DNA from: an uncultured Clostridia bacterium
GTDB taxonomy: Bacteria; Bacillota; Clostridia; Christensenellales; Borkfalkiaceae
Assembly: GCA_947572415.1 (NCBI GenBank)
Contig: CANPBT010000002.1
Coordinates: 1-64,000 of the forward strand
Direction of reading: 5' to 3'
DNA length: 64,000 bases
Shown: one piece after another, positions 1 to 64,000 of the stretch
How the letters are laid out: every line of letters starts with the position of its first letter
Position numbering within the stretch: the stretch's first letter is position 1
Translations under genes and position numbers: made by a program
The notes under the pieces: model-generated
What the model was told of the DNA's origin: nothing
Seen by the model: only the letters and a program-made list of their open reading frames with translations
Databases searched by the model: none

Positions 1-483
1 CGTGTCATTTTTATAAACTATTTCTTCGCCCACTTTAATACCGCAGGCAAAGAAAGAGAACGGAGAACGTCGTTCAATACTTTCTTCTTTGATTTCATTC
101 GCCGTTTCTTCATCCTGTTTTTCGCTCAATGAAGGCGTATGTCGTTTTAAATTTTTTGTTAAACCGTTAATTCTTGCAATGCCTTCAAGAAGCTTGTAGG
201 CATCTTCTGCGCTCATTGCATAAAATTCACGTACACGCTTTTTGCCTTCAAAAGTTTCTATAGCGCGAAGATTGGGATTAAGGCTATCAATTATATTATG
301 AATCTGTATATCAGAAAGCCTATCCGATACTTCATAAGTCGCGTAAACGTGAAAAGCAAACGGAACGCATTCGCTACGATTTAATTGTTTTAATCTTTTA
401 TTAATATCGTCAGCATATCCGATTTTTACGTAATCTTTAAATGACGGATTGGTTAAAATATAAATAACACCTTTTGTTTCCAT
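1..483 (-). CDS. GIY-YIG nuclease-family protein (3' end cut by window edge)
   Basis: The reading frame is open from an ATG at 483 to the window edge (161 codons visible), preceded by a good ribosome-binding site (AGAGGAAA). The N-terminus reads GVIYILTNPSFKDYVKIGYA, the usual start of the T5orf172/GIY-YIG fold, followed by a conserved-looking helix region (RLKQLNRSECVPFAFHVYAT). The last visible residues (FSFFACGIKVGEEIVY) resemble the DUF4357/RAMA-like tail often attached to such proteins. Family members are DNA-cleaving or DNA-binding proteins common on phage and mobile elements. The gene lies 24 bp downstream of the XRE regulator and is probably co-transcribed with it. It belongs to the AT-rich element that ends at the tRNA fragment near 1.2 kb. 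Catalytic activity is not established. Confidence 0.75.
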   Translation of the reverse strand, partial: METKGVIYILTNPSFKDYVKIGYADDINKRLKQLNRSECVPFAFHVYATYEVSDRLSDIQIHNIIDSLNPNLRAIETFEGKKRVREFYAMSAEDAYKLLEGIARINGLTKNLKRHTPSLSEKQDEETANEIKEESIERRSPFSFFACGIKVGEEIVYKNDT

Positions 484-507
484 AATGATTTCCTCTTACG
501 TTAATCT

Positions 508-711
508 TTAGAGTGTCAGGTTTGCCTCAAATTCTATGCCATTTTCTTCGCAGAACTTTTCAAAACGGTATAGAGTCAGCTTTTGAGGAAGAGCTTTTCC
601 GTTCTCCCAGCGGTTGATGGTAGCAAATGAAACGTCTAGCTTTCTTGCCAACATTTCCTGACTTAAATTGAGTTTTAGCCTTGTTTCAAGGCAGAATTTA
701 GAGAATTCCAT
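508..711 (-). CDS. Small XRE/Cro-C1 family helix-turn-helix regulator
   Basis: A 67-residue protein that is almost only a helix-turn-helix domain. LSQEMLARKLDVSFATINRWENG (about residues 17-39) is a textbook Cro/C1 motif with the conserved Gln, Ala and the RWENG end. It starts with ATG after AGGTG. It probably represses its own promoter (736-765) and the downstream nuclease-like gene. Such single-domain regulators are typical of integrated elements and toxin-antitoxin-like loci. No toxin partner is visible, and the GIY-YIG gene is its only neighbour in the window. Confidence 0.8.
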   Translation of the reverse strand: MEFSKFCLETRLKLNLSQEMLARKLDVSFATINRWENGKALPQKLTLYRFEKFCEENGIEFEANLTL

Positions 712-735
712 AATACACCTATCAAATTATAACAT

Positions 736-765
736 ATTATAGCATATCTTTAATTATGTTGTCAA
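736..765 (-). promoter_or_regulatory. Sigma-A promoter of the XRE/GIY-YIG operon
   Basis: On the minus strand, TTGACA (765-760) and TATAAT (741-736) are separated by 18 bp. The -10 box lies 25 bp upstream of the XRE start codon. A second TATAAT-like box lies just downstream. Confidence 0.65.
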
Positions 766-872
766 TAGTTGCCTATAATTTAACCCAATTTTGTCAAATA
801 ATAGCCGTATCGAGTTGTGAAACAAAATTGAGATTTTTGTCCCTATTTTGTTTCCTAATTGTTTCACAATTT

Positions 873-1078
873 TTGGGAGCAACGGCAAATTTGGGAGTGA
901 TACTCCCAAAAATCAGCAACAAGGCGTTGTGGAAATTGGGAGTTACTCCCAAATTGGCATTAAATGACGGAAAAAGTGGTTTGTAGTCCGTCATTCAAAA
1001 ATTGTGCGATAAAACTTCCAAAATTAAGGTAAAAAATGCCCCCAAACGACATAAAATCATTTGGGAGCAATATGGGAG
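873..1078. repeat. Cluster of TTGGGAGT repeats, two forming palindromes
   Basis: TTTGGGAGT at 890-898 pairs perfectly with ACTCCCAAA at 902-910. TTGGGAGT at 936-943 pairs with ACTCCCAA at 945-952. Single copies occur at 873-880 (TTGGGAGC) and 1061-1068 (TTGGGAGC), with GGGAGT at 1073-1078 and a CCCAAA half-site near 1041. Clustered half-sites next to an attachment site are what binding sites of an integrase, excisionase or replication protein look like. The function is inferred. Confidence 0.55.
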
Positions 1079-1110
1079 TTAAAAATTGAAAATCATCGAA
1101 ATTAGCAGAT

Positions 1111-1152
1111 ATTGTGGTGTTATTTGTTTAATAACCACTATATATTGTGGTT
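1111..1152. repeat. ATTGTGGT direct/inverted repeat beside the att site
   Basis: ATTGTGGT occurs at 1111-1118 and 1144-1151. The second copy forms an inverted repeat with AACCAC (1133-1138), the pair being AACCAC/GTGGTT with an 8-nt spacer. Its position 20-60 bp from the tRNA fragment suits recombinase arm or core sites, but this is inference. Confidence 0.4.
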
Positions 1153-1170
1153 GAAAAATTTGTTTTTAAG

Positions 1171-1217
1171 CCTCTGACTCCGTCATTCGTTGGTTCAAAT
1201 CCAGCTACCCACAGCCA
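1171..1217 (+). other. 3' fragment of a tRNA-Gln (CUG) gene: probable att site
   Basis: The sequence runs from an anticodon loop CTCTGAC through a complete T arm (GTTGG, loop TTCAAAT, CCAGC) to an acceptor strand ending in GCCA, as in tRNA-Gln(CUG). No D arm or 5' acceptor half lies upstream, so this is not a whole tRNA. The acceptor half seems to carry one extra base compared with a regular tRNA-Gln. A hairpin terminator follows directly. A tRNA 3' half beside an AT-rich block with mobile-type genes is the signature of site-specific integration. Because the terminator side is chromosomal, the element should lie to the left, with an intact tRNA-Gln at its far end. Confidence 0.65.
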
Positions 1218-1219
1218 TA

Positions 1220-1255
1220 CTCACTGCCCGTAAACGGCAGTGAGGCTATTTTCTT
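1220..1255 (+). terminator. Intrinsic terminator after the tRNA fragment
   Basis: CTCACTGCC (1220-1228) pairs perfectly with GGCAGTGAG (1236-1244) around a 7-nt loop, followed by the T-rich GCTATTTTCTTATT. It is placed as the original terminator of the tRNA gene. It also lies just beyond the stop of the convergent permease gene. Confidence 0.65.
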
Positions 1256-3593
1256 ATTCTCCGACAAGTAAGTTGCGGGGTGCTATCTTTTTGATTTTAA
1301 GCGACAGTAAGCACGCGATGCCGAACGATATAATGATAAGCCCGATTCCGGCAAGCGTAGAGAAAGCGACGGGGATGCTGAATGTACACTTAACAATACC
1401 CATAGAGCTTAAAAACAACGACATAAGCGGATTGATAACAAGACAGCTTACAATTATGCCGACAACTGTTGATAGGATAATAGCGGGCATAAACGAAAGC
1501 GCCGTCTGCAAAATGAGTTGCCCGGTTGTAAATCCTAAAGATTTAAGTATACCGTAATCGCGCTTTTTGTTATTGAGCAACGTGCGCACCAACAAATACA
1601 GCACAAACGCTATGATAATCGCCGAAAGCACCAGTATTGCAATTACGATTATAGTCATAAGAGAAACATAAACGCTGCCTACGCCTTCAATCGTAGCTAA
1701 AACGTTTATTACGCCGTTTACGCTATCCGAAAATTTTCCTTTCATTTCTTCATTGAAAGCGTCTATATCCGTACCTTCCACGAGATTGATATAATAAGTA
1801 ACGCTCTGCAACGTTCCCAATCGCTCGTAACCCTGTCTTGTCAAGAGGCAATCCCTGCCGAGATTGTTTGTAATTTGCGTAAAACCGCTTATAAGATATT
1901 TTTCGGTTTTGCCGTTCGCCGTTATTTCTATTTCATTGCCGATTGCAAAGCCTTTCTCTTTTGCGTATTTTGCGGCGATTGCAATTTCATTGTCGTATTT
2001 CGGGAATCTGCCTTTGAATACCACGCTTTGATTATTTACCTTTGAAAAATCGTCGCACAGCGTTGCCATAAGCTCCACTCCGCCGACGTGCGATACATTC
2101 AAAGAATTATACAAATATGCCTTTTCCGCGCGGCTGTCAGAATTCAACACTTCAAGAAAATCGTCCTCTATTTCCGTTTGTACGTTAATTGCACTATCCG
2201 CCGTTTCTCCGACGATTAAATTCAGAAACGGCGTCATATCGACAATTATGTTTTCAGTCATAAGTCCCGAAAACACAACCACGAGCGAGAGAACGAGCAT
2301 TGTTATACAAACCGTTATATTATGCTTAACGCCCGAGAGCGTAGTTTTGAGCGCAAGCGCAAAATTTAAAGGGGCTTTCGTTTTTTCAAGCGGAACGCGG
2401 TTTTTTTTAAAATTGTGTGTTTGCACGCCCGATCGCAACGCAACGATCGACTCTATCTTTTTTATCCTATGGGCGGAAAACCAAACGGAGAGCGCAACCG
2501 TACCTCCCAATATTATAAGCGAGATAAGCGCGGGCAACGGTAAAAAGTGAATTGCATACGGTATTCCCGTTTGCGCAATCATCATTAGATTTATCGCCGG
2601 GAAAAGCGCGTAAGATAGCGCCACGCCCACAAGAGCCGCAATAAATGTAAGCCCTAAAAATTGCAACAAGAGAGATAAGACGAGCTGTCCGGAAGTATAT
2701 CCCGCGGCTTTGAGAGCGCCTAAATTTTTAATGCTGACCTGTATATAGTTTATTATGTTCGATACGATAACGACAAGCGCAATTAAAAGTACAAAAAACG
2801 CCATAACGCTCATAATTGCCGAACAAATTCCTTGCGAAATATACCGCGATTGTGCAACGATATCGTAACAGTTGCTCGCCATTTGCGTATTAGGAAAATT
2901 CTCCGAAACGATTGCCTTTATCTTGGCTTCATAGGTAAGATTAGTTGATTTCTCGTTCAAACGCACTGAGCACAGTGTTGTTTGAAATGCGTAATTCGAT
3001 ACTTCGAGTTCGGCGTATTGATCCTGCGTAAGTATAATTTGCGTTAAAGCGCAATTATGCGATCCCATCATTACGCTGTTGAAGAAACCGCATACGGTGT
3101 ATGTTACGGGATGACTGCCGATAGTTATTTCAATCGTTTTGCCTACGGAAAAATCGTCCGACTTATACAGCATGGGCAAATATACTCCGCTCGTGAATTT
3201 GCCTTCCTCGACAATTTCGGCTTTGCCGATAGAGCGTGACAGAGCTGTTTGCTTATCCATAAATATAAACTGTCCGTTCATCATTCCGCCGTTATAGGGG
3301 AATGTGCCGACCATATACATACAGCGGTCCATACAGTATTCTTTTACTTCGGGCTCGTTTTCAAGCGTTTGCGATAAGAATTTCGGCACATTATCCGTAT
3401 CGTTCACCAAAAGCGTAACGTGTTCTGCGTTTAGCTTTATATGGTATCTGTCGAAGTTGGCTTTATAGTCCATAGACAGCATGAGCCACAAATTTAACAG
3501 CATGGACGCAAGCACAATCAGCACGACGATCGCAACCGTCTGTCCTTTGGCTTTGCGCATATTGGAGCGGGCTATAAGAAATAATTTTCTCAT
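1254..3593 (-). CDS. FtsX/MacB-type ABC transporter permease
   Basis: A 779-residue permease with the doubled architecture of large FtsX-family permeases. It has a first membrane helix near 15-37, a large extracellular domain to about 250, and three helices between about 255 and 370. A fifth helix lies near 420, then a second extracellular domain, and three more helices between about 640 and 770. Both FtsX units show the conserved coupling-helix sequence (NLGALKAAGYTSGQL and GILKSLGFTTGQL). It starts one base after the ATPase stop codon (TAA-A-ATG) and is clearly translated with it. With the ATPase it should form an exporter or mechanotransmitter complex. In the family the substrates are often antimicrobial peptides or lipids, but the substrate here is unknown. 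Confidence 0.9.
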   Translation of the reverse strand: MRKLFLIARSNMRKAKGQTVAIVVLIVLASMLLNLWLMLSMDYKANFDRYHIKLNAEHVTLLVNDTDNVPKFLSQTLENEPEVKEYCMDRCMYMVGTFPYNGGMMNGQFIFMDKQTALSRSIGKAEIVEEGKFTSGVYLPMLYKSDDFSVGKTIEITIGSHPVTYTVCGFFNSVMMGSHNCALTQIILTQDQYAELEVSNYAFQTTLCSVRLNEKSTNLTYEAKIKAIVSENFPNTQMASNCYDIVAQSRYISQGICSAIMSVMAFFVLLIALVVIVSNIINYIQVSIKNLGALKAAGYTSGQLVLSLLLQFLGLTFIAALVGVALSYALFPAINLMMIAQTGIPYAIHFLPLPALISLIILGGTVALSVWFSAHRIKKIESIVALRSGVQTHNFKKNRVPLEKTKAPLNFALALKTTLSGVKHNITVCITMLVLSLVVVFSGLMTENIIVDMTPFLNLIVGETADSAINVQTEIEDDFLEVLNSDSRAEKAYLYNSLNVSHVGGVELMATLCDDFSKVNNQSVVFKGRFPKYDNEIAIAAKYAKEKGFAIGNEIEITANGKTEKYLISGFTQITNNLGRDCLLTRQGYERLGTLQSVTYYINLVEGTDIDAFNEEMKGKFSDSVNGVINVLATIEGVGSVYVSLMTIIVIAILVLSAIIIAFVLYLLVRTLLNNKKRDYGILKSLGFTTGQLILQTALSFMPAIILSTVVGIIVSCLVINPLMSLFLSSMGIVKCTFSIPVAFSTLAGIGLIIISFGIACLLSLKIKKIAPRNLLVGE

Positions 3594-3594
3594 T

Positions 3595-4356
3595 TTACCA
3601 CCCCATGTCTTTTAGGAAAGCGGAAAGTTTTTCGTGCCGTTGCACGTCGCCGTGCGAATATCTGCCCAAATTGCATTCGCCCAAAATAACGCCGTCTTTG
3701 AGATAGAGAATACGGTTGCCCCGCCGTGCCGACTGCATATCGTGCGTAACCATAACCACGCTCTGCCCCTGCTCGTTAAATCGGGTGAGCGTATCTAAAA
3801 CGTCAAGTCCCGTTTTGGAATTGAGCGCACCCGTAGGCTCGTCGGCAAACAGTATTTCAGGGCTGTTTATAAGTGCGCGGACAATTCCCACCCGTTGCGC
3901 TTCGCCGCCCGATATTTGCGTGGGGAATTTCTTTTGCGTTTCTTCGGAAAGATCGACCGCCGCAAATAATTCCTTAGCCTTTGCGACGAGCGCCTTTTTA
4001 TCTTTATTGACAAGCAATCCTGCGGAAAGCACGTTATCCATAACGCTCATTCCGTCAATGAGATAGATTTGCTGGAAAACAAATCCGCAATGGTCGCGGC
4101 GGAATACCGCGAGCCCGTCCTGCGATAAATCGGATATTACTTTATCGCCGAACGTAATAGTACCGAGCGACGGCGTATCCATTCCCGAAAGGGCGTATAA
4201 AAGCGTGGATTTACCTGCGCCGCTTGCACCCATTATTACGGTAAAATCGCCCTGATAAAGTTTCAAATCAATGTTTTTAAGAACGTGCTGTTGCTGACCT
4301 CCGTTAGAGAAAGTCTTGCATAATTTTTCGGTTTTCAATAATATTTGCTGTTGCAT
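3595..4356 (-). CDS. ABC transporter ATP-binding protein (LolD/MacB/BceA type)
   Basis: The 253-residue ATPase has Walker A GASGAGKST near residue 43, a Q-loop at FVFQQIYLIDGMSV, signature ISGGEAQR, Walker B ILFADEP followed by TGALN, and a switch His in VMVTHD. The ADEPTGALN form is typical of the MacB/LolD/BceA group that works with FtsX-like permeases. The start follows AAAAGGAGG with 5 nt spacing. The preceding promoter has a TACAAT -10 box and four tandem TTCTTAAAT-like boxes in place of a -35, so it is probably switched on by the OmpR-type regulator encoded upstream. Confidence 0.92.
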   Translation of the reverse strand: MQQQILLKTEKLCKTFSNGGQQQHVLKNIDLKLYQGDFTVIMGASGAGKSTLLYALSGMDTPSLGTITFGDKVISDLSQDGLAVFRRDHCGFVFQQIYLIDGMSVMDNVLSAGLLVNKDKKALVAKAKELFAAVDLSEETQKKFPTQISGGEAQRVGIVRALINSPEILFADEPTGALNSKTGLDVLDTLTRFNEQGQSVVMVTHDMQSARRGNRILYLKDGVILGECNLGRYSHGDVQRHEKLSAFLKDMGW

Positions 4357-4379
4357 AAAAACCTCCTTTTAACACGCCT

Positions 4380-4436
4380 ATTGTACCGTTTCTAATTCTT
4401 AAATGTCTTTAAGTAATTCTTAAATATTTCTTAAAT
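4380..4436 (-). promoter_or_regulatory. Activator-dependent promoter with tandem response-regulator boxes
   Basis: On the plus strand TTCTTAAAT occurs at 4396-4404, 4417-4425 and 4428-4436, with a variant (TCTTTAAGT) at 4406-4414, i.e. every 10-11 bp. On the minus strand the boxes read ATTTAAGAA and end about 10 bp upstream of the -10 TACAAT (4385-4380). No good -35 is present. Direct repeats one helical turn apart are how OmpR/PhoB regulators bind DNA. Confidence 0.6.
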
Positions 4437-5696
4437 CTTGCCGCTTAAAGCAAGCGTAACCGTTACTTTTAAGCCGTGTTCGCCGTTTTCTATTTTCAGC
4501 TCTCCGCACATCTCTTTCATAAAATAGTCTGAAATGTACAGCCCCAGTCCCGCGCCTTCGACATTTGCCGAATTGCTTCCGCGCTTGAATTTTTCTTTTA
4601 TTACGGGCAATTCGTCCGGCAAAACTCCGCCGCCGTAATCTTCTATACCTATAACGATATACTTGTCGGTTTTTTGCACCGTTACGGTAATGTCAGTCTT
4701 TGCGTACTTGTACGAGTTGGCGAAAATATTATCGAACACTTGTTGCAAACGTAAACTGTCGGCATAAACCAAACATTCGGGCATATCGGGAACAGCCGCA
4801 CGGTGCAGATAATCCGCATTTTCAAGCATTGTTTTTACCTTACTGCTTTCTATGTTCGCAGGAGTAACTGTAAGCTGTTGAAGTTCTTCGAGAGTTGCCG
4901 TAAACAGATTTGTAACGAGCGTATTTATCTGGTCGGATTTGCCTATGATTTGAGCGTAATTAGCTTTATCCTTTCCGTTATTCGTTACGGCAAGCCCGAC
5001 TTCGGAAACAGCTTTGATGCTTGCTATCGGCGTTTTAATATCGTGGGAAAGCTTTGCAACCAGTTCTTTTTTGCTTGCGTTAGCCTGCGCTTCGGCAATA
5101 CGTGCTTTTTTAAGCTCGGAACGCATAATATCGAAGCTCTCGGTAAATGCGCCGAAAAGATTGCGCTTATCCATTTCGAGCGGGATATCGAGATTACCGC
5201 CTGCAATACGCTCGGCAAAGCCTTTGCATTTTTCAAACGGCCTTATTATCGTATAGTGCATATAAACGGCATACGCGATACAAATTGCGACGCTTATACC
5301 GATTGCAACCGATAACACAATAATGGCAGTTTGCTTTTGCGATTGTAAAGTTTGCGCCCCGTCATTATAAATAATAACTTTGCCGACAGCAATTTCGTCG
5401 ATTGTAACGTCAAGCATTGTATCCCTGTGTGAGATTGCCGCGTTTTCGCTTTCGGAAAGCCCCGGCTTCGTTTTGTAGAGTATGTTGCCGTTTTTATCCA
5501 ACACTACGTAGTCGAGGACGGTGCTATTACTATGTTTTTCAAAATCATTAAAATCTTCCGTTACCGATTGTACGACTTCGTTTACCGCAACGGAATCCAG
5601 CGAAAAGTCGGGCGTTTGCACGGCAAAGACGATAAGCGCGACAATTTCTGCTACGAGCACGAGAAGAAAACAGACTGAAAAGAGTTGTTTTTTCAT
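4431..5696 (-). CDS. Sensor histidine kinase (HAMP-HisKA-HATPase)
   Basis: A 421-residue membrane sensor kinase. TM1 spans about residues 5-27, with an extracellular sensing region of about 95 residues. TM2 spans about 122-148, followed by a HAMP linker beginning IRPFEKCKGFAERIAGGNLD. The H box is AKLSHDIKTPIASIK (phospho-accepting His), the N box DNIFANSYKYAK, G1 DYGGGV and G2 GAGLGLYIS. Its ATG overlaps the regulator stop codon (ATGA). The short loop differs from loopless BceS-type sensors, so the kinase may sense its signal directly. It is the partner of the OmpR-type regulator, and the adjacent ABC exporter is the probable target. Confidence 0.92.
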   Translation of the reverse strand: MKKQLFSVCFLLVLVAEIVALIVFAVQTPDFSLDSVAVNEVVQSVTEDFNDFEKHSNSTVLDYVVLDKNGNILYKTKPGLSESENAAISHRDTMLDVTIDEIAVGKVIIYNDGAQTLQSQKQTAIIVLSVAIGISVAICIAYAVYMHYTIIRPFEKCKGFAERIAGGNLDIPLEMDKRNLFGAFTESFDIMRSELKKARIAEAQANASKKELVAKLSHDIKTPIASIKAVSEVGLAVTNNGKDKANYAQIIGKSDQINTLVTNLFTATLEELQQLTVTPANIESSKVKTMLENADYLHRAAVPDMPECLVYADSLRLQQVFDNIFANSYKYAKTDITVTVQKTDKYIVIGIEDYGGGVLPDELPVIKEKFKRGSNSANVEGAGLGLYISDYFMKEMCGELKIENGEHGLKVTVTLALSGKI

Positions 5697-6373
5697 TCGT
5701 TATCTCCCGTAAATTTGTAACCGTCGCCCCAAACGGTAACAATGTATTTCGGCTCGTTGGGGTTGATTTCTATGGCTTCGCGCAATCTTCGGATATGCAC
5801 GTTCAGCGTGCCGTCGCCCGTGAATTTATCCTCCCAAACCTTTTCGAACAGTTCTTTTTTGGATATAACTTTGCCTTTGTTTTCTATAAGATAAGTAAGC
5901 AACTTAAATTCAAGCGTAGTAAGTTTTACGGCATTGCCGTTTACACTAACTTGCTTTGCTGCAAAGTTGACCGTCAGATATCCGTCCGCATATTCGCAAG
6001 TTGCAGCTTGTCCGAACCTCTTTAACACGGCTTTGACTTTTGCAAGCAACACTCCGAGAGAATATGGCTTTTGAACATAATCGTCGCCGCCGATATTGAG
6101 CGCGACGATTTTATCGTCGTCGCTTGTACGTGCGGAAATAAAAAGTATTGGAATATTCGTCGCCGTCCGCAACTCCTTGCATAAATCAAAACCGCTGCCG
6201 TCGCCCAGATTTATATCGAGCAGTATTAGCTCGGCTGTATTTTCCTTGAAAAATTTACGGCAACCGTCCACGCCGTACACGGCAACCGTGTTCACGCCGA
6301 AAAGATTAAAGTACTCCGCCGTGCTGTCCGCAAGCACTTTTTCGTCGTCGATTATAAGGCAATTATATTTCAT
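5693..6373 (-). CDS. OmpR/PhoB-family response regulator
   Basis: The 226-residue protein has a receiver domain with the acidic pair (IIDDEK) and phospho-acceptor Asp in LILLDINLGDGSGFD near residue 54, then Thr/Ser and Lys (LFISAR, VQKPY). The C-terminal winged helix is of the OmpR type (LTTLEFKLLTYLIENKGKVI and LNVHIRRLREAIE). It starts after GGAGGTG. Tandem TCTTTAAT/TTCTTAAAT boxes precede its own promoter and a larger set precedes the ABC genes, so autoregulation and control of the exporter are likely. Confidence 0.93.
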   Translation of the reverse strand: MKYNCLIIDDEKVLADSTAEYFNLFGVNTVAVYGVDGCRKFFKENTAELILLDINLGDGSGFDLCKELRTATNIPILFISARTSDDDKIVALNIGGDDYVQKPYSLGVLLAKVKAVLKRFGQAATCEYADGYLTVNFAAKQVSVNGNAVKLTTLEFKLLTYLIENKGKVISKKELFEKVWEDKFTGDGTLNVHIRRLREAIEINPNEPKYIVTVWGDGYKFTGDNE

Positions 6374-6390
6374 AGCGCACCTCCGTATTG

Positions 6391-6435
6391 ATTATACCAT
6401 TTTTCAAGATATAAGTCTTTAATAATTTCTTAAAT
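6391..6435 (-). promoter_or_regulatory. Promoter of the two-component operon with regulator boxes
   Basis: The -10 TATAAT (6396-6391) is preceded by TG-like bases, and there is no strong -35. Boxes TCTTTAAT (6416-6423) and TTCTTAAAT (6427-6435), 11 bp apart, match those in front of the ABC genes. Confidence 0.5.
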
Positions 6436-6480
6436 TTTTTGTTCGCAAATTCATTTACTCGTCCATAATTTCACCACCGG

Positions 6481-6524
6481 GCAACAAAAGACTCACGACA
6501 ATAAAGTCGTGAGTCTTTTGTTGC
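6481..6524 (-). terminator. Strong intrinsic terminator after the riboflavin transporter gene
   Basis: A perfect 19-bp stem (6481-6499 with 6506-6524) encloses a 6-nt loop AATAAA. It separates the riboflavin transporter transcript from the two-component operon. The internal CTTTTG/CAAAAG runs could let it work in both directions. Confidence 0.7.
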
Positions 6525-6565
6525 GATATTATAGAAGTTTTGCATTTACCGTTTAACTTTATTTT

Positions 6566-7336
6566 TTACATTTTTTCGAATACGAAGTACCTTAAAAGCG
6601 CGAATGTGACCAAAAGCACAAGGATTGAGACGGCTATAATTATGCTGACTATGTTCAGCGTTTTCGACATATCTTTATCCGCTTCGGTTTTGGGGGTGAT
6701 TTTCGCATTGAATTTATTGATAAGCAACGATATGCGTTTATACACGGGCAGGGTTACGGCAACCGCAACCATACATCTTAAAAGGTTAAAAGGCAAAACC
6801 GACGCCCAGAGATAAAAATTGTAGAAGGTTTCTTTCGTGCAGTTCGGGAAAAGCGGCGTCATCATATTGATGAGCGGCTCCCACTTGCCGCCGAAGAAAG
6901 CCTGAACGTAGAACGGCACGAGCACGAGCCAGTTGAAAAGCACGGCAACAATTACCTCCGCCGCGGTACCGACAGCCATTCCTATAAGCGCTCCCTTGAA
7001 GGTGCGCTTCTTCGAGTAAATAAAGCCCGCCGTGACCGCAAACGCGCAGGAAGTTATCAGGTCGGAAAGCTCGCCGACGAACATAGTAGAGGTGCCTTTT
7101 ATAATCAGCTTAATGAGGATTTCGACTACTACTATTATCGCCGCGGATACGGGGCCCAGTGTAAACGAGCCGATAAGTACGGGGATATCCGAAAATTTGA
7201 ATTCGAGAAAAGAAGGAAAAGCGAACGGAATCGAGAAATTGAGCACGTACAATACCGCCGCCAAAGTTGCAAACATTGCGATGACCGCAATGCGGGTCGA
7301 GCTGAAATAGCTCCGTTTTGCAGAAACCTGGTCCAT
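6566..7336 (-). CDS. ribU: ECF transporter S component, riboflavin-specific (RibU)
   Basis: A 256-residue membrane protein with RibU-type features: an N-terminal helix beginning RIAVIAMFATLAAVLYVL, then LEFKFSDIPVLIGSFTLGP, the loop characteristic of RibU, and about six membrane helices. An FMN riboswitch in the 5' leader strongly supports flavin uptake. It is longer than typical RibU (about 200 residues) because of a C-terminal extension with one additional predicted helix (about 228-250). No ECF ATPase or T component is encoded nearby, so it presumably shares a module encoded elsewhere. It starts after AAGGAG with 8 nt spacing. Confidence 0.9.
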   Translation of the reverse strand: MDQVSAKRSYFSSTRIAVIAMFATLAAVLYVLNFSIPFAFPSFLEFKFSDIPVLIGSFTLGPVSAAIIVVVEILIKLIIKGTSTMFVGELSDLITSCAFAVTAGFIYSKKRTFKGALIGMAVGTAAEVIVAVLFNWLVLVPFYVQAFFGGKWEPLINMMTPLFPNCTKETFYNFYLWASVLPFNLLRCMVAVAVTLPVYKRISLLINKFNAKITPKTEADKDMSKTLNIVSIIIAVSILVLLVTFALLRYFVFEKM

Positions 7337-7378
7337 AAAAAGAACTCCTTAAAATTTTATTTTTAAAGCCGTTCTTTG

Positions 7379-7405
7379 AAAAAATCGCTCCGAAAATCCG
7401 GAGCG
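7379..7405 (-). terminator. Riboswitch expression-platform terminator
   Basis: CGCTCCG (7386-7392) pairs with CGGAGCG (7399-7405), followed on the minus strand by ATTTTTT. It sits between the FMN aptamer and ribU, as expected for FMN-induced premature termination. Confidence 0.75.
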
Positions 7406-7431
7406 AAACAAAACGATTTAAACCGTTTGAA

Positions 7432-7558
7432 ATTCTTTTAACATCCGGACTGTACCGTCGGTATCGGAATTTCGCCGATTCGGGAACGGACGTATAAAAC
7501 GCGCGTTCTTCGTGGACTATAACCACCGGTGGGGAATTGCACCCCGCCCCAAAGAATA
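7432..7558 (-). ncRNA. FMN riboswitch (RFN element)
   Basis: On the minus strand the leader contains the hallmark RFN segments in order: GGGGCGGGGTGCAATTCCC, ACCGGTGGTTATAGTCCACG, a variable hairpin, CGGCGAAATTCCGATACCGA, and CAGTCCGGATG. P1 is closed by ATTCTTT (7551-7557) and AAAGAAT (7432-7438 region). It lies between a consensus promoter and a terminator upstream of ribU. FMN binding is expected to favour the terminator. Confidence 0.95.
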
Positions 7559-7576
7559 ACTTTAAATTGTAAATTA

Positions 7577-7605
7577 ATTATATAGCTTCATAATCGGGCT
7601 GTCAA
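7577..7605 (-). promoter_or_regulatory. Consensus sigma-A promoter of ribU leader
   Basis: TTGACA (7605-7600), a 17-bp spacer, and TATAAT (7582-7577) directly upstream of the FMN aptamer. Confidence 0.85.
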
Positions 7606-7634
7606 GCAAAATAAATAAAATTTTATCGAAAGAC

Positions 7635-8297
7635 TTAAATTTCGTCGTAAACGCGTTCGACGGAAATTATATAAGGATAATCGCGCAAAATACCCGCGAT
7701 AAATTCGTCGTCGAACTGCTTATCCGTCTTTATCACCGCGGTGAACCGAACGCCCTCTTCCTTTCTTTTGGCGTTGAATTCGCCGAATTCCTCCACGGCG
7801 AAAAGCTCCTTGATTTTTGCTCCCGCGCCCTCCGTGTCGGAGAACACGAGCTTGATTTGCGAATAGCGTTTATTATGGAAAAATTTGCACCTGATGTGCA
7901 AAAGGCACTGCACGACTATTATAAGCACTGTTGCGCCCGCGGAAACTATATAAAGCCCAGCACCCGCCGCGCAGCCAACGCCCGCCGTAAACCACACACC
8001 CGCGGCGGTGGTCAGCCCGTGCACGGTCTGCTTGCGGTATATTATCATGCCCGCGCCGATAAAGCTTATGCCCGTAACTATCTGCGAGGCGATACGCGAC
8101 GCGTCGAACTGCTTCGAATCCTCAAAGCCGTATTTAGAAACGAGCATAAAAAGGCACGCGCCCGCCGCTACGACGACGTGCGTGCGCACCCCCGCTTCTT
8201 TAAAGCGCATTTTTCTTTCGAGACCTATGGAAAAGCCCAGCCCTATCGCGAGTAAAATCCTCAGAAGATATTCGAGCCATTTAAGATTTTCGGGCAT
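7635..8297 (-). CDS. MgtC/SapB family inner-membrane protein
   Basis: The 220-residue protein carries the MgtC core: an N-terminal helix with GLGFSIGLERK, VRTHVVVAAGACLFMLVS, then DASRIASQIVTGISFIGAG and HGLTTAAGVWFTAGVGCAAG, giving about five membrane helices in the first 140 residues. The C-terminal 70 residues form a soluble, ACT-like domain, as in longer family members. MgtC relatives are linked to magnesium limitation and to modulation of membrane ATPases. The exact role in Clostridia is unclear. The gene starts after GAGGTG, 18 bp downstream of the MFS permease gene, and probably ends that operon. Confidence 0.88.
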   Translation of the reverse strand: MPENLKWLEYLLRILLAIGLGFSIGLERKMRFKEAGVRTHVVVAAGACLFMLVSKYGFEDSKQFDASRIASQIVTGISFIGAGMIIYRKQTVHGLTTAAGVWFTAGVGCAAGAGLYIVSAGATVLIIVVQCLLHIRCKFFHNKRYSQIKLVFSDTEGAGAKIKELFAVEEFGEFNAKRKEEGVRFTAVIKTDKQFDDEFIAGILRDYPYIISVERVYDEI

Positions 8298-8315
8298 TAT
8301 TCACCTCACGTTAAA

Positions 8316-9509
8316 TTATACGCAATCATTGACATGTTTATCGGGTTTTACCCGACACGCCCTTTGCGTGATTTCGTGCATTACCGCCATAAGCACGAGA
8401 AAGACCCCAAGGAAAGCGGGCAACAGCGCGGGCGTAACACCGTTAGCCAGCGCGCCGTACACGGACGGCATAAAGCACGAACCCAGATACGCGCTCGCCA
8501 TTTGCACGCCTATCATAGCCTGCGACTTATCTTCGCCGAAAAGCTGCGGCGTCATATGTATTATGCACGGGTACACGGGCGCGCAGCCCAGCCCCATAAC
8601 TATAAACCCCGCAACGGTAAGCCCGCGCAACGACGGCGCGATAATAAGCGCGATACCGGCGGTTATTATCACTATCCCCGCGCGTATCAGCGTTTTATCG
8701 GAAAATTTTACCGTCAGAAATCCGTTAATCGCCCGCCCGACGGTTATACCTATGAAAAACAGACTTGCGTACTTTGCCGCGTCCTCCGCGGTTATGCCGT
8801 TTAAAAACACCATATAGCTGCTCGCCCAGAGCATGGCGGTCTGTTCGAGCGCGCAATATGCGAAAAAGCATATAAAGCAGGTTACCGCACCCCTTGTTTT
8901 TATTATCTGCCCCGGCGTGAGCGGTTTAAGCTTTTCCGCCGCCTCCGCGGAAGCTCCGTCTTTGCGCTTCTTCCAGAGCGGTAGGCTTATAAAAATTACC
9001 GCCGACAGAGCTATTTGAATAACCGCGACTATAAGGTAACCCTTGCTCCAACCCAAGCCTTTTGTAAGCGCGAAGCTCATAATATACGGGCTTATCGACG
9101 CCCCGACGCCCCACATACAGTGCAGCCAGCTCATATGGCGGCTTTTAAGGTGCAGGGCGACGTAATTATTGAGCGAGGCGTCGACGCCGCCAGCGCCGAG
9201 CCCGTACGGCACGGCGAACACAAACAGCATCCACACCTGCGTGCTTATCGAAAAACAGAAAAGCGCGACCGCGGTCATAACGACGCTTATCGCGGTTACG
9301 AGCCCGGTACCGAGCTTTTTGGTAAGAAAATCGCTTAAAAGGCTTGAAACAATCGTACACGCCGATATTACCATTGCAATCAGCCCAGCAAACGACAGCG
9401 GCGCACCGAACTCCGTCTGCATAACGGGCCATGCCGAGCCCAGAAGCGAATCGGGCAGGCCGAGACTTATAAAACACAGATAAATTACGGCAATAAGTAA
9501 AGCGCCCAT
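8316..9509 (-). CDS. MFS transporter (FHS/fucose-permease-like)
   Basis: A 397-residue protein with about 12 hydrophobic segments. The sequence RHMSWLHCMWGVGASISPYIMS at the middle of the first half and the VYPCIIHMTPQLFG motif in the second half resemble permeases annotated as FHS-type sugar or uncharacterised MFS carriers. It starts only 6 bp after the degV stop codon, so the two are co-translated. The substrate cannot be told from sequence. A sugar or drug efflux role is possible. Confidence 0.85.
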   Translation of the reverse strand: MGALLIAVIYLCFISLGLPDSLLGSAWPVMQTEFGAPLSFAGLIAMVISACTIVSSLLSDFLTKKLGTGLVTAISVVMTAVALFCFSISTQVWMLFVFAVPYGLGAGGVDASLNNYVALHLKSRHMSWLHCMWGVGASISPYIMSFALTKGLGWSKGYLIVAVIQIALSAVIFISLPLWKKRKDGASAEAAEKLKPLTPGQIIKTRGAVTCFICFFAYCALEQTAMLWASSYMVFLNGITAEDAAKYASLFFIGITVGRAINGFLTVKFSDKTLIRAGIVIITAGIALIIAPSLRGLTVAGFIVMGLGCAPVYPCIIHMTPQLFGEDKSQAMIGVQMASAYLGSCFMPSVYGALANGVTPALLPAFLGVFLVLMAVMHEITQRACRVKPDKHVNDCV

Positions 9510-9515
9510 TTCAAA

Positions 9516-10361
9516 TCAATCGTAAATAAACAACACACCGAGGGTACCCTTGCCGCAGTGCGAAGTTACCACGTTACCCGCGACCGTTTCCAAAATTTCG
9601 TCAAACCCGAACATTTGCCCGACCTGCGCGCGTACCTTCGCCACCAACTCCGGCTCGCACGAAGAGTGAGTTATGAAACAGCGGGTTTTATCGTAATGCC
9701 TGTACGTTGCCGCAAGGTCTGAAACGTAATTTTTAAGGCAACGCTCTATCCCGCCCATATACTTCTTTTTGGCGTAAAGCTTGCCGTCCTTCATATCTAT
9801 CATAGGATGAAGCTTCAATACTTTCGCGCCCATGAGCGCGGCGAGCGAACACCTGCCGCCTTTATGAAGATAATCCAGCGCGTCGGGAACGAACGACGTG
9901 TTTACGTTGGGGCGAAGCGCGTTGAGTATCTCGACGATATCCTTGGGCTTTCTGTCCTCGGCGGCGAGGTCGCACGCCTTTAACACGAGCAGCCCCTGCC
10001 CCGTTGAAAGCGCCAGCGAGTCAACCGTGAACACCTTACCGCGATACAGCTTGGACGCGGCGGTAGCGTTGTCGAAAGATGACGAAGTTTTCGAAGATAT
10101 ATTTATATGTATTACGGCGTCGTGAGTTTTCAGAACTTCTTTGAAAAATTCCGCATATTCCTCTATGGACGGCGCGGCGGTTTTAGGCAACACGTTCGTC
10201 TTAGCCACGTTTTCGAAGATATCCTCAGGGGCAATATCCACTCCGTCGTTATACGAATTATTACCCATAATGACGTGCAAAGGCACTATGCCTACGCCGT
10301 ACCTTTCAACCAGCTCTTTACTTAAATCACATGTGGAATCTGCCGTAATTTTGATTTTCAT
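9516..10361 (-). CDS. DegV family fatty-acid-binding protein
   Basis: The 281-residue protein has the DegV fold markers. STCDLSKELVERYGVGIVPLHVI opens the protein, and SSKTSSSFDNA supplies the lipid carboxylate-binding Ser/Thr. DYLHKGGRCSLAALMGAKVLKLHPMI is the conserved helix-turn, and a second-domain histidine motif (SHCGKGTLGVLFIYD) closes it. In Gram-positive bacteria such proteins (FakB) bind fatty acids for phosphorylation by FakA. No fakA lies nearby. The gene follows glyA by 31 bp and precedes the MFS gene. ATG after AAGGAT. Confidence 0.9.
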   Translation of the reverse strand: MKIKITADSTCDLSKELVERYGVGIVPLHVIMGNNSYNDGVDIAPEDIFENVAKTNVLPKTAAPSIEEYAEFFKEVLKTHDAVIHINISSKTSSSFDNATAASKLYRGKVFTVDSLALSTGQGLLVLKACDLAAEDRKPKDIVEILNALRPNVNTSFVPDALDYLHKGGRCSLAALMGAKVLKLHPMIDMKDGKLYAKKKYMGGIERCLKNYVSDLAATYRHYDKTRCFITHSSCEPELVAKVRAQVGQMFGFDEILETVAGNVVTSHCGKGTLGVLFIYD

Positions 10362-10392
10362 AATTATTATCCTTGCGCAATCAACGCATAAT

Positions 10393-11643
10393 TTATTTAA
10401 CGCAATCTGAATACAGAGGGAAAGCCTTGCAAATTTTCGCTACGCTTTCCTTTACCTCTTCGAAAGCGCCCTCGCGCCTTTCTATCACGTCGGATATGAG
10501 GCGGGCTATTTCCTTTGCCTCGGCTTCCTTCATTCCGCGTGAGGTCATTGCGGGCGTACCGACGCGTATGCCGGACGTTACGAAAGGCTTCTGCACGTCG
10601 AACGGCACGGCGTTTTTGTTTACGGTTATGTGTACCTCGTCGAGAAGCTTTTCCAGCTCTTTGCCCGTTATGTTTTTATCGGTAAGATTTAAAAGTATGA
10701 GATGGTTGTCCGTTCCGCCGGATACCATTTTTACTCCGCGCGCGGCGAATTCCTCAGCCATAGCCGCGGCGTTTAATACAATCTGCTTCTGATAAGCCTT
10801 GAAATCGGGGGATAGCGCTTCCTTGAAGGCGACGGCTTTCGCCGCGATTACGTGCATTAAGGGTCCGCCCTGAACGCCGGGGAATATAGCCTTGTCGATA
10901 GCTTTGCCCCACTCCTCCCTGCACATTATCACGCCGCCGCGAGGGCCGCGGAGAGTTTTGTGCGTGGTCGTGGTAACGAAGTCGGCATAAGGCACGGGCG
11001 AGGGGTGAAGCCCTGCGGCAACGAGCCCCGCAATATGCGCGATGTCAGCCATCATAAGCGCGCCGACCTTGTCGCATATTTCGCGTATGCGCTTGAAATC
11101 GATTACGCGAGGATATGCGCTTGCGCCGCAAATGATTACTTTGGGTTTGCACGACAACGCGACTTTTTCCATTTCGTCATAGTCGATAAGTTCGTTATCC
11201 TGCCTTACGCCGTAAGGCACGACGTTGAAATATTTACCCGAGATATTAACGGGCGAGCCGTGCGAAAGGTGACCGCCGTGAGCGAGGTTCATACCCATTA
11301 CCGTATCGCCGGGACTACACGCCGCAAACAGCACGGCGAGGTTTGCGCTTGCGCCCGAGTGAGGCTGCACGTTGCAGTACTCGCAACCGAAAAGCTCTTT
11401 AAGCCTGTCCCGCGCCAGATTTTCGGCGATATCCACAAATCCGCAACCGCCGTAATAACGGTGCGCGGGATACCCCTCCGCATATTTGTTGGTTAAGTGA
11501 CTGCCCGCCGCCGCCATTACCGCGGGCGAAACGAAATTTTCGCTTGCTATAAGCTCGATATTATTCTGCTGACGGTTAAGTTCGAGCTTCAAAGCCTCGG
11601 CAAGTTCGGGGTCGGTTTGGGCTATAAGGGAAATATCTATCAT
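10393..11643 (-). CDS. glyA: Serine hydroxymethyltransferase
   Basis: The 416-residue length and motifs match GlyA, the PLP enzyme that converts serine and tetrahydrofolate to glycine and methylene-tetrahydrofolate. [22 protein letters not shown] opens the protein, with [10 protein letters not shown] (substrate loop), SGASANLAV (PLP phosphate region) and [19 protein letters not shown]. The PLP lysine is in [13 protein letters not shown], and the C-terminal NKNAVPFD and [14 protein letters not shown] are conserved. It is cytosolic. It starts after TTGAGGAGCG and has its own consensus promoter. It is the first gene of a probable glyA-degV-MFS-mgtC transcript. Confidence 0.96.
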
Positions 11644-11673
11644 CTGACGCTCCTCAATCTTTTGTTTTGGATT

Positions 11674-11702
11674 ATTATATCACATTATTTCAGATAACTC
11701 AA
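11674..11702 (-). promoter_or_regulatory. Sigma-A promoter of glyA
   Basis: TTGAGT (11702-11697), a 17-bp spacer, and TATAAT (11679-11674), about 30 bp upstream of the glyA start. Confidence 0.75.
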
Positions 11703-11737
11703 CACTTTAATAAAATCAAAATTCAAAAAAATATTTT

Positions 11738-11766
11738 GCGCCCCGGCCGGTTGAACGGTCGGGGCG
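11738..11766 (-). terminator. Terminator at the end of the first GH3 module
   Basis: A 12-bp GC-rich stem (GCGCCCCGGCCG with CGGTCGGGGCGC, one G-U pair), followed on the minus strand by AAAATATTTTTTT. It lies 16 bp after the GH3 stop codon. Confidence 0.7.
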
Positions 11767-11781
11767 CGCCTGCACTTTATT

Positions 11782-14700
11782 TTATTCGGTTTTATCTTCG
11801 GCGGGAAGCGGAGCCTGCTCCTTCCTCTCGCGCTTGACGCGTATCACCATGACGCGCACGGCGAACACTCCCCAGATTACGGCGGCGACAAACAGACAAA
11901 TGTCGACCCACATAATCATAACCTCCCACCACGCCATATACGTGATGTAATATCCGCCCTCGCCGCAACCGTTCATTGCGTTTGAACGCGCGGTTGCATA
12001 GAGCACGTTTTTGACGTTCGAACGCAAAACCGTGAAATCCGCCGCGGTAGTCGGGTTCCAGGTCTTGTTCATATTGCAGAGATTCAGGTCCCCGCCCGCG
12101 TAGTTCATTTGTCTTGCGTCCATAAAGGGCTCGGTATTGAAGTCGGTTATTACCATGCCCTTAAAGCCCCATTCGTCCCTGAGGATTTCCGTAAGCAGGC
12201 GATAGTCGCCGCCAGTCCACATAGTGCCTATTCTGTTGAACGAAGACATTATGCCCAGCGCGCCGCCCTCCTTTACCGCTATTTCGAAGGGTTTGAGATA
12301 TATCTCGCGCAAGGACTGCTCGGTGAGCCACGTGCACACGCCCGAACGGTTTGTTTCCTGGTCGTTTACCGCAAAGTGTTTGAGCTGGCAATATACGCCG
12401 CGGCTCCTCGCGCCCTTTATAACCTGCGCGGCGAGCTTGCCGGATATAAACGGGTCTTCGGAGTAATACTCGAAATTTCTGCCCGAGAACGGCGTTCTGT
12501 GAATATTGACCGCGGGCGCGTACCAACCCGAATACGGTCTGCCGTCCCCTCTTACGTTGCCTATTATGCCCTCGTTGCCGACCGATACGCCCATTTCGTA
12601 TGCAAGCTCCACATTCCACGTTGCAGCTATAACGCATTCGCCCGCATAGGAGCACGTCTGATAGACGGGGTTTTCGCCGTCGATTGCGGGCATAAAGTAC
12701 ACGAAGCCGACGGGTCCGTCCGAAGACAGCGTGGGCAGCATACCTATGCTTTTAAGCGCAAGCGTCTTGAAAGCGCCTTTGCTCACATAGTCGATCATCT
12801 CGTTTTTGGTGAGGATATCGAGGTACTCGTCCCACCGCTCGTCATCAAAGTCGACGAGAATCGTGCCCGCATCGTCGCGCAAAACCTCGTTATTGCCGTC
12901 GAACTGAACCATACGGAACATTTCAAGCGTACCCGCGGGCGAAGCCGAAGAAGCGACTTCGGGCATAGGTACGTCGGTTTTTGTCGCAATGGGGTTATTC
13001 GTTTCGGTGCTCTTGACCTTGTCGTTGAACTCGCGCGTAATAGTGCGCTCCTTATCCGACCCCGAAAGCACTTCGTTTTTGGGGAAGGTCGTATCCCAGC
13101 CGCTGCGTTTGAGCACGCTTTCCATGCCGTACTTTTCCTCGAAGCTTACGTCGTCGTAACGGTTTACAACCTCGTGCTTCGTCACAGGGTCGGTCGCATA
13201 GCTCACCGTTTCCGTCAGATTGAACGTGCGGCTTGCTACAACCTCGTGCGAGTTTTTCATTACCTTCACTTCGTACTTGCCGTTTTCGAGCACGTACCCG
13301 CCGCCCGCTACCTTTTCGTAGTCGTAGGAAGCGAAGTCGTAGCCATTGAATTTAATCGTTATATCCTCGTCCTTTCCCGGGGCAAGCAGCGACGTCTTTG
13401 CAAAGCCTGTTAGCACTACGTGCGCTTTTTCCACTTTCCCCTCCGTATACGGCGCGGTTATGTACACCTGCACTACTTCCTTACCTGAGTAGTTTTTTCC
13501 CGTATTCTTTACGTTTACCGTCACGCTGAACTCTTTATCTTTTTCGCCCGTCCAGCTCATCTCTTCGTTATCTTTGAACGACGCGTCTTTAAGCGTCCAC
13601 TCGAAAGTCGTATACGAAAGCCCGTATCCGAACGGGAATACCACGTTGTTTTTATACCACTCCTCGCCGTCTGTAAAGCCGCGGGTTTCATAGTAGCGGT
13701 AGCCGACGTATATCCCCTCTTCATAGTCGAGATAGTGCTCTGCAATCGAGGGCTTGGAGCCGTCGTCCATAAGATACAGGTTGCCGTTATTCACGAGGTT
13801 GTCCGCGAAGTTCTGATACGTGGGGTCTTTCGTGAAATCCCTCTGATATGTATCGATAGTTTTGCCCGAGGGCGTTACCTTGCCGTTCAATACTCTGCCC
13901 AGCGCCATTATGCCCGAGTATCCGGGGCCGCCTATCCACAGCGCGCCGTCTATTTTGGCGGATATACCATTCATTCCGTCGACGAGCGTCGAGTCGTTAT
14001 CGTCCGTTCCGTCGAGGAAGCCGAGCTCCATAGTTGCCGACGAGTTTACTATTACCACGACTTTTTTGAAGTTTGCGCACACCTCGACGAGCAGCTCCTG
14101 CTCGTTTCTGTCGAGCTCGAGATAGTGGTCCTTTTCATCGAACGCGCCGTCCGTCTTTTTCATGGTACGGGGCAAATCGAATGATTCGCCGCCGATTCGC
14201 GTAAATACCACGAGCGCCGCGTCGTTGTATTGTGCGTAGCTGTCTTTTACTTCCTGCGTGTATTTCGACAGCGGCGTTTCGCCCGTGCCGAAGCCGTCTA
14301 CCGTGCTTCTGCCGTTATCCATGGTAGGGTTTTCGCCCCTGCCCGACCCCGACTGTTTGCTCTCGTAAAAGCTTTTTAGCGCGGGGTTGCATTTGAAGCC
14401 CGCTTCTTCCAGACTGCGGAAAATCGTAGGCGTTTCCTTGGTGACGGTGAACGCGCCCGAGCCCGAACCGCCGTATGCAAGGTTTACGGAGTTTTTACCG
14501 AAAACCGAAATGTTTTTACAATCTTTAAGGGGCAACACATTGTTTTCGTTTTTTAAAAGAACAATTCCCTCTTCGTTTATCCTTTCGTTGAGCTCGTTCG
14601 CCTTTTCAAACGCGTCGTCCTTATCCTTGTAATCGGAAGTGTAATAAACGCCGCCGCCGAAGTTTTTTGTAGGGCGAATACCGAGATAGGATATAAAGAA

Positions 14701-14823
14701 ATCAAACAGGACGGTTTCGGAAATTATGGTTATCGCCATAAACAGCGCAAGCACCGAAACAGATACCATAAACCATATACGGGATACCTTATATTTGAAA
14801 ATACTTTTTAAATAAATCATCAC
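11782..14823 (-). CDS. Membrane-anchored, circularly permuted GH3 beta-glucosidase (copy 1)
   Basis: In this 1013-residue GH3 enzyme the usual C-terminal alpha/beta sandwich comes first, then the Fn3-like domain, and the TIM barrel last. An N-terminal helix (about 16-40) is followed by EGIVLLKNENNVLPL and IGGESFDLPR, whose Glu (about 213) is the candidate acid/base. PFGYGLSYTTFEW and the Fn3-like part follow (about 400-540). The barrel spans about 700-960 with SDGPVGF, NIHRTPFSGRNFEYYSEDP, KHFAVNDQETNR and MVITDF, where D894 should be the nucleophile. A C-terminal helix precedes a basic tail, so both ends sit in the membrane and the catalytic part is outside. The same permutation is known for some rumen clostridial beta-glucosidases. 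Start is GTG at 14823 or the next codon ATG. It is the last gene of module 1. Confidence 0.9.
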   Translation of the reverse strand: MMIYLKSIFKYKVSRIWFMVSVSVLALFMAITIISETVLFDFFISYLGIRPTKNFGGGVYYTSDYKDKDDAFEKANELNERINEEGIVLLKNENNVLPLKDCKNISVFGKNSVNLAYGGSGSGAFTVTKETPTIFRSLEEAGFKCNPALKSFYESKQSGSGRGENPTMDNGRSTVDGFGTGETPLSKYTQEVKDSYAQYNDAALVVFTRIGGESFDLPRTMKKTDGAFDEKDHYLELDRNEQELLVEVCANFKKVVVIVNSSATMELGFLDGTDDNDSTLVDGMNGISAKIDGALWIGGPGYSGIMALGRVLNGKVTPSGKTIDTYQRDFTKDPTYQNFADNLVNNGNLYLMDDGSKPSIAEHYLDYEEGIYVGYRYYETRGFTDGEEWYKNNVVFPFGYGLSYTTFEWTLKDASFKDNEEMSWTGEKDKEFSVTVNVKNTGKNYSGKEVVQVYITAPYTEGKVEKAHVVLTGFAKTSLLAPGKDEDITIKFNGYDFASYDYEKVAGGGYVLENGKYEVKVMKNSHEVVASRTFNLTETVSYATDPVTKHEVVNRYDDVSFEEKYGMESVLKRSGWDTTFPKNEVLSGSDKERTITREFNDKVKSTETNNPIATKTDVPMPEVASSASPAGTLEMFRMVQFDGNNEVLRDDAGTILVDFDDERWDEYLDILTKNEMIDYVSKGAFKTLALKSIGMLPTLSSDGPVGFVYFMPAIDGENPVYQTCSYAGECVIAATWNVELAYEMGVSVGNEGIIGNVRGDGRPYSGWYAPAVNIHRTPFSGRNFEYYSEDPFISGKLAAQVIKGARSRGVYCQLKHFAVNDQETNRSGVCTWLTEQSLREIYLKPFEIAVKEGGALGIMSSFNRIGTMWTGGDYRLLTEILRDEWGFKGMVITDFNTEPFMDARQMNYAGGDLNLCNMNKTWNPTTAADFTVLRSNVKNVLYATARSNAMNGCGEGGYYITYMAWWEVMIMWVDICLFVAAVIWGVFAVRVMVIRVKRERKEQAPLPAEDKTE

Positions 14824-14837
14824 GTTGTCACTTCCTT

Positions 14838-16538
14838 TCAGTTTTCTTTTCCGCCCAGATTTTCGAGTAAGGGCTCCCAGTCGAGCTCTGCCGACGTAGT
14901 GAGTTTAATACAGTCGATTACGGGCGCGGTTCCCGGTTGGGTGCCGCCCATGCCGTGCTCGTTTGCTGTTATGAACGTGAACGTGTTCATACCCTTTTTA
15001 AGCGATATACCCTCTATCAGAATGAAGTCGCTGAAAGGCATTCTTTCGCCCGATTCGAGTTCGCGCAGCTGCGCGGCGGTAAACTCGACCGTTTTGTAGT
15101 TTACTGGCGTGCCGTTGAGCGAAATCGTATACTTCGAGTACAGCGTGCCGCTCGGGGTGGCGCCCTCGTTCTTTTCGGGGTCGATTGCATATGCCTTGCT
15201 CTCGCACGAAGCGCGCAGCACGAACTTTACGTCGTCGACATCCGAATCGGAGTTTATCACAAAGCTTATCGAAAGCCCCGGTCTGTACAGATACGAAACC
15301 CAGCCCTTGCCGCTTGCACCGACCTTGTTGTCCGCGGGGGTTTTAATTATCATACCCGTGCCCGACGGATTGCCGGATACGCCCGCGCCCACAAGAGGAA
15401 GCCCGTTTTCATCGGTTAAGCTTACATACTCCGCCTCGAATATATATGTACCCGTCCACTTTGCGTATAAAGTTATGTTGGACGTAACCGGTGTTTTGAA
15501 GTTATACGCCGTTTTATAATCCTTATCCGTATACCAGCCGTCGAATATGAAATCCTGTGCCTGATGCCCCGCATCGGTAACGTTCGCGCGTTTGGGCGAA
15601 CGCGGCCGCTTTACCGTTCCGCTGTTTTCCACTTCGACCACGTCGCTTTCGGGGCAGCCCGAATAGTTGTAGTCGAAAGTAACCGTATAGAACGCCGCGC
15701 TTTCGGATACCCATTTCGCGTATACGGTGATATCGCCCGTAAGCTGCTCGTCGTAGTCAACCTGATTGTCGCACGCTTGGTCGTAAAACCAACCCGCGAA
15801 TTTATGCCCTTCGCGCTCGGCGGGGGTATAGTCCGCTATCTTTCCGTCGACCGAATCGGTTACATAGTCTTCGCCGTCCGTAAAATTCATATCGTATGTA
15901 ACTTTGAATTTACGGAACCACTGCGCGTAGATTATCGTATCTTTCATAATGGCGGTCAGACCGAAATCGAATTCTTTTTCGAATTTATCGTCCGTGAACC
16001 AGCCTCCGAAATCGTAACCATCTCTTTGGGGATTTTCGGGTTTTTCCGCATGTTCGTTGACCGTAACCGTCTGCGACTGAATTTGCTCGCCGCCGTCGTA
16101 ACCGAGCTCGAACGAAACGGTGTATTTTGCCAGCCCTACTTCTATATCGTAAAAGGCTTGCTTCCCGCCGTACTTGACCGCTACGGTTTTAATACCTACT
16201 ATAGACATATCCGGCTCTTTTACGGTAACCCCCTCCGAATCGAACGCAAACTCAGCGGGCTCGGTTCCGTCGTTGTACGTTACAGAAAGCACGCCGCCCG
16301 TTATATCGAGCTTTTCGCCTATCGCATAGTAATCCTTAATCGGTTTGGTTTTTATTGATATTTTGTCTACGTTGTACCGTACCGCCGTCATTTTAGTGCC
16401 GCAGTTATCGCATTTGCCGTTTGTATCCCTGTCGATATGGCTGATACACGTTCTGCTCAATTCTATCTGACAGCCGCAAAACAGCATTGTAACAGCCGAG
16501 ATTGCCGCCACGAGTTTCACTTTCCACGACGTTTTCAT
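14838..16538 (-). CDS. Lipoprotein with three InlB-type repeats and a carbohydrate-binding-like domain
   Basis: The preferred start is the ATG at 16538, preceded by AAAGGAGC, and not the upstream in-frame ATG at 16577. The protein then begins with a lipoprotein signal ending LFCGC. A Cys-containing segment (HIDRDTNGKCDNCGT) is followed by a Big/Ig-like domain (about 55-130). Three Listeria-Bacteroides (InlB B) repeats follow, each ending in a WF/WY...YAQW or YAKW pattern. The C-terminal 190 residues (EAEYVSL at the start, PVIDCIKL near the end) look like a CBM6/CBM35-type beta-sandwich. No catalytic motif is seen. It lies between two GH3 genes and is best read as a surface glycan-binding protein. 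Confidence 0.75.
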   Translation of the reverse strand: MKTSWKVKLVAAISAVTMLFCGCQIELSRTCISHIDRDTNGKCDNCGTKMTAVRYNVDKISIKTKPIKDYYAIGEKLDITGGVLSVTYNDGTEPAEFAFDSEGVTVKEPDMSIVGIKTVAVKYGGKQAFYDIEVGLAKYTVSFELGYDGGEQIQSQTVTVNEHAEKPENPQRDGYDFGGWFTDDKFEKEFDFGLTAIMKDTIIYAQWFRKFKVTYDMNFTDGEDYVTDSVDGKIADYTPAEREGHKFAGWFYDQACDNQVDYDEQLTGDITVYAKWVSESAAFYTVTFDYNYSGCPESDVVEVENSGTVKRPRSPKRANVTDAGHQAQDFIFDGWYTDKDYKTAYNFKTPVTSNITLYAKWTGTYIFEAEYVSLTDENGLPLVGAGVSGNPSGTGMIIKTPADNKVGASGKGWVSYLYRPGLSISFVINSDSDVDDVKFVLRASCESKAYAIDPEKNEGATPSGTLYSKYTISLNGTPVNYKTVEFTAAQLRELESGERMPFSDFILIEGISLKKGMNTFTFITANEHGMGGTQPGTAPVIDCIKLTTSAELDWEPLLENLGGKEN

Positions 16539-16565
16539 TGTTTTTGCTCCTTTTAACTTTCGTAA

Positions 16566-16596
16566 CGGCAGAGACAAAATTCATTCGCCTCTGCCG
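16566..16596 (-). repeat. Intercistronic hairpin
   Basis: CGGCAGAG (16566-16573) pairs with CTCTGCCG (16589-16596) between the GH3 copy 2 stop and the lipoprotein start. There is no T-run, so it may affect mRNA processing or stability and is not an obvious terminator. Confidence 0.4.
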
Positions 16597-16621
16597 CCCG
16601 AGAGTTTAATTCAATTTAAGT

Positions 16622-19600
16622 TCATTTGCCGTTCTTTCTAATCTTCCTTGCTATTACGTACGCCGCAGCCGCAAGCGCAAGCATGCTTGCCGCGGGGATA
16701 ACGCTCACGGTAGAGCCGCAGCCGCCTTCCGCGTCCTTGCCGTCCTTACCGTCGGCTCCGGGCGCTCCGGGCGCTCCGTCATTACCGTCTGCGCCGTCGG
16801 CTCCGGGTTCACCCTTGTCGCCCTTGTCGCCTTTGAGGTCGGCAACGTTTGCAACGTCCTTCCACTCGCCGCCGTTAATGCTAGCCTGTATTTTACCGTC
16901 GTTTACCCTGAACTCGATTTCGGGGTCTGTCGCGGCGAATTTAGCGGTAATTACGTCGCCCGCTTCGATATAATCGTCGTCTGCGAGTAATTCGCCGTCG
17001 CGTTCCCAACCAACGAACTCAACGCCGTCGATATTTAATTCGGGAATTCCCAAGTCGGCCGCTTCCGCATTTTCGAATACGAAAGCCTCCTTTCCGTCAA
17101 GCGTAATCGCATTACCGACTACAAACGTAAGCGTTCTGGTTGCATGCGTGCCGTAGGAAACAACCGCTTCAAACCTGCCCGCTTTGGTAGGCGTACCCGA
17201 AATAGTACCGTCATTTGCTATCGTAAGCCCTTCGGGAAGCCCCGTTGCCGTAAACTCCGCGTCTTTCCAGAAGCTTGTCGAAAGCTTAGCGGTGTACTCC
17301 TCGTCGGTAAGTGTGAGCGCGCCGTTGAATTTGATGCTTTCGGCTATCGTAACATTGAATTTAACCGTCTTGCTTGCCCATGTATCATAAATCGCTTTGA
17401 TTGTGATAGACCCCGAACCGGTTTCCGCGTTTTTCTGCGCAGAGAACGTGAAAGTATTCAAATCGAAGCTTACGCCGCCGGGCAACTCGTCTTTTACCAC
17501 TTCGAATTTAACATCTTCATCTGCCGCAAATCCAGATTTTATAGTCTGCTTCGACCATTCGCCCGCGGGGAATGTCAGGTTTTGCGCCACAAAATTTTTC
17601 TGGAAGTCCGCGCCGTTATCCATAGCGTTGGAGCGGCAGTGCGTGTACAGAAGCTCCATTGCGTTAATTCTGTAATAGTAATACTGCATATCGTTGCTGA
17701 CCTGAAGCTGATATTCGTCGTCGTAAACGCTGACCGTTGCGTATTTGGGTACTTTTTGTACGAGTTGCTTTTCCCCGTTTGCGTCGAGAATAAATTCTAT
17801 CGCGCCTGTCTCAAGATTCTTTCTCGTCTGGTAAACGGGATTACCGTTTTTATCGAAGAACGTGGGATTACCTTCCGCATCTACCGCAGGGGTGGATTTA
17901 TAGCTTATTTCACCCGTCTTTTTGTTATATGTTATATTATAAGTTCCGTCTTCGTTCCACTTGGGTTCACTATGCGTTTTATAGCTGGGAGTACCGGTAA
18001 CGCCGCCCTTGCCGTCGCGGAGAGTAGCGTCCCACGTACCGCTGGTACACCATTCGTAAATATCTGCAAGTACTACGTTTACGCCCGCACGGTGAGCTAC
18101 GTCAAGCGCGTGATACCATGCGTTATTTCCCTGGTCTGCGCCGCGATAGTCGGTTACCACGATACCGTGGAAGCCCCACTCTTCACGGAGAATCTGCCTT
18201 AATAAGGGATAGTTTTCAACGCAGGGGACCGAGCCTATGAAGTTGAACGCCGCCATTACGCCCGCCGCGCCGCCATTTACTACCGCGTACTGGAAAGGTT
18301 TAAGATAAAGCTCGCGTATGGTCTGTTCGTCCGCCCAGGTCATAACGTCGGAGCGATAAGTTTCCTGTTCGTTGAGCGCGAAGTGTTTGAGATATACGTA
18401 TGTACCGTTGGACTGCACGCCCTTTACGAGGGGAGCTACCATCAAGCCCGCCTGAACTCCGTCCTGCGAGTAGTACTCGAAGTTTCTGCCGCCGAACGGC
18501 GAACGGTGAAGATTGATTGACGGAGCGTACCAACCGTTGTAGCCGTACCACATGCCCTCTTCGCCGATAAGTTCGCCTATTTCGGCTGCAAGCTCTACGT
18601 TCCACGTAGCCGCAATCGACTGCGAATTGAGCCAGAATCTGGTTAAAGGAGTATCCGCTCTCTTATCGTCGGTTATGTAGCCGTCAAAAGAGTTGCTGCC
18701 TATCGACGCGGGACCGTCGACGTCCCAGGCTATTTCTTTACCTATACGCGCAAGTTCTTCGGTCTTGAAATTGCCCTGCGTTGCAAATAAACCCAGTTCA
18801 TCGTAGGTGAGCTGATTCATAAACAGCACCCAGGCTTCCGCATGAGTTTTGCCGTTTATAAGATTATTGTCGCTTACTACTTTCGTAACCGTGTCGTAGG
18901 GGTCAATACCCATCATATCCGCAAGGCGGATTTCCACTTTACCTTTATTGTCCGCTGCCTGCGTCCAGCTGTCGGGAATTATCTTATCTTCTCTGCTCCA
19001 GATATTCCAGGGCTGATTAATTTCTAAAATGCAATTGTTTCCGCTGTTGCCTTCGGGGTGAAGGGTTTTATCCGCATTACCGAAAGTATAGTTAAGGTTG
19101 GTTGCGAATTTTATATCCCCCCAGTTGGCTTTCGTGTTTTCGGGTGCGGAAACGGGATTACGCACAATCGAATGGGTTTCATTGTTTTTACCCGCGGTGA
19201 GAGGTATCGGCTGACCGTTTCTAAGCACCTTGCCGTCTTCTCCTACGGTGTAGCCTGCGGGAAGAGTAACCTCTTTTCCGTTCTTGTCAACGGGTTTGCC
19301 GTCCTTAATATTTACTTTAAGATAAACGGTGTTTTCGTCGGGCTCAGCCGAAGCCGTCCATTCCTGGATGCTGACCGTTCTGTCCGCCATCGTCGCGGCT
19401 TTGGGGAATGTGCCTATCATATCAGCCCTTGACAGAATGGTCATAGTGGGGCTTATCGTAGCGTAGTTATAGACGTAATTTTCATAGTGTCCGCTCCATT
19501 TGTCATGATGCACGTTGGGGTCGCCGCGGTCGGTAAACACGTTGGTTACCGTAACACCCGTTGCCTGCGATTTGTCGAGGTCGATATTCTCGGCTACTGT

Positions 19601-21352
19601 TGCCGTCTGCGATTTGTCGGTCGTCATTGCGTCGTGCGAGTTTTTCGCCGCAACGAATTTGTACTCGCCTTTTTCGAGCTTGTATCCGGGGGTGCCGAGC
19701 TTGCCCGCAAAGTCGTAAGCGGCTATATCGTAAGCGTCGAACTCGATTTCAACCGTCTGCGAAGCCTGCGGCTCTATTATATCGGTCTTTGCAAAGCCTA
19801 TAAGCTGCGTTGCCGACTTTTCTATACCGCCTTGCGTATAGGGCGCGGACATATACAGCTCGACAACCTCTTTGCTTGCTACGTCGCCGATATTTTTAAC
19901 GGTTACAGAAGCCGTAAATTTCGTATCCTTGGAAAGGGTGCTGCCCGTGCTTAAAGTCAGTCTGTCGAAAGTCCACTCGAAATTTGTATACGAAAGTCCG
20001 TGACCGAAAGGATATACTACGTTTTTAGCGTACCAGTCGTCGGCGGAGGTATATTCGGCGGGGATATCCTTGCTGTTTAGCGCTTTTTTGGTCGCTTCCG
20101 CAGTCAAATCGACGTGGTTTTCCTTGATTTCGCCGTACATAGTTTCGTAATATTTATAGCCGAGATAAATGCCCTCCTCGTATTCGAGTCCGCAATAGCC
20201 TCTGTCATAGTTTACGCCGCCTTCGGGGTTGGCGGCGTTAGCGCTTTCCCTTTCGGTATACTCGTAACCCGCGCCCTTATTCGGTCCGCGGCGTTTAACT
20301 TCGGTAAGTAAGCCGCTTGCGGAATCGTATATAATTTCGGCGCGGTTCAAATCGTCGCCGAAATAGCTTCTGTCAATCTGGCTGCCGTCGCCGAAGTTCT
20401 GCCAGGTGGGGTCGAGAGTGAAGTCGGCAGGATATATATCTACCGTTCTGCCCGAGGGGCTTACTTCGCCCTTTAATACTTTTATTACGCCGTCGAAGCC
20501 GAAGTCGCCCGTCTGACCTATATTGAGTATCGCGTCGATTTTGGGGTTGTTTTCCAGCTCGCCGAACTCGATAATGTTACCCGAGTTAAACAGTACGACA
20601 ACTTTATCGAATTTGCTTGTTACGTGGTCGATAAGCTGTTCTTCCCTGTACGAAAGTTCGAGGTAGTGTTCGTCCGAAACGGGCTTCAACTCACCCGAAT
20701 CGTCGGGGCGAACGCGCTTGCCTACGTTTACGCGGGGCAGGTCGCCGTCCTCGCCGCCCAGACGGGAAATAAAGATTATAGCCGCGTCGTTATACTGCGC
20801 GTAAGAAGAAGTTACGTCGTCCTTGTAGAGGGAAACGTCCAGCTCCTGGTCGGAGTAGTCGGCGTTTTCGAAGCCGCCGCCCGCGCCTACGGGACCTTTC
20901 GAGTACTTCTGATAAAGCTCTTTGAGTTTGGGGTTAACAGATATACCCGCGTTTTTAAACGAATTGTAAATATCCGCACCCTCCGCAAGCTTACTGCCCG
21001 CCGAACCGAAGCCGCCGTAACAGAACTGGTCGGAGCTTATGCCGAACAAGCTGACGTTTTTCATATCCGCATAAGGCAGCTTTTCGCCGGTGCCGTCCTT
21101 ATTGCCGTTTTTGAGCATAATTACGCCTTCGCTTACGGCTTTGACGTTGGTCTCTTTCGTTTTAACCGAAAGCTTTTCCATGCTCGCGTATTCGGAAGTA
21201 TACTTACCGCCGCTTGCGCCGAATTTGTCCTTGTCCGCAACGGTGCCCATTGCAAACGCCGGAATCGACGAAGCAAGCATAGTTGTACATAATCCTGCTA
21301 CGATTAACGTAGTGCCTATGCGCTTGCCGACACGCTTTGTTCTTGTTTTCAT
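16622..21352 (-). CDS. Giant secreted permuted GH3 with Ig-like domains, collagen-like stalk and C-terminal anchor (copy 2)
   Basis: A 1576-residue protein. A signal peptide or TM (about 15-35) is followed by the GH3 sandwich domain with LGGEDGDLPR (E201, candidate acid/base). PFGHGLSYTNFEW and an Fn3-like domain follow, then the TIM barrel with DVDGPASIG, NLHRSPFGGRNFEYYSQDG, KHFALNEQETYR and GIVVTDYRG (D1068, candidate nucleophile). After the barrel come two putative Ig domains (LPEGLTIANDGTISGTPTKAG) and an about 40-residue Gly-X-Y collagen-like segment. GGCGS, a hydrophobic helix and the tail RKIRKNGK close the protein. There is no LPXTG. It starts after GGAGGAA and is first in the operon with the binding lipoprotein and GH3 copy 1, right after the LytTR regulators. 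Confidence 0.9.
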   Translation of the reverse strand: MKTRTKRVGKRIGTTLIVAGLCTTMLASSIPAFAMGTVADKDKFGASGGKYTSEYASMEKLSVKTKETNVKAVSEGVIMLKNGNKDGTGEKLPYADMKNVSLFGISSDQFCYGGFGSAGSKLAEGADIYNSFKNAGISVNPKLKELYQKYSKGPVGAGGGFENADYSDQELDVSLYKDDVTSSYAQYNDAAIIFISRLGGEDGDLPRVNVGKRVRPDDSGELKPVSDEHYLELSYREEQLIDHVTSKFDKVVVLFNSGNIIEFGELENNPKIDAILNIGQTGDFGFDGVIKVLKGEVSPSGRTVDIYPADFTLDPTWQNFGDGSQIDRSYFGDDLNRAEIIYDSASGLLTEVKRRGPNKGAGYEYTERESANAANPEGGVNYDRGYCGLEYEEGIYLGYKYYETMYGEIKENHVDLTAEATKKALNSKDIPAEYTSADDWYAKNVVYPFGHGLSYTNFEWTFDRLTLSTGSTLSKDTKFTASVTVKNIGDVASKEVVELYMSAPYTQGGIEKSATQLIGFAKTDIIEPQASQTVEIEFDAYDIAAYDFAGKLGTPGYKLEKGEYKFVAAKNSHDAMTTDKSQTATVAENIDLDKSQATGVTVTNVFTDRGDPNVHHDKWSGHYENYVYNYATISPTMTILSRADMIGTFPKAATMADRTVSIQEWTASAEPDENTVYLKVNIKDGKPVDKNGKEVTLPAGYTVGEDGKVLRNGQPIPLTAGKNNETHSIVRNPVSAPENTKANWGDIKFATNLNYTFGNADKTLHPEGNSGNNCILEINQPWNIWSREDKIIPDSWTQAADNKGKVEIRLADMMGIDPYDTVTKVVSDNNLINGKTHAEAWVLFMNQLTYDELGLFATQGNFKTEELARIGKEIAWDVDGPASIGSNSFDGYITDDKRADTPLTRFWLNSQSIAATWNVELAAEIGELIGEEGMWYGYNGWYAPSINLHRSPFGGRNFEYYSQDGVQAGLMVAPLVKGVQSNGTYVYLKHFALNEQETYRSDVMTWADEQTIRELYLKPFQYAVVNGGAAGVMAAFNFIGSVPCVENYPLLRQILREEWGFHGIVVTDYRGADQGNNAWYHALDVAHRAGVNVVLADIYEWCTSGTWDATLRDGKGGVTGTPSYKTHSEPKWNEDGTYNITYNKKTGEISYKSTPAVDAEGNPTFFDKNGNPVYQTRKNLETGAIEFILDANGEKQLVQKVPKYATVSVYDDEYQLQVSNDMQYYYYRINAMELLYTHCRSNAMDNGADFQKNFVAQNLTFPAGEWSKQTIKSGFAADEDVKFEVVKDELPGGVSFDLNTFTFSAQKNAETGSGSITIKAIYDTWASKTVKFNVTIAESIKFNGALTLTDEEYTAKLSTSFWKDAEFTATGLPEGLTIANDGTISGTPTKAGRFEAVVSYGTHATRTLTFVVGNAITLDGKEAFVFENAEAADLGIPELNIDGVEFVGWERDGELLADDDYIEAGDVITAKFAATDPEIEFRVNDGKIQASINGGEWKDVANVADLKGDKGDKGEPGADGADGNDGAPGAPGADGKDGKDAEGGCGSTVSVIPAASMLALAAAAYVIARKIRKNGK

Positions 21353-21406
21353 ATCAGTTCCTCCAAAAAATTTCTAATAACGGTTTTTACCCGCCCTTGC
21401 ACGCAA

Positions 21407-21474
21407 ATTATCGCACGGTTCTTAAAAAACGGTCGATTTTTATGTCAAATGGATAAAAACCCAGTAAAAACGGT
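21407..21474 (-). promoter_or_regulatory. Promoter of GH3 copy 2 with candidate LytTR repeats
   Basis: Two promoter readings exist: TTGACA (21448-21443) with TAAGAA (21424-21419) at 18 bp, or GATAAT (21412-21407) with a poor -35. On the minus strand ACCGTTTTT lies at 21474-21466 and 21433-21425, with a weaker copy TCCATTTGA at 21453-21445. The starts are 21 and 20 bp apart, the spacing of LytTR-type binding repeats. The regulator gene lies directly upstream. Confidence 0.45.
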
Positions 21475-21520
21475 CATTTTTTGTAATTTTCGCTCATTTT
21501 ACTCTTTACCATTTAATGGA

Positions 21521-21554
21521 AACGCCCGCGGGCGCATTGACCCGCGGGCGTTTT
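21521..21554 (-). terminator. Hairpin after sensor kinase 1
   Basis: AACGCCCGCGGG (21521-21532) pairs with CCCGCGGGCGTT (21541-21552) with an 8-nt loop. The T-run is short on the minus strand (TTTCC), so read-through into the GH3 operon is possible. Confidence 0.5.
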
Positions 21555-21555
21555 G

Positions 21556-22896
21556 TCAATCCTCGATGGGGAAAAGGATATCGAGGTTAAATCTGTTGTC
21601 CTCGACGCACATAAACACGTCGCCCGAGTACTTGCCCGCCACGTTTGAAATACTCTTCGTGCCGAAGCCGTGGTTTAAAGCGTCGTGCTTGTCCGACTGC
21701 GGAAGTCCGTTTTCAAACTGCGGCTTGCCCGTACAGCAGTTATCCATATGCACGTGGATAAAACCCGCCTCCTCCTTTACGTAAAGACTGATAAATCTGT
21801 TTTCTTCCTTTTCTTTCAGCTGCCGCTCTATCGCGTTATCGAAAGCGTTGCCGAGCATAGAAGCTATGTCGGCCGAGCTCATAAACGAAAGCTTCGCCCC
21901 GTCCACAAGATAGCTGAACGAAATTTTATTTTTTTCGCAAATCAGGCTTTTTTCGGAAATTATGATATTGAGCGCGGCGTTGCCCGTTTCGGCGGAGGTA
22001 TCGTAAATGGCTATGCAGCTTTCAAGCTCGCTTATGTAAGCTTTGCGCGCGTTTTTGTCGTCCATTTTACCGAGCACGGCTATCTGGTTTTTCAAATCGT
22101 GGCACTTCGCGTTGATTATCTCTATAGTTTCCTTCGACATTTCGTGCCGCTTCTGCTCCGAGCGCATAAGCTGGTCCAAAACGGTCTTTTCCTCGGCAAT
22201 CTTGTTTTCTTTCAAAAAGCTGAACTGTATAATAATCGAGGCGATACAGCCGATAAGCGCGTAAGCGCCGCAGTAAACGCGCATAAGGCGGACGTCTATA
22301 CCCGTTTCGATATACCCCGCAAAAGAGTTGTCTACCAAAAGGCTGAGTATCGCGCAGAGAATAAGCGTCATAAGCGAAACCAAAAACGCGCGCCCGTCGA
22401 AGATATCGAAGCCGAACTTGCGCCTGCGCGGAAACACGAAAATCAGGAAAAACACAACGCCGACCGCGACGTAGATTACGAAGTCGAACACAAGCACGTT
22501 CGCCCAACGCGGAAGCTGAACCGAAAACAGGTAGCGGATAATATTGCCGAACGAGTACGAGGCGTGCTGAACGGCGTAAGCGCCTGTTGCGAAGTATACC
22601 GCGCCCAGAAGGTTGGTTTTAAAGCAAATAAGCGCCGAGGCGGCAAGCATTAATGTGCACGCGAAGTAAAAAATCACGTTTATATAGCGCGGAGCTTCGT
22701 AAATGTTCACGATACCGTACCAGATAAGCGACTCGAATAAGAAATAGAAAATCCCGCTTAGCACCGCCCGGAAAACAAAATAGTTCCTGCGGGGCTGGTA
22801 TATGACGAAAAACACAAGAGCGATTAAAAGCTCCGTCGCGAAAATATTTCCGTAAGCAACGTAATACATGTTGCCGTACATATTCTGATAAATCAA
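21556..22896 (-). CDS. GHKL sensor histidine kinase, AgrC-like (module 1)
   Basis: The 446-residue protein has about six hydrophobic N-terminal segments (to about residue 215), then a linker helix. The H box is INAKCHDLKNQI, and a GHKL ATPase domain follows (LGNAFDNAIE N box, HGFGTKSISNVAGKYSGDVF G2). This is the architecture of AgrC/ComD-type kinases. It starts with TTG at 22896, supported by GGGGGGAAA just upstream. It lies 22 bp downstream of its LytTR regulator. No agrB/agrD-like gene is found next to it, so the signal may not be a dedicated autoinducing peptide. Proximity to GH3 genes suggests glycan-linked sensing (inference). Confidence 0.88.
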   Translation of the reverse strand: MIYQNMYGNMYYVAYGNIFATELLIALVFFVIYQPRRNYFVFRAVLSGIFYFLFESLIWYGIVNIYEAPRYINVIFYFACTLMLAASALICFKTNLLGAVYFATGAYAVQHASYSFGNIIRYLFSVQLPRWANVLVFDFVIYVAVGVVFFLIFVFPRRRKFGFDIFDGRAFLVSLMTLILCAILSLLVDNSFAGYIETGIDVRLMRVYCGAYALIGCIASIIIQFSFLKENKIAEEKTVLDQLMRSEQKRHEMSKETIEIINAKCHDLKNQIAVLGKMDDKNARKAYISELESCIAIYDTSAETGNAALNIIISEKSLICEKNKISFSYLVDGAKLSFMSSADIASMLGNAFDNAIERQLKEKEENRFISLYVKEEAGFIHVHMDNCCTGKPQFENGLPQSDKHDALNHGFGTKSISNVAGKYSGDVFMCVEDNRFNLDILFPIED

Positions 22897-22918
22897 AGCG
22901 TTTCCCCCCGGACGGGTT

Positions 22919-23629
22919 TTACCCGTTAACGTTGCCGCGAAGATAGCTGAGCATTTCCTGCTTGAATTCCTTTATCCTCCTCCTTGAAAGGGGGATTTCT
23001 TCGCCGTTGATGATTACGCTGTTCTGCGTAACCTTTTTTATCAGCCGCACGTTTACTATACAGCCGCTGTTGCACATCAGAAAGCCGCTTTCCGCAAGCT
23101 CGCGGCGGACGTTCTCCATAGTGCCGTACTCGCGCAATTCGCCGCGGGTTGTGTTATAGACGAGGAAATTTTTGTCCTTCATGACAAAATAAATCTGCGA
23201 GGCGGGCACACGGTAATACTGCCCGTCAACCCTTACCATAACTTCCTTTTCCTTGCGCGAACGCACGTACGCAACCGCTTTTTTAAGCTTGTCCTTGAAG
23301 TTATAGCCCTTGACCGGCTTTACGACGAAATCGATTGCGTTGACCTCATACCCCTCTATCGCGTATTTCGACATTTTGGTTATGAACACGATACAGATTT
23401 TCGGGTCGAGCAGCCGAAGCTTGCGCGCCGTGGTCATTCCGTCCATAAGCGGCATTTCGATATCGAGGAAAACGATATCGTAAAGCGGCTTATAATCGGT
23501 TATGAAATCCATACCGCTGTAAAAATCGGTCACCTCGAACTCCTCGCCGTTTTCGCGGGCGTATTCTTCAATAAATTTTTTCTCGTCTACATGATACTCT
23601 TCGTCGTCGTCGACAATGGCTATGCGCAT
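22919..23629 (-). CDS. LytTR-family response regulator (module 1)
   Basis: The 236-residue protein has a receiver domain (IVDDDEEYHVDEKKF, phospho-acceptor Asp in DIVFLDIEMPLMDG, KPVKGYNFKDKL) and a C-terminal LytTR domain from about 130. The LytTR part includes VRVDGQYYRVPASQIYFVMKD and FLMCNSGCIVNVRLIKKVTQ. It resembles AgrA/VirR regulators that bind paired 9-bp direct repeats. ATG follows AAAGGGGGAT. The transcript has a leader with two consecutive palindromes. The likely targets are GH3 copy 2 and the genes after it. Confidence 0.92.
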   Translation of the reverse strand: MRIAIVDDDEEYHVDEKKFIEEYARENGEEFEVTDFYSGMDFITDYKPLYDIVFLDIEMPLMDGMTTARKLRLLDPKICIVFITKMSKYAIEGYEVNAIDFVVKPVKGYNFKDKLKKAVAYVRSRKEKEVMVRVDGQYYRVPASQIYFVMKDKNFLVYNTTRGELREYGTMENVRRELAESGFLMCNSGCIVNVRLIKKVTQNSVIINGEEIPLSRRRIKEFKQEMLSYLRGNVNG

Positions 23630-23660
23630 TTTTATCCCCCTTTCTTTTAAAGGTTTTTAA

Positions 23661-23700
23661 GGCGCCGTTTTCAAAACGGCGCCCACCGGTACCGGTGGGC
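23661..23700 (-). repeat. Two adjacent perfect palindromes in the leader of regulator operon 1
   Basis: GGCGCCGTTTT (23661-23671) and AAAACGGCGCC (23673-23683) form a perfect inverted repeat with a 1-nt centre. GCCCACCGGT and ACCGGTGGGC (23681-23700) form a perfect 20-bp palindrome. Both lie between the promoter and the response-regulator start. Neither is followed by a clear T-run. Confidence 0.6.
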
Positions 23701-23732
23701 ATCAATGTTTTTATTTGTGTCCGTACAAAAAA

Positions 23733-23760
23733 ATTATAGCACGGTTTTTTATTTTGTCAA
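23733..23760 (-). promoter_or_regulatory. Sigma-A promoter of LytTR operon 1
   Basis: TTGACA (23760-23755), a 16-bp spacer ending in AACCGTGC, and TATAAT (23738-23733). Confidence 0.8.
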
Positions 23761-23800
23761 TACGTGTAGGTAAGGTTTTTTCTAACAAATTATACTAACG

Positions 23801-23826
23801 AAAAAGCCTTTCCTTTCAGGAAAGGC
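23801..23826 (-). terminator. Terminator after the fused ABC exporter gene
   Basis: GCCTTTCC (23806-23813) pairs with GGAAAGGC (23819-23826), with a 5-nt loop and TTTTT following on the minus strand. Confidence 0.8.
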
Positions 23827-23852
23827 CTTCGTTGAAAATCGTTTTATTTTTT

Positions 23853-26800
23853 TTACAGAGCCCGTATAGAGTCGACTGGCTTTTTGCGCGCCGCGAAGTA
23901 AACGGGCAGGAAAGTAGCGATAAACGCAACCAAAATCGCAATGCCGAGCATCATTCCCACCGAAACGAAGCCGAACACGAAAAGCGTAACTTCAAGCCCC
24001 GCTTCCGCCTTTAAAATTCCGTTAAGCAACCAACATGCAAGGAAAGTGCCTATAAGCGAGAGTACGGTGCAAATTCCGACTATGATGCCGGACTCGGCGA
24101 AGAATATCTTGAACACGTCCGTCCCTCTCGCGCCGACCGCGCGGAGGATACCTATTTCCTTGCGCTTGCTTGCAATCGAAACCGATATAAAGTTGAACAT
24201 CAGAAGCGCGGCAAACGCGGCGAACACGACGCCGACCCAGAGGAATACGGTAGACAGTGTTTCCGCCATTCCGTTTACCATATCCACAGATTCGTAAAGC
24301 GGGTCGTTTATCGAATAAACCACGTCGTTGGCTTTTTTATTTTCTATGCCTATAATTGCGAATATAGCGTCCGTAACGTCAGACGTACCGTTATACTGTG
24401 CATAAATTCCGCTGTATACGGCGTTGCTTTCCTGGACGTAATTTGTTTCAATCTTTATGTTATTGTGATTTTTCTCTATCTGCAAATTAGCGTCGGCAAA
24501 GGTCTGCGAAATATAAATTCCGCTGTCGCTGCTGTTGCCGTCGAGGTTTACTTCATGAAAGCCGACTACCGTGCAATCAACCGTTCTCGTATCGTTTATC
24601 TTCAATTGCATTTGCTTGGGTCTGAAATCGGCGAAAATTTTCAAAAGAGTTTTAAGCGCATTTTCTCTTTCCGCAACCGAACCTTTTACGGTAATAGAAT
24701 TTCCTTGTTCGTCATATCTGTTGTATCGCCCTTGTCTATATAACGAAATAATATTCCTAACCTGATTTATCAGTATTTCTTTACACCGCCCGTTATAGCT
24801 ATTTTCGTATTCCTCATAGTTGTAAAATCTTCCGAAATCTGTATCGTAGTATTCGCTACCCCATTCGTCGACGGTTTTGTCGCTTTCTTTAAGTTTTTCG
24901 GGAAGCTTTGCGCCGAATTCTGCGATATCGCCTGCGGCGTATTTTGTTTTAACGTACTCGCATATTTCTTTTAAGTACAGCTCGTAAATATTATCGATAT
25001 CCAGTACTAATTCGTTGTCGGTAAGCGAGGTTTTATCCGCCGCGCCGAAGAAATGACTTTCAAGACGATTGTCCCCCTCGCCGTATACTTTTACCGAATT
25101 GTTAAACCCCATTTCGCTCATATCTTCGGTTTCAATCCAGATATCGTTGTACGAATCGTAATGTCCGCGTTTATAAGCCCCGCGCAGACTTTCCCTACAG
25201 TAATCGAAGTAATTAATATAATACCCGTTGCCCGAATCGTTATCGAAAATACCGTATTTCGAATATTCGGAATAAAAATTATCGGAAACGAGCGCAAGTT
25301 GATGCACGCTGCTGCGCAAATAGTTTTGAAACTGATACGAAAGCATGCCGTCGCTGTTTGCGTTTTTGAGTTCGTCGTATTTTTTCGGAATCTCGCCGCT
25401 GTCGAAAATACCGGTTATTTTAAACTTTTGACGGTCCCCGCGTAAATTTAAAACTACCGTTTTGCCGACGACGTCGTTTACCGAATTAATATCGACTTTC
25501 GTTTCATAGCTTATATTGCCTTTGTCGTCTTCCTTGACCGCGTACACGTCCGAATTAGCGGTCAGCAAGACTTCCGCAAGATATTTGCTTATGCACATTT
25601 CGTTTAAGCTTGCGGGATAATCACCCGTTACTTTATTACGCATAGCGTTTGCGGGCGCGACATACGCGAATTTGCTTAAACCGGCTTGATAGTAGCCGCC
25701 TTTTTCGTTTTTCATCTTTACGTTATCGAGTTCAGTATCGTAAGCGTAATATCCGAAAGTCGACTCGCCGTACGTTTTTGTAAAATCAGACAATTCGTTT
25801 TCCGTAAATTTTGCAAAAGAATAACTTTGGTACGTGTAATCGTCCCGTCCGTCGTAACTGTCGGTTATCCTTGTTTCATACATTTTGGATAAATTGATAA
25901 AATCGTAACCGCTTTGCATAAACGAATTTTTGGCTACACTGTCGCCGTCGTAGACCATAAGCGTAGAAAACAGACCGAACATAGTGAAAGCGATTAACGA
26001 AAGGAAAATCGTAAAGATAAGCCTTATGGGCTTTAATTTAAGCCCCGACGCGCCTATCTTTATCGCTTTGCCCGCAGGCAGGCGGGAGCGGATAAACTTC
26101 GAGTCCTCTTTCGAGTACTGTCTGAGCCTGATATCCTCCGATTTGGTGTCGCCGAAGGTTTCGGTCGCGCCGTCGTCGTCCATACGGTTTGCTTTTTTGA
26201 AGCTGTCAATCTGCTTTTCGCCCTTGGTTATGATTACGTCGCCGTCGCAGCTTAAAACGAAATCCTGTATCGCCTTTATATTATCTTTGTTCAGCTTGCT
26301 GCCCTTTTTGATGTTGAGCGTGTTTCCACCGATAACCGTAACGTTATCGTCAATAGCCTGCGGCGGGACGTTGGTTTTTGTTACGTCTGTAAGTATTTTA
26401 CCGTCTTTAAGCTCTACGATTCTGTCGCCGTAAATTTCCGCAAACTCCCTGTCGTGTGAAACAACTATGACGAGCCTTGTTTCGGAAAGTTTTTTAAGCG
26501 TGTCGAAAACCTGTTTGCCCGTCGCCGAGTCGAGCGCGCCCGTCGGTTCGTCCGCCATAATAATCTGCGGCTCCTTTACGAGTGCGCGGGCGATTGCTAT
26601 ACGCTGCTTCTGCCCGCCCGAAAGAGTGTTCGGCTTGCGCTTTGCGAAATTTTCGAGCTCGACGTCGCATAAAAGCTTATGTATTTTTTCCTTATCCTTG
26701 GGCTTGCCCTGAAGCTCGAGCGCGAGGGCGATGTTGTCCTCCACGTTGAACTCGTCCAGAACGTTGTATTCCTGAAAGATAAACCCTACGAACGTGTTAC

Positions 26801-27044
26801 GGTAGCTGTCGAAGTCCGAGCCCGAAAAGCTTTTCGAACTTTTGCCCTTAACGATAACTTCGCCAGAAGTCGGCTCGTCAAGTCCGCCGCACACGTTCAA
26901 AAGCGTGGATTTACCCGACCCCGATTTACCCAGAAGGAAAACGAGCCCCGTTTCCGGGAAAGCAATCGAAACGTCGTCAAGCGCTTTGGTGTCAACCCCG
27001 CCTTTGGTCCGGTAGACCTTGGTTACGTTTTTGATTTCAAGCAT
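23853..27044 (-). CDS. Fused ABC transporter: N-terminal ATPase and FtsX-type permease
   Basis: A 1063-residue protein. Residues 1-225 form an ABC ATPase (Walker A GKSGSGKST, signature LSGGQKQR, Walker B IIMADEPTGALD, switch VVSHD). A linker leads to a first membrane helix near 345-370 (IFTIFLSLIAFTMFGLFSTL). A Tyr/Asn-rich extracellular domain of about 530 residues follows. The last 150 residues hold three helices with the FtsX motif KEIGILRAVGARGTDVFKIFFAESG. This is a MacB-like half-transporter expected to work as a dimer. Its own consensus promoter precedes it, although it follows the transglutaminase-like gene. The substrate is unknown. Confidence 0.9.
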   Translation of the reverse strand: MLEIKNVTKVYRTKGGVDTKALDDVSIAFPETGLVFLLGKSGSGKSTLLNVCGGLDEPTSGEVIVKGKSSKSFSGSDFDSYRNTFVGFIFQEYNVLDEFNVEDNIALALELQGKPKDKEKIHKLLCDVELENFAKRKPNTLSGGQKQRIAIARALVKEPQIIMADEPTGALDSATGKQVFDTLKKLSETRLVIVVSHDREFAEIYGDRIVELKDGKILTDVTKTNVPPQAIDDNVTVIGGNTLNIKKGSKLNKDNIKAIQDFVLSCDGDVIITKGEKQIDSFKKANRMDDDGATETFGDTKSEDIRLRQYSKEDSKFIRSRLPAGKAIKIGASGLKLKPIRLIFTIFLSLIAFTMFGLFSTLMVYDGDSVAKNSFMQSGYDFINLSKMYETRITDSYDGRDDYTYQSYSFAKFTENELSDFTKTYGESTFGYYAYDTELDNVKMKNEKGGYYQAGLSKFAYVAPANAMRNKVTGDYPASLNEMCISKYLAEVLLTANSDVYAVKEDDKGNISYETKVDINSVNDVVGKTVVLNLRGDRQKFKITGIFDSGEIPKKYDELKNANSDGMLSYQFQNYLRSSVHQLALVSDNFYSEYSKYGIFDNDSGNGYYINYFDYCRESLRGAYKRGHYDSYNDIWIETEDMSEMGFNNSVKVYGEGDNRLESHFFGAADKTSLTDNELVLDIDNIYELYLKEICEYVKTKYAAGDIAEFGAKLPEKLKESDKTVDEWGSEYYDTDFGRFYNYEEYENSYNGRCKEILINQVRNIISLYRQGRYNRYDEQGNSITVKGSVAERENALKTLLKIFADFRPKQMQLKINDTRTVDCTVVGFHEVNLDGNSSDSGIYISQTFADANLQIEKNHNNIKIETNYVQESNAVYSGIYAQYNGTSDVTDAIFAIIGIENKKANDVVYSINDPLYESVDMVNGMAETLSTVFLWVGVVFAAFAALLMFNFISVSIASKRKEIGILRAVGARGTDVFKIFFAESGIIVGICTVLSLIGTFLACWLLNGILKAEAGLEVTLFVFGFVSVGMMLGIAILVAFIATFLPVYFAARKKPVDSIRAL

Positions 27045-27080
27045 TATTCTCTCCTTTTAAAAGCTGTATTAACTGTATTA

Positions 27081-27109
27081 ATTATAATAAACGGGTTTCC
27101 GCTTGTCAA
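27081..27109 (-). promoter_or_regulatory. Consensus promoter of the fused ABC exporter
   Basis: TTGACA (27109-27104), a 17-bp spacer, and TATAAT (27086-27081). TACAGTTAATACAG follows between the -10 box and the ribosome-binding site. It may be a short repeated operator. Confidence 0.8.
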
Positions 27110-27114
27110 CAGTT

Positions 27115-29349
27115 TTAAAGACCTGCGCAAATCCAGTACCTGTAAAACAGCGCCCACACTCTGCCCGAGCCCGACATCATTGCCGAAGCCGCGGCTTCGA
27201 TAAAATCGCAAACGTATGATTTTTCGCTGTCGTTGAGTTCGTACCCGCCGTAAACGCACTTTTCGACGAGGCTTGAAAACCTTGACACGTACTTTTCCTC
27301 CACGCCGAATTTAGCAAGCGTTTCGACGGAGAACCCGCCCGCGCGACGGAAATCGCGATTGACGATAGTATACGCCGCCCTGCCGAAAGCTTCGCCACGG
27401 GCTTGAAGCATGGCGCGCTTTTTGCGCAGTACGACAAATCTTTTAAGCTGTGCGGATAGCATGATAAGCATTACCACAAGCGCGACGCATAAAACGGGCA
27501 GCAGAATTTTGAGCGCGGTTAAAAGCGCTTTTTCGGACGGGGTCAGCTTTTCTTTGCCGATATCGGGTTCGTCGGGTTTTTCCTCGTCTGGGTTTTCGGG
27601 AGGGATATCCGGCAAAGTCGGCTCGTCGGGCTTATTATCCACGTCGGGCGCGGGAGGTTTTTCCATATCCTCTTCGGAAAAGAAGGTCGGCGTCGTTTCA
27701 ATGGGCAGCCAGCCTATTCCGTCGAAGTACACCTCCGCCCATGCGTGCGAATTTTTTCCCGTGGCAACTATGTCCGAAGTCGACAAAACCTTTTCCGTGC
27801 GAATAAAATAGCCCTCTGCATATCTTGCGGCAAGCCCGTAGGCGCGGTACATATACACCGCCGCCGAGGCGAAGTACGCCGCGTTTGCCTTTTCTATATT
27901 CCCGCCGAAGAAAGCCGTAATAAAATCCTCGTCCGTGCGGTCGGGAACGTCCGAGTAGGTAAAATTATCGAGAAAGTATCTGCGTATGAGCTGCGTGACG
28001 GTGTTGACCGTGGGCGAATTCACCTGAACGATATGCGGCGAAACGGCACGAAGCTTATCCTTGTCGATTTCACGGTATATATCGCTTACGAAAGCGCGGT
28101 ACTGCCCCTCGTATTCAAGATAAGCGCTCATTTCCGCGGTGTGCTGCGCCGAGGGGTTGAGCCACTGCGCCTGACTTATCCACTCGCAGTTACGGTTGCG
28201 CGAATATGCGCGGAAAGAATACGATTTGGGCGAAAATATATTCGCGAGAACGGTACCGTCGTAATACGGCGCGCCCGCGCCCGTCTTTTCGGCAGTATAG
28301 GGCGAATAAATATATCTGCCGTTTGCGCCCACGTTGTTTACCGTTATGCCGTATCTGTCGCTTCCGCCGTTGAGCGCGGTATACCTTGCGAACTGCGTAA
28401 AAGGTATGCCGTCCGCGGCGACGTAATCCAAAAGCCCCTGATACCCGTCCTCAACGTAAACGTTTCTGTCGGTAGGCGACCACTTCGCGCCCGAAAGTTC
28501 TCCGCCAGAAAAACCTTTTAAATACAGATTGCGGACCTGCGACGTAAGGCTGATTTCGAGGCGGATATCATCGTCCGAAAGCATAGCCCCCGCCTTATTG
28601 AGGTCGCCCTCTGGCAGGCTGTCGCCGCCGTATACCGCGCGGCGGAACGCCGAAACGGCAGCCTCGCGCGCGCCCCTGACAGCGGAGCTTCCGCCGTAGA
28701 AAAAGCAGCCCGCGGCGGACGTGAACAGCACGACGGCGCAGAGCGCGTACGCCCCCGCCGACTTTAAATCGAGGCCCTTATCCGCAACGCACAGCAAGGC
28801 GTACGAAAAAGCGAGCGCGACCGCCGCCCACCATGCGGGATAAAGCCCGAGGAATACCCAGAGTACGGCGACCGCGGCGGAAAATGCTATTAGTATACGG
28901 CTTTTTCTTACCGCCGCCGTCGCTGAACCCAGCCAGACGGATATTACGGACGAAAACGCAAATCCGCCCCATACCGAGTACTCGGCGGCAATTCCGCCGA
29001 AGCCCCAGTGCATATTCGAGTTAGCCGTACGCGCAACAGCGTTGAAAAAACCCGCCGCGCCGCCGACAAAGCCGAAGAAATCAACCGCGACGCATACAGC
29101 GGTGTAAACGACCGCCACGGCAAAAACTATGTATTTTACGTATTTTTTGCGCCCGAACGCGCAATATGCCGCGGTGAACGCGACGCCCGTAAAAACCGAC
29201 GCGAGAAACTCCGCCCTGTTGCCGAGTGCGGAAAAAAGCGTAAGGTAAAAGGCGGCGAAGAAAAAAGTTATCGCCGCAACGTTTAAAAATCCGTCGCCGG
29301 CCGCGGGCGCGGCTTTCATTATTATTTCTTTTTGCTTTACCTTTGCCAT
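27115..29349 (-). CDS. TgpA-like membrane protein with degenerate transglutaminase domain
   Basis: The 744-residue protein has about six N-terminal membrane helices (to about 220), an extracellular region, a transglutaminase-like domain (about 440-560), a Pro/Glu/Asp-rich linker and a membrane helix near 625-645 with a cytosolic tail. The core aligns with active enzymes at FASAAVYMYRAYGLAARYAEGYF and NSHAWAEVYFDGIGW. The position of the catalytic Cys before FASA is Ala490 (ANAAYFASA), and the usual Asp of the triad is Glu in PIETTP. The His is kept. An inactive, structural or peptide-binding role is therefore likely. It is the last gene of a MoxR-DUF58-TgpA set, a combination conserved in many bacteria. 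Start 4 bp after the DUF58 stop. Confidence 0.85.
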   Translation of the reverse strand: MAKVKQKEIIMKAAPAAGDGFLNVAAITFFFAAFYLTLFSALGNRAEFLASVFTGVAFTAAYCAFGRKKYVKYIVFAVAVVYTAVCVAVDFFGFVGGAAGFFNAVARTANSNMHWGFGGIAAEYSVWGGFAFSSVISVWLGSATAAVRKSRILIAFSAAVAVLWVFLGLYPAWWAAVALAFSYALLCVADKGLDLKSAGAYALCAVVLFTSAAGCFFYGGSSAVRGAREAAVSAFRRAVYGGDSLPEGDLNKAGAMLSDDDIRLEISLTSQVRNLYLKGFSGGELSGAKWSPTDRNVYVEDGYQGLLDYVAADGIPFTQFARYTALNGGSDRYGITVNNVGANGRYIYSPYTAEKTGAGAPYYDGTVLANIFSPKSYSFRAYSRNRNCEWISQAQWLNPSAQHTAEMSAYLEYEGQYRAFVSDIYREIDKDKLRAVSPHIVQVNSPTVNTVTQLIRRYFLDNFTYSDVPDRTDEDFITAFFGGNIEKANAAYFASAAVYMYRAYGLAARYAEGYFIRTEKVLSTSDIVATGKNSHAWAEVYFDGIGWLPIETTPTFFSEEDMEKPPAPDVDNKPDEPTLPDIPPENPDEEKPDEPDIGKEKLTPSEKALLTALKILLPVLCVALVVMLIMLSAQLKRFVVLRKKRAMLQARGEAFGRAAYTIVNRDFRRAGGFSVETLAKFGVEEKYVSRFSSLVEKCVYGGYELNDSEKSYVCDFIEAAASAMMSGSGRVWALFYRYWICAGL

Positions 29350-29352
29350 AAT

Positions 29353-30507
29353 TTACAACACCCGACACGCGAGCGACTTTTCGATAAGCGCGCACGGAAC
29401 GTCGATTATTTTTATTCCGCCCTCGTCCAGCTCGCCGTCGCGCTCGCCGACGGCGAGCGCGGTTATATCCGCAGAGGGAAACTGCCTGAGCTCCGTCGCG
29501 GTCACCGAGGGCGCGACGAATATTATTTTGGTGAATATTGAGCACTGTTTTGTGCGCGAGGCATAAAACAGCGTTTCCGAATTACCCTCCGCGACCTTTA
29601 TACTCATAAGCGAATACACCGCCTTTACGAAGCTGTCGCCGTCGAAAACCTCGGCGCGGTTGTACTCGCCGCCGTTGAACCAGCCTATACAATGAGGCTC
29701 GCCCCCGTCTTTCAGCGAAGCGGATATGGAAACGACGGCGTCGAGCACGCAGTTCAGCTGTTCGTCGGAAGCTTCGCCGAACGTCTTTTTTCTGCTTAAA
29801 TCCGCAAGAATGAGCGTGCGGTTTTCGTCGTTCGCGCCGTATTCTTTTGATTTCAGCGTATCGAATTTGCCCGAAAGCTTCCAGTGCACCGAATGGAGCG
29901 AGTCGCCCGCAACGTAGTCGCGGACGTTGAAAATTTCCGAGCGGTCGCCGCCGCGGCGCGGCAGGGAGTTTTCACCCGTGAGCGACGCGCTTCCGTTTGC
30001 GCCCAGCGTTATGCGGAGCCCGTCGTATAATACGGGCGAAACTATGCTTTCGGCAAAGCGCGAGCATTTGATTTTAAGCGAGCATATACCGAAAACGTCG
30101 AAGAGTGTTATGTTTACAAAGCGTACGTTTATTCTGCCCGAATCGGCGCCGACGAAGTCGTAGCTATGCGGCGCAAACGAAAGGTCCTTGAAAACGAAGA
30201 CCCTGCGCTCGCTTTTACGGAAGGTGGTGTTTTCAACGTCCACCGTCACCTTTACCGCACCGGCTAAAAATCGGGGCGAGAGCCCCGCACGCATAGTTAT
30301 GTCGAGCGCGCCGCCGCGTATGCACGATTCGCGTACGGAAAAATCGAATTTTATCAGCCTTTTCGCTATCGCAAGCATCAGAAGAGAAACCGCGGGTACG
30401 GCTAAAAGGCACACGCACGCAAAAAGCGCGGCGCCGCTGTCCGTAGCTATAAACGCGGCGGCAGCCAGAGCGCAAGCCGCCGCATAAATCAATCTCTTCC
30501 AAAGCAT
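29353..30507 (-). CDS. DUF58 domain membrane protein
   Basis: The 384-residue protein has two N-terminal membrane helices (about 5-45), a beta-rich region, then the DUF58 signature around GGDRSEIFNVRDYVAGDSLHSVHWKLSGKF at about 190-220 (RDY..GD....H.K). A von Willebrand-A-like remainder includes ILADLS. DUF58 proteins usually accompany a MoxR ATPase and a transglutaminase-like protein, as here, and are thought to act in assembly of cell-envelope complexes. ATG after AAAGGAAA, 10 bp after moxR. Confidence 0.88.
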   Translation of the reverse strand: MLWKRLIYAAACALAAAAFIATDSGAALFACVCLLAVPAVSLLMLAIAKRLIKFDFSVRESCIRGGALDITMRAGLSPRFLAGAVKVTVDVENTTFRKSERRVFVFKDLSFAPHSYDFVGADSGRINVRFVNITLFDVFGICSLKIKCSRFAESIVSPVLYDGLRITLGANGSASLTGENSLPRRGGDRSEIFNVRDYVAGDSLHSVHWKLSGKFDTLKSKEYGANDENRTLILADLSRKKTFGEASDEQLNCVLDAVVSISASLKDGGEPHCIGWFNGGEYNRAEVFDGDSFVKAVYSLMSIKVAEGNSETLFYASRTKQCSIFTKIIFVAPSVTATELRQFPSADITALAVGERDGELDEGGIKIIDVPCALIEKSLACRVL

Positions 30508-30517
30508 ATTTTTTCCT

Positions 30518-31456
30518 TTATCTGCCTATCTTGGGCACGGGTGTATTTTTTAAGATATCTTCGAGTATCGAGCGCGCCGTAAGCCCTTCGAGCTTGGCGC
30601 GGGGACGGAGTATGAGCCTGTGCGCGCACACGTCCGCAAATACGTATTTCACGTCGCCGGGGATAACGTAGTCGCGCTCGGAAAGTATTGCGCAGGCTCG
30701 CACCATACGCGAAAGCGCTATAAGCCCGCGGGGGCTGACGCCCAGCTCTATGAGCGGGTTATTGCGCGTGCTTTCGCACAGCGTTACCATATATACGAGT
30801 ATATCCTCTGCGATTTTTACCGAGCCGAGATAATTCTGGATTTCGGTCAGGCTGTCGCGGTCGGTTATCGCGGTTAGCGAATCTATCGGGTCGCTCGCCT
30901 GATGGCTCTTTAAAATTTCAACCTGCTCGGCCGAGTCGGGGTAGCCTATCGAAAGCTTTACCATAAATCTGTCGAGCTGGGAGTCGGGCAGCGGCTGCGT
31001 GCCCGCCGAACCGACGGGGTTCTGCGTCGCGATACACACGAACGGGTTAGGCAGAATATGCGTTACGCCGTCTACAGTGACAGAGTTTTCCTCCATCGCT
31101 TCGAGCAGCGCGGACTGCGTCTTTGCCGAAGCGCGGTTGATTTCGTCGCCCATAAACAGATTGCATACTATCGCGCCCGCCTTATAGTCGAATTCGCCCG
31201 TCTGCTTGTTGTACACGGTGAAGCCCGTTATGTCCGACGGCATTGTGTCCGGCGTGAACTGGACGCGCTTGAAATCCAGCCCAAGCGCCTTTGCAAACGC
31301 AAGCGCGAGCGTGGTTTTGCCTACGCCGGGGGTATCCTCCAAAAGCACGTTGCCCTTGGCATATATAGCCATAAGCACCTTTTTGACCACTTCTTCCTTG
31401 CCTATAAGCACTTTGCCTATACTGCGGATAATTTCTTCGGATTTTTCGATAATCAT
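30518..31456 (-). CDS. MoxR-family AAA+ ATPase
   Basis: The 312-residue protein has Walker A LEDTPGVGKTTLA near residue 36, the MoxR-specific stretch FKRVQFTPDTMPSDITGF, Walker B FMGDEINRASAKTQSALLEAMEE, sensor-1 ATQNP and PLPDSQLDRFMVKL, and a C-terminal lid with SPRGLIALSRMVRA. MoxR ATPases act as chaperones that mature protein complexes, typically with VWA/DUF58 partners. The downstream DUF58 gene is the expected partner. ATG after GAGGAAAG. It is in one operon with the LRR lipoprotein upstream. Confidence 0.93.
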   Translation of the reverse strand: MIIEKSEEIIRSIGKVLIGKEEVVKKVLMAIYAKGNVLLEDTPGVGKTTLALAFAKALGLDFKRVQFTPDTMPSDITGFTVYNKQTGEFDYKAGAIVCNLFMGDEINRASAKTQSALLEAMEENSVTVDGVTHILPNPFVCIATQNPVGSAGTQPLPDSQLDRFMVKLSIGYPDSAEQVEILKSHQASDPIDSLTAITDRDSLTEIQNYLGSVKIAEDILVYMVTLCESTRNNPLIELGVSPRGLIALSRMVRACAILSERDYVIPGDVKYVFADVCAHRLILRPRAKLEGLTARSILEDILKNTPVPKIGR

Positions 31457-31477
31457 ATACTTTCCTCGCTTAACTTT

Positions 31478-34400
31478 TTACCACGGCTTCGGCGTTTCGC
31501 CGTCGACGAAGAACCAGCCGTACCCCTCGTAATTTATAGTCAGATCGTCAGGCTGCGTCGCAATGTAAAGGTAACGGCTTATATTGTTGTAATACTCGCC
31601 CGTGGAGCCTTCGGGGCAACCGTGCGTAAGGTATGAAATATTTATTCCGCTGTTGTCAAATAATGCGGTTAACTCGTTAACCGACAGTTTAAAGAACACA
31701 TTTTCTATACCGTACTGCCCGTAGAACGCATTGTTGCCTATCGATTTTACGTTTTCGGTTATCATTACATTTTTTAAGGTATCCGAAAAACGCGTTTCGG
31801 TTTTATCCGACGGGTCGATACTCGTTGCGAACGAGAACGCATAATCGCCTATGCTTTCGAGCGATTTGCCGCCGTAAAAGCTTTCCGCCGCGCGGCACTC
31901 GTAAAAGCTGTACGCGCCCAGAGTTTTGACCGTATCGGGAAGCTTAACCGTTCTGAGCGTGGCGTGGTATGCGAAAGCCCATTCGGCTATTTCGGTTACC
32001 CCTTCCGCCACGTCGAGCTCGGTCAGCCCGTTGCGCGCGGCGCAGAGAATAAGTTTTTTGCCGTCCTTTGAATAGAGAATATTGTTTTCGGCCTTGAAAT
32101 ACGGATTATCCGCGCTGACCTTGATTGTCTGAAGAGATTTGAGCGCGGAGAACGCGTCCGCGGCGATATCTTTCAGCCCGCCGCCTATTTCAAGCGATTT
32201 GAGGTTACCGCTGCCGTTGAAAGCCTTGACGCCTACGGAGGTTACGCTGTCCGGGATTTTTACGCTCGTCACCACGGTATTGTTCATAAACACGCCCGAG
32301 GCTATTTGAGTTGTTCCGTCCTTTATGCTGACCTCGGCGGAAAATCCCATATACATTATAAGCGTGTTGCCGCTGTAAATCAGGTTGCCGTCGGTATTGT
32401 AAACGGCGTTGTTTTCGTCTATCGTAAAGGTTTTTATGCCCTTGCAGTTTAACAGTATGCTTGCGCCGAGAAAGTTTACGGATGCGGGGATATGCAACGA
32501 TTCGAGCTTTACGGAATTATAGAAGGCGCCTTTGCCTATATTTTCAAGCCCGTCGTTCAGCGTTATATTTACAAGATTTTTCTGATTATGCACGGAGTAC
32601 GGGAGAATTACTTTTACTTCCGCGGGCAAAACTACTTCTTGCTTCGCGTAAGCGCAGGGCACTGCGTAGAGCACCGCGCCCGCGCCGAACTCCCTGCCGC
32701 CGACCGCGCTGCCGTAAAGTATACCGTCGACAGATTTAAAATACGGGTTGAGCGGCGAAACGGTAATTTCTTCAAGGTTGTTGCAGGTGTACGTAGCGGG
32801 CGATACGCTACCGAAAGTCTTGCCGTCGTCCTCGAAAGCATATGCGCCGAAAGTGCGCACGCCGCTGCCGAGGCGGAGCTTTTTAAGCCCCGTACAGCCC
32901 TGAAAAGCATATCCGTCAATACGGGTAAGGCTGTCGGGCAGGGTTACTTCCGAAAGGGAAACGCAGCCCACGAAAGCACGCATGCCTATCGACTGTATTT
33001 TGCCCCAGTCCACTTCGCCGAGCGAAGAGCAGTAACCGAACGCCCTTTCACCCAGACGGGTAACGCCGTTGAGCTTAACGCTTTGCAGGGTGGTTATGTA
33101 ATAGAAGCACATATCGGGGATTTCCGTAAACGCCGCAGGCAGATTTACCGAAGTGAGCGCTGTGTACTCGAAGCACCTCGAGGGAAGCTCCGTAAGGGAA
33201 ACGCAAGCCGAAAAATCGACCTCTTCGAGCTTGCTGTGCGAGAACGCCGCCGTGCCGATTTCCGTCAGCCGGGCGGGCAGCTTTATCGAGGTTATGCCGC
33301 AGTTAAAGAAAGCGGAAGCGTTTATGCCTATAACCGTGTCGGGCAGGTTTATCTCAGTAAGCGCGGTGCAGCCGTGGAATGCGGAAGCGCCTATATGCGT
33401 GAGCTCCGCGGGCAGTTCGAGCTCGGCAAGCGAAGCGCAGCCGTAGAAAAGTCTGTCGGGCAGAAAGTTTTCGTAAACCGAACGCCCCTGCGAGAAGCTT
33501 ATATTGCCAAGCCCCTCTACCTTTGCGAGCGAGGTACAGTTGTAGAAAACCGACGAGCCGAGATATTTGAGCGTAGAGGGGAATTTTATGCTTTTAAGCG
33601 ACGCGCATTCTGAGAACGCGGAATTGCCTATCCTTTCCAGCTCGTTGCCCAAATCGACCGAAACGAGGTTCGCGCAGTTATAGAAAGCGTCGCCCGCTAT
33701 GCTGACCGTTCCGTCCATAAGTTTGTAATCCGTTATGGATTTATCGAGTATCATACTCAGCCCGTACTTCGCGCCGCTGCCCGAACCGGATAAGCGCGTA
33801 TACAGTGCTATGCCGTTATCGAGGTTCATATCGGTGCCGAAAAACACGCCCGTCATAATATTTTTTACGTTTTCAAGCCCCGACACTTCGATTAAATTCG
33901 AATAGGCGAAACAGAAATGCTGAAGCGTGGTCACGCTTTCGGGGATAGTCAGCGTGGATATCTGCCAGGACGCGCAAGCGTAACTTGCGATTTCCGTGAC
34001 CGAATCGCTGAGCTCCGCGCGCTCGCAGCTTGCGGGCATTAAGTAAAGCGAGGTTTTATCCTTATTGTACAGCGCGCCGTTATACGAGGAATACGCGGTA
34101 TTGCCCGTATCGACGGTAATTTCATTGAGCCCTACAGTGTTTATATGCATGGTAAACGGGGTTTCGAGCCGCGCCGTGGAGGGCAGATGCAGCTTTTCGA
34201 AATTTATCGCCGTTGGGTCGGGCGACTTCGAAAACATTGACTTTAAATCGACAAATGTAACGCCCTCGGGTATTTTAAGCGTCTGAACTTTTTCGCCGGT
34301 ATAGCCCGAAAACACGCGCTTGCCGCCGGAATAGCTTATATTCATTTCGGAAAGCTGGTTTTGGGTAATAAAGTGCGCGTGCAGGTCGGTTACGCGCACG

Positions 34401-35020
34401 TTGCCGGACGCTGGCGGCGAAAGCGGTCTGAGTCCCGTTACGGGCTGTTCGTCCGCAAAATGCCAGCCGTCGAAGCGTATCGCCCTGTCGTAATCCTTTT
34501 CGATAGCCGCCCCGTCTACGGAGTAGTTGTTCGCCTGAGTGTCTATCCATACCGAAAGCTTATTTTCGTTGTCGAGCGCGGCGGAAGCGGGCGAGCTTTT
34601 CCACAAATCCGTTTTGTCCTCGTCGAGGTAAAAATTGACGGTATAATCGTTTACGTCGTAAAATATAAAATTTTCCGCGTGCTTGTAATATACCTTTATC
34701 TGTTTGTTGGTACCGGTTGTTTCGAGGTCGAATCCGTCGTAGCGCACTATTCCGTCGCGGAGGTGCTCCTCGGTGACGTACACCTCCGAGCCGTCCTCGT
34801 TAACGAATTTGCACTTGCACCTTTCGATTACCTGCGCGGCATCCGCCTCCATTCCCCGAGCGAAATCGAGGCGGTTGTTCTCGATAAACAGTACGGAGTT
34901 TTCGTTTATGCCGGGTATTTCCTTTTCGGGTTTATACTCGGTGCACGCCGTCACCGCAAACGCGCAAGCCGACGCGGCGCATACGGTTATAAGCGAAGTT
35001 AGCAATATTTTTCTTTTCAT
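31478..35020 (-). CDS. Large BspA-type leucine-rich-repeat lipoprotein
   Basis: The ATG at 35020 (AAAAGGTG upstream) is preferred to the GTG at 35029. The protein of about 1180 residues has a lipoprotein signal ending in VTAC, a 200-residue N-terminal region, then some 25 leucine-rich repeats of the LRR_5/BspA class. The repeat pattern is (I)G..AF..C..L..(I/V).LP..(L/V)..I, from about 230 to 1130. The C-terminus (YGWFFVDGETPKPW) is unusual. BspA-like proteins mediate adhesion or protein binding at the surface. The gene overlaps the end of the hybrid kinase and precedes MoxR-DUF58-TgpA, which could assemble or present it (inference). Confidence 0.88.
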   Translation of the reverse strand: MKRKILLTSLITVCAASACAFAVTACTEYKPEKEIPGINENSVLFIENNRLDFARGMEADAAQVIERCKCKFVNEDGSEVYVTEEHLRDGIVRYDGFDLETTGTNKQIKVYYKHAENFIFYDVNDYTVNFYLDEDKTDLWKSSPASAALDNENKLSVWIDTQANNYSVDGAAIEKDYDRAIRFDGWHFADEQPVTGLRPLSPPASGNVRVTDLHAHFITQNQLSEMNISYSGGKRVFSGYTGEKVQTLKIPEGVTFVDLKSMFSKSPDPTAINFEKLHLPSTARLETPFTMHINTVGLNEITVDTGNTAYSSYNGALYNKDKTSLYLMPASCERAELSDSVTEIASYACASWQISTLTIPESVTTLQHFCFAYSNLIEVSGLENVKNIMTGVFFGTDMNLDNGIALYTRLSGSGSGAKYGLSMILDKSITDYKLMDGTVSIAGDAFYNCANLVSVDLGNELERIGNSAFSECASLKSIKFPSTLKYLGSSVFYNCTSLAKVEGLGNISFSQGRSVYENFLPDRLFYGCASLAELELPAELTHIGASAFHGCTALTEINLPDTVIGINASAFFNCGITSIKLPARLTEIGTAAFSHSKLEEVDFSACVSLTELPSRCFEYTALTSVNLPAAFTEIPDMCFYYITTLQSVKLNGVTRLGERAFGYCSSLGEVDWGKIQSIGMRAFVGCVSLSEVTLPDSLTRIDGYAFQGCTGLKKLRLGSGVRTFGAYAFEDDGKTFGSVSPATYTCNNLEEITVSPLNPYFKSVDGILYGSAVGGREFGAGAVLYAVPCAYAKQEVVLPAEVKVILPYSVHNQKNLVNITLNDGLENIGKGAFYNSVKLESLHIPASVNFLGASILLNCKGIKTFTIDENNAVYNTDGNLIYSGNTLIMYMGFSAEVSIKDGTTQIASGVFMNNTVVTSVKIPDSVTSVGVKAFNGSGNLKSLEIGGGLKDIAADAFSALKSLQTIKVSADNPYFKAENNILYSKDGKKLILCAARNGLTELDVAEGVTEIAEWAFAYHATLRTVKLPDTVKTLGAYSFYECRAAESFYGGKSLESIGDYAFSFATSIDPSDKTETRFSDTLKNVMITENVKSIGNNAFYGQYGIENVFFKLSVNELTALFDNSGINISYLTHGCPEGSTGEYYNNISRYLYIATQPDDLTINYEGYGWFFVDGETPKPW

Positions 35021-35025
35021 AAAAT

Positions 35026-36717
35026 TCACCTTTTCTTTGCGGCGATTATTTCGCCGGCGCGTTTTTTCAGTTCGTCGAAATCAATGGGCTTCGACACGTG
35101 CCCGTCCATGCCCGCCGCTTCGGAAAGCTTTACGTCCTCCACGAAAGCGTCGGCGGAAAGCGCGATTATCGGCACGCTCCCTGCGTCGCCTTTGCCGCAC
35201 TTTCTTATCTCGCGCGCCGCGTCGCGGCCGTTGAGCCGCGGCATCTGAATGTCCATAAGTATAAGGTCGAACGAGTATTCGGGTTTTTCCGTAAATATAT
35301 CCACAGCCCGACGGCCGTCCGCGGCGTGGGTCATCACCGCGCCCTCGCTTTCGAGAATGTCAATCGCTATTTCCGCGTTGACCTCGTTATCCTCGGCAAG
35401 GAGTATCCTGCAACCCTCGAAGGTGAAGTCGGTTTCCTCCGCCTCCTCTTCCAAAGAAACCGGTTCGGACATATCCTGATTTACGTCGGCTACGGGCAAG
35501 GACAAAAATACCGAAAAATCCGTACCCTTGCCGAGAGTGCTGTCAATGACTATATTGCCGCCCATAAGCCGCACTATATTGTCGCAAATGGCAAGCCCGA
35601 GGCCCGTTCCGCCGTAGTTATGCGCCGTCGAAGCTTCCTCCTGCTCGAACGGACGCATTATCTTGCGTATGTTTTCGGGCGCGATGCCCTTGCCCGTGTC
35701 GCGGACGCGAATCATCAGCTGAACGCACCCGCCTATGTTGTCTAGCTGCTTGAAAGTAACCGATATCGTTCCGCCCGCCGGCGTGAATTTGTTTGCGTTC
35801 GACACGAGGTTGGTAACCACCTGCGTAAGCCTGAGCTCGTCGCCGACAAGGTAGCGCGCGGTAAAATCCACCGTTTCCACATTAAAGTTTATGCCCTTGC
35901 CCGTTATCGTGCCGTTGAACATATTTTTGATTTTTTCGGCGAAACCGAATATATCCATCTGGGTGTTGAAAAGCTGCATTTTTCCGCTTTCGATTTTGGA
36001 TATGTCGAGGATATCGTTTATCATTCCTAAAAGAAACACCGACAAATCGCCCGCGCGGTCGAGGTAGCCCAGCACCTTTTCCTTATCGTCGATATTCATT
36101 TTCGCAAGCGCCATCATACCCATAACTCCGTTCATCGGAGTACGGATTTCATGGCTCATACTCGAAAGAAACGACGACTTCGCCGCCGCCTGCACAAGCG
36201 CGGAGTCGAGCTCCTTTTTCATATCGCCGAGGGTCTTTTTCTGTTCGGTAATATCGTATATCGTAAACGCTATGTAATCTTTGCCGCCGTAATCAGCCGT
36301 ATTTGCGGTAAGCTTTGCGTATTTCCCGTCGCCGTAACAAAACTCGAAGTTAAACGCGTTTTCGCCGTTCCACCCGGAATATGCCTTGACGAACTCGCGC
36401 ACGTAGCTTCTGTCCACGTTTTCTTTGAGCGACTGCACGTCGCGCATGGCGTGCTCCGCCGTAACCTTGAAAAAGCGGTTTACTCCCGAGCTTACGTAAA
36501 CGGGCTTACCGCCGTTTTTATCGATAAGTATAAACGCGATTTCACCCTCGCCGAACACGCCCGTAAAAGCCGCCTTGCCCTCGGCTATAATCCTGCTTGC
36601 CTCCGCCTGTTTTGTCAGCTCGCGCTTTTTTAAAAGCATATGCAAAAAACACAGCGCCGCAACCGCCGCCGCAAGAGCAGTAAGTATTATGCTGTACGCA
36701 ACTACGAAAGCTACCAT
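35026..36717 (-). CDS. Hybrid sensor histidine kinase with C-terminal receiver
   Basis: The 563-residue protein has a single N-terminal helix (about 4-26) and a PAS-like domain (about 50-160, with the FTIYDIT(E)QKK end typical of PAS). The H box is FLSSMSHEIRTPMNGVMGMM, the N box LVSNANKFTPAGG, G1 VRDTGKGI and G2 GGTGLGLAI. The receiver domain (about 440-555) has CRILLAEDNEVNAEIA and DLILMDIQMPRLNGRD. There is no separate Hpt or output regulator in the window, so phosphoryl flow must end elsewhere. It is the first gene of the operon with the LRR lipoprotein and MoxR set. ATG after GGAGAAAG. Confidence 0.9.
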   Translation of the reverse strand: MVAFVVAYSIILTALAAAVAALCFLHMLLKKRELTKQAEASRIIAEGKAAFTGVFGEGEIAFILIDKNGGKPVYVSSGVNRFFKVTAEHAMRDVQSLKENVDRSYVREFVKAYSGWNGENAFNFEFCYGDGKYAKLTANTADYGGKDYIAFTIYDITEQKKTLGDMKKELDSALVQAAAKSSFLSSMSHEIRTPMNGVMGMMALAKMNIDDKEKVLGYLDRAGDLSVFLLGMINDILDISKIESGKMQLFNTQMDIFGFAEKIKNMFNGTITGKGINFNVETVDFTARYLVGDELRLTQVVTNLVSNANKFTPAGGTISVTFKQLDNIGGCVQLMIRVRDTGKGIAPENIRKIMRPFEQEEASTAHNYGGTGLGLAICDNIVRLMGGNIVIDSTLGKGTDFSVFLSLPVADVNQDMSEPVSLEEEAEETDFTFEGCRILLAEDNEVNAEIAIDILESEGAVMTHAADGRRAVDIFTEKPEYSFDLILMDIQMPRLNGRDAAREIRKCGKGDAGSVPIIALSADAFVEDVKLSEAAGMDGHVSKPIDFDELKKRAGEIIAAKKR

Positions 36718-36773
36718 TTACACTTTCTCCGTATCGGGTATATATAAGCCGTTTTGCATACTTATACATAATA

Positions 36774-36802
36774 ATGATATCATAAGCAAAAAAATTTTGC
36801 AA
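36774..36802 (-). promoter_or_regulatory. Promoter of the hybrid kinase-LRR-MoxR operon
   Basis: TTGCAA (36802-36797), a 17-bp spacer, and TATCAT (36779-36774). The 5' leader is about 50 nt. Confidence 0.55.
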
Positions 36803-36840
36803 TAACTTGAAGCAGGCAATTTATGCATATTCGCACGGCA

Positions 36841-36875
36841 AAAAGAGGGACGGGGCAACAACTCGCCCCGTCCCT
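36841..36875 (-). terminator. Second terminator after the GH16 gene
   Basis: AGGGACGGGGC (36846-36856) pairs with GCCCCGTCCCT (36865-36875), followed on the minus strand by CTTTTTG. Confidence 0.8.
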
Positions 36876-36879
36876 TAGA

Positions 36880-36916
36880 AAAAACTTATCACCGCCGTTT
36901 CATCCCGAAACGGCGG
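36880..36916 (-). terminator. First terminator after the GH16 gene
   Basis: CCGCCGTTTC (36892-36901) pairs with GAAACGGCGG (36907-36916), followed on the minus strand by TGATAAGTTTTTTC. It lies 10 bp after the GH16 stop codon, in tandem with the next hairpin. Confidence 0.7.
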
Positions 36917-36925
36917 CGCCCTTAT

Positions 36926-37723
36926 TTAATTTTCCGGTACGAAAGCGAACCACTCGTACTGCGCGGTTGCGGGCAGAGCGGATTCGTCGAAAACTCCGCT
37001 CCACTCGTCCGCGCCGCGGACGTTCCATACGTTCATCATAAGCTGCATGGGGTTTGTGGGAAGATTTTCCGTCGCGCGGTACACAGCCGTTCCGTCGACG
37101 TACCAGACAATGCAGTCCTTTTTCCACTCGAAAGCGTATTCGTGGAAGCTTTCGGCGGCGTCGTAGCCGAGGTCGAACAAAAACGTATGCCCTTTGTCGG
37201 AGCCTTTCGTGAAATAATTGAACTGTATTTTAGTAGTGTCTTTGCCGAGAAACTCGATATCTATTTCGTCCCATACGGGTTTGTTCGTATAGGTGAAATA
37301 CGAGGAAATTATGCCCGAGCCCTTAGCGGCTTTCATTCGCACCGAGTAAAACCCGTAAGAGTACAGCTTGTCGGTACGGTATTCCGCGCCGCCGTAGCTA
37401 TTGCCCTCCTTTACAACCGACATGCTCATTACTCCGTCGGATACGGTCGCGCAGCTTTTGCGCCAGGTGCAGTTGAAATTGCCGCCGTTGGAGTAACCGT
37501 TTGCCCAGTAAAAATCGGACGACGCGCCGTCCTTAAACCGCACGGTTTTTTCGTTTTCCGAAGTCAGTCGGTCGGGGATACCCGCCGCGGACTCGTGCGG
37601 GGTGAACGTCGGCGTCGGGGGCGCGGAGTCGGGCTTTTGAAGCTCGGACGGCGCGCAGCCGTTTAGCGCAAACATCGTTGCAAACGATAACAGTATCGGT
37701 AAAGTTCGTTTGATTTTAAACAT
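36926..37723 (-). CDS. GH16 lipoprotein, licheninase-like beta-glucanase
   Basis: The 265-residue protein has a lipoprotein signal (MFALNGC) and a GH16 beta-jelly-roll. The catalytic motif WDEIDIEFLG gives E153 as nucleophile, D155 and E157 as acid/base. YGFYSVRMKA, MMNVWN and DGTAVYR are typical of bacterial beta-1,3-1,4-glucanases (lichenases). The predicted substrate is mixed-linkage beta-glucan. The oligosaccharides released would suit the neighbouring GH3 beta-glucosidases. It is the last gene of module 2, after the Big_2 lipoprotein. Start ATG after AAAGGAAAC. A hairpin lies between it and the preceding gene, so its dose may be lower. Confidence 0.9.
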   Translation of the reverse strand: MFKIKRTLPILLSFATMFALNGCAPSELQKPDSAPPTPTFTPHESAAGIPDRLTSENEKTVRFKDGASSDFYWANGYSNGGNFNCTWRKSCATVSDGVMSMSVVKEGNSYGGAEYRTDKLYSYGFYSVRMKAAKGSGIISSYFTYTNKPVWDEIDIEFLGKDTTKIQFNYFTKGSDKGHTFLFDLGYDAAESFHEYAFEWKKDCIVWYVDGTAVYRATENLPTNPMQLMMNVWNVRGADEWSGVFDESALPATAQYEWFAFVPEN

Positions 37724-37739
37724 TTTGTTTCCTTTTGAT

Positions 37740-37767
37740 TTAACGGCGGCATGAAAGCCGCCGTTAA
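37740..37767 (-). terminator. Hairpin between the Big_2 lipoprotein and GH16 genes
   Basis: TTAACGGCGGC (37740-37750) pairs perfectly with GCCGCCGTTAA (37757-37767). On the minus strand it is followed by ATCAAAAGG, without a T-run, so it is more likely a partial terminator or mRNA-stabilising hairpin. Confidence 0.45.
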
Positions 37768-37791
37768 AGAAAGTTTATATAATTTCGTATA

Positions 37792-39522
37792 TTATTCCGC
37801 GGTTACGTTTTTGAACTTGAATCCGCCGATCGTTACGTTGCCGCTGTGCTTGTTGTGCGCATCGTTTTCGTAAGCGGTATCGAAGCACATCTGCATTTCA
37901 ACGGGCGTACCGTGATCGCCGTCGGGCTGATAGGTGATATAAATTGTAGCCGTCGCGCCCGCTTCGATGCTTATCGTCGTGCCGCCCCACTGCGTATCGG
38001 TCTTGGTGCTTGCGCCTTCGGCAACCGATTTAACGGCGCACTCGAATATATCCGTACCGTTGGGGTCTTTGGTGGCGACCGTTCCGTTAAGGTCGAGGCG
38101 AAGCTTCATAGTCTCCGTGCCGTCGTTTTTGATTGTAAACGCGAACGTATTGCAGTTTGCCACGTTTGCCCCTTCGGGAATGGTGAATATAATCCTTTCG
38201 TAGGTGTCGCTTTCCACGTTTGTATATTTAACCGTGTAAGAATTACCTTCGTCGGTGGTCTTGATATCGTATTTATCGGTATCGATACCATCGGTTACGA
38301 GCGTAAGCGAGGATTCGGTTGCGCCGGACATATCGGGGATTTTGGTCGAGAAGTCGGGTTTTTCGGTCTTTTCGTCCGCTTCGCCCAAATCCGTCCAGTG
38401 AAGCTTGTCGATTGAAACGTTTACCGTTTCGCCGGGTGCGCCGAGCAAGCCGAGCAGGAAGAACGCAGCCGACTCAACGTTGTCGTAATTGCCTGCGGGA
38501 TAGTTAACGCCCCAGTCGCCGTGTCTGAATTCGACGGAAAGATTATTTTCGCCCGCCACAATCTCGGTAGCTTCGGGTTTCGGGTCTTTACCGATAGTAT
38601 TCATTTCGATTTTGCCTGCAACGCTGGAAGTAAGCGTGAAATCGAGCCTGTAATTGTGGTTGACTTCGAGCTTGCCGCCGTCCTGCCCTTTCGAGCTGCG
38701 GTAGGTTATCTGGATTATAGACGAATTGTTTGCACCGCCGTCGCGTTCGTCTACCTTGAAGGTAAGGTTTATTTTGCCCGCTTCGGAGCCTTCGGTAGAA
38801 TCCTGATAATACGCTTCTATCATTTCCGACTTACCGCCGACGTAGTTTGCGGGATCGTTCCAGTAGCCCCATTTGTTGGTGGGCACTTTGTTCTGTTCGT
38901 AGTACTCGATTGCTTCATAACCTGCGGGTTTTGTCCACGTAACCGTAACTTCGCAGGTTGCCTTCTGGTTAGCGCCGTGGCGGGTGGCGGTGATAGTCGC
39001 GCTGCCCTCTCTGAGCGCCGTTACTTTACCGTTTTCGTCCACCGTTGCGATAAGCTCGTCGGAAGAAGCCCAGTCAACCGTTTCGGTTGCGACAGCCGAG
39101 CCGTCCTTTTTGACCGTTGCGGTCAGGGTTTCTTCACTGCCTCTTTCAAGCGAAAGCGTGGGTTTGCTTATTTCCACGGTAATATTTTCAACCGTAACGG
39201 TGCAGGTTGCCGTCTTGTCGCCCGCTTTCGCGGTTATCGTCGCCGTACCCGCCGCTTTTGCCGCGACTACGCCTCTCGTAACCGTTGCAACGTTTTCGGC
39301 GGAGGAAGTCCATTCCTCGACCTCGCCTTCAGTACCGTCGGAAAGGGTTACCGTAGCTTTAAGCCTCTGCGTGTCGCCGGGGCCGAGCGTAACCGTCGTC
39401 ACGTCGAGCTTGACGCTGTCAACTTTCGGGCCTTTGTTCGTGTCGCACGCGGCAAACGCAAACATAAACACTAACGAAAGTGCGCACGCCAACATAGAAA
39501 AGAATACTTTTCTGAGTTTCAT
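37792..39522 (-). CDS. Big_2-domain lipoprotein with C-terminal glycan-binding-like domains
   Basis: The ATG at 39522 (AGGAGAAAAAG upstream) is preferred to the one at 39540. The protein of about 576 residues has a lipoprotein signal ending FAAC. Two bacterial Ig-like group 2 domains follow (about 20-100 and 100-180, each with the ATV/IATVDENGKVTALREGSATIT pattern). Two beta-rich regions of about 170-190 residues come next; the first ends in VNVSIDKLHWTDLG, like CBM4/9-type modules. No catalytic residues are recognised. It takes the same place in module 2 (between GH3 and a second glycosidase) as the InlB-repeat lipoprotein in module 1, so a surface binding role is inferred. Confidence 0.75.
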   Translation of the reverse strand: MKLRKVFFSMLACALSLVFMFAFAACDTNKGPKVDSVKLDVTTVTLGPGDTQRLKATVTLSDGTEGEVEEWTSSAENVATVTRGVVAAKAAGTATITAKAGDKTATCTVTVENITVEISKPTLSLERGSEETLTATVKKDGSAVATETVDWASSDELIATVDENGKVTALREGSATITATRHGANQKATCEVTVTWTKPAGYEAIEYYEQNKVPTNKWGYWNDPANYVGGKSEMIEAYYQDSTEGSEAGKINLTFKVDERDGGANNSSIIQITYRSSKGQDGGKLEVNHNYRLDFTLTSSVAGKIEMNTIGKDPKPEATEIVAGENNLSVEFRHGDWGVNYPAGNYDNVESAAFFLLGLLGAPGETVNVSIDKLHWTDLGEADEKTEKPDFSTKIPDMSGATESSLTLVTDGIDTDKYDIKTTDEGNSYTVKYTNVESDTYERIIFTIPEGANVANCNTFAFTIKNDGTETMKLRLDLNGTVATKDPNGTDIFECAVKSVAEGASTKTDTQWGGTTISIEAGATATIYITYQPDGDHGTPVEMQMCFDTAYENDAHNKHSGNVTIGGFKFKNVTAE

Positions 39523-39563
39523 AAATCTTTTTCTCCTCATTTAAATTTTATTTTTTACAAAAG

Positions 39564-42500
39564 TCAGCCGTTGTCCGTATCGGCGTCGCCGTTTACGGAA
39601 GCTTCGGCGGGCTGTTTTTTATTCCTCAAAATATTCCTGACGAGGAAGTACGCCATTACGCCTGCGCCAGCCGCAAGCGCGACTTCGACGAGGACGACGT
39701 ACGCTATCCAAGTGAGGTCGTATTCCGCCCCGCCCATATCGGAAGGTACCGCGTTGGGGTCGTAGGATTTAGCGGTGTTTTCGGTGTCGACGAGCGTCCA
39801 AAGCACGTCGTGCGCAACCTTGCGCCCGAGCGCCGCGGCGGTAGCGTCGTTATTGAGCGAACTGAACAGACCGCCTATACCGTTCGAAAGCCAGATATCG
39901 TTGCCCGCCCAGATGCCGAGATAAGGAGGCATATAGTCGTCGCTTGCGTTTACCCAGTCGGTAACAACCGTTCCGTTGAAGCCCCATTCGTTTCTGACGA
40001 TTTCTGTCATCAGACCGTAGTTCGCGCCCGACCATACTCTGCCGAGACGGTTCATACTCGTCATAAGCGCGTTGCCGCCGCCTTCTTTAATCATCAATTC
40101 GAAGGGTCTGAGATAAATTTCGCGCAAAGTCTGCTCGGTAAGGAAGGTGAACAGACCTTCACGGTTCTTTTCGCTGTCGTTGACCGCGAAATGCTTGACG
40201 TAAGAATATACGCCCATTTGCTTCGCGCCGAGGACGGTGCCCGCGCAAATCATGCCCGAAAGCAAGCTGTCCTCCGAATAATATTCGCCGTTTCTGCCGC
40301 CGAACGGGTTGCGGTGAATATTCGCGCCCGGCGCGTACCAGCCTTTAAGCCCGGGCATCGAGCTTGCCTCTCTGCCTACGCTCAGACCGAATGCGTGCGC
40401 AAGCTCCACATTCCACGTCTGCGCAAGCATAGTCGCGGTAGGATAAGCAACGAACTTGCAGGGCGTTGAACTGGTTACGCGGGTATTGAAGCCCGCAGGG
40501 CCGTCCAGATCGACGTATTCGCTCTTTTCGATGCTGGGCAGCGCAGCCGTTTTGAAGTAGCCGTCGCTGATTAAGTTGACAAGTTCTTTTGCGGTTATCT
40601 GCGCAATTAACTTATCCCAGATTTCGTCGTCGTAGGTCTTTGTGCCTCTGACGTCGTTGACGGTCAAACCCGAATTAACCACTTCGGGCATGGAGGTAAT
40701 GTTGCCGTAGCCCGCATATTCGAGCTGCTCTGCCGTGGGCTTTTTCGCCTTTGAAATCTGTTCGGCTTCAGCCGTCCTCGTCCTTGCCGTCGTCTGCTTC
40801 TGAGGATAGGAATTTTTGAAGTTTTCCCTCGTCAGATATTTTACGGGCGTGGATTCGTGGCTGCCGTCGAGGTCTGATTTGTCAATCGTCTTATCGTTGC
40901 CCTTGCCGTCCTTGTTTGTGAAGCGGTTTTCAACCGTCTCGCCCGTCTTTTCGTCCGTATCGTATTTGTATCCCGCCGCGGGCACGGTAAACTCTATAAC
41001 GGCTTCCGTATCGGAGTTCCTGTGCATGGTCGCAGCTTCGTGCGAGTTTTTCATAAGGCGGAGCTGATACTTGCCTCCGTCCAGCTCGTACCCGGCATGC
41101 CCGTTGTTGTTTTTATCGTAACAGTCGTACGAAGCCATGCTCTGAACGGTAAGCTCGAGCTTGACGGTGTCCGCTTCGCCGGGGGCGATTACGCCCGTCT
41201 TTGCGAACGCGCCGAGGTTAACGTACGCCTTTTCTATGCCGCCCGAAATATACTCGGGTGTGTAATACAGCTCGACCACGTCCATTGAGGGATAGTCGCC
41301 GGTATTGTGAACCACTACGGTAACTTCGATTTTACCGTCTTTGGGCAGCTCGCCGTTCTTCTGTTCCTTGTCGTTGATTTTCACGTCGGTCACTTCCCAC
41401 TCGAACTGCGAATAGGAAAGTCCGTAGCCGAAAGGATACTGCACCACCTTTTCGTAGCCGCCGTTATCGGCCCAGAAGCCCTCTTTATCGGCGGTTTCGT
41501 ACCACTTGTAGCCGACGTATATGCCCTCGCTGTAATCGATATACGCCCTGTAACGGTCGCTGTCGCTTTTTGCGTTGGAATAAGTGTTTATAGCGCCGTC
41601 GTTGCTCTCCGCGCCGTAGTTTGCCATCGCGGGATTAGTGCCGAGGATATCGTACGCATAGGTATCGGCAGTCCTGCCCGAGGGAGAAACCTTGACCGTT
41701 TCCATAAGCGTGTTGCCCGCCGCGTCGGTTTTATATATTACGGTGCCGTCCTCGTTGTACTTGACGTTGCCGTTTTCGTCGCGTTCAGGCACGGGCGACT
41801 GCTTCTCGCCGCGGAGGACGTTGATTAATCCGTTAACGCCGGTAAGCCCGGTTATTCCCACCAAAAGCGCGCCGTCTATCTCTTTATCGTCGATAAAGCC
41901 CGTTTCCATGGTGTTTGCCGTGTTGAGTATAACGATAACCTTATCGCACGTTTCTTTGGCAACGGCAATCATTTCTTCCTCTTCGGTCGCAAGCTCGAGA
42001 TAGTGTCTGTCGTTGACGGTAATGTTCGTCGTCGACTTGTTTTTCTGCTCCTGCTTTACCTGGTTGAGTTTTAAATCCTTGCTTTCGCTGCCCGTTCTGC
42101 CGATTACTACGAGCGCTACGTCCGAATGGGCGATTATGCTGTTTTTAATCGATTCGGTATAAAAACCCGTACCGGGCTCGTGTATCGTGAAAATCTTTTC
42201 GGAGCCGAAGCTAGTACCGCCCCTGTACTCCAGATCGTCGACGGGGTTGTACACCGTCGTATGGTCGCAGTAGAACTTTTCATACATATCCGCGAGGTCT
42301 TTATTATATTCGATACCCGCCTTGTCAAGCGCGGGGAAGAGTTTAACTTTTTCAAGCTCGGTATTCGAATAACCCGAACCGAAAGCCGAAGTCATCCAGT
42401 CGAATGCCGCCCAACCGAACACGTTGACTTTCGCTATTTCTTCTTTGGAAAGAGGCAAAGCGGGTATCCCCTTGCCGTCCTTTTCGTTTTTAAGAAGGAC

Positions 42501-42713
42501 AACGCCTTCTTCGACTATGTCTTCGCACAAAGCGGTACCGCCTTCGAGAACGGCTGCGTCGGTAGTCTGCGCGCGTCCGTACAACCAAAGACTGATATCC
42601 TGCCAGAACATGGTCGCGGCGATAACGAGCGCAAGCATAATTGCAACAACCGCCGTTATGCTCGGCACGAATATCGCAAGCGATTTTTTAACAGACATTG
42701 CTTTTTTTGCCAT
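39564..42713 (-). CDS. Membrane-anchored permuted GH3 (copy 3)
   Basis: The ATG at 42713 with AAAGGAGA is the likely start (an in-frame ATG at 42797 lies between promoter and RBS). The protein of about 1049 residues has an N-terminal helix (SLAIFVPSITAVVAIMLALVIAATMFW), the GH3 sandwich domain with EGVVLLKNE and GRTGSESKDLK, PFGYGLSYSQFEW, and an Fn3-like domain. The barrel shows LDGPAGFN, NIHRNPFGGRNGEYYSEDS, KHFAVNDSEKNR and GTVVTDWVN (D919, candidate nucleophile). A C-terminal helix (WIAYVVLVEVALAAGAGVMAYFLV) precedes a charged tail. It follows the LytTR regulators of module 2 and has promoter-proximal LytTR-type repeats. Confidence 0.9.
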   Translation of the reverse strand: MAKKAMSVKKSLAIFVPSITAVVAIMLALVIAATMFWQDISLWLYGRAQTTDAAVLEGGTALCEDIVEEGVVLLKNEKDGKGIPALPLSKEEIAKVNVFGWAAFDWMTSAFGSGYSNTELEKVKLFPALDKAGIEYNKDLADMYEKFYCDHTTVYNPVDDLEYRGGTSFGSEKIFTIHEPGTGFYTESIKNSIIAHSDVALVVIGRTGSESKDLKLNQVKQEQKNKSTTNITVNDRHYLELATEEEEMIAVAKETCDKVIVILNTANTMETGFIDDKEIDGALLVGITGLTGVNGLINVLRGEKQSPVPERDENGNVKYNEDGTVIYKTDAAGNTLMETVKVSPSGRTADTYAYDILGTNPAMANYGAESNDGAINTYSNAKSDSDRYRAYIDYSEGIYVGYKWYETADKEGFWADNGGYEKVVQYPFGYGLSYSQFEWEVTDVKINDKEQKNGELPKDGKIEVTVVVHNTGDYPSMDVVELYYTPEYISGGIEKAYVNLGAFAKTGVIAPGEADTVKLELTVQSMASYDCYDKNNNGHAGYELDGGKYQLRLMKNSHEAATMHRNSDTEAVIEFTVPAAGYKYDTDEKTGETVENRFTNKDGKGNDKTIDKSDLDGSHESTPVKYLTRENFKNSYPQKQTTARTRTAEAEQISKAKKPTAEQLEYAGYGNITSMPEVVNSGLTVNDVRGTKTYDDEIWDKLIAQITAKELVNLISDGYFKTAALPSIEKSEYVDLDGPAGFNTRVTSSTPCKFVAYPTATMLAQTWNVELAHAFGLSVGREASSMPGLKGWYAPGANIHRNPFGGRNGEYYSEDSLLSGMICAGTVLGAKQMGVYSYVKHFAVNDSEKNREGLFTFLTEQTLREIYLRPFELMIKEGGGNALMTSMNRLGRVWSGANYGLMTEIVRNEWGFNGTVVTDWVNASDDYMPPYLGIWAGNDIWLSNGIGGLFSSLNNDATAAALGRKVAHDVLWTLVDTENTAKSYDPNAVPSDMGGAEYDLTWIAYVVLVEVALAAGAGVMAYFLVRNILRNKKQPAEASVNGDADTDNG

Positions 42714-42795
42714 TTCTTTTTCTCCTTTAATTATTATTTCATACTTCGGCGCCGCGGCTCGGCAAAAAACCGCATTCGGCGCGTTGCTATGTAGC

Positions 42796-42863
42796 ATTAT
42801 AAAAAAAGGAAAATTATTTTACAAGAAGCGTTCCTTAAACTGTAATATTATTTCATAAACTGT
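42796..42863 (-). promoter_or_regulatory. Promoter of GH3 copy 3 with LytTR-type direct repeats
   Basis: On the minus strand ACAGTTTAT (42863-42855) and ACAGTTTAA (42843-42835) are separated by 11 bp. Both match the AgrA/LytTR half-site consensus. They lie just upstream of TTGTAA (42824-42819), a 17-bp spacer, and TATAAT (42801-42796). The distal repeat is next to the kinase stop codon. Confidence 0.65.
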
Positions 42864-42869
42864 CAGTTA

Positions 42870-44243
42870 TTACAATTTTTCGCGTCTGCTGAAAATAATG
42901 TTTAAGTGGAATATGTTGTCGGAAACGAACGTCGTGAGCTCGCCGCCGTATTTTTTTACTATCATCCTAAGGCTGCGCATACCGAATCCGTGGCTGTTTT
43001 TATCTTTTTTTGTTGTAATAGGCAGCCCGTCCTCAAACTCGCGCACGCCGTTAAAATAGTTTTCCTCCTGAACGAGGATAAACCCGCCTTTCGCCTTTAC
43101 CGATAAATTTACTATACGCCGCGCCTTGTCCTCTATTTCCTTGACCGCCTCCAACGCGTTGTCTATCAGGTTGCCGAAAAGGCAGTACAAATCACCCGCT
43201 TCCATAAACTCGAGTTTTTCACCGTCGATCATACACGAAAAATTAATTTCGTTCTGCTCGCAATAAAATCCTTTTTCGGTGATAAGCACGTTTAAAAGCT
43301 GATTGCCCGTATCCTTTTTGAGGTCGTAAAACGAAATACTGTCGCGCAGGGCCTTAACCGCATCCGCGCCCATATCCCCCTGCGCCATAAGCGCGTCGAG
43401 CTTGTATTTTATATCATGACACTTTATATTTATAAGCTCGATACTGTCTTTGGAAATCCGGTACTGCCTTTCGCCCTGGCGTATCGCGTATTTGAGATAC
43501 TCGACCTCTTTTAAAAGCCGACTTTCTACTATGGATTTGGAAGCGAGAAGTATTACTATCACGCAACAAACCGCCGAAAACGCGTTGCCCGTCTGTCGCA
43601 GCACGTAGTAAACGTCGTTGTCAAACCTGTTCTCGCGTTCGACGCACAGCTTCGCAAAGTACAAATCTTCGACCGAGCACAGAAAAATCGTTATGCCGAG
43701 GATAAAAAACGTAAGCAAAATCATCTTGTAATTCAGCTCTTTGTCCTGAAGCTTCGAGGTAATCCTGCGTATAAACAGAAACCAGAACGCGGCTACGCAT
43801 ACGGCGAAAATCGTATAATACATAAGGCGGTAATACAAATCGAAATTCGCTCCCCAGCCGTCGTACAGCCTGAGCTTTTCGCCGAACGTCCAGACAATCA
43901 GGTATACCTTATACGCAAGGTTCTGCGCCGCGTAAGCCATTCCGCAACAGAAAAGCACCGTAAAATAGCTCTCTTCGAAGCATAACCAGGCAAACACTGT
44001 AAACACCGCAAACAGAAAGGTATATACGAGTATCCTTCCCCACAGCGTGCCGCCGAACGCAGTATAGAACCAGGCTACGGGCAGACCTATCGCAAAGACG
44101 GCTACAAACCCGAGGACGGCGCGTAAAACGAATTTGTTTCTGCGGTTCAGCTTATGCAGAAAAAGTACGGCAAAAACCGAGTATTCGAAGAGAAATTCGA
44201 CGATTATTATACCGTACATATGGAGTATTTGCGTAAACGTCAT
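42870..44243 (-). CDS. GHKL sensor histidine kinase, AgrC-like (module 2)
   Basis: The 457-residue protein has six or seven hydrophobic segments in the first 215 residues, then a coiled linker (LKYAIRQGERQYRISKDS). The H box is INIKCHDIKYKLDAL, and a GHKL domain follows (LFGNLIDNALEAVKEIED N box, SHGFGMRSLRMIVKKYGGEL G2). Its ATG overlaps the stop codon of the response regulator (TAATG). It is homologous in layout to the kinase of module 1 but clearly diverged. It also lacks an adjacent agrB/agrD. Confidence 0.88.
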   Translation of the reverse strand: MTFTQILHMYGIIIVEFLFEYSVFAVLFLHKLNRRNKFVLRAVLGFVAVFAIGLPVAWFYTAFGGTLWGRILVYTFLFAVFTVFAWLCFEESYFTVLFCCGMAYAAQNLAYKVYLIVWTFGEKLRLYDGWGANFDLYYRLMYYTIFAVCVAAFWFLFIRRITSKLQDKELNYKMILLTFFILGITIFLCSVEDLYFAKLCVERENRFDNDVYYVLRQTGNAFSAVCCVIVILLASKSIVESRLLKEVEYLKYAIRQGERQYRISKDSIELINIKCHDIKYKLDALMAQGDMGADAVKALRDSISFYDLKKDTGNQLLNVLITEKGFYCEQNEINFSCMIDGEKLEFMEAGDLYCLFGNLIDNALEAVKEIEDKARRIVNLSVKAKGGFILVQEENYFNGVREFEDGLPITTKKDKNSHGFGMRSLRMIVKKYGGELTTFVSDNIFHLNIIFSRREKL

Positions 44244-44956
44244 TATTTATCCTCCAAACCGGCATATCGGTTGGCAAGCTCGGACATAAAAGCTTTTCTG
44301 CGCGGTCTGCTTATTGCAAGCGTCTCCGCGCCGAGCCGGACTGTAGAGCCGTCGACCGACACTATAAACCGGGGATTGACGAGATAACACTGGTTGCACC
44401 TTAAAAACCCGAATTGTCTGAGCTCCTCCTCGACCTGGGATAAAACGCCCGTCCTTTCTACTACGCCGTCGACGGTATGATAATACAGGCGGTGCCGCAC
44501 CGTTTCAACGTAGATAAGCTTATCGGTTGAAATACGGCAAAGCCCTTTCGACGTGTTGAGCGTGAAATCTTTCTTTTCGTTTATAACGTAAATATCGAGC
44601 GCTTTTCTGAATTTCAACGCAAAGTCATAATACTGAACGGGTTTGATTATGTAAGCAACCGCGTCGACCTCGTACCCTTTTTGCGCGTACTGTATAAGGT
44701 TGGTTATAAATATAATCGACACGGTTTTATCCACTTCCCTCAGCTCGACAGCCGCGCTCATACCGTCGCGGTTGGGCATCTGAATATCCATAAACACGAC
44801 CGCGTACTTCGCCTTGTAATCGGTAAGAAACCCGACGGCGTCGCGAAATCGGTCGATTTGAAAATCCTGACCCGTTTCCTTTGAAAACCTTTCTATATAT
44901 CCGTGCAAAAGCTCCGCCGCGCCGTCTTCGTCTTCAACGATTGCAATATTCCTCAT
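44243..44956 (-). CDS. LytTR-family response regulator (module 2)
   Basis: The 237-residue protein has a receiver domain (IVEDEDGAAELLHGYIERF, phospho-acceptor Asp in AVVFMDIQMPNRDG, IKPVQYYDFALKFRKAL) and a LytTR domain with ICRISTDKLIYVETVRHRLYYHT and FLRCNQCYLVNPRFIVSVDG. ATG after AAAGGAGG. The best target site in the window is the ACAGTTTA repeat pair in front of GH3 copy 3. Confidence 0.92.
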   Translation of the reverse strand: MRNIAIVEDEDGAAELLHGYIERFSKETGQDFQIDRFRDAVGFLTDYKAKYAVVFMDIQMPNRDGMSAAVELREVDKTVSIIFITNLIQYAQKGYEVDAVAYIIKPVQYYDFALKFRKALDIYVINEKKDFTLNTSKGLCRISTDKLIYVETVRHRLYYHTVDGVVERTGVLSQVEEELRQFGFLRCNQCYLVNPRFIVSVDGSTVRLGAETLAISRPRRKAFMSELANRYAGLEDK

Positions 44957-44990
44957 ACCCGTCCTCCTTTAACCGATAAATGTTTTCCCT

Positions 44991-45029
44991 CTTGCTTCTT
45001 CCGAGAAGCAAGAGGCGGACATGTCCGCC
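44991..45029 (-). repeat. Two adjacent palindromes in the leader of regulator operon 2
   Basis: CTTGCTTCT (44991-44999) pairs with AGAAGCAAG (45004-45012). GGCGGACA and TGTCCGCC (45014-45029) form a perfect 16-bp palindrome. They lie between the -10 box and the response-regulator start, as in regulator operon 1, but share no sequence with that pair. Confidence 0.6.
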
Positions 45030-45035
45030 AACCTC

Positions 45036-45064
45036 ATTATATCATACCGTTTTTGCGTTTGCAA
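45036..45064 (-). promoter_or_regulatory. Promoter of LytTR operon 2
   Basis: TTGCAA (45064-45059), a 17-bp spacer, and TATAAT (45041-45036). Confidence 0.7.
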
Positions 45065-45075
45065 TACCCGATTAA

Positions 45076-45108
45076 AAAAAATAAGCCTCACTCGGAGGCT
45101 TATTTTTT
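45076..45108 (-). terminator. Terminator of the rhamnose operon
   Basis: AAAAAATAAGCCTC (45076-45089) pairs perfectly with GAGGCTTATTTTTT (45095-45108), with a 5-nt loop. It lies 7 bp after the stop codon of the fucO-like remnant, as it would after an intact gene. Confidence 0.85.
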
Positions 45109-45114
45109 ATTGTT

Positions 45115-45189
45115 TTAAAGCAAGGATTTGTAAAGCGCGACAATATCCTCTTTAGTAGGGTCTTTGGGATTGCCGGGGCGGCACTTATT
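45115..45189 (-). pseudogene. C-terminal remnant of a lactaldehyde reductase (fucO-like, iron-containing alcohol dehydrogenase)
   Basis: Directly after the transporter stop codon, 24 sense codons and a stop (TAA at 45117-45115) encode a peptide ending CRPGNPKDPTKEDIVALYKS, then LL. This matches the extreme C-terminus of FucO-type dehydrogenases (GNPR/K, then EDI.ALY). There is no start codon or upstream coding sequence, so all but the last 24 codons have been lost. FucO reduces L-lactaldehyde, the product of RhaD, to propane-1,2-diol, which fits this operon. The operon terminator follows. The identification rests on a short motif and would need a similarity search. Confidence 0.65.
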
Positions 45190-46887
45190 TTAACTATCTT
45201 TATTTTGCTTTTTTGCCTTTTTTTGCTCTGCGGCAAGCTTCTTGGCTTCGAGTTTAGCCTGATACTTCGCTTCTTCGTCTTCGAAGTTCAAGCCCTTCTT
45301 TTCGCACTTTGCTTTAAGTTCTTCCTTTCTCGCTTCGTCTGCCTGCCTGTTCGCTTCTTCTTCCTCACGTTTAAGCCTTTCTTCGGGCTCTATCCATTCC
45401 TCGCCCGCTTCGAGCGTTGCCGCTTTCTGACGTTCGAGTATTGCTTCTCTGTCGCCTTTCAAAAGCTTTTCTACCGTGAAGAACAGCATCAGAACCGCGC
45501 ATACGCCGTAGCCCGCCGTTTCTATCCAGATATAGCTTATCGTGTTCGCGATTTCGCTTGCTCCGCCGTTCGATATCGCGTTGAAAAGCCCCGTCGCTAT
45601 CGGTGCGGAAGCCGCCATTAAAGAGCTGTATATGCTCATTGTAAGCCCGTCGCAACGATATCCGCGCTTTGCCTCGATATGGTCGAGTACGTCCGCGATT
45701 AATGCGAGTATCATATAGCATGCAGGGGAAGAACCTAAGCTTTTTAGCGCTACGCCCACCGCGACAAGGTAGAAATTGTCGGGCGCTATCCCCGCGATTA
45801 CTCCGCCCGCTACCGCTATAATACAGCCTATCAAAACTACTATTCTTTTACCGAATTTCGCGGACAGCGGCCATATAAACGCCATTGCTACCGCCATAGG
45901 CACAGCGCCGAGTATGTTTATTATCGCCATTGCGCCCGAGCCGTCCGCTCCGCCTATCGCCGTTCCGGAAAACTGGTCGGTACAGAAATAAGTTATCGAT
46001 AAATTTTTAAATGCGCCCGTAAACTGGAAAGACAGATAGAAGATTATTACTATCCACCAGAACTTATCCGAAGCCACCGCTTTAAGCTGGTTCTTCATCG
46101 ATACCTTTTCTTTCGCCGCCGCGGTTATATGCATGCTCTCTTCTGTTACCCTTTCGCGGGTGAAGTAATACTGCAATACGGTTATTATAAAGGTAAATAT
46201 ACCTATGGCGATAAACGCTACCGTCCACGCGGTTTTGCTCGGCGTTTCCCAGCCGCCCAAAAACCACGATATTATCATAGGGAATACCATACCGCCCGCG
46301 CCCATTACGCCTACGCCCGCGAAGTTCGCCATCGAAGCCAATAGTCCGCGCTGGTTACTGTTACGCGTGGATACGGGCACCAACGTGCTGTTTGCGGTAT
46401 TGTATAAGGGATACGCTACCGAATAGTACAGGTTATACGCAATTGCCGTAAATACCATAGTAAGCACGGGCGTATCCGTTCCGTTGCCCATAGGCACGAT
46501 GAACATTACCACGCACGCTACGCCCAAAAGCACCGACGCCAACAGTATCCACGGTCTTGCCTTACCCGCTTTGGTTTTTGTCCGCTCTATCAGCTGCCCC
46601 GCAACCAGATTGCCGACCACTATAAGTATCGCCGACAACAGCGGCAACAACGTTAAGAACGTGGTTATGGACTGCGGTAATACGCCGTTCTCCTTGTAGT
46701 TAGCAAACAGGATATCCGTCCAGTATCTGTTTAAAAAGCTGGTGAATATTCCGCTTGCCAGAAGCGCGCCGAACGGCCCCAAAAAGTAACCGAACAGCAT
46801 TTCCGGCAGTTTTACGTTTGCCGACTTCACTTTCGTTGATAAAAGCGGTGTTTCAAACAAGGATTTTTTTTGCTTTTTTTCTTCCAT
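45190..46887 (-). CDS. GPH-family sugar:cation symporter with long charged tail
   Basis: The 565-residue protein has about 12 membrane helices and GPH (MelB/UidB/XynP) features: an N-terminal LPEMLFGYFLGPFGALLASG, RTKTKAGKARPWILLA in loop 2-3, and a central ILGAVPMAVAM helix. The last 85 residues are a highly charged, Lys/Glu/Ala-rich probable coiled coil in the cytosol (RLKREEEEANRQADEARKEE onward), longer than in usual GPH carriers of 450-500 residues. It lies in the rhamnose operon, so it probably imports L-rhamnose or rhamnosides. ATG after AGGAGG. The stop codon abuts the fucO remnant. Confidence 0.85.
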   Translation of the reverse strand: MEEKKQKKSLFETPLLSTKVKSANVKLPEMLFGYFLGPFGALLASGIFTSFLNRYWTDILFANYKENGVLPQSITTFLTLLPLLSAILIVVGNLVAGQLIERTKTKAGKARPWILLASVLLGVACVVMFIVPMGNGTDTPVLTMVFTAIAYNLYYSVAYPLYNTANSTLVPVSTRNSNQRGLLASMANFAGVGVMGAGGMVFPMIISWFLGGWETPSKTAWTVAFIAIGIFTFIITVLQYYFTRERVTEESMHITAAAKEKVSMKNQLKAVASDKFWWIVIIFYLSFQFTGAFKNLSITYFCTDQFSGTAIGGADGSGAMAIINILGAVPMAVAMAFIWPLSAKFGKRIVVLIGCIIAVAGGVIAGIAPDNFYLVAVGVALKSLGSSPACYMILALIADVLDHIEAKRGYRCDGLTMSIYSSLMAASAPIATGLFNAISNGGASEIANTISYIWIETAGYGVCAVLMLFFTVEKLLKGDREAILERQKAATLEAGEEWIEPEERLKREEEEANRQADEARKEELKAKCEKKGLNFEDEEAKYQAKLEAKKLAAEQKKAKKQNKDS

Positions 46888-46911
46888 ACAATTTTCCTCC
46901 TGTATTTTGGT

Positions 46912-47799
46912 TTATTTCAAATTCAGAAAATCCTTTCTGCACTTTACTTTGAAAAGCTCGACGAGCTGCAACATCTCTTCGTCCTTAATGGTGTTAACCC
47001 TCGGAAGGTGCGCGGTGAGCATATAAATCTGAGCCGCCTTTTCCACCGTTTCTATAAGCCCGAACGTCTCGTCCATAGTCTTGCCCGCGCCGTATATGCC
47101 GTGCATAGCCCATACCACAAGGCGGAACTCCTCCATTTTCTTCGCGGTGGCCCTGCCTATTTCGTCCGTGCCGCAAAGCATCCAGGGCAGAATTCCGACG
47201 CCGTCGGGGAATACCACTATGCACTCGGTGCACATTTCCCATAAGGTATGCGTAAACTTCTTTTCGTCCAGCTCGTGCACGAAATTCATTGCAAGCGTGT
47301 TCGTAGGGTGCGAGTGCATAACGACCCTGTTTTCGGGGTCAACCTTTAATCTTGCCATATGCGACATTAAGTGCGCGGGAAACTCGCTCGTAGGTCTGCC
47401 GCCGTCTGCAAAGCCCCATAAAAGCTCTACGCCCTTTCCGTCCGCAGCAATCCTTACTATGCCGAGGTTGTTTTCGGGGTCGTCCTCCACGTTCTTGAAG
47501 TATTTGCCCGTACCCGTCACAATAAAGATTTTGCCGATAAGCGGTGTTACGTCAAAATCCGCCGCGTTTACGCCCATTAAAGGTATCGTGCGGATTACTT
47601 CATTTAAATCAATATACTCCGTAACTTCCTTTTCGTCAAGTAAATAGCTGATATTACCGCCGTTTCTTTCGTCCCAGCCCAGTCGGTACATATTTGCCGC
47701 CGTCCCGCACATTTCCTTAACGAACGGCGCGCCCGTTATATCCTTCAGAGCGCGGGATAAATTTTTCCCCGCCTTTTTCAAATCGTCCATAAAGCCCAT
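46912..47799 (-). CDS. rhaD: L-rhamnulose-1-phosphate aldolase
   Basis: The 295-residue class II aldolase/adducin-fold protein splits rhamnulose-1-phosphate into dihydroxyacetone phosphate and L-lactaldehyde. WDERNGGNISYLLDE, FIVTGTGKYFKN, the zinc-binding VMHSHPTNTLAM, VVFPDGVGILPWMLCGTDEIG and AMHGIYGAGKTMDE are characteristic of RhaD. ATG after AAAGGAGCG inside the end of rhaA, 3 bp after its stop. Confidence 0.94.
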   Translation of the reverse strand: MGFMDDLKKAGKNLSRALKDITGAPFVKEMCGTAANMYRLGWDERNGGNISYLLDEKEVTEYIDLNEVIRTIPLMGVNAADFDVTPLIGKIFIVTGTGKYFKNVEDDPENNLGIVRIAADGKGVELLWGFADGGRPTSEFPAHLMSHMARLKVDPENRVVMHSHPTNTLAMNFVHELDEKKFTHTLWEMCTECIVVFPDGVGILPWMLCGTDEIGRATAKKMEEFRLVVWAMHGIYGAGKTMDETFGLIETVEKAAQIYMLTAHLPRVNTIKDEEMLQLVELFKVKCRKDFLNLK

Positions 47800-47802
47800 T
47801 TT

Positions 47803-49032
47803 TTATTCACGCTCCTTTAAAATTTCTTTTTCGTATTTTTTTATTTCGGAAAGATAATCCTCCGAAAGATTTTCACGTTTTAAATATTCCTTCCAGACCG
47901 CGCCGAACGGCAGGGTTTTATACTCCTCCTGTTTCACCATAAGCTCGGTAAATCCGGAATTATCCTGCAAAATTTTAAGCTCTTCATGGTTTGTAAGCAA
48001 CGCATACAGCAAAGCTTTCTGCATAGCTCTCTGCCCCGTAACCCACGCCGAAAGGCGGTTAATCGAAGCGTCGAAATAGTCAAGCCCTATTTTAACCTTA
48101 TCCGTTGCGTTATTTCTGACTATCTCTTTTGCAATCTCTTTGAGCTCGTCCTCGAACAATACGACGTGGTCGGAATCCCACCTTACGCCGCGCGTTACGT
48201 GCAAAGCGACCGTATCGTAGAAAGCCATAAGCGCGGGGATTTTATCCGAAACGTATTCCAAAGGATGATAGTGCCCGTTATCCAGAAGGCAGCAGATATT
48301 ATTTTTCGCCGCATAGTTCTGATAAAACTCGTTGCTGCCAACGGTGTAGCTTTCGACGCCTATGCCGAATACCTTGCTTTCCACCGCCACTATAACCTTG
48401 CTTCTATCATAACCGCATGCAAGGATTTTGTCAAGGCTATCCTTCAACCTCAGGCGCGGGGTCAGTCTGTCCGCGGGCACGTCCTTGAACCCGTCGGGTA
48501 TCCAGATATTGACCGTGCACGGATTTTTGAACTCTTCCGCGAAATACTCCGCGATATGCAGGCAGGCTATGCAGTGGTCGACCCAGAACTTCCTGATGTT
48601 TTCGTCGGGCGAGGACAGCGTGAGTCCGTCCTTTACGTTTTTGTGCGAGAACATTGTCGGGTTGAAATCGATACCGTCCAGCCCGAGCTCCTTTGCAAAC
48701 TTCACCCATTCTGAAAAGTGCTTCGGCGCGTATTTATCCCTGTCCACCGTTGCGCCCACGGCGTAGCTCGCGTGCAGGTTAAGCCGCTTTTTGCCGGGCA
48801 TTAAACCAAACGCTTTCCTTATATCCGCTTTAAGCTCCTCGAAATTCCTTGCCCTGCCGGGGTAGTTGCCCGTCGTCTGAATTCCTCCAGAAAGCGAGCC
48901 GCCGCCGTCGAGCCCTACCACGTCGTCGCCCTGCCAGCAGTGGATTGACACAGGGATATCTTTAAGCTTAGCTATCGCCGCTTCCGTATCTATCCCGTAA
49001 GCCTCATATTCTTTTTTTGCAAATCCGTACAT
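47803..49032 (-). CDS. rhaA: L-rhamnose isomerase
   Basis: The 409-residue TIM-barrel metal enzyme interconverts L-rhamnose and L-rhamnulose. SIHCWQGDDVVGLDGGGSLSGGIQTTGNYPG near the N-terminus is the RhaA signature. HASYAVG, DGIDFNPTMFSHKN, NIWIPDGFKD and LDNGHYHPLE provide conserved metal-site residues. Its ATG overlaps the rhaB stop codon by one base, so the two are coupled. Confidence 0.96.
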   Translation of the reverse strand: MYGFAKKEYEAYGIDTEAAIAKLKDIPVSIHCWQGDDVVGLDGGGSLSGGIQTTGNYPGRARNFEELKADIRKAFGLMPGKKRLNLHASYAVGATVDRDKYAPKHFSEWVKFAKELGLDGIDFNPTMFSHKNVKDGLTLSSPDENIRKFWVDHCIACLHIAEYFAEEFKNPCTVNIWIPDGFKDVPADRLTPRLRLKDSLDKILACGYDRSKVIVAVESKVFGIGVESYTVGSNEFYQNYAAKNNICCLLDNGHYHPLEYVSDKIPALMAFYDTVALHVTRGVRWDSDHVVLFEDELKEIAKEIVRNNATDKVKIGLDYFDASINRLSAWVTGQRAMQKALLYALLTNHEELKILQDNSGFTELMVKQEEYKTLPFGAVWKEYLKRENLSEDYLSEIKKYEKEILKERE

Positions 49033-50336
49033 TACTTAACTCCTTTAATTTGTATATTCAAATTGCCGATTGCAGAAGCCTCTATCGGCAACGCTATAAC
49101 TTTAACGTTACATATTTTTTCGGTCATTTCGTTTAAAAGCGTATTCTTCGCTCCGCCGCCGACTATATACAGTTTATCGAACTTTTTGCCGGTGTTTTCC
49201 GACAGCTCTTTGAGCGCTTTATCATAGCTCTTTGCAAGGCTTAAAAATGCGCAGCGGAAATAATCGCCGCAGGTCGCCGGTCTTACGTGCAGATAAACGT
49301 CGAACTCCTGCTTCATGCTTTTTGGTGCGAGGAAGGTGTCGTCATTGACGTCAACGGAATAGTTGAACGTGCTCTCCCTCGCTTCCTCGACAATCTGCGT
49401 AAAAGTTTTTTCCGGGCACAGCTCGTCTTTTAAGCGGTTGACTATCCACATACCCATAATATTTTTCTGGTATCTGAAATACCCGACGCCGCCCTCGTTG
49501 GAGTAATTCGCCTTGCGGCTCTTATCGTCGGTTATCGCTTCGGGCACTTTCAGCCCCAGAAGCGACCACGTGCCCGACGATATGTACGGGCTGTCGTCCT
49601 TCATGGGTATGCCCTCGACCGCACTCGCCGTGTCGTGCGTGGCGGGAAGTATGACAGTAGCGGCGTATCCGACCTCGCGGCGCACCTCTTCCGAAAGCTC
49701 GCCCACGGCCGTTCCCGGCCGCGACAGCTCGCCGAAAAGTTTGTTGTTTAAACCTAATAACCCGATAATATCCCCGTCCCATTTATGGTTTTTCGCGTAT
49801 ACGAGCCCCGTCGAAGTCGCGTTAGTGTATTCCTGCTTCTTTACGCCCGTAAGCAAAAACCCGAGGTAGTCGGGCAGCATAAGCATGCTTTCCGCTTTAT
49901 CGAGCTTCCCGCTCTGTTTATCCGCATACAGCTGATATACGGTATTGAACTGCTGAAACTGTATGCCAGTCCTTTTGTACAGTTCGTCGAATGATATTAT
50001 GCGGTGAACGGCGTTTGCCGCCTTTGCGGTGCGCCTGTCGCGGTAGGCGTAAACCTCGCCTATAAGCTTGTCGTGCTTATCCAAAAGCGCGTAATCCACC
50101 GCCCAGGTGTCTATGCCTATATACGACGGGGCTTTTCCTGCTTCCGCCGCCTTTTTCAAGCCCGCGACAACCTCTTTAAAGAGACAGTCTGTATCCCATA
50201 TAAGTCTGTCGCCGACGCTTTTCACGCCGTTTGCAAAACGGTATACCTCCTCCGTTTGCAGCTTTCCGTTTTCAATCCAGCCGACAATATGCCGCCCGGA
50301 GGACGCGCCTATGTCGACAGCAAGATAATACTTCAT
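49032..50336 (-). CDS. rhaB: Rhamnulokinase
   Basis: The start is placed at ATG 50336 because the protein then begins MKYYLAVDIGASSGRHIVGW, the standard FGGY kinase start. The ORF extends further up only inside the GH78 gene. The protein of about 434 residues shows IGIDTWAVDYALLD, TNATSTGLVY, ATHDTASAVEG (nucleotide/sugar binding), SSGTWSLLG and LYIVGGGAKNTLLNEM. It phosphorylates L-rhamnulose at O1. Start 5 bp after the GH78 stop codon. Confidence 0.95.
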   Translation of the reverse strand: MKYYLAVDIGASSGRHIVGWIENGKLQTEEVYRFANGVKSVGDRLIWDTDCLFKEVVAGLKKAAEAGKAPSYIGIDTWAVDYALLDKHDKLIGEVYAYRDRRTAKAANAVHRIISFDELYKRTGIQFQQFNTVYQLYADKQSGKLDKAESMLMLPDYLGFLLTGVKKQEYTNATSTGLVYAKNHKWDGDIIGLLGLNNKLFGELSRPGTAVGELSEEVRREVGYAATVILPATHDTASAVEGIPMKDDSPYISSGTWSLLGLKVPEAITDDKSRKANYSNEGGVGYFRYQKNIMGMWIVNRLKDELCPEKTFTQIVEEARESTFNYSVDVNDDTFLAPKSMKQEFDVYLHVRPATCGDYFRCAFLSLAKSYDKALKELSENTGKKFDKLYIVGGGAKNTLLNEMTEKICNVKVIALPIEASAIGNLNIQIKGVK

Positions 50337-50340
50337 AAAA

Positions 50341-52884
50341 TTACAGTTCCGCAGAAAAATTATATTTGCCCGACGCAACTTCCCTTTCGGTTCCGTCTGG
50401 AAGCGCGATTGTTGCTTTCGTTCCGCAAGGCACCTCGACTTGTATTTCGAAAACCCCGCCGTCGAGCTTCCAGTCGCTTACGACCTTTCCGTACGGCGTG
50501 TTCACTTCGCCCCTCGCATACGTCAGCCCGCCGCCGACGACGGGCGCAATGCGAAAGGTTTTATACCCGCCCGAGGTCGGCTGAATGCCCGCAATCCTCC
50601 TGTACAGGAAATCGCCGACCGAGCCGAAACCATAGTGGTTGAACGAAATCATACCGCCCGTGCCGTCGTCGCCTATGCGACATACTCCGTCCTCGTCGAG
50701 CCCGTCCCAACGCTCCCACACGGTGGTTGCGCCCGCCTTGACTTCGTACAGCCACGAGGGGCACTTTGTGTTAAGAAGCATTTTGTAAGCGACGTCCGCA
50801 TAGCCGTTATCGGCGAGCGCGAACAGAATGTAGGGCGTGCCGGGGAAACCCGTGCCTATGCAATAATCATTTTTTTCGATGAGCTTTACAAGGTTTTCAG
50901 CCGCCTTACGTTTACTGCTTTCTTTAAACATATCGAAGTACAACGGCAATACGTACGCCGTCTGAAACTCGTTTTTAAGCTTACCGTTTCCGTCCGTCAG
51001 GATACTTTCGTAAGCGTCGCAGACCCTGGAGTTTAATTTTTTATAATATTTTTCGTCCTTTTCGTTGCCTAAAAGCTTTGCTATCTCCGAAAGCATGCCG
51101 CTCGTCGCCGCAAGCGATGCCGTACCCGTCCACTTGCAACGCGCCTGCCACTGCCCCATTTTGGGCACGTCGGGCGCGACCCAGTCGCCGAACTGCATCA
51201 TGGGTATATCGCTCCAGATATAGCGGTGCTTGCCGACGCCGATATTCGCCCACCACTTGCACGCTTTTACGTATTTTTTCATAGTTTGGTAATTTTCTTT
51301 GAGCACGTTTATATCGCCGTAGGCAAGATACATCGCATAGGGCACGAACACGCACGCGTCGCCCCAGAAAGCTATCGCCTTTTTGGGCATGGTCGCGGGG
51401 AAGCCGTAGCCCTGCACGGGCACGGTGTTGGGTATGCCGCCGTGACGGGTCTGCTCGCTTCTGACGTCTTTGAGCCACTTATCGAGAAAGCGCGTCATAT
51501 TAAAGTTATAGCACGCCGTGGGCGCGAAAATAGCTATATCTCCCGTCCAGCCCATTCTTTCGTCGCGCTGGGGGCAGTCGGTGGGTATGTCGACGAAATT
51601 CGACTTACCGCTCCAACGGATATTTTCCTGCAATCTGTTTATAAGTGGGTCGGAGCACCCGAACGAGCCGTTGTCCTCTATGTCCGAATACAGCGCGAGC
51701 GACTCCGCCTCGATATCCTTTTCCTCAACCCCGCTTATGCCCGCATAGCGGAAGCCCATATACGTCATACGCGGCGTATAGCACTGTAAGCCGTCCGCGC
51801 AGATATACTCTATGCGGCACTTCGCCGAACGCAAAAATACGGTGTTGAGCTCGCCCTTTTCAGTGAGCACCTCCGCGTGACGTATAACTATTTTCTGCCC
51901 TTTTTTGCCGTTGACCTTAAAGCGAACCACACCCGAAAGGTTCTGCCCGAAGTCGTAAATGAGCTCGCCGCTCGGCGCCTTTTTTACCGACACGGGCTTG
52001 AATACCTCGTGTCCGCGCACCGGCGAGCCGTAAGTTGCCGACATGCTCGGGTTGATTTTTACCTTTTCGATTGAAGCTGAGCGCCACGCCGCCTTGCTTT
52101 CGTCGACAGTTGCGTCGTATACTTCGCCGTCGTAGAACTCCGCAAAGCGGAGCTTGCCGCCAAGAGTGACCAGCCAGCTTTCGTCCGTGCCTAAAACCTG
52201 CGAGGTGCCGTCCTCGTACTCAAATATTATTTCCGCCAAAAACGCCTGTCTGGGCGCGGTTATGCGATTTTTGCGGGTGAACACGAACGCGCCCACCGCC
52301 CAGCCTCCCGCGACCGTGCAGGCGAGCGTGTTTTCCGGCTTCAAAGCCGAAGTTATATCGTAAACCTGATACTGCAAACTTGTTTTATACGAGGTGAAGC
52401 CGGGCGCGAAGAAATCCTCGCCGACCTTTTCGCCGTTGAGCTCAAGCTCGTATATGCCTATTGCGGTACAGTAAATTTTTGCCGATTTTATGTTTTTTTC
52501 TATTTTAAACGATTTTTTAAAAAGCATGGGCACGGGCGAAGTTTTCTTGTCCGTGAACTTATAGCTTCCGTCGGTTATCCATTTCGCGCTCCACGGAGTA
52601 TCCATTCTGCCCGTGGAAAAAGTAGTTGCGGCGCACGCCTTTTCGCCGAAATTATCCTCGGCTTCGACTTTTACCCCGTATTCGGTAAAGGCTTTCAACG
52701 GCTTGCCGCCGTAAGGAATATGTATGCGCCCGTCCGTTTCGGCGCGCCACTCCCCCACGCTGATTTGCGCCCTTTTAAGCTCCGCGCCCTGTTTATCCGA
52801 CGTTATATTCAACGTAAACGTCGGCTGTTTGTTGTCCGTAACGCATCCGCTTGAAAGATTTTCCGTTTTTATACAAACTTTCAT
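50341..52884 (-). CDS. GH78 alpha-L-rhamnosidase, cytoplasmic
   Basis: The 847-residue protein has the GH78 domain order: an N-terminal beta-sandwich (rhamnosid_N), a second beta domain, the (alpha/alpha)6 catalytic barrel (about 400-740) and a C-terminal beta domain. The catalytic motif VDIPTDCPQRDERMGWTGD is complete (D436 opens DCPQRDER). GGIPNTVPVQGYGFP and WGDACVFVPYAMYLAYGD follow. No signal peptide is present, so rhamnosides must be imported, probably by the GPH carrier in the same operon. It is the first gene of the rhamnose operon. ATG after AAGGGG. Confidence 0.95.
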   Translation of the reverse strand: MKVCIKTENLSSGCVTDNKQPTFTLNITSDKQGAELKRAQISVGEWRAETDGRIHIPYGGKPLKAFTEYGVKVEAEDNFGEKACAATTFSTGRMDTPWSAKWITDGSYKFTDKKTSPVPMLFKKSFKIEKNIKSAKIYCTAIGIYELELNGEKVGEDFFAPGFTSYKTSLQYQVYDITSALKPENTLACTVAGGWAVGAFVFTRKNRITAPRQAFLAEIIFEYEDGTSQVLGTDESWLVTLGGKLRFAEFYDGEVYDATVDESKAAWRSASIEKVKINPSMSATYGSPVRGHEVFKPVSVKKAPSGELIYDFGQNLSGVVRFKVNGKKGQKIVIRHAEVLTEKGELNTVFLRSAKCRIEYICADGLQCYTPRMTYMGFRYAGISGVEEKDIEAESLALYSDIEDNGSFGCSDPLINRLQENIRWSGKSNFVDIPTDCPQRDERMGWTGDIAIFAPTACYNFNMTRFLDKWLKDVRSEQTRHGGIPNTVPVQGYGFPATMPKKAIAFWGDACVFVPYAMYLAYGDINVLKENYQTMKKYVKACKWWANIGVGKHRYIWSDIPMMQFGDWVAPDVPKMGQWQARCKWTGTASLAATSGMLSEIAKLLGNEKDEKYYKKLNSRVCDAYESILTDGNGKLKNEFQTAYVLPLYFDMFKESSKRKAAENLVKLIEKNDYCIGTGFPGTPYILFALADNGYADVAYKMLLNTKCPSWLYEVKAGATTVWERWDGLDEDGVCRIGDDGTGGMISFNHYGFGSVGDFLYRRIAGIQPTSGGYKTFRIAPVVGGGLTYARGEVNTPYGKVVSDWKLDGGVFEIQVEVPCGTKATIALPDGTEREVASGKYNFSAEL

Positions 52885-52925
52885 GATGTTAACCCCTTAA
52901 ACTATTTATATCGCTTTAAAAAATA

Positions 52926-52960
52926 TCGGGCGCACGCGGACGATAGCCGCATGCGCCCGA
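52926..52960 (-). terminator. Terminator-like hairpin in the leader of the rhamnose operon
   Basis: TCGGGCGCACGCGG (52926-52939) pairs with CCGCATGCGCCCGA (52947-52960), one G-U pair, followed on the minus strand by TATTTTTTAA. It lies between the promoter (52996-53024) and the GH78 start, so it could be an attenuator or a terminator for upstream transcripts. Confidence 0.65.
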
Positions 52961-52995
52961 CTAAGGAGAAATATCTTTTACGTCCACTTGTAATT

Positions 52996-53024
52996 ATCTT
53001 AAACCGTTTGCACGTTTTTGTCAA
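52996..53024 (-). promoter_or_regulatory. Promoter of the rhamnose/GH78 operon with probable operator
   Basis: TTGACA (53024-53019), a 17-bp spacer containing CGTGCAAACGG, and TAAGAT (53001-52996). The block closely resembles the promoter of GH3 copy 4. Confidence 0.75.
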
Positions 53025-53128
53025 TATGAAATGCGTTTTTGATTTAAATATTGATAAATGCGCAAAAATATTCAGCTAAGTAATCAAAAATGAACATCGA
53101 ATTAATCTGTCATTTCCTCCGAAGCCCC

Positions 53129-53146
53129 GCGGGCGAAATCGCCCGC
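53129..53146. repeat. GC-rich inverted repeat between the membrane-protein gene and the GH78 promoter
   Basis: GCGGGCG (53129-53135) pairs with CGCCCGC (53140-53146). No T-run follows on the minus strand. The rest of 52885-53180 holds only the GH78 promoter and leader. No gene is seen. Confidence 0.4.
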
Positions 53147-53180
53147 AAGCCCCGGATTTTAAAAGGAAAGAATGATTATT

Positions 53181-53702
53181 TTAATCCTGCTCTTTTTTGA
53201 CAATTCCGAAGAACGCCGCCACTATGCTTGCAACCGCCGCGATACCGAAGAACACGAGTGCGGTTACCACCGTTTTACCCGCCTTTATGGCTTCGGGGTT
53301 GATTTCAAGCTCTTCATTCGAGAAAAACGTCCAGCCGAGACCCGTGAATGAACCGTAAAGGAATTCGAGAAGTATCACACACAAAAGTGCGGGGACTATT
53401 ATTCTTGCCGCGCCGATAACAAAATCGCAAACGGTTTTGACGATGCCTTCGAACCTGAACTGGTCTACAACCAGCGCGCCCGCGAGAAGTATCAGTCCGA
53501 TTACGCCGCAAGCGGTGACCGTGGAGGTCATCGACCCGTACAGTTCGAGAGAAGTATCGTAAAACAATTCACCGCCGTTGGCTGTCTGAACTCCGTTACC
53601 CGCACTGAGCGCGACTCCGTATATTATAAGTCCTATTACGGTAATAACGATTGTAGCGAGCGTAATCCACGCGCCTATACTTTGCTTTTTTATTACGTTC
53701 AT
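53181..53702 (-). CDS. Small four-helix membrane protein linked to GH3
   Basis: A 173-residue protein with four predicted membrane helices (about 12-32, 58-80, 95-115, 143-167) and a short extracellular loop after the first. A second acidic loop follows (FFSNEELEINPEAIKAG), and the tail is KKEQD. I do not recognise a family. It starts 2 bp after the stop of GH3 copy 4 with GAGGAAAA inside that gene, so the two are translated together. A role in anchoring or stabilising the GH3 enzyme in the membrane is an inference from this coupling alone. Confidence 0.75.
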   Translation of the reverse strand: MNVIKKQSIGAWITLATIVITVIGLIIYGVALSAGNGVQTANGGELFYDTSLELYGSMTSTVTACGVIGLILLAGALVVDQFRFEGIVKTVCDFVIGAARIIVPALLCVILLEFLYGSFTGLGWTFFSNEELEINPEAIKAGKTVVTALVFFGIAAVASIVAAFFGIVKKEQD

Positions 53703-53703
53703 A

Positions 53704-56700
53704 TTAATTTTCCTCCTTTTCGGGCATTACAACCGACGCTATCCACGCAAGACCCGCAAGGCCCGTCAGCACCCCGAATACCGCTTCGAGAGCAATGAAT
53801 ATATTCTCCCAAGGCGCCTTATCAATTGTTCCTGCGAACACTTTAAGCGTGAGAGTTTCAGCCTGCTCGCCTTCTTCAGCTAATCTGAAATTGTATGCGG
53901 CGCTGTGCGCTATCGTGTAAAGCTGATATTTGTTGGTCTGACGCGCCATTTCGCAAAGCTTGTTGTCGCCTTTGAGCGTAGCCATAGTTACGTAGCTCCA
54001 CGTTTTATCGGTGGCGGTATCCGAGAAGTCGTTTCCGTCCTTGCCTATGAACGAGTCGTTAGCGCCGAAGCCCGCGTACTGGTTTACGGTTGCCATTATG
54101 ATAGAGAACGGCTCGTGATAGTTTTTCTGACCCATATCGGTCGTTATGATACCGGTAAATCCCCACTCCTCGCGCATAATGTTTACGAGAAGTCCTACGC
54201 GGTTGGTTACGTTGACGGCGCCGATACGGCTGAACGACATCATTACGCCGTTGCCGTTGCCTTCGCTTGCGCTGAGCGCGCCCTGATAGCAACGAATATC
54301 CGTTTCTCGCATTTTCTGCTCCGTCATATATTCCGCGATACCCTGACGGTGAAGCTCCTGGTCGTTGAAGCCCATATGTTTAGGCCCTACGATAGCGCCC
54401 ATCGACATAGCGGCTTTAATCTGTTCGGTGCCTATGCGGTTGGTAAGCATAGGATCTTCGGACATATATTCAGAGTTACGTCCGTTGTATGCGTGCCTGT
54501 GCTGATTTAAGCCCGCGCCCCAAACGGTTATAGGGCCGGCATTCTGCTCTTCCATAAGCCACAATCCGCATTCGCCTTCGAGTAAGCCCCATTCGCGCGC
54601 AAGCTCGGGGTTAAAGCTCGAACCTAAAAGAGTGTTTGAAGCAATATTAAGCTGCATTACCTTTCTTGCAGTGCCTTCGCCGGGAACAATAGTAAGGGTC
54701 TGCGAGTATCCCGCAACGCTTTCCGACTGCTTACTCGTAGGGTTGGCTACGCTTAGCGAATCGGTTGTATTACCGCCGTGAAGAATTGCACCTACCGCCT
54801 CGTTGATATTGAGCGCCGAAGCAAATTCATTCCATATATCCGAATTAACGTCGTTGAACGCTTCGGGGTGACGAAGCTTGAAGCTTGTAATCCAGTCCCA
54901 AACTGTTTTGTAGTCTTTCCCCTCGCCTACGTCTTCGGGAATAATACCTTCGACATTCTTGACGGGGTCGTCCGTACTGGGTATATACTGAAGGTTACGC
55001 AGCTGGTTTATCCACTCGTCCTTTTTATTGCTGTCCGCAATCCTGAAAGGAGCTTCGGGAGCAATACCGCTGCCGTTGGTGTAGTTGGTGTAGTTTTTGG
55101 GGAATGTACCCGCCCAGTCGCTTCTGGTCAAATATTTGACTTTATCGGCCAGATAATAATTTATATCGGCGTCGTCGGCCTGATTTGTTACCTTGTAACC
55201 GTTGGAGGTTGCAAACGTGGTTTTATCGAGTTTTTTAAGTTCATTCCATACCGTCGCTTTGCCGCTGCCGCTCGTCTTGCCGTCGGTGGATTTATTCTGC
55301 GCGGTGAGGAAGTTATTCACAGCCTCGTGCGCGCCTGCCGCCGCCGTGAAATAATAGTCGCCCTCGTCGAGGATATACGTTTTCGCTCCGTTGGAATCCC
55401 AGCTTGCAAGATACTTTGTGGGGACTTCGATTTCTACGTCGACCGATTTGCCCGCTTTTACTTCAACCTTCTTGGAGTTAAGGAAGTCGACAGCGGCTTT
55501 TTCAACTTTGTTCGTAATATCGTATTCGGTGTAAGGTCTTTGCACGTAAAGCTGTGCAAGGAATTTTCCGTCCTCGGTGCCCGTGTTGGATACTTTGACG
55601 GTCGCCGTAACGTTGCCGTTTTCGGAAAGGTCGACTTTTACGTTTGTTACTTCCTGTGTGTAAGGTATATAGGAAAGCCCGTGTCCGAACGTGTAGAGAA
55701 CTTCGTCGGAGTAATTCCACGCCGAACCGGTCCTAGAGCCCGCCTTATCGTTTGCTTTGAAATCGGCGTTCGCAATACCGTCGTAGTAACGTGTTTCATA
55801 GTACTTGTAACCTACGTAAATGCCTTCCGCCTGAACGATGTACCAGGGCGCATTGAGGTTATCTGCCGTAAGAGGGGTTTTTTCCGTCGAATCCTTGGGT
55901 TGATTAAACCTCTTGAAAGGATCTTCGTCTATGGACGAGAACCCGATGGAGTCTTTATCGGCATACTGCTGCTCGCCCATATTGATTGTAGCGGGGTTGA
56001 AGCTGTTGTCGTATACGTAAGTATCCGACATTGCACCGGTCGCGTTCGCTTTTCCCGCAAGCACGTTTGCGATACCGCCGTACTGATAATCGTTGGGGAT
56101 ACCACAGAAGCCGATTGCGTCAACCTCGTGCGTGCCGCCCTTAGAAATGGGACCGAGCTCCATCGCGTTTGCCGAAGCTACCAAAACCACCACTTTTGCG
56201 CAGTGTTCTTTTGCGTATTTAATCATTGCAAGTTCATCCGCCGAGAGAGCAAGGGGGTCTTCGGCGCCTACCGCCGCATCGGCCTTGTAGTTTGCGCCCT
56301 CGCCGCCGCCGCGACCGACTACGACGATACCCGTAGAAGTCGATTCTATATTCCACGTGTTCTTCGCTTCGAACTTTTCGGGTATTTCATATTCCGCATA
56401 ACCGGGGGCTTTTTTCATTGCGCCGGAAAAATCCTCCGCCTTAATCGTATCGTTAACCGTAATGCCGGCCATATCGCTAAACGCCGAATAGAGAGTAATC
56501 TGTACCGCTTTATCATAGCGTGAGCCGACCACTGTTGCGGGACGACCTGACGTTACCTCGCCGGGCTTATTGCCCGCAACGACGCCGGTGTGCCCCGTGG
56601 GACAATTGTATGCGTTCCAGCCGAACAGCGCGACTTTTGTGCCCGAAGCAAGGGGAAGTGCCTTGTTGTCGTTCTTCATAAGCGCAAAGCCTTCCTCGCC

Positions 56701-56952
56701 CTGCTTTATGCCGTGAGCTACGAGCGCGTCGGCAAAATCCGTAAGAGAGCTATGCTGTTTTTTGAAAGCACGCGTACCCTGCACCTCTCTTTCTTCCCAG
56801 ATATCACGGGTTTCCACACCGAAATAGCCGTCCACCCAGCCGACAGCCAACGGGGATTTGGCTATGCCGTATCCTACCGTGGATACGGTCAGGAGCGCTG
56901 CCGGCGTCGCTGCTACGCCGCGAAGCAACGGTGAAAACTTTTTGAGTTTCAT
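53704..56952 (-). CDS. Membrane-anchored permuted GH3 (copy 4), divergent acid/base region
   Basis: The 1082-residue protein has an N-terminal helix (about 12-30) and the sandwich domain with EGFALMKNDNKALPL. GRGGGEGANYKADAAVG replaces the GGE.FDLPR of the other copies. TFGHGLSYIPYTQEV, an Fn3-like domain and an insert follow. The barrel has NQHRHAYNGRNSEYMSEDP, KHMGFNDQELHRQG and GIITTDMGQ (D939, candidate nucleophile). A C-terminal helix (FIALEAVFGVLTGLAGLAWIASVV) precedes PEKEEN. It differs enough from copies 1, 2, 3 and 5 to suggest another substrate. Transcribed from its own promoter, divergent from the DeoR gene, with the small membrane protein behind it. ATG after TTGGAGGAAA. Confidence 0.88.
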   Translation of the reverse strand: MKLKKFSPLLRGVAATPAALLTVSTVGYGIAKSPLAVGWVDGYFGVETRDIWEEREVQGTRAFKKQHSSLTDFADALVAHGIKQGEEGFALMKNDNKALPLASGTKVALFGWNAYNCPTGHTGVVAGNKPGEVTSGRPATVVGSRYDKAVQITLYSAFSDMAGITVNDTIKAEDFSGAMKKAPGYAEYEIPEKFEAKNTWNIESTSTGIVVVGRGGGEGANYKADAAVGAEDPLALSADELAMIKYAKEHCAKVVVLVASANAMELGPISKGGTHEVDAIGFCGIPNDYQYGGIANVLAGKANATGAMSDTYVYDNSFNPATINMGEQQYADKDSIGFSSIDEDPFKRFNQPKDSTEKTPLTADNLNAPWYIVQAEGIYVGYKYYETRYYDGIANADFKANDKAGSRTGSAWNYSDEVLYTFGHGLSYIPYTQEVTNVKVDLSENGNVTATVKVSNTGTEDGKFLAQLYVQRPYTEYDITNKVEKAAVDFLNSKKVEVKAGKSVDVEIEVPTKYLASWDSNGAKTYILDEGDYYFTAAAGAHEAVNNFLTAQNKSTDGKTSGSGKATVWNELKKLDKTTFATSNGYKVTNQADDADINYYLADKVKYLTRSDWAGTFPKNYTNYTNGSGIAPEAPFRIADSNKKDEWINQLRNLQYIPSTDDPVKNVEGIIPEDVGEGKDYKTVWDWITSFKLRHPEAFNDVNSDIWNEFASALNINEAVGAILHGGNTTDSLSVANPTSKQSESVAGYSQTLTIVPGEGTARKVMQLNIASNTLLGSSFNPELAREWGLLEGECGLWLMEEQNAGPITVWGAGLNQHRHAYNGRNSEYMSEDPMLTNRIGTEQIKAAMSMGAIVGPKHMGFNDQELHRQGIAEYMTEQKMRETDIRCYQGALSASEGNGNGVMMSFSRIGAVNVTNRVGLLVNIMREEWGFTGIITTDMGQKNYHEPFSIIMATVNQYAGFGANDSFIGKDGNDFSDTATDKTWSYVTMATLKGDNKLCEMARQTNKYQLYTIAHSAAYNFRLAEEGEQAETLTLKVFAGTIDKAPWENIFIALEAVFGVLTGLAGLAWIASVVMPEKEEN

Positions 56953-56987
56953 TTTGTTTATTTTCCTCCAAAATTTTTTTATAACCT

Positions 56988-57070
56988 GCGGCGGCTCCTC
57001 CGGTCCGCCGCGTTGTTACCGTTAAGTATTGTTTTGCCTGCGGGAGCAGGCAAAAAGGGGTACCCCTTTT
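56988..57070 (-). repeat. Three hairpins in the leader of GH3 copy 4
   Basis: TTTTGCCTGC (57032-57041) pairs perfectly with GCAGGCAAAA (57046-57055). It adjoins the perfect 18-bp palindrome AAAAGGGG-TA-CCCCTTTT (57053-57070). A third hairpin, GCGGCGG with CCGCCGC, lies near 56989-57011. All lie between the promoter and the start codon. The paired arrangement recalls the two LytTR operon leaders. Confidence 0.55.
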
Positions 57071-57121
57071 ACTCTGTTATTGTTATTAACAAAAAATGTT
57101 AACTGTTTTCAAGTCGCTTTT

Positions 57122-57150
57122 ATCTTACAACAGTTGCGCGGTTTTGTCAA
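57122..57150 (-). promoter_or_regulatory. Promoter of GH3 copy 4
   Basis: TTGACA (57150-57145), a 17-bp spacer containing CCGCGCAACTG, and TAAGAT (57127-57122). It shares the pattern TTGACAAAA-CG-GCAA with the GH78 promoter. Confidence 0.75.
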
Positions 57151-57176
57151 TATATTCCTTAAAAATGATTGAAATG

Positions 57177-57205
57177 TTGACAAATGAACAAATTTATGAT
57201 ATAAT
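57177..57205 (+). promoter_or_regulatory. Consensus promoter of the DeoR regulator gene
   Basis: TTGACA (57177-57182), a 17-bp spacer, and TATAAT (57200-57205). Its -35 lies 26 bp from the divergent GH3 -35, so one bound regulator could affect both. Confidence 0.88.
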
Positions 57206-57234
57206 ACAATCAAAAACAAGCAAGGAAACGCACA

Positions 57235-57984
57235 ATGTCGTATACAGAAAGAAGTTTATCTATACTCGAATACCTGAAAAAGAACAAAAAGGCTTCCGTT
57301 GAGGAGCTTTCGGCATATATGTACGTAAGCGCGGCGACAATCCGCAGGGATTTGAACGAAATGCAGAAAATGGGGCAAATCGAGCGTTCGCACGGGGGCG
57401 CCATACTCGTCGAAAACGCCGACGAAATTTCCATTTTCGTACGTCAAATCAAAAACGCGAGGGAAAAAGAGCGCACAGCTTCGGTCGCGCTAAAACGCCT
57501 GCCCGAGTTTTCCACCGTGTTTATAGACAATTCTTCAACCTGCCTTGCGCTTACCGAGAGAATGAACTTTTCGCATAAAACCGTCGTAACAAACGGGTTG
57601 CAGGTTGCAATGAGCGTAGCGCGGCACGACGGGGTTACATTGATAATGCCCGGTGGGGAAATAAAATACAACACCTCCGCCGTACTCGGGTCGAAAACCA
57701 TAGAAATGCTTGAAAATTGCAGGTTCGATTTGGCGCTCACCTCCTGCACCGCACTGAACGCAAACGGTTGTTACGAAGTTTCGCTCGACTCCATGCAAAT
57801 AAAAAAGACCGCCCTTCACAACAGTAAAAGGCGAATACTTATCTTCGATAAAACAAAAATCAATACCACGGCGCTTTTCCGCACCGCCGCACTCGATGAG
57901 TTCGACGCGCTGATAACCGACGCAGACGACGAGGCCTTAGCCCCTCTTCGCAGGGTCGGCAACATTACGATAATAAACCGCTGA
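57235..57984 (+). CDS. DeoR/GlpR-family sugar-phosphate-responsive repressor
   Basis: The 249-residue protein has an N-terminal winged helix (ASVEELSAYMYVSAATIRRDLNEMQKMG, the DeoR signature, about 20-47, with ERSHGGAIL after it) and a C-terminal DeoRC sugar-phosphate-binding domain. The latter includes VFIDNSSTCLALTERM, VVTNGLQVAM, MPGGEIKYNTSAVLG and the KKTALHNSKRRILIFDKTKI end. Such repressors are released by phosphorylated sugars. It is divergent from GH3 copy 4. ATG after AAGGAAA. It could also control the rhamnose operon, whose promoter carries a similar block. That is untested. Confidence 0.93.
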   Translation: MSYTERSLSILEYLKKNKKASVEELSAYMYVSAATIRRDLNEMQKMGQIERSHGGAILVENADEISIFVRQIKNAREKERTASVALKRLPEFSTVFIDNSSTCLALTERMNFSHKTVVTNGLQVAMSVARHDGVTLIMPGGEIKYNTSAVLGSKTIEMLENCRFDLALTSCTALNANGCYEVSLDSMQIKKTALHNSKRRILIFDKTKINTTALFRTAALDEFDALITDADDEALAPLRRVGNITIINR

Positions 57985-58008
57985 ATAGAACATTATATAT
58001 TCTTTCCG

Positions 58009-58287
58009 CTATAACCGCCATGCCTTTGTCTCCGCGGCGACGCCCGCATGCCCGAATTTGCCGACGGCTTTCATTTGCTCGTCGTTGCCCAAATCGTGTA
58101 TTTGCACAAAATCGTAACCCTTTTCCGCCGCAAGGCTTTCGACAAACTCGTCAAGCGGCAAACCAACCGTAGCCGCCGACAAAGTCGTTCCGTAAACAGT
58201 CTTTCCACGTCCGCATTGCCGTATACGTGCAGTTTTTCGCAACCGAGTGCCGGCGCAAAGTCCGTACCTCTAAAATTTCAATCCTCA
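58009..58287 (-). pseudogene. Frameshifted ORF remnant of unknown function
   Basis: Protein-like sequence switches among the three minus frames. It begins MRIEILE at an ATG at 58287 overlapping the end of the YdcF-like gene. GTDFAPALGCEKLHVYGNAD follows in a second frame, then TVGLPLDEFVESLAAEKGYD and FVQIHDLGNDEQMKAVGKFG in the third, which ends at 58009. Put together this would be a protein of about 95 residues, with at least two frameshifts. I do not recognise the family. The ATG overlap suggests that it was once translationally coupled to the upstream gene. Confidence 0.5.
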
Positions 58288-58850
58288 TATTCAAAATCCT
58301 CTATGCGGCCTTTATCAATTAGCTGCTTTAAAATTTCCATTTCGTTTTTGACGCATTTATTCAGGCGTTCGTCCGTTTTCCATGCTTTACGTTGGAAAGC
58401 AACGCCTTCCGTGTAGCCGTAAATTTTAATAAATTCCGGAAAAAGCATTTTTGCAAGCAAAAACGCCCTTTTTATATGAAACGGCTCTGTTATAACCGTA
58501 ATGCTTTCAACCCGCATTATATCCGTCCGTTTGCAAATTTCGGTAAGCGAACACGTCATGTTCTGTATCGTGTCATATGCGCGCGGCTCTTCAATTACGT
58601 CCTCTTCGGGTACGCCAAGTTTTATAAGTTCGTTTTTTAAAACCGAGCATTCGGTTACGCTTTTGTCGGAAACAGCCGCGCCGCTTGCGATAATTTTTTC
58701 TGTACAGCCCTTTTTATAGAAGGAATCCGCGATTTCCGCGCGGGTTTTCGCATATTCGGGAGCGGTGCCGCAAACAATTGCAAAGTCGCTTTTTACTGCC
58801 TTTCCGTAATTTTCGGAAAACAAAATTGCATCGATTTTATCTAAGTCCAT
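58278..58850 (-). CDS. YdcF-like (DUF218) protein
   Basis: The ATG at 58850 (AAAGGAAT upstream) is preferred to the GTG at 58865. The protein of about 190 residues shows the DUF218 fold pattern: SDFAIVCGTAPEYAKTRAEIADSFYKKG, IIASG, an acidic EEPRAYDTIQNM stretch and ITVITEPFHIKRAFLLAKMLFP. The family includes ElyC/SanA-type proteins and small cytosolic proteins such as YdcF that bind S-adenosylmethionine. There is no membrane helix here, so it is more like YdcF. It stands among decayed genes and may itself be under weak selection. Confidence 0.8.
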   Translation of the reverse strand: MDLDKIDAILFSENYGKAVKSDFAIVCGTAPEYAKTRAEIADSFYKKGCTEKIIASGAAVSDKSVTECSVLKNELIKLGVPEEDVIEEPRAYDTIQNMTCSLTEICKRTDIMRVESITVITEPFHIKRAFLLAKMLFPEFIKIYGYTEGVAFQRKAWKTDERLNKCVKNEMEILKQLIDKGRIEDFEYED

Positions 58851-58858
58851 ATATTCCT

Positions 58859-59232
58859 TTAACACGCGCCGTTAATAAGCGTAACCGGCACAAAGTATTT
58901 TTCACCTCTGCCGTTTACGGATATTTCAAGCGTAAGATTATATTTATAGTTTTTAAGCGCGACAGGCGTAAACACGAAATCAAACGAGTTGGTGTGGTTG
59001 ACCTTGCTTCCGTGCCAGTGTTCAAGCCCGACGGCACGCTCCTTTCCGTTGATAACGCACCACTCTTCGGGCACGCCGTTTATACGAACGGTCAGATACT
59101 GCGATAAATAGAGTTTGTTGCAAAGCGTAACCTTTATGCATTTTTCAAACCCCTCTTCGATTTTGCAAAGCTCCTCGCCGTAATTCACCTTTACGGTAAG
59201 CCCCGTCCGTCGGATATTTCGGCGACTTCGAG
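58859..59232 (-). pseudogene. C-terminal fragment of a larger protein, beta-sandwich type
   Basis: The open frame after the GTG at 59188 encodes 109 residues of beta-strand-rich sequence (TVRINGVPEEWCVINGKERA, then YNLTLEISVNGRGEKYFVP). Sense-looking sequence continues upstream, but in another frame (LLEVAEISDGRG), joined by a probable one-base deletion near 59195. It is therefore more likely the broken end of a longer gene than a small gene. The end of an ADP-ribosylglycohydrolase-like protein is one possibility, held with low confidence. Its stop lies 9 bp before the YdcF-like gene. A terminator lies upstream. Confidence 0.45.
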
Positions 59233-59255
59233 CAGGCGATTATAATGAAAATTTC

Positions 59256-59282
59256 ATAAAAAAACCGTCGCAAAGACGGTTT
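59256..59282 (-). terminator. Second terminator after the DUF4832-type gene
   Basis: AAACCGTC (59262-59269) pairs with GACGGTTT (59275-59282), followed on the minus strand by TTTTTTTA. Confidence 0.75.
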
Positions 59283-59283
59283 C

Positions 59284-59313
59284 AAAAGGCTCACGGACGG
59301 TTGTCCGTGAGCC
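59284..59313 (-). terminator. First terminator after the DUF4832-type gene
   Basis: GGCTCACGGAC (59288-59298) pairs perfectly with GTCCGTGAGCC (59303-59313), with TTTTG following on the minus strand. In tandem with the next terminator. Confidence 0.8.
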
Positions 59314-59338
59314 TTAAAATATTCGTTTAATTTCTCAG

Positions 59339-60733
59339 TTAAGCGAAAACGCGTTCGAAGCTGCCTATTTTATTTGCTTTAAGCTCTGCGTTCCACAACC
59401 CGGCGTTCGCAAATTTCACACAGTACAGAGGCGCGTTTTGAAGCTCTTCACCGTAAATACGCAGATAAACGTCGTATTTTCCGCTTTCGAGCCCATGCTC
59501 AACGTTGAATTCGAGCTCGTCCTTAACGGCAATTTCTCCGATATCCGCAACAAACGCCGCCGCGCCCGTACCGTCGGTAAATATCAGCTTTGCGCGCTTG
59601 TTTCTGTTCAGGTTACCGAATCCCGCGTTTTGCAACGTAAGACGGACGTTCAGCTTTTCAGACGAGTCCGAATAAGTAAACACCGAGTTTTTCAATACAA
59701 ATCTGTATCCCAAACGGTTCTGTATATAAGTAAAGGCGGTTTTGCCGTAATATTGTCTTTCTAATCCGCAAGCTTGGGTATAAAAGGTGTTTTTCCACTT
59801 TTCGATTACTCTGTTATCCCACTCTGCATTCAGATAGCTTAAATGAATTTTATTCATTTCGGGCAGACACGTTTCTATATTGTGAAGCGGGCTGTCGGGG
59901 ACGGTAACTTCACCGCCGAACGGTAAATGAGCGTTTTGTGCGCTTAAAAAATTTATATCGCGCTCTCTGTTACGGTACGTACCCAAATCGCTTTCGGAGC
60001 CCAGATATCCGTCGTTATACAAGCCTAATCTGTAAGCCTTTTCGTCGGGCGAAATTGTAATTTCTTCAACCTTGTCGTCGGTTACGCCAAGATAATCGTA
60101 TATCATTTTAGGCGTCCGCACCAACACGGGTATTTCGGAAACGTCGGTTAAAAAAGCGTCGATAAGCGGAGTTATATGCGCCGGATTTGCCGCCGCGCTC
60201 GTATGCATTTCGCCCCAGGGGCCGATAAGCCCCGTTTCGATAGCGGTGACCGTATTCACGTAACGGTTTAAAACCGAACAAATGCTTCCGACGTGCCCCA
60301 GCATTACGTCAAGCGACGGCTCTTTATCGGCGCTGCCGTTATAGCCGGGGTCGTAAGCAAACCTCACAATCGCGTTTTTGTCGTTTTCTTTAAGATAAAA
60401 AAGCAAAGCGTCCAGCCCTTCCAGCGCCTCGTCTGTGACGAGCTTGTCCGCCACGTTGTTTACCTCCGCCGAAAACGCGCTTATATCGCAACGCAGATGA
60501 TATAGCTGCGTTTGCGAATTTATTACGCCTTTATTGTACGTCGCTCCGTTTTCGTTGATTTTAACGTATAAAGGGCGGTAAAATCCCTGGTCGGGGTTAG
60601 ATATTTCCTCCGTGCTTTCCTCATAATTCAAATCCTGAACGCGCTTTTCGCCCGCGTCTGTTTTACCGCAGGCGGCAAAACCCGCCGCAATAATAAAAAC
60701 CGTTAAAATTATCGCCGTTAATCTTGCTTTCAT
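59339..60733 (-). CDS. DUF4874/DUF4832-type lipoprotein (possible glycosidase-like barrel)
   Basis: The ATG at 60733 (AAGGAT upstream) is preferred to the one at 60781. The protein of about 464 residues has a lipoprotein signal ending FAAC. EISNPDQGFYRPLYV is followed by a TIM-barrel-like region (ALLFYLKENDKNAIVRFAYD, then TAIETGLIGPWGEMHTS with a conserved-looking Glu, and PVLVRTPK), as in DUF4874. A DUF4832-like C-terminal beta domain follows (LNAEWDN, and RLGYRFVLKNSVF onward, with LTLQNAGFGNL). Such proteins are suspected carbohydrate-active but uncharacterised. It is a single-gene transcript ended by two terminators. Confidence 0.75.
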   Translation of the reverse strand: MKARLTAIILTVFIIAAGFAACGKTDAGEKRVQDLNYEESTEEISNPDQGFYRPLYVKINENGATYNKGVINSQTQLYHLRCDISAFSAEVNNVADKLVTDEALEGLDALLFYLKENDKNAIVRFAYDPGYNGSADKEPSLDVMLGHVGSICSVLNRYVNTVTAIETGLIGPWGEMHTSAAANPAHITPLIDAFLTDVSEIPVLVRTPKMIYDYLGVTDDKVEEITISPDEKAYRLGLYNDGYLGSESDLGTYRNRERDINFLSAQNAHLPFGGEVTVPDSPLHNIETCLPEMNKIHLSYLNAEWDNRVIEKWKNTFYTQACGLERQYYGKTAFTYIQNRLGYRFVLKNSVFTYSDSSEKLNVRLTLQNAGFGNLNRNKRAKLIFTDGTGAAAFVADIGEIAVKDELEFNVEHGLESGKYDVYLRIYGEELQNAPLYCVKFANAGLWNAELKANKIGSFERVFA

Positions 60734-60789
60734 ATATACAATCCTTATGTTTTTTTTACAAATGTAAGGTAATTGTATCATATCGGCAA

Positions 60790-60825
60790 TAAAAAAACAA
60801 GCGGTTGACTGAATGTAACCGCCTG
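60790..60825 (-). terminator. Terminator downstream of the nagA fragment
   Basis: CAAGCGGTT (60798-60806) pairs with AACCGCCTG (60817-60825) with one mismatch, followed on the minus strand by a run of seven T. Confidence 0.65.
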
Positions 60826-60843
60826 CTTTTATTTTGCTTTGCC

Positions 60844-61110
60844 TTATGCCCTGTAAACGATTTCGCCGCCGTCTTTAAGGCGACGGATAAAATCGCCGTC
60901 GGCTTGCTCGGGGGCGAGCGTTACGATTTTTATTTTATTCCCCGAATACGCCTGCAACTCTTCGAAATACTCTATATGAGGCTTTAAAATATATTCGGTC
61001 GGCTGCGCGCCCGCATGTACGCGTGAAATAAACGGTCCCTCGAGATGTACGCCGAGCAATCTTGCCCCGCCGCAACCTCCGAAGGTCCCAAATAATGAAT
61101 ATTTGAGCAA
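60844..61110 (-). pseudogene. Internal fragment of nagA (N-acetylglucosamine-6-phosphate deacetylase)
   Basis: The frame encodes ARLLGVHLEGPFISRVHAGA, then QPTEYILKPHIEYFEELQ and KIKIVTLAPEQADGDFIRRL, ending GGEIVYRA and a stop. The GVHLEGPF motif and the VTLAPEQ stretch are diagnostic for NagA. Intact NagA has about 380 residues, with metal-binding His and Asp residues both before and after this region. Here only about 75 residues remain, and no ribosome-binding site fits the ATG at 61110. It is a non-functional remnant. Confidence 0.8.
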
Positions 61111-61135
61111 TAACTTGTTCCGTTTTTTAGAAGTT

Positions 61136-61162
61136 AAAAAGAGCGGTTGAACCGCTCTTTTT
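61136..61162 (-). terminator. Terminator after GH3 copy 5
   Basis: AAAAAGAGCGGTT pairs with AACCGCTCTTTTT around a minimal centre (61136-61162), giving a T-run on both strands. Confidence 0.8.
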
Positions 61163-61186
61163 ATTTGTTTGCATTATATCGGTTTT

Positions 61187-64000
61187 TTAATCGATAACGG
61201 CCTCTTCCGCCGAACCTTTCTGCTTTTTCAAAGCTTTCTTTATCGCAAAGAAGCCCCAGACGGAAATTCCGACGACCGCCGCGCAATCGACTACGATAAG
61301 CGCTATCAGCCAGAGTTCCATCTTATAGCCTATAACCTCGGCGTTAATCGAGTTGCTGTTGGCAACGGCGTACAAAATATTGTGCGCCGCCTTGCGCAGA
61401 ACGTACATATCCTCTGCGTTCGATTCGCTCGAATCGTTCCAGCGCTCCGGGCTCTTGGAAGTAAGTATCAAATCGTTACCCGCGTAAATCGCCTGCTTTG
61501 CGGGCATCAGCGAGCCTACTGTTATGTAGTCGCTTATTACGACGCCGTCAAAGCCCCATTCGCCGCGGAGTATGGTCGTAAGCAAGCGATAGTCGCCGCC
61601 CGTCCAACGCGTGCCTATGCGGTTGAACGAGGACATCATACCCGTCGAACCCTTAAATCCGTCTATGCGTTCGGCTTTGATATCTTCGGTAGCTTTCGCC
61701 GAGAACGCGGGGTCGTCGTTGCCCTTAACCGCGATTTCAAACGGTTTGAGATAAATTTCCCTCAACGACTGTTCGGTAAGATAGGTTGCGACGCCCTGAC
61801 GGTTGGTTTCCTGGTCGTTTACGGCAAAATGCTTGAGGTCGGTATATACGCCCTTGCTTGCCGCGCCGTTGATTACGTTTACGGCCATTTTGCCCGAAAG
61901 TATCGGGTCTTCCGAATAATATTCGTAATTTCTGCCCGAGAACGGCGAGCGGTGAATATTTACCGCGGGCGCGTACCAGCCTGTGTAGGGCAGGCCGTTG
62001 CCGCCCTCGTCGCCGTATAAGCCCGATTCGCCGACTATCTGCCCCATTCTGTACGCGAGGTCTTTATTGAAAGTCGAAGCAATTACGATTTCGCACGCAA
62101 AGCTCGGGTTGCCCTTGTAATGCTCGGAAAGTCCGGGCATAAAGTTTACGAAGCCTACGGGTCCGTCGGAGTCGTTGGTAAGGTTTTTACCGATTGACAT
62201 TATCGCCTCCGTCTGGAATGCGCCGAAGTTGGCAAGCTTAATCATATCGTTGTAAGTAAGCTGGTCCAAAAGCTTCGTCCACGTCTCGTCGTTGAAATCG
62301 AGCCCGTGCAAATCGCGAAGCATAACGTCGTTTTTTGCGCCCGTTACGAGAGAATAACCGTCCTTTTTGACCGCTTCCGCAACTTCCGCATTGTTGTGAC
62401 TTCTGTCGTCGAGCGCGTCTTTCTCGCCGTCGAGGAATGCCCTCGCCTTTGCGTCGCCCGCCTTAGGGAAAGTCGCGTCGAAATCCGCGCGGGACATGCC
62501 CTTACGTTCGTACTCTTCGTCGCCTACGCTGAACACCACGTCCGCAAGTCTGTAATCCACGCTGAGGAATTTGCCTTTATCCTCTTCGCTCATCGTCGCT
62601 TCGGTATAAATGTTCGCGACGGGCTTGCCCGTGCTCGGGTCGACGGTATATTTAACCGCGTTCGTATCCGCAAGCTCTACGGTCTGTTTCGAGTATACGT
62701 TTTCCGCGTCGTCCACGTGCGAGTTTTTAGCTACGTAGAAGGTATACTCGCCCGACTCTGTTTCATATCCGATATGCCCGTTGTCGTTCGCGTCGTTATA
62801 GTCGTACGAAGCCAGATCGTACAAATCCACGTGAAAATTAAAGGTTGCCTTGCTGCCGTCGCCCGAAGTTTTTAAAATATCCGTTTTGGCGTAATCAACC
62901 AGCTGCACGCGCGATTTTTCAATTCCGCCGTAGGTATAGGGGAGGGTTACGTACAACTGTACGACCTCTTTGCCCTCTTCGTTTCCTACGTTGGCAACGT
63001 CGACTTTGATATCGAAGCCCGTAACCTTGCCGTCCTTTGTCGTTTCGGTAACGGTCATTTCCTGCGTGAAATTCGTATACGAAAGCCCGTACCCGAACGG
63101 ATAAATTACGTTTTCTTCATACCACTCGGTATTGCCGTTTTTCACGCCTTCCTCGTACGCGCGGGTTTCGTAATAGCGATAGCCGACGTAAACGCCCTCC
63201 TCGTACGCAACCATATAATACGACGTGTCGGAGTCGTTTTCGGTAAACGCCGCCGACTGCCCCGTCTGCGAATTATCGCCGAAGTTCTGCCAGGTAGGGT
63301 CTTTCGAGAAATCTCCGGGGAAAATATCGGTAGTTTTGCCCGACGGCGTCACGTCGCCGTTCAGAAGCGAGCCTATAGCTTCCGCGCCCGAAATGCCGGG
63401 GCCGCCTATCCACATAACCGCGTCGATACGCTTATTGTAGCCGTCGGTATTGTTATATTCCGCAATGAAATCGAGCTGGAAAGAAGTAAGCGTGTTCAAA
63501 AGCACGATAACGTTGTCGAACCTCGAAGTTACCATATCCAGCATATCGTATTCGTTTTTGTCGAGCTGCAGATAGTGGTGGTTTTCGAGCCCGCCGTTTT
63601 TAGTGTTCTGCTCGCGGGGCAAATCGAAGCCCTCGCCGCCGATACGGGATATAACGACTATCGCCGCGTCGTTGAACTCTTTAAAGCTCGCTTTTACTTC
63701 GCCGGTGTACTTACTGACGGGCGTTTCGCCTATGTCGAGCGTAGGCGCAGTGGAAGCGCCCTCCGACACCGCGGGGTTGGAGCTTCTTTTATCTCCCGCC
63801 GCGCTGCTTTCGTAGAACTTTTTCAAAGTTTCGTTGTACTTGAAGCCGCCCGCTTCGAGCCCGTCGAAAATTGATTTCGCGCCGCTTGTGCCGCCCGAGC
63901 CCGAACCCGAGCCCGAAAGCACGAGGTCAACGGAGTTATGCCCGAACACGCTCACTTTAGCGCCCTTTTCAAGCGGGAGCGATTTTTTGTCCTTAGCGAC
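61187..64000 (-). CDS. Membrane-anchored permuted GH3 (copy 5), N-terminus beyond the window
   Basis: The frame is open to the right edge; the ATG at 63955 is internal, since VAKDKKSLPLEKGAKVSVFG precedes it. The 938 visible residues show the sandwich domain with IGGEGFDLPREQ (candidate acid/base Glu), PFGYGLSYTNFTQE and an Fn3-like domain. The barrel has SDGPVGFVNFMPG, NIHRSPFSGRNYEYYSEDP, KHFAVNDQETNRQG and GVVISDYITVG (candidate nucleophile Asp about 824 residues from the window edge). A C-terminal helix (LIALIVVDCAAVVGISVWGFFAI) precedes a basic tail. It is most like copy 1, which suggests a recent duplication. Its regulators, if any, lie outside the window. Confidence 0.92.
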   Translation of the reverse strand, partial: VAKDKKSLPLEKGAKVSVFGHNSVDLVLSGSGSGSGGTSGAKSIFDGLEAGGFKYNETLKKFYESSAAGDKRSSNPAVSEGASTAPTLDIGETPVSKYTGEVKASFKEFNDAAIVVISRIGGEGFDLPREQNTKNGGLENHHYLQLDKNEYDMLDMVTSRFDNVIVLLNTLTSFQLDFIAEYNNTDGYNKRIDAVMWIGGPGISGAEAIGSLLNGDVTPSGKTTDIFPGDFSKDPTWQNFGDNSQTGQSAAFTENDSDTSYYMVAYEEGVYVGYRYYETRAYEEGVKNGNTEWYEENVIYPFGYGLSYTNFTQEMTVTETTKDGKVTGFDIKVDVANVGNEEGKEVVQLYVTLPYTYGGIEKSRVQLVDYAKTDILKTSGDGSKATFNFHVDLYDLASYDYNDANDNGHIGYETESGEYTFYVAKNSHVDDAENVYSKQTVELADTNAVKYTVDPSTGKPVANIYTEATMSEEDKGKFLSVDYRLADVVFSVGDEEYERKGMSRADFDATFPKAGDAKARAFLDGEKDALDDRSHNNAEVAEAVKKDGYSLVTGAKNDVMLRDLHGLDFNDETWTKLLDQLTYNDMIKLANFGAFQTEAIMSIGKNLTNDSDGPVGFVNFMPGLSEHYKGNPSFACEIVIASTFNKDLAYRMGQIVGESGLYGDEGGNGLPYTGWYAPAVNIHRSPFSGRNYEYYSEDPILSGKMAVNVINGAASKGVYTDLKHFAVNDQETNRQGVATYLTEQSLREIYLKPFEIAVKGNDDPAFSAKATEDIKAERIDGFKGSTGMMSSFNRIGTRWTGGDYRLLTTILRGEWGFDGVVISDYITVGSLMPAKQAIYAGNDLILTSKSPERWNDSSESNAEDMYVLRKAAHNILYAVANSNSINAEVIGYKMELWLIALIVVDCAAVVGISVWGFFAIKKALKKQKGSAEEAVID

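Follow-up and report, generated by a model that had tools for sequence, protein, structure and literature searches.

The locus and its repeat pair

The locus raises the question of whether two short direct repeats in front of a glycosidase operon are the operator through which an adjacent two-component system controls it. The window, the whole stretch of 64,000 nucleotides analysed here, comes from an uncultured Clostridia bacterium with a genome of 1.57 Mb on 64 contigs (G000) and eight LytTR matches over the cut-off. On the minus strand, the gene order runs from rhamnose genes and a sugar transporter through a LytTR response regulator (44243..44956; receiver and LytTR by domain matches) and a GHKL histidine kinase (42870..44243; six hydrophobic N-terminal segments in a simple hydropathy scan) to the site, followed by a GH3 enzyme (39564..42713), a Big_2-domain protein with a hydrophobic N-terminus (37792..39540), and a small BglS-like GH16 (36926..37723). 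Both the Big_2 gene, judged by its spacing, and the GH16 gene are predicted to belong to the GH3 operon. The GH3 open reading frame is listed from 42797, and its start is most likely 42713, with the ribosome-binding sequence AAAGGAG (42722..42728) upstream. In its product the Pfam C-terminal domain comes first, and hydrophobic segments lie close to either end. The GH16 scores 254.8 bits against the beta-glucanase BglS model, under the cut-off of 300, and is closest to small GH16 genes behind the site in relatives.

Gram-positive polysaccharide utilization loci consist of co-located glycosidases, transporter, and regulator. The window locus has this composition, with genes for GH3, GH16, alpha-L-rhamnosidase, an MFS sugar transporter, RhaA, and a sugar kinase around the regulator. 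The order of a Pfam C-terminal domain before the N-terminal (catalytic) domain is found in three GH3 enzymes (39564-42713, 53704-56952, and 16622-21352), and many GH3 paralogues lie near LytTR systems in the parts of the genome examined. A large BspA-type leucine-rich-repeat protein (31478-35029) adjoins a hybrid kinase.

The site lies on the minus strand in the 156-bp intergenic stretch between the kinase and GH3 genes. Re-reading of the sequence confirmed the pair, its spacing, and its coordinates upstream of TTGTAA-17-TATAAT, all as given in an earlier note on this DNA. The distal half-site (ACAGTTTAT, 42863-42855), placed by sequence and by its equivalent position in alignment A3, and the proximal half-site (ACAGTTTAA, 42843-42835) share 8 of 9 bases and have a step of 20 bp start to start (9-11-9). 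The proximal repeat ends 10 bp before the -35 element TTGTAA (42824-42819), identified by promoter scan and alignment, and a 17-bp spacer leads to the -10 element TATAAT (42801-42796); this promoter scores 10/12 in the scan.

The window has one exact pair of ACAGTT words at a distance of 18-22 bp; across 200 block-wise dinucleotide shuffles the mean was 0.005, and a single shuffle reached one. When no word is named, the best 10-mer direct repeat with a 20-22 bp step in the 156-bp intergenic stretch agrees at 9/10 positions, a quality equalled in 50 of 2000 shuffles, so the repeat alone is only modestly unusual. Allowing up to two mismatches gave three matches in the window where 3.1 were expected, and one mismatch gave six in the genome and six in the control. 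Repeat-pair searches of the whole genome found no further site. Within the window, no repeat pair of at least 8/10 was found before the regulator gene, and thus no autoregulation is seen. The evidential weight lies in conservation, not in the single window copy, and it is conservation across relatives that led us to reject a chance repeat.

Conservation and co-occurrence with the regulator

We compared 61 genomes, the window genome and 60 relatives. A regulator orthologue (59-66% identity) is present in 12 of the relatives, all of the same genus; elsewhere only more distant matches occur. The element lies just behind the kinase gene in 10 of these 12, and also in a public record (L075) whose regulator is 65% identical; of the other two relatives, G009 has a contig that ends inside the element and G018 is without it at that position. 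A tolerant pattern with up to three mismatches, built from these very sites and wide enough for those of the window and G018, matched 13 times, in every orthologue carrier but G009 (12 of 13), and once in the control. It gave none in the 48 genomes without an orthologue (24 members of the genus and 24 others of the order). Since the pattern was drawn from these sites, the new information is the absence elsewhere. An earlier, narrower pattern made from the after-kinase sites had given ten matches, one per genome and all after the kinase, with none in the control. The question of whether orthologous promoters lack the pair was thus put to the relatives and answered in favour of the original proposal, the pair being kept among carriers of the regulator orthologue.

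In alignments A1 and A3, the element is conserved over about 70 columns with a mean column identity of 78-79%. The repeats are gapless at a 20 bp step (9-11-9) in all 14 aligned sites, those of G018 having been located by a consensus of fixed step. When the best promoter is taken at each site, the distance from the second repeat to the -35 is 10 bp in 13 sites and 9 bp in G018a, and the -35/-10 spacer is 17 bp in 12 of 14. Invariant letters include the CA of both repeats, the TT of the second, and the TTG of the -35, which reads TTGTAA in the window and TTGACA or TTGACT in the other 13 sites. The first repeat of the relatives, mostly ACAGAATAA, agrees with the second at only 3 to 7 of 9 positions (3 to 8 over all aligned sites). 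It overlaps the last codons of the kinase in six of the 14 sites. Because the other eight lie outside the kinase gene, coding constraint from the kinase end does not explain the first repeat and was rejected.

Genes behind the site

Eleven of the 13 tolerant-scan matches precede GH16 or GH3 genes, and two are on contigs that end too early. The order behind the site is GH16-GH16-GH3 in seven loci (G033, G029, G015, G002, G003, G028, and contig C2 of G018) and GH16-GH3 in G027, while two GH16 genes are seen before the stretch ends in G016 and L075. The contig of G031 includes no more than the beginning of a protein that, judged by eye, resembles the larger GH16, and that of G036 ends 281 bp beyond the site, before any target gene could be assigned. 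The shared part is the small GH16, which is 46-63% identical to that of the window in eight loci (L075 included) and 53-55% identical in G018; the GH3 enzymes of the relatives are only 30-33% identical to the window GH3. Thus the site has persisted although different members of one enzyme set have come to lie directly behind it.

Two genomes show the site, or a diverged form of it, away from the kinase gene. In G018, the regulator and kinase on contig C45 are followed by an opposite-strand gene, with no element after the kinase; its elements are on C2, preceding GH16-GH16-GH3, and on C90, preceding another GH16. No regulator or kinase match was found in the 14 kb of C2 that were read or in the 5.7 kb of C90, separate contigs that, in a draft of about 130, may still be linked to the regulator over a long range. 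A Clostridia record from isolate Lapin-020 (L074) has the closest regulator (70%), and no such element follows its kinase. Upstream of this regulator is the gene orthologous (64% identity) to the window GH3, together with its promoter, which has the same -35 and -10, an 18 bp spacer, and a diverged repeat pair 21 bp apart, too degenerate to be recovered by the geometry scan described below. The position of the site is thus tied to the enzymes and not to where the kinase gene ends, and in following the enzymes in both G018 and L074 it behaves as the binding site of a diffusible regulator should.

Taken from the sequence, these patterns make it highly probable that the neighbouring two-component system has its operator in the repeat pair, where the adjacent regulator very probably docks and would activate the beta-glucanase-type operon GH3-Big_2-GH16. 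The direct link from adjacent regulator to glycosidase operon that the earlier note had proposed is thus supported by conservation and co-occurrence, with binding and activation as its predicted parts, and in the relatives GH16/GH3 operon is the better name. One relative keeps the site although its enzyme operon is apart from the regulator, so that a genuine, dedicated genetic switch, of a type already known, is most likely. In the mechanism we propose, the kinase (42870-44243) would detect an extracellular cue, plausibly a glucan fragment, and phosphorylate the response regulator (44243-44956). Two LytTR domains would then occupy the repeats, which are spaced by about two turns of the helix, and the bound regulator would help RNA polymerase at the promoter 10 bp downstream, presumably activating rather than repressing, so that GH3-Big_2-GH16 would be switched on in response to the presumed inducing signal.

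A hairpin over the promoter and alternative readings

In most after-kinase sites of the relatives, the -35 lies in the loop of a stem of the GAACGCCCGTTGACAACGGGCGTTC type, followed by a T-rich stretch; the equivalent position in the window, from folding and covariation, is 42809..42833 on the minus strand. This terminator-like hairpin folds well in five of six sites (z -2.1 to -5.2), the window being the exception (z +1.27), and also in L074 (z -2.98), while it is weak in L075 (z -0.96) and no better than shuffles in G018a (z +1.96) and G018b (z +0.74). In alignment A1, 90% of cells pair, a share that none of 500 shuffles reached, and the covariation score was above that of every shuffle; three pairs changed on both sides, which 51 of 500 shuffles reached, and the number of pair types was reached by 444. 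In our reading, the hairpin terminates the upstream transcript and occupies the same DNA as the promoter that follows. In the window it is degraded and no longer folds, and GH3 expression there may be raised by transcripts reading through from the kinase gene.

The near-consensus promoters (-35/-10 scores of 10 to 12 of 12 across the sites) could allow expression without an activator, and in many relatives a palindrome is centred on TTGAC, which together would suit a regulator that binds and represses, or a second operator for a sugar repressor around the -35. We consider this unlikely, as the repeats are placed ahead of the -35, which is the position of the family's activators according to the available parts of PMC2766830 and PMC6193735. 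Moreover, the palindrome is unsupported in three sites, and its arms vary by species and include G-U pairs and some compensating changes, a pattern that fits RNA better than a fixed protein site.

The hairpin could also mean that the block is mainly an intrinsic terminator of the kinase gene next to a constitutive promoter, with the repeats as incidental A/T-rich sequence. The folding, the T-rich tract, and the pairing in A1 agree with this, though 51 of 500 shuffles matched the double-sided changes and the pair types were no more than in shuffles. Against it, the repeats and the -35 persist in the window, G018a, and G018b, where the hairpin fails to beat shuffles; the G018 sites do not follow a kinase at all; and letters of the repeats are among the invariant columns. 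This terminator-only account is very improbable, being largely contradicted by the three sites where the hairpin is unsupported, and was rejected.

That another LytTR regulator of the same genome reads the site, for example that of module 1 (22919-23629; 62% identical to a paralogue in its own genome), would fit the many paralogues and the fact that half-sites of different LytTR regulators can look alike, but is more doubtful still, as the site tracks the orthologue of the adjacent (module 2) regulator over the 61 genomes, the module 1 regulator has no full-length relative above 41% in other genomes among the matches listed, and two other modules (L060 and L058) show repeat pairs with other letters.

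Other LytTR-GH3 modules

Orthologue-carrying genomes hold 4 to 15 regulator-like matches each. A search for private operators in paralogue modules yielded little: a geometry scan of 22 promoter regions found a match in six and none in 16, the diverged L074 site being among the latter. With simple 30-base block shuffles as the control, matches as good were reached by none of 300 shuffles for the window, L058 (from G022), and L076, by two for L060, by 14 for L061, and by 74 for L080. In a LytTR-GH3 module of the window genome (L060 10735-10763, on G000 C6), ACAAGTT repeats 21 bp apart lie 10-11 bp before TTTACT-17-TAGAAT; a search for ACAAGTT pairs with up to two mismatches across the 61 genomes returned background level only. 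In L058 (4967-5036), GCAAGGTTA occurs twice without change, 21 bp apart, behind a regulator of 47% identity and its kinase and ahead of TTGAAA-17-TAAAAT and a gene pair with a GH3.

A GH3 operon and the LytTR regulator gene following it are each preceded by the same TTCAGGA pair (G000 C6:50989-51016 and C6:60187-60214), which hints at one operator for the two. Pairs of this word gave three exact matches in their own genome, these two among them, and two in the control at up to one mismatch, and are not clearly above that control. L060 also contains a GH3 gene split into several frames (6330-8367), and L061 a receiver-domain fragment like those of these regulators (12088-12380), both apparently decaying module copies.

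We tentatively suggest that some species of this genus possess lineage-specific AgrCA-like systems freed from peptide quorum sensing, each a glycan sensor with a private LytTR operator in front of a dedicated membrane-anchored GH3 or GH16 operon, together forming insulated parallel switches. Equally tentative is the companion idea that such private operators have diverged in their letters (ACAGTT here, ACAAGTT and CAAGGTTA in two other modules) while keeping much the same geometry. An AgrA-like regulator, in a genome without detectable AgrB, is tied here to glucan-degrading enzymes through a specific candidate operator. The motif lets target genes be found in a poorly known, apparently clostridial genus, and it raises the question of what an AgrC-like GHKL kinase senses if no peptide system is present.

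Comparison with known LytTR systems

LytTR-activated promoters of peptide-sensing systems include those of the AgrA and ComE type. The window site shares with them a pair of 9-10 bp direct repeats that closely precede the -35 and are set about two turns of the helix from each other, as well as the adjoining receiver-LytTR regulator and membrane GHKL kinase. It differs in its 20 bp step instead of 21-22, in its glycosidase operon target, in that AgrB was not found, and in having one or two sites per genome with the pattern used, with none before the window regulator gene. The same likenesses and differences hold for SilA, whose sites consist of 10-bp repeats with an 11-bp spacer (a 21 bp step) and lost activity upon a 1-bp change, as described in the available part of PMC2766830. 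The accessible text of PMC6193735 gives 9-bp repeats mostly 12, sometimes 11 or 13 bp apart, with a strong preference for a position 10 bp ahead of the -35; the window step is 1-2 bp under the common 21-22 and inside this published range, in which 11-bp spacers are a minority.

The earlier note's description of an AgrA-type arrangement is supported, with a geometry that fits published LytTR promoters; by the NCBI model the regulator itself is no AgrA orthologue. It scores 23.7 bits against the AgrA equivalog model (cut-off 400), and the kinase 22.7 bits against that for AgrC (cut-off 500). AgrB (PF04647) was not found in G000, and none of the 13 orthologue carriers has a match over the cut-off, G015 having one below it. 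An Agr quorum-sensing locus was therefore rejected, AgrB not being found and both models lying far below cut-off. A solved-structure search listed 52 sequences, mostly receiver domains and none named AgrA. LytTR regulatory systems (LRS) such as HdrRM and BrsRM, in the portion of PMC6193735 available, share the 9 bp repeats, 11-13 bp apart and typically 10 bp before the -35. LRS regulators have a membrane inhibitor partner and autoregulation, whereas the window has a receiver-LytTR regulator with a GHKL kinase and no repeat pair before the regulator, and this assignment was likewise rejected.

The neighbourhood itself has precedents. The part of PMC2914790 (2010) available to us describes three LytTR regulators of Butyrivibrio proteoclasticus, each near a secreted GH3 with a C-terminal helix; the window likewise has a LytTR response regulator beside a GH3 with a C-terminal transmembrane helix, so the LytTR-GH3 neighbourhood was already known. 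Similarly, RR[LytTR] is listed in one Roseburia locus in the available text of PMC5320581, which like the window places a LytTR response regulator inside a polysaccharide locus. In the window, by contrast, the operon includes a GH16, and an operator is proposed and followed across species, whereas the accessible parts of those two papers give none. Titles and abstract starts in the literature searched, with subscription papers mostly outside its scope, indicated no operator linking a LytTR regulator to glycosidases. With its repeat size and spacing, a distance of about 10 bp to the -35, and a co-inherited regulator (matches in 12 of 13 carriers vs none of 48 other genomes), the window site is another case of the known LytTR promoter class, with a glycosidase target that is seldom linked to this class in the literature searched.
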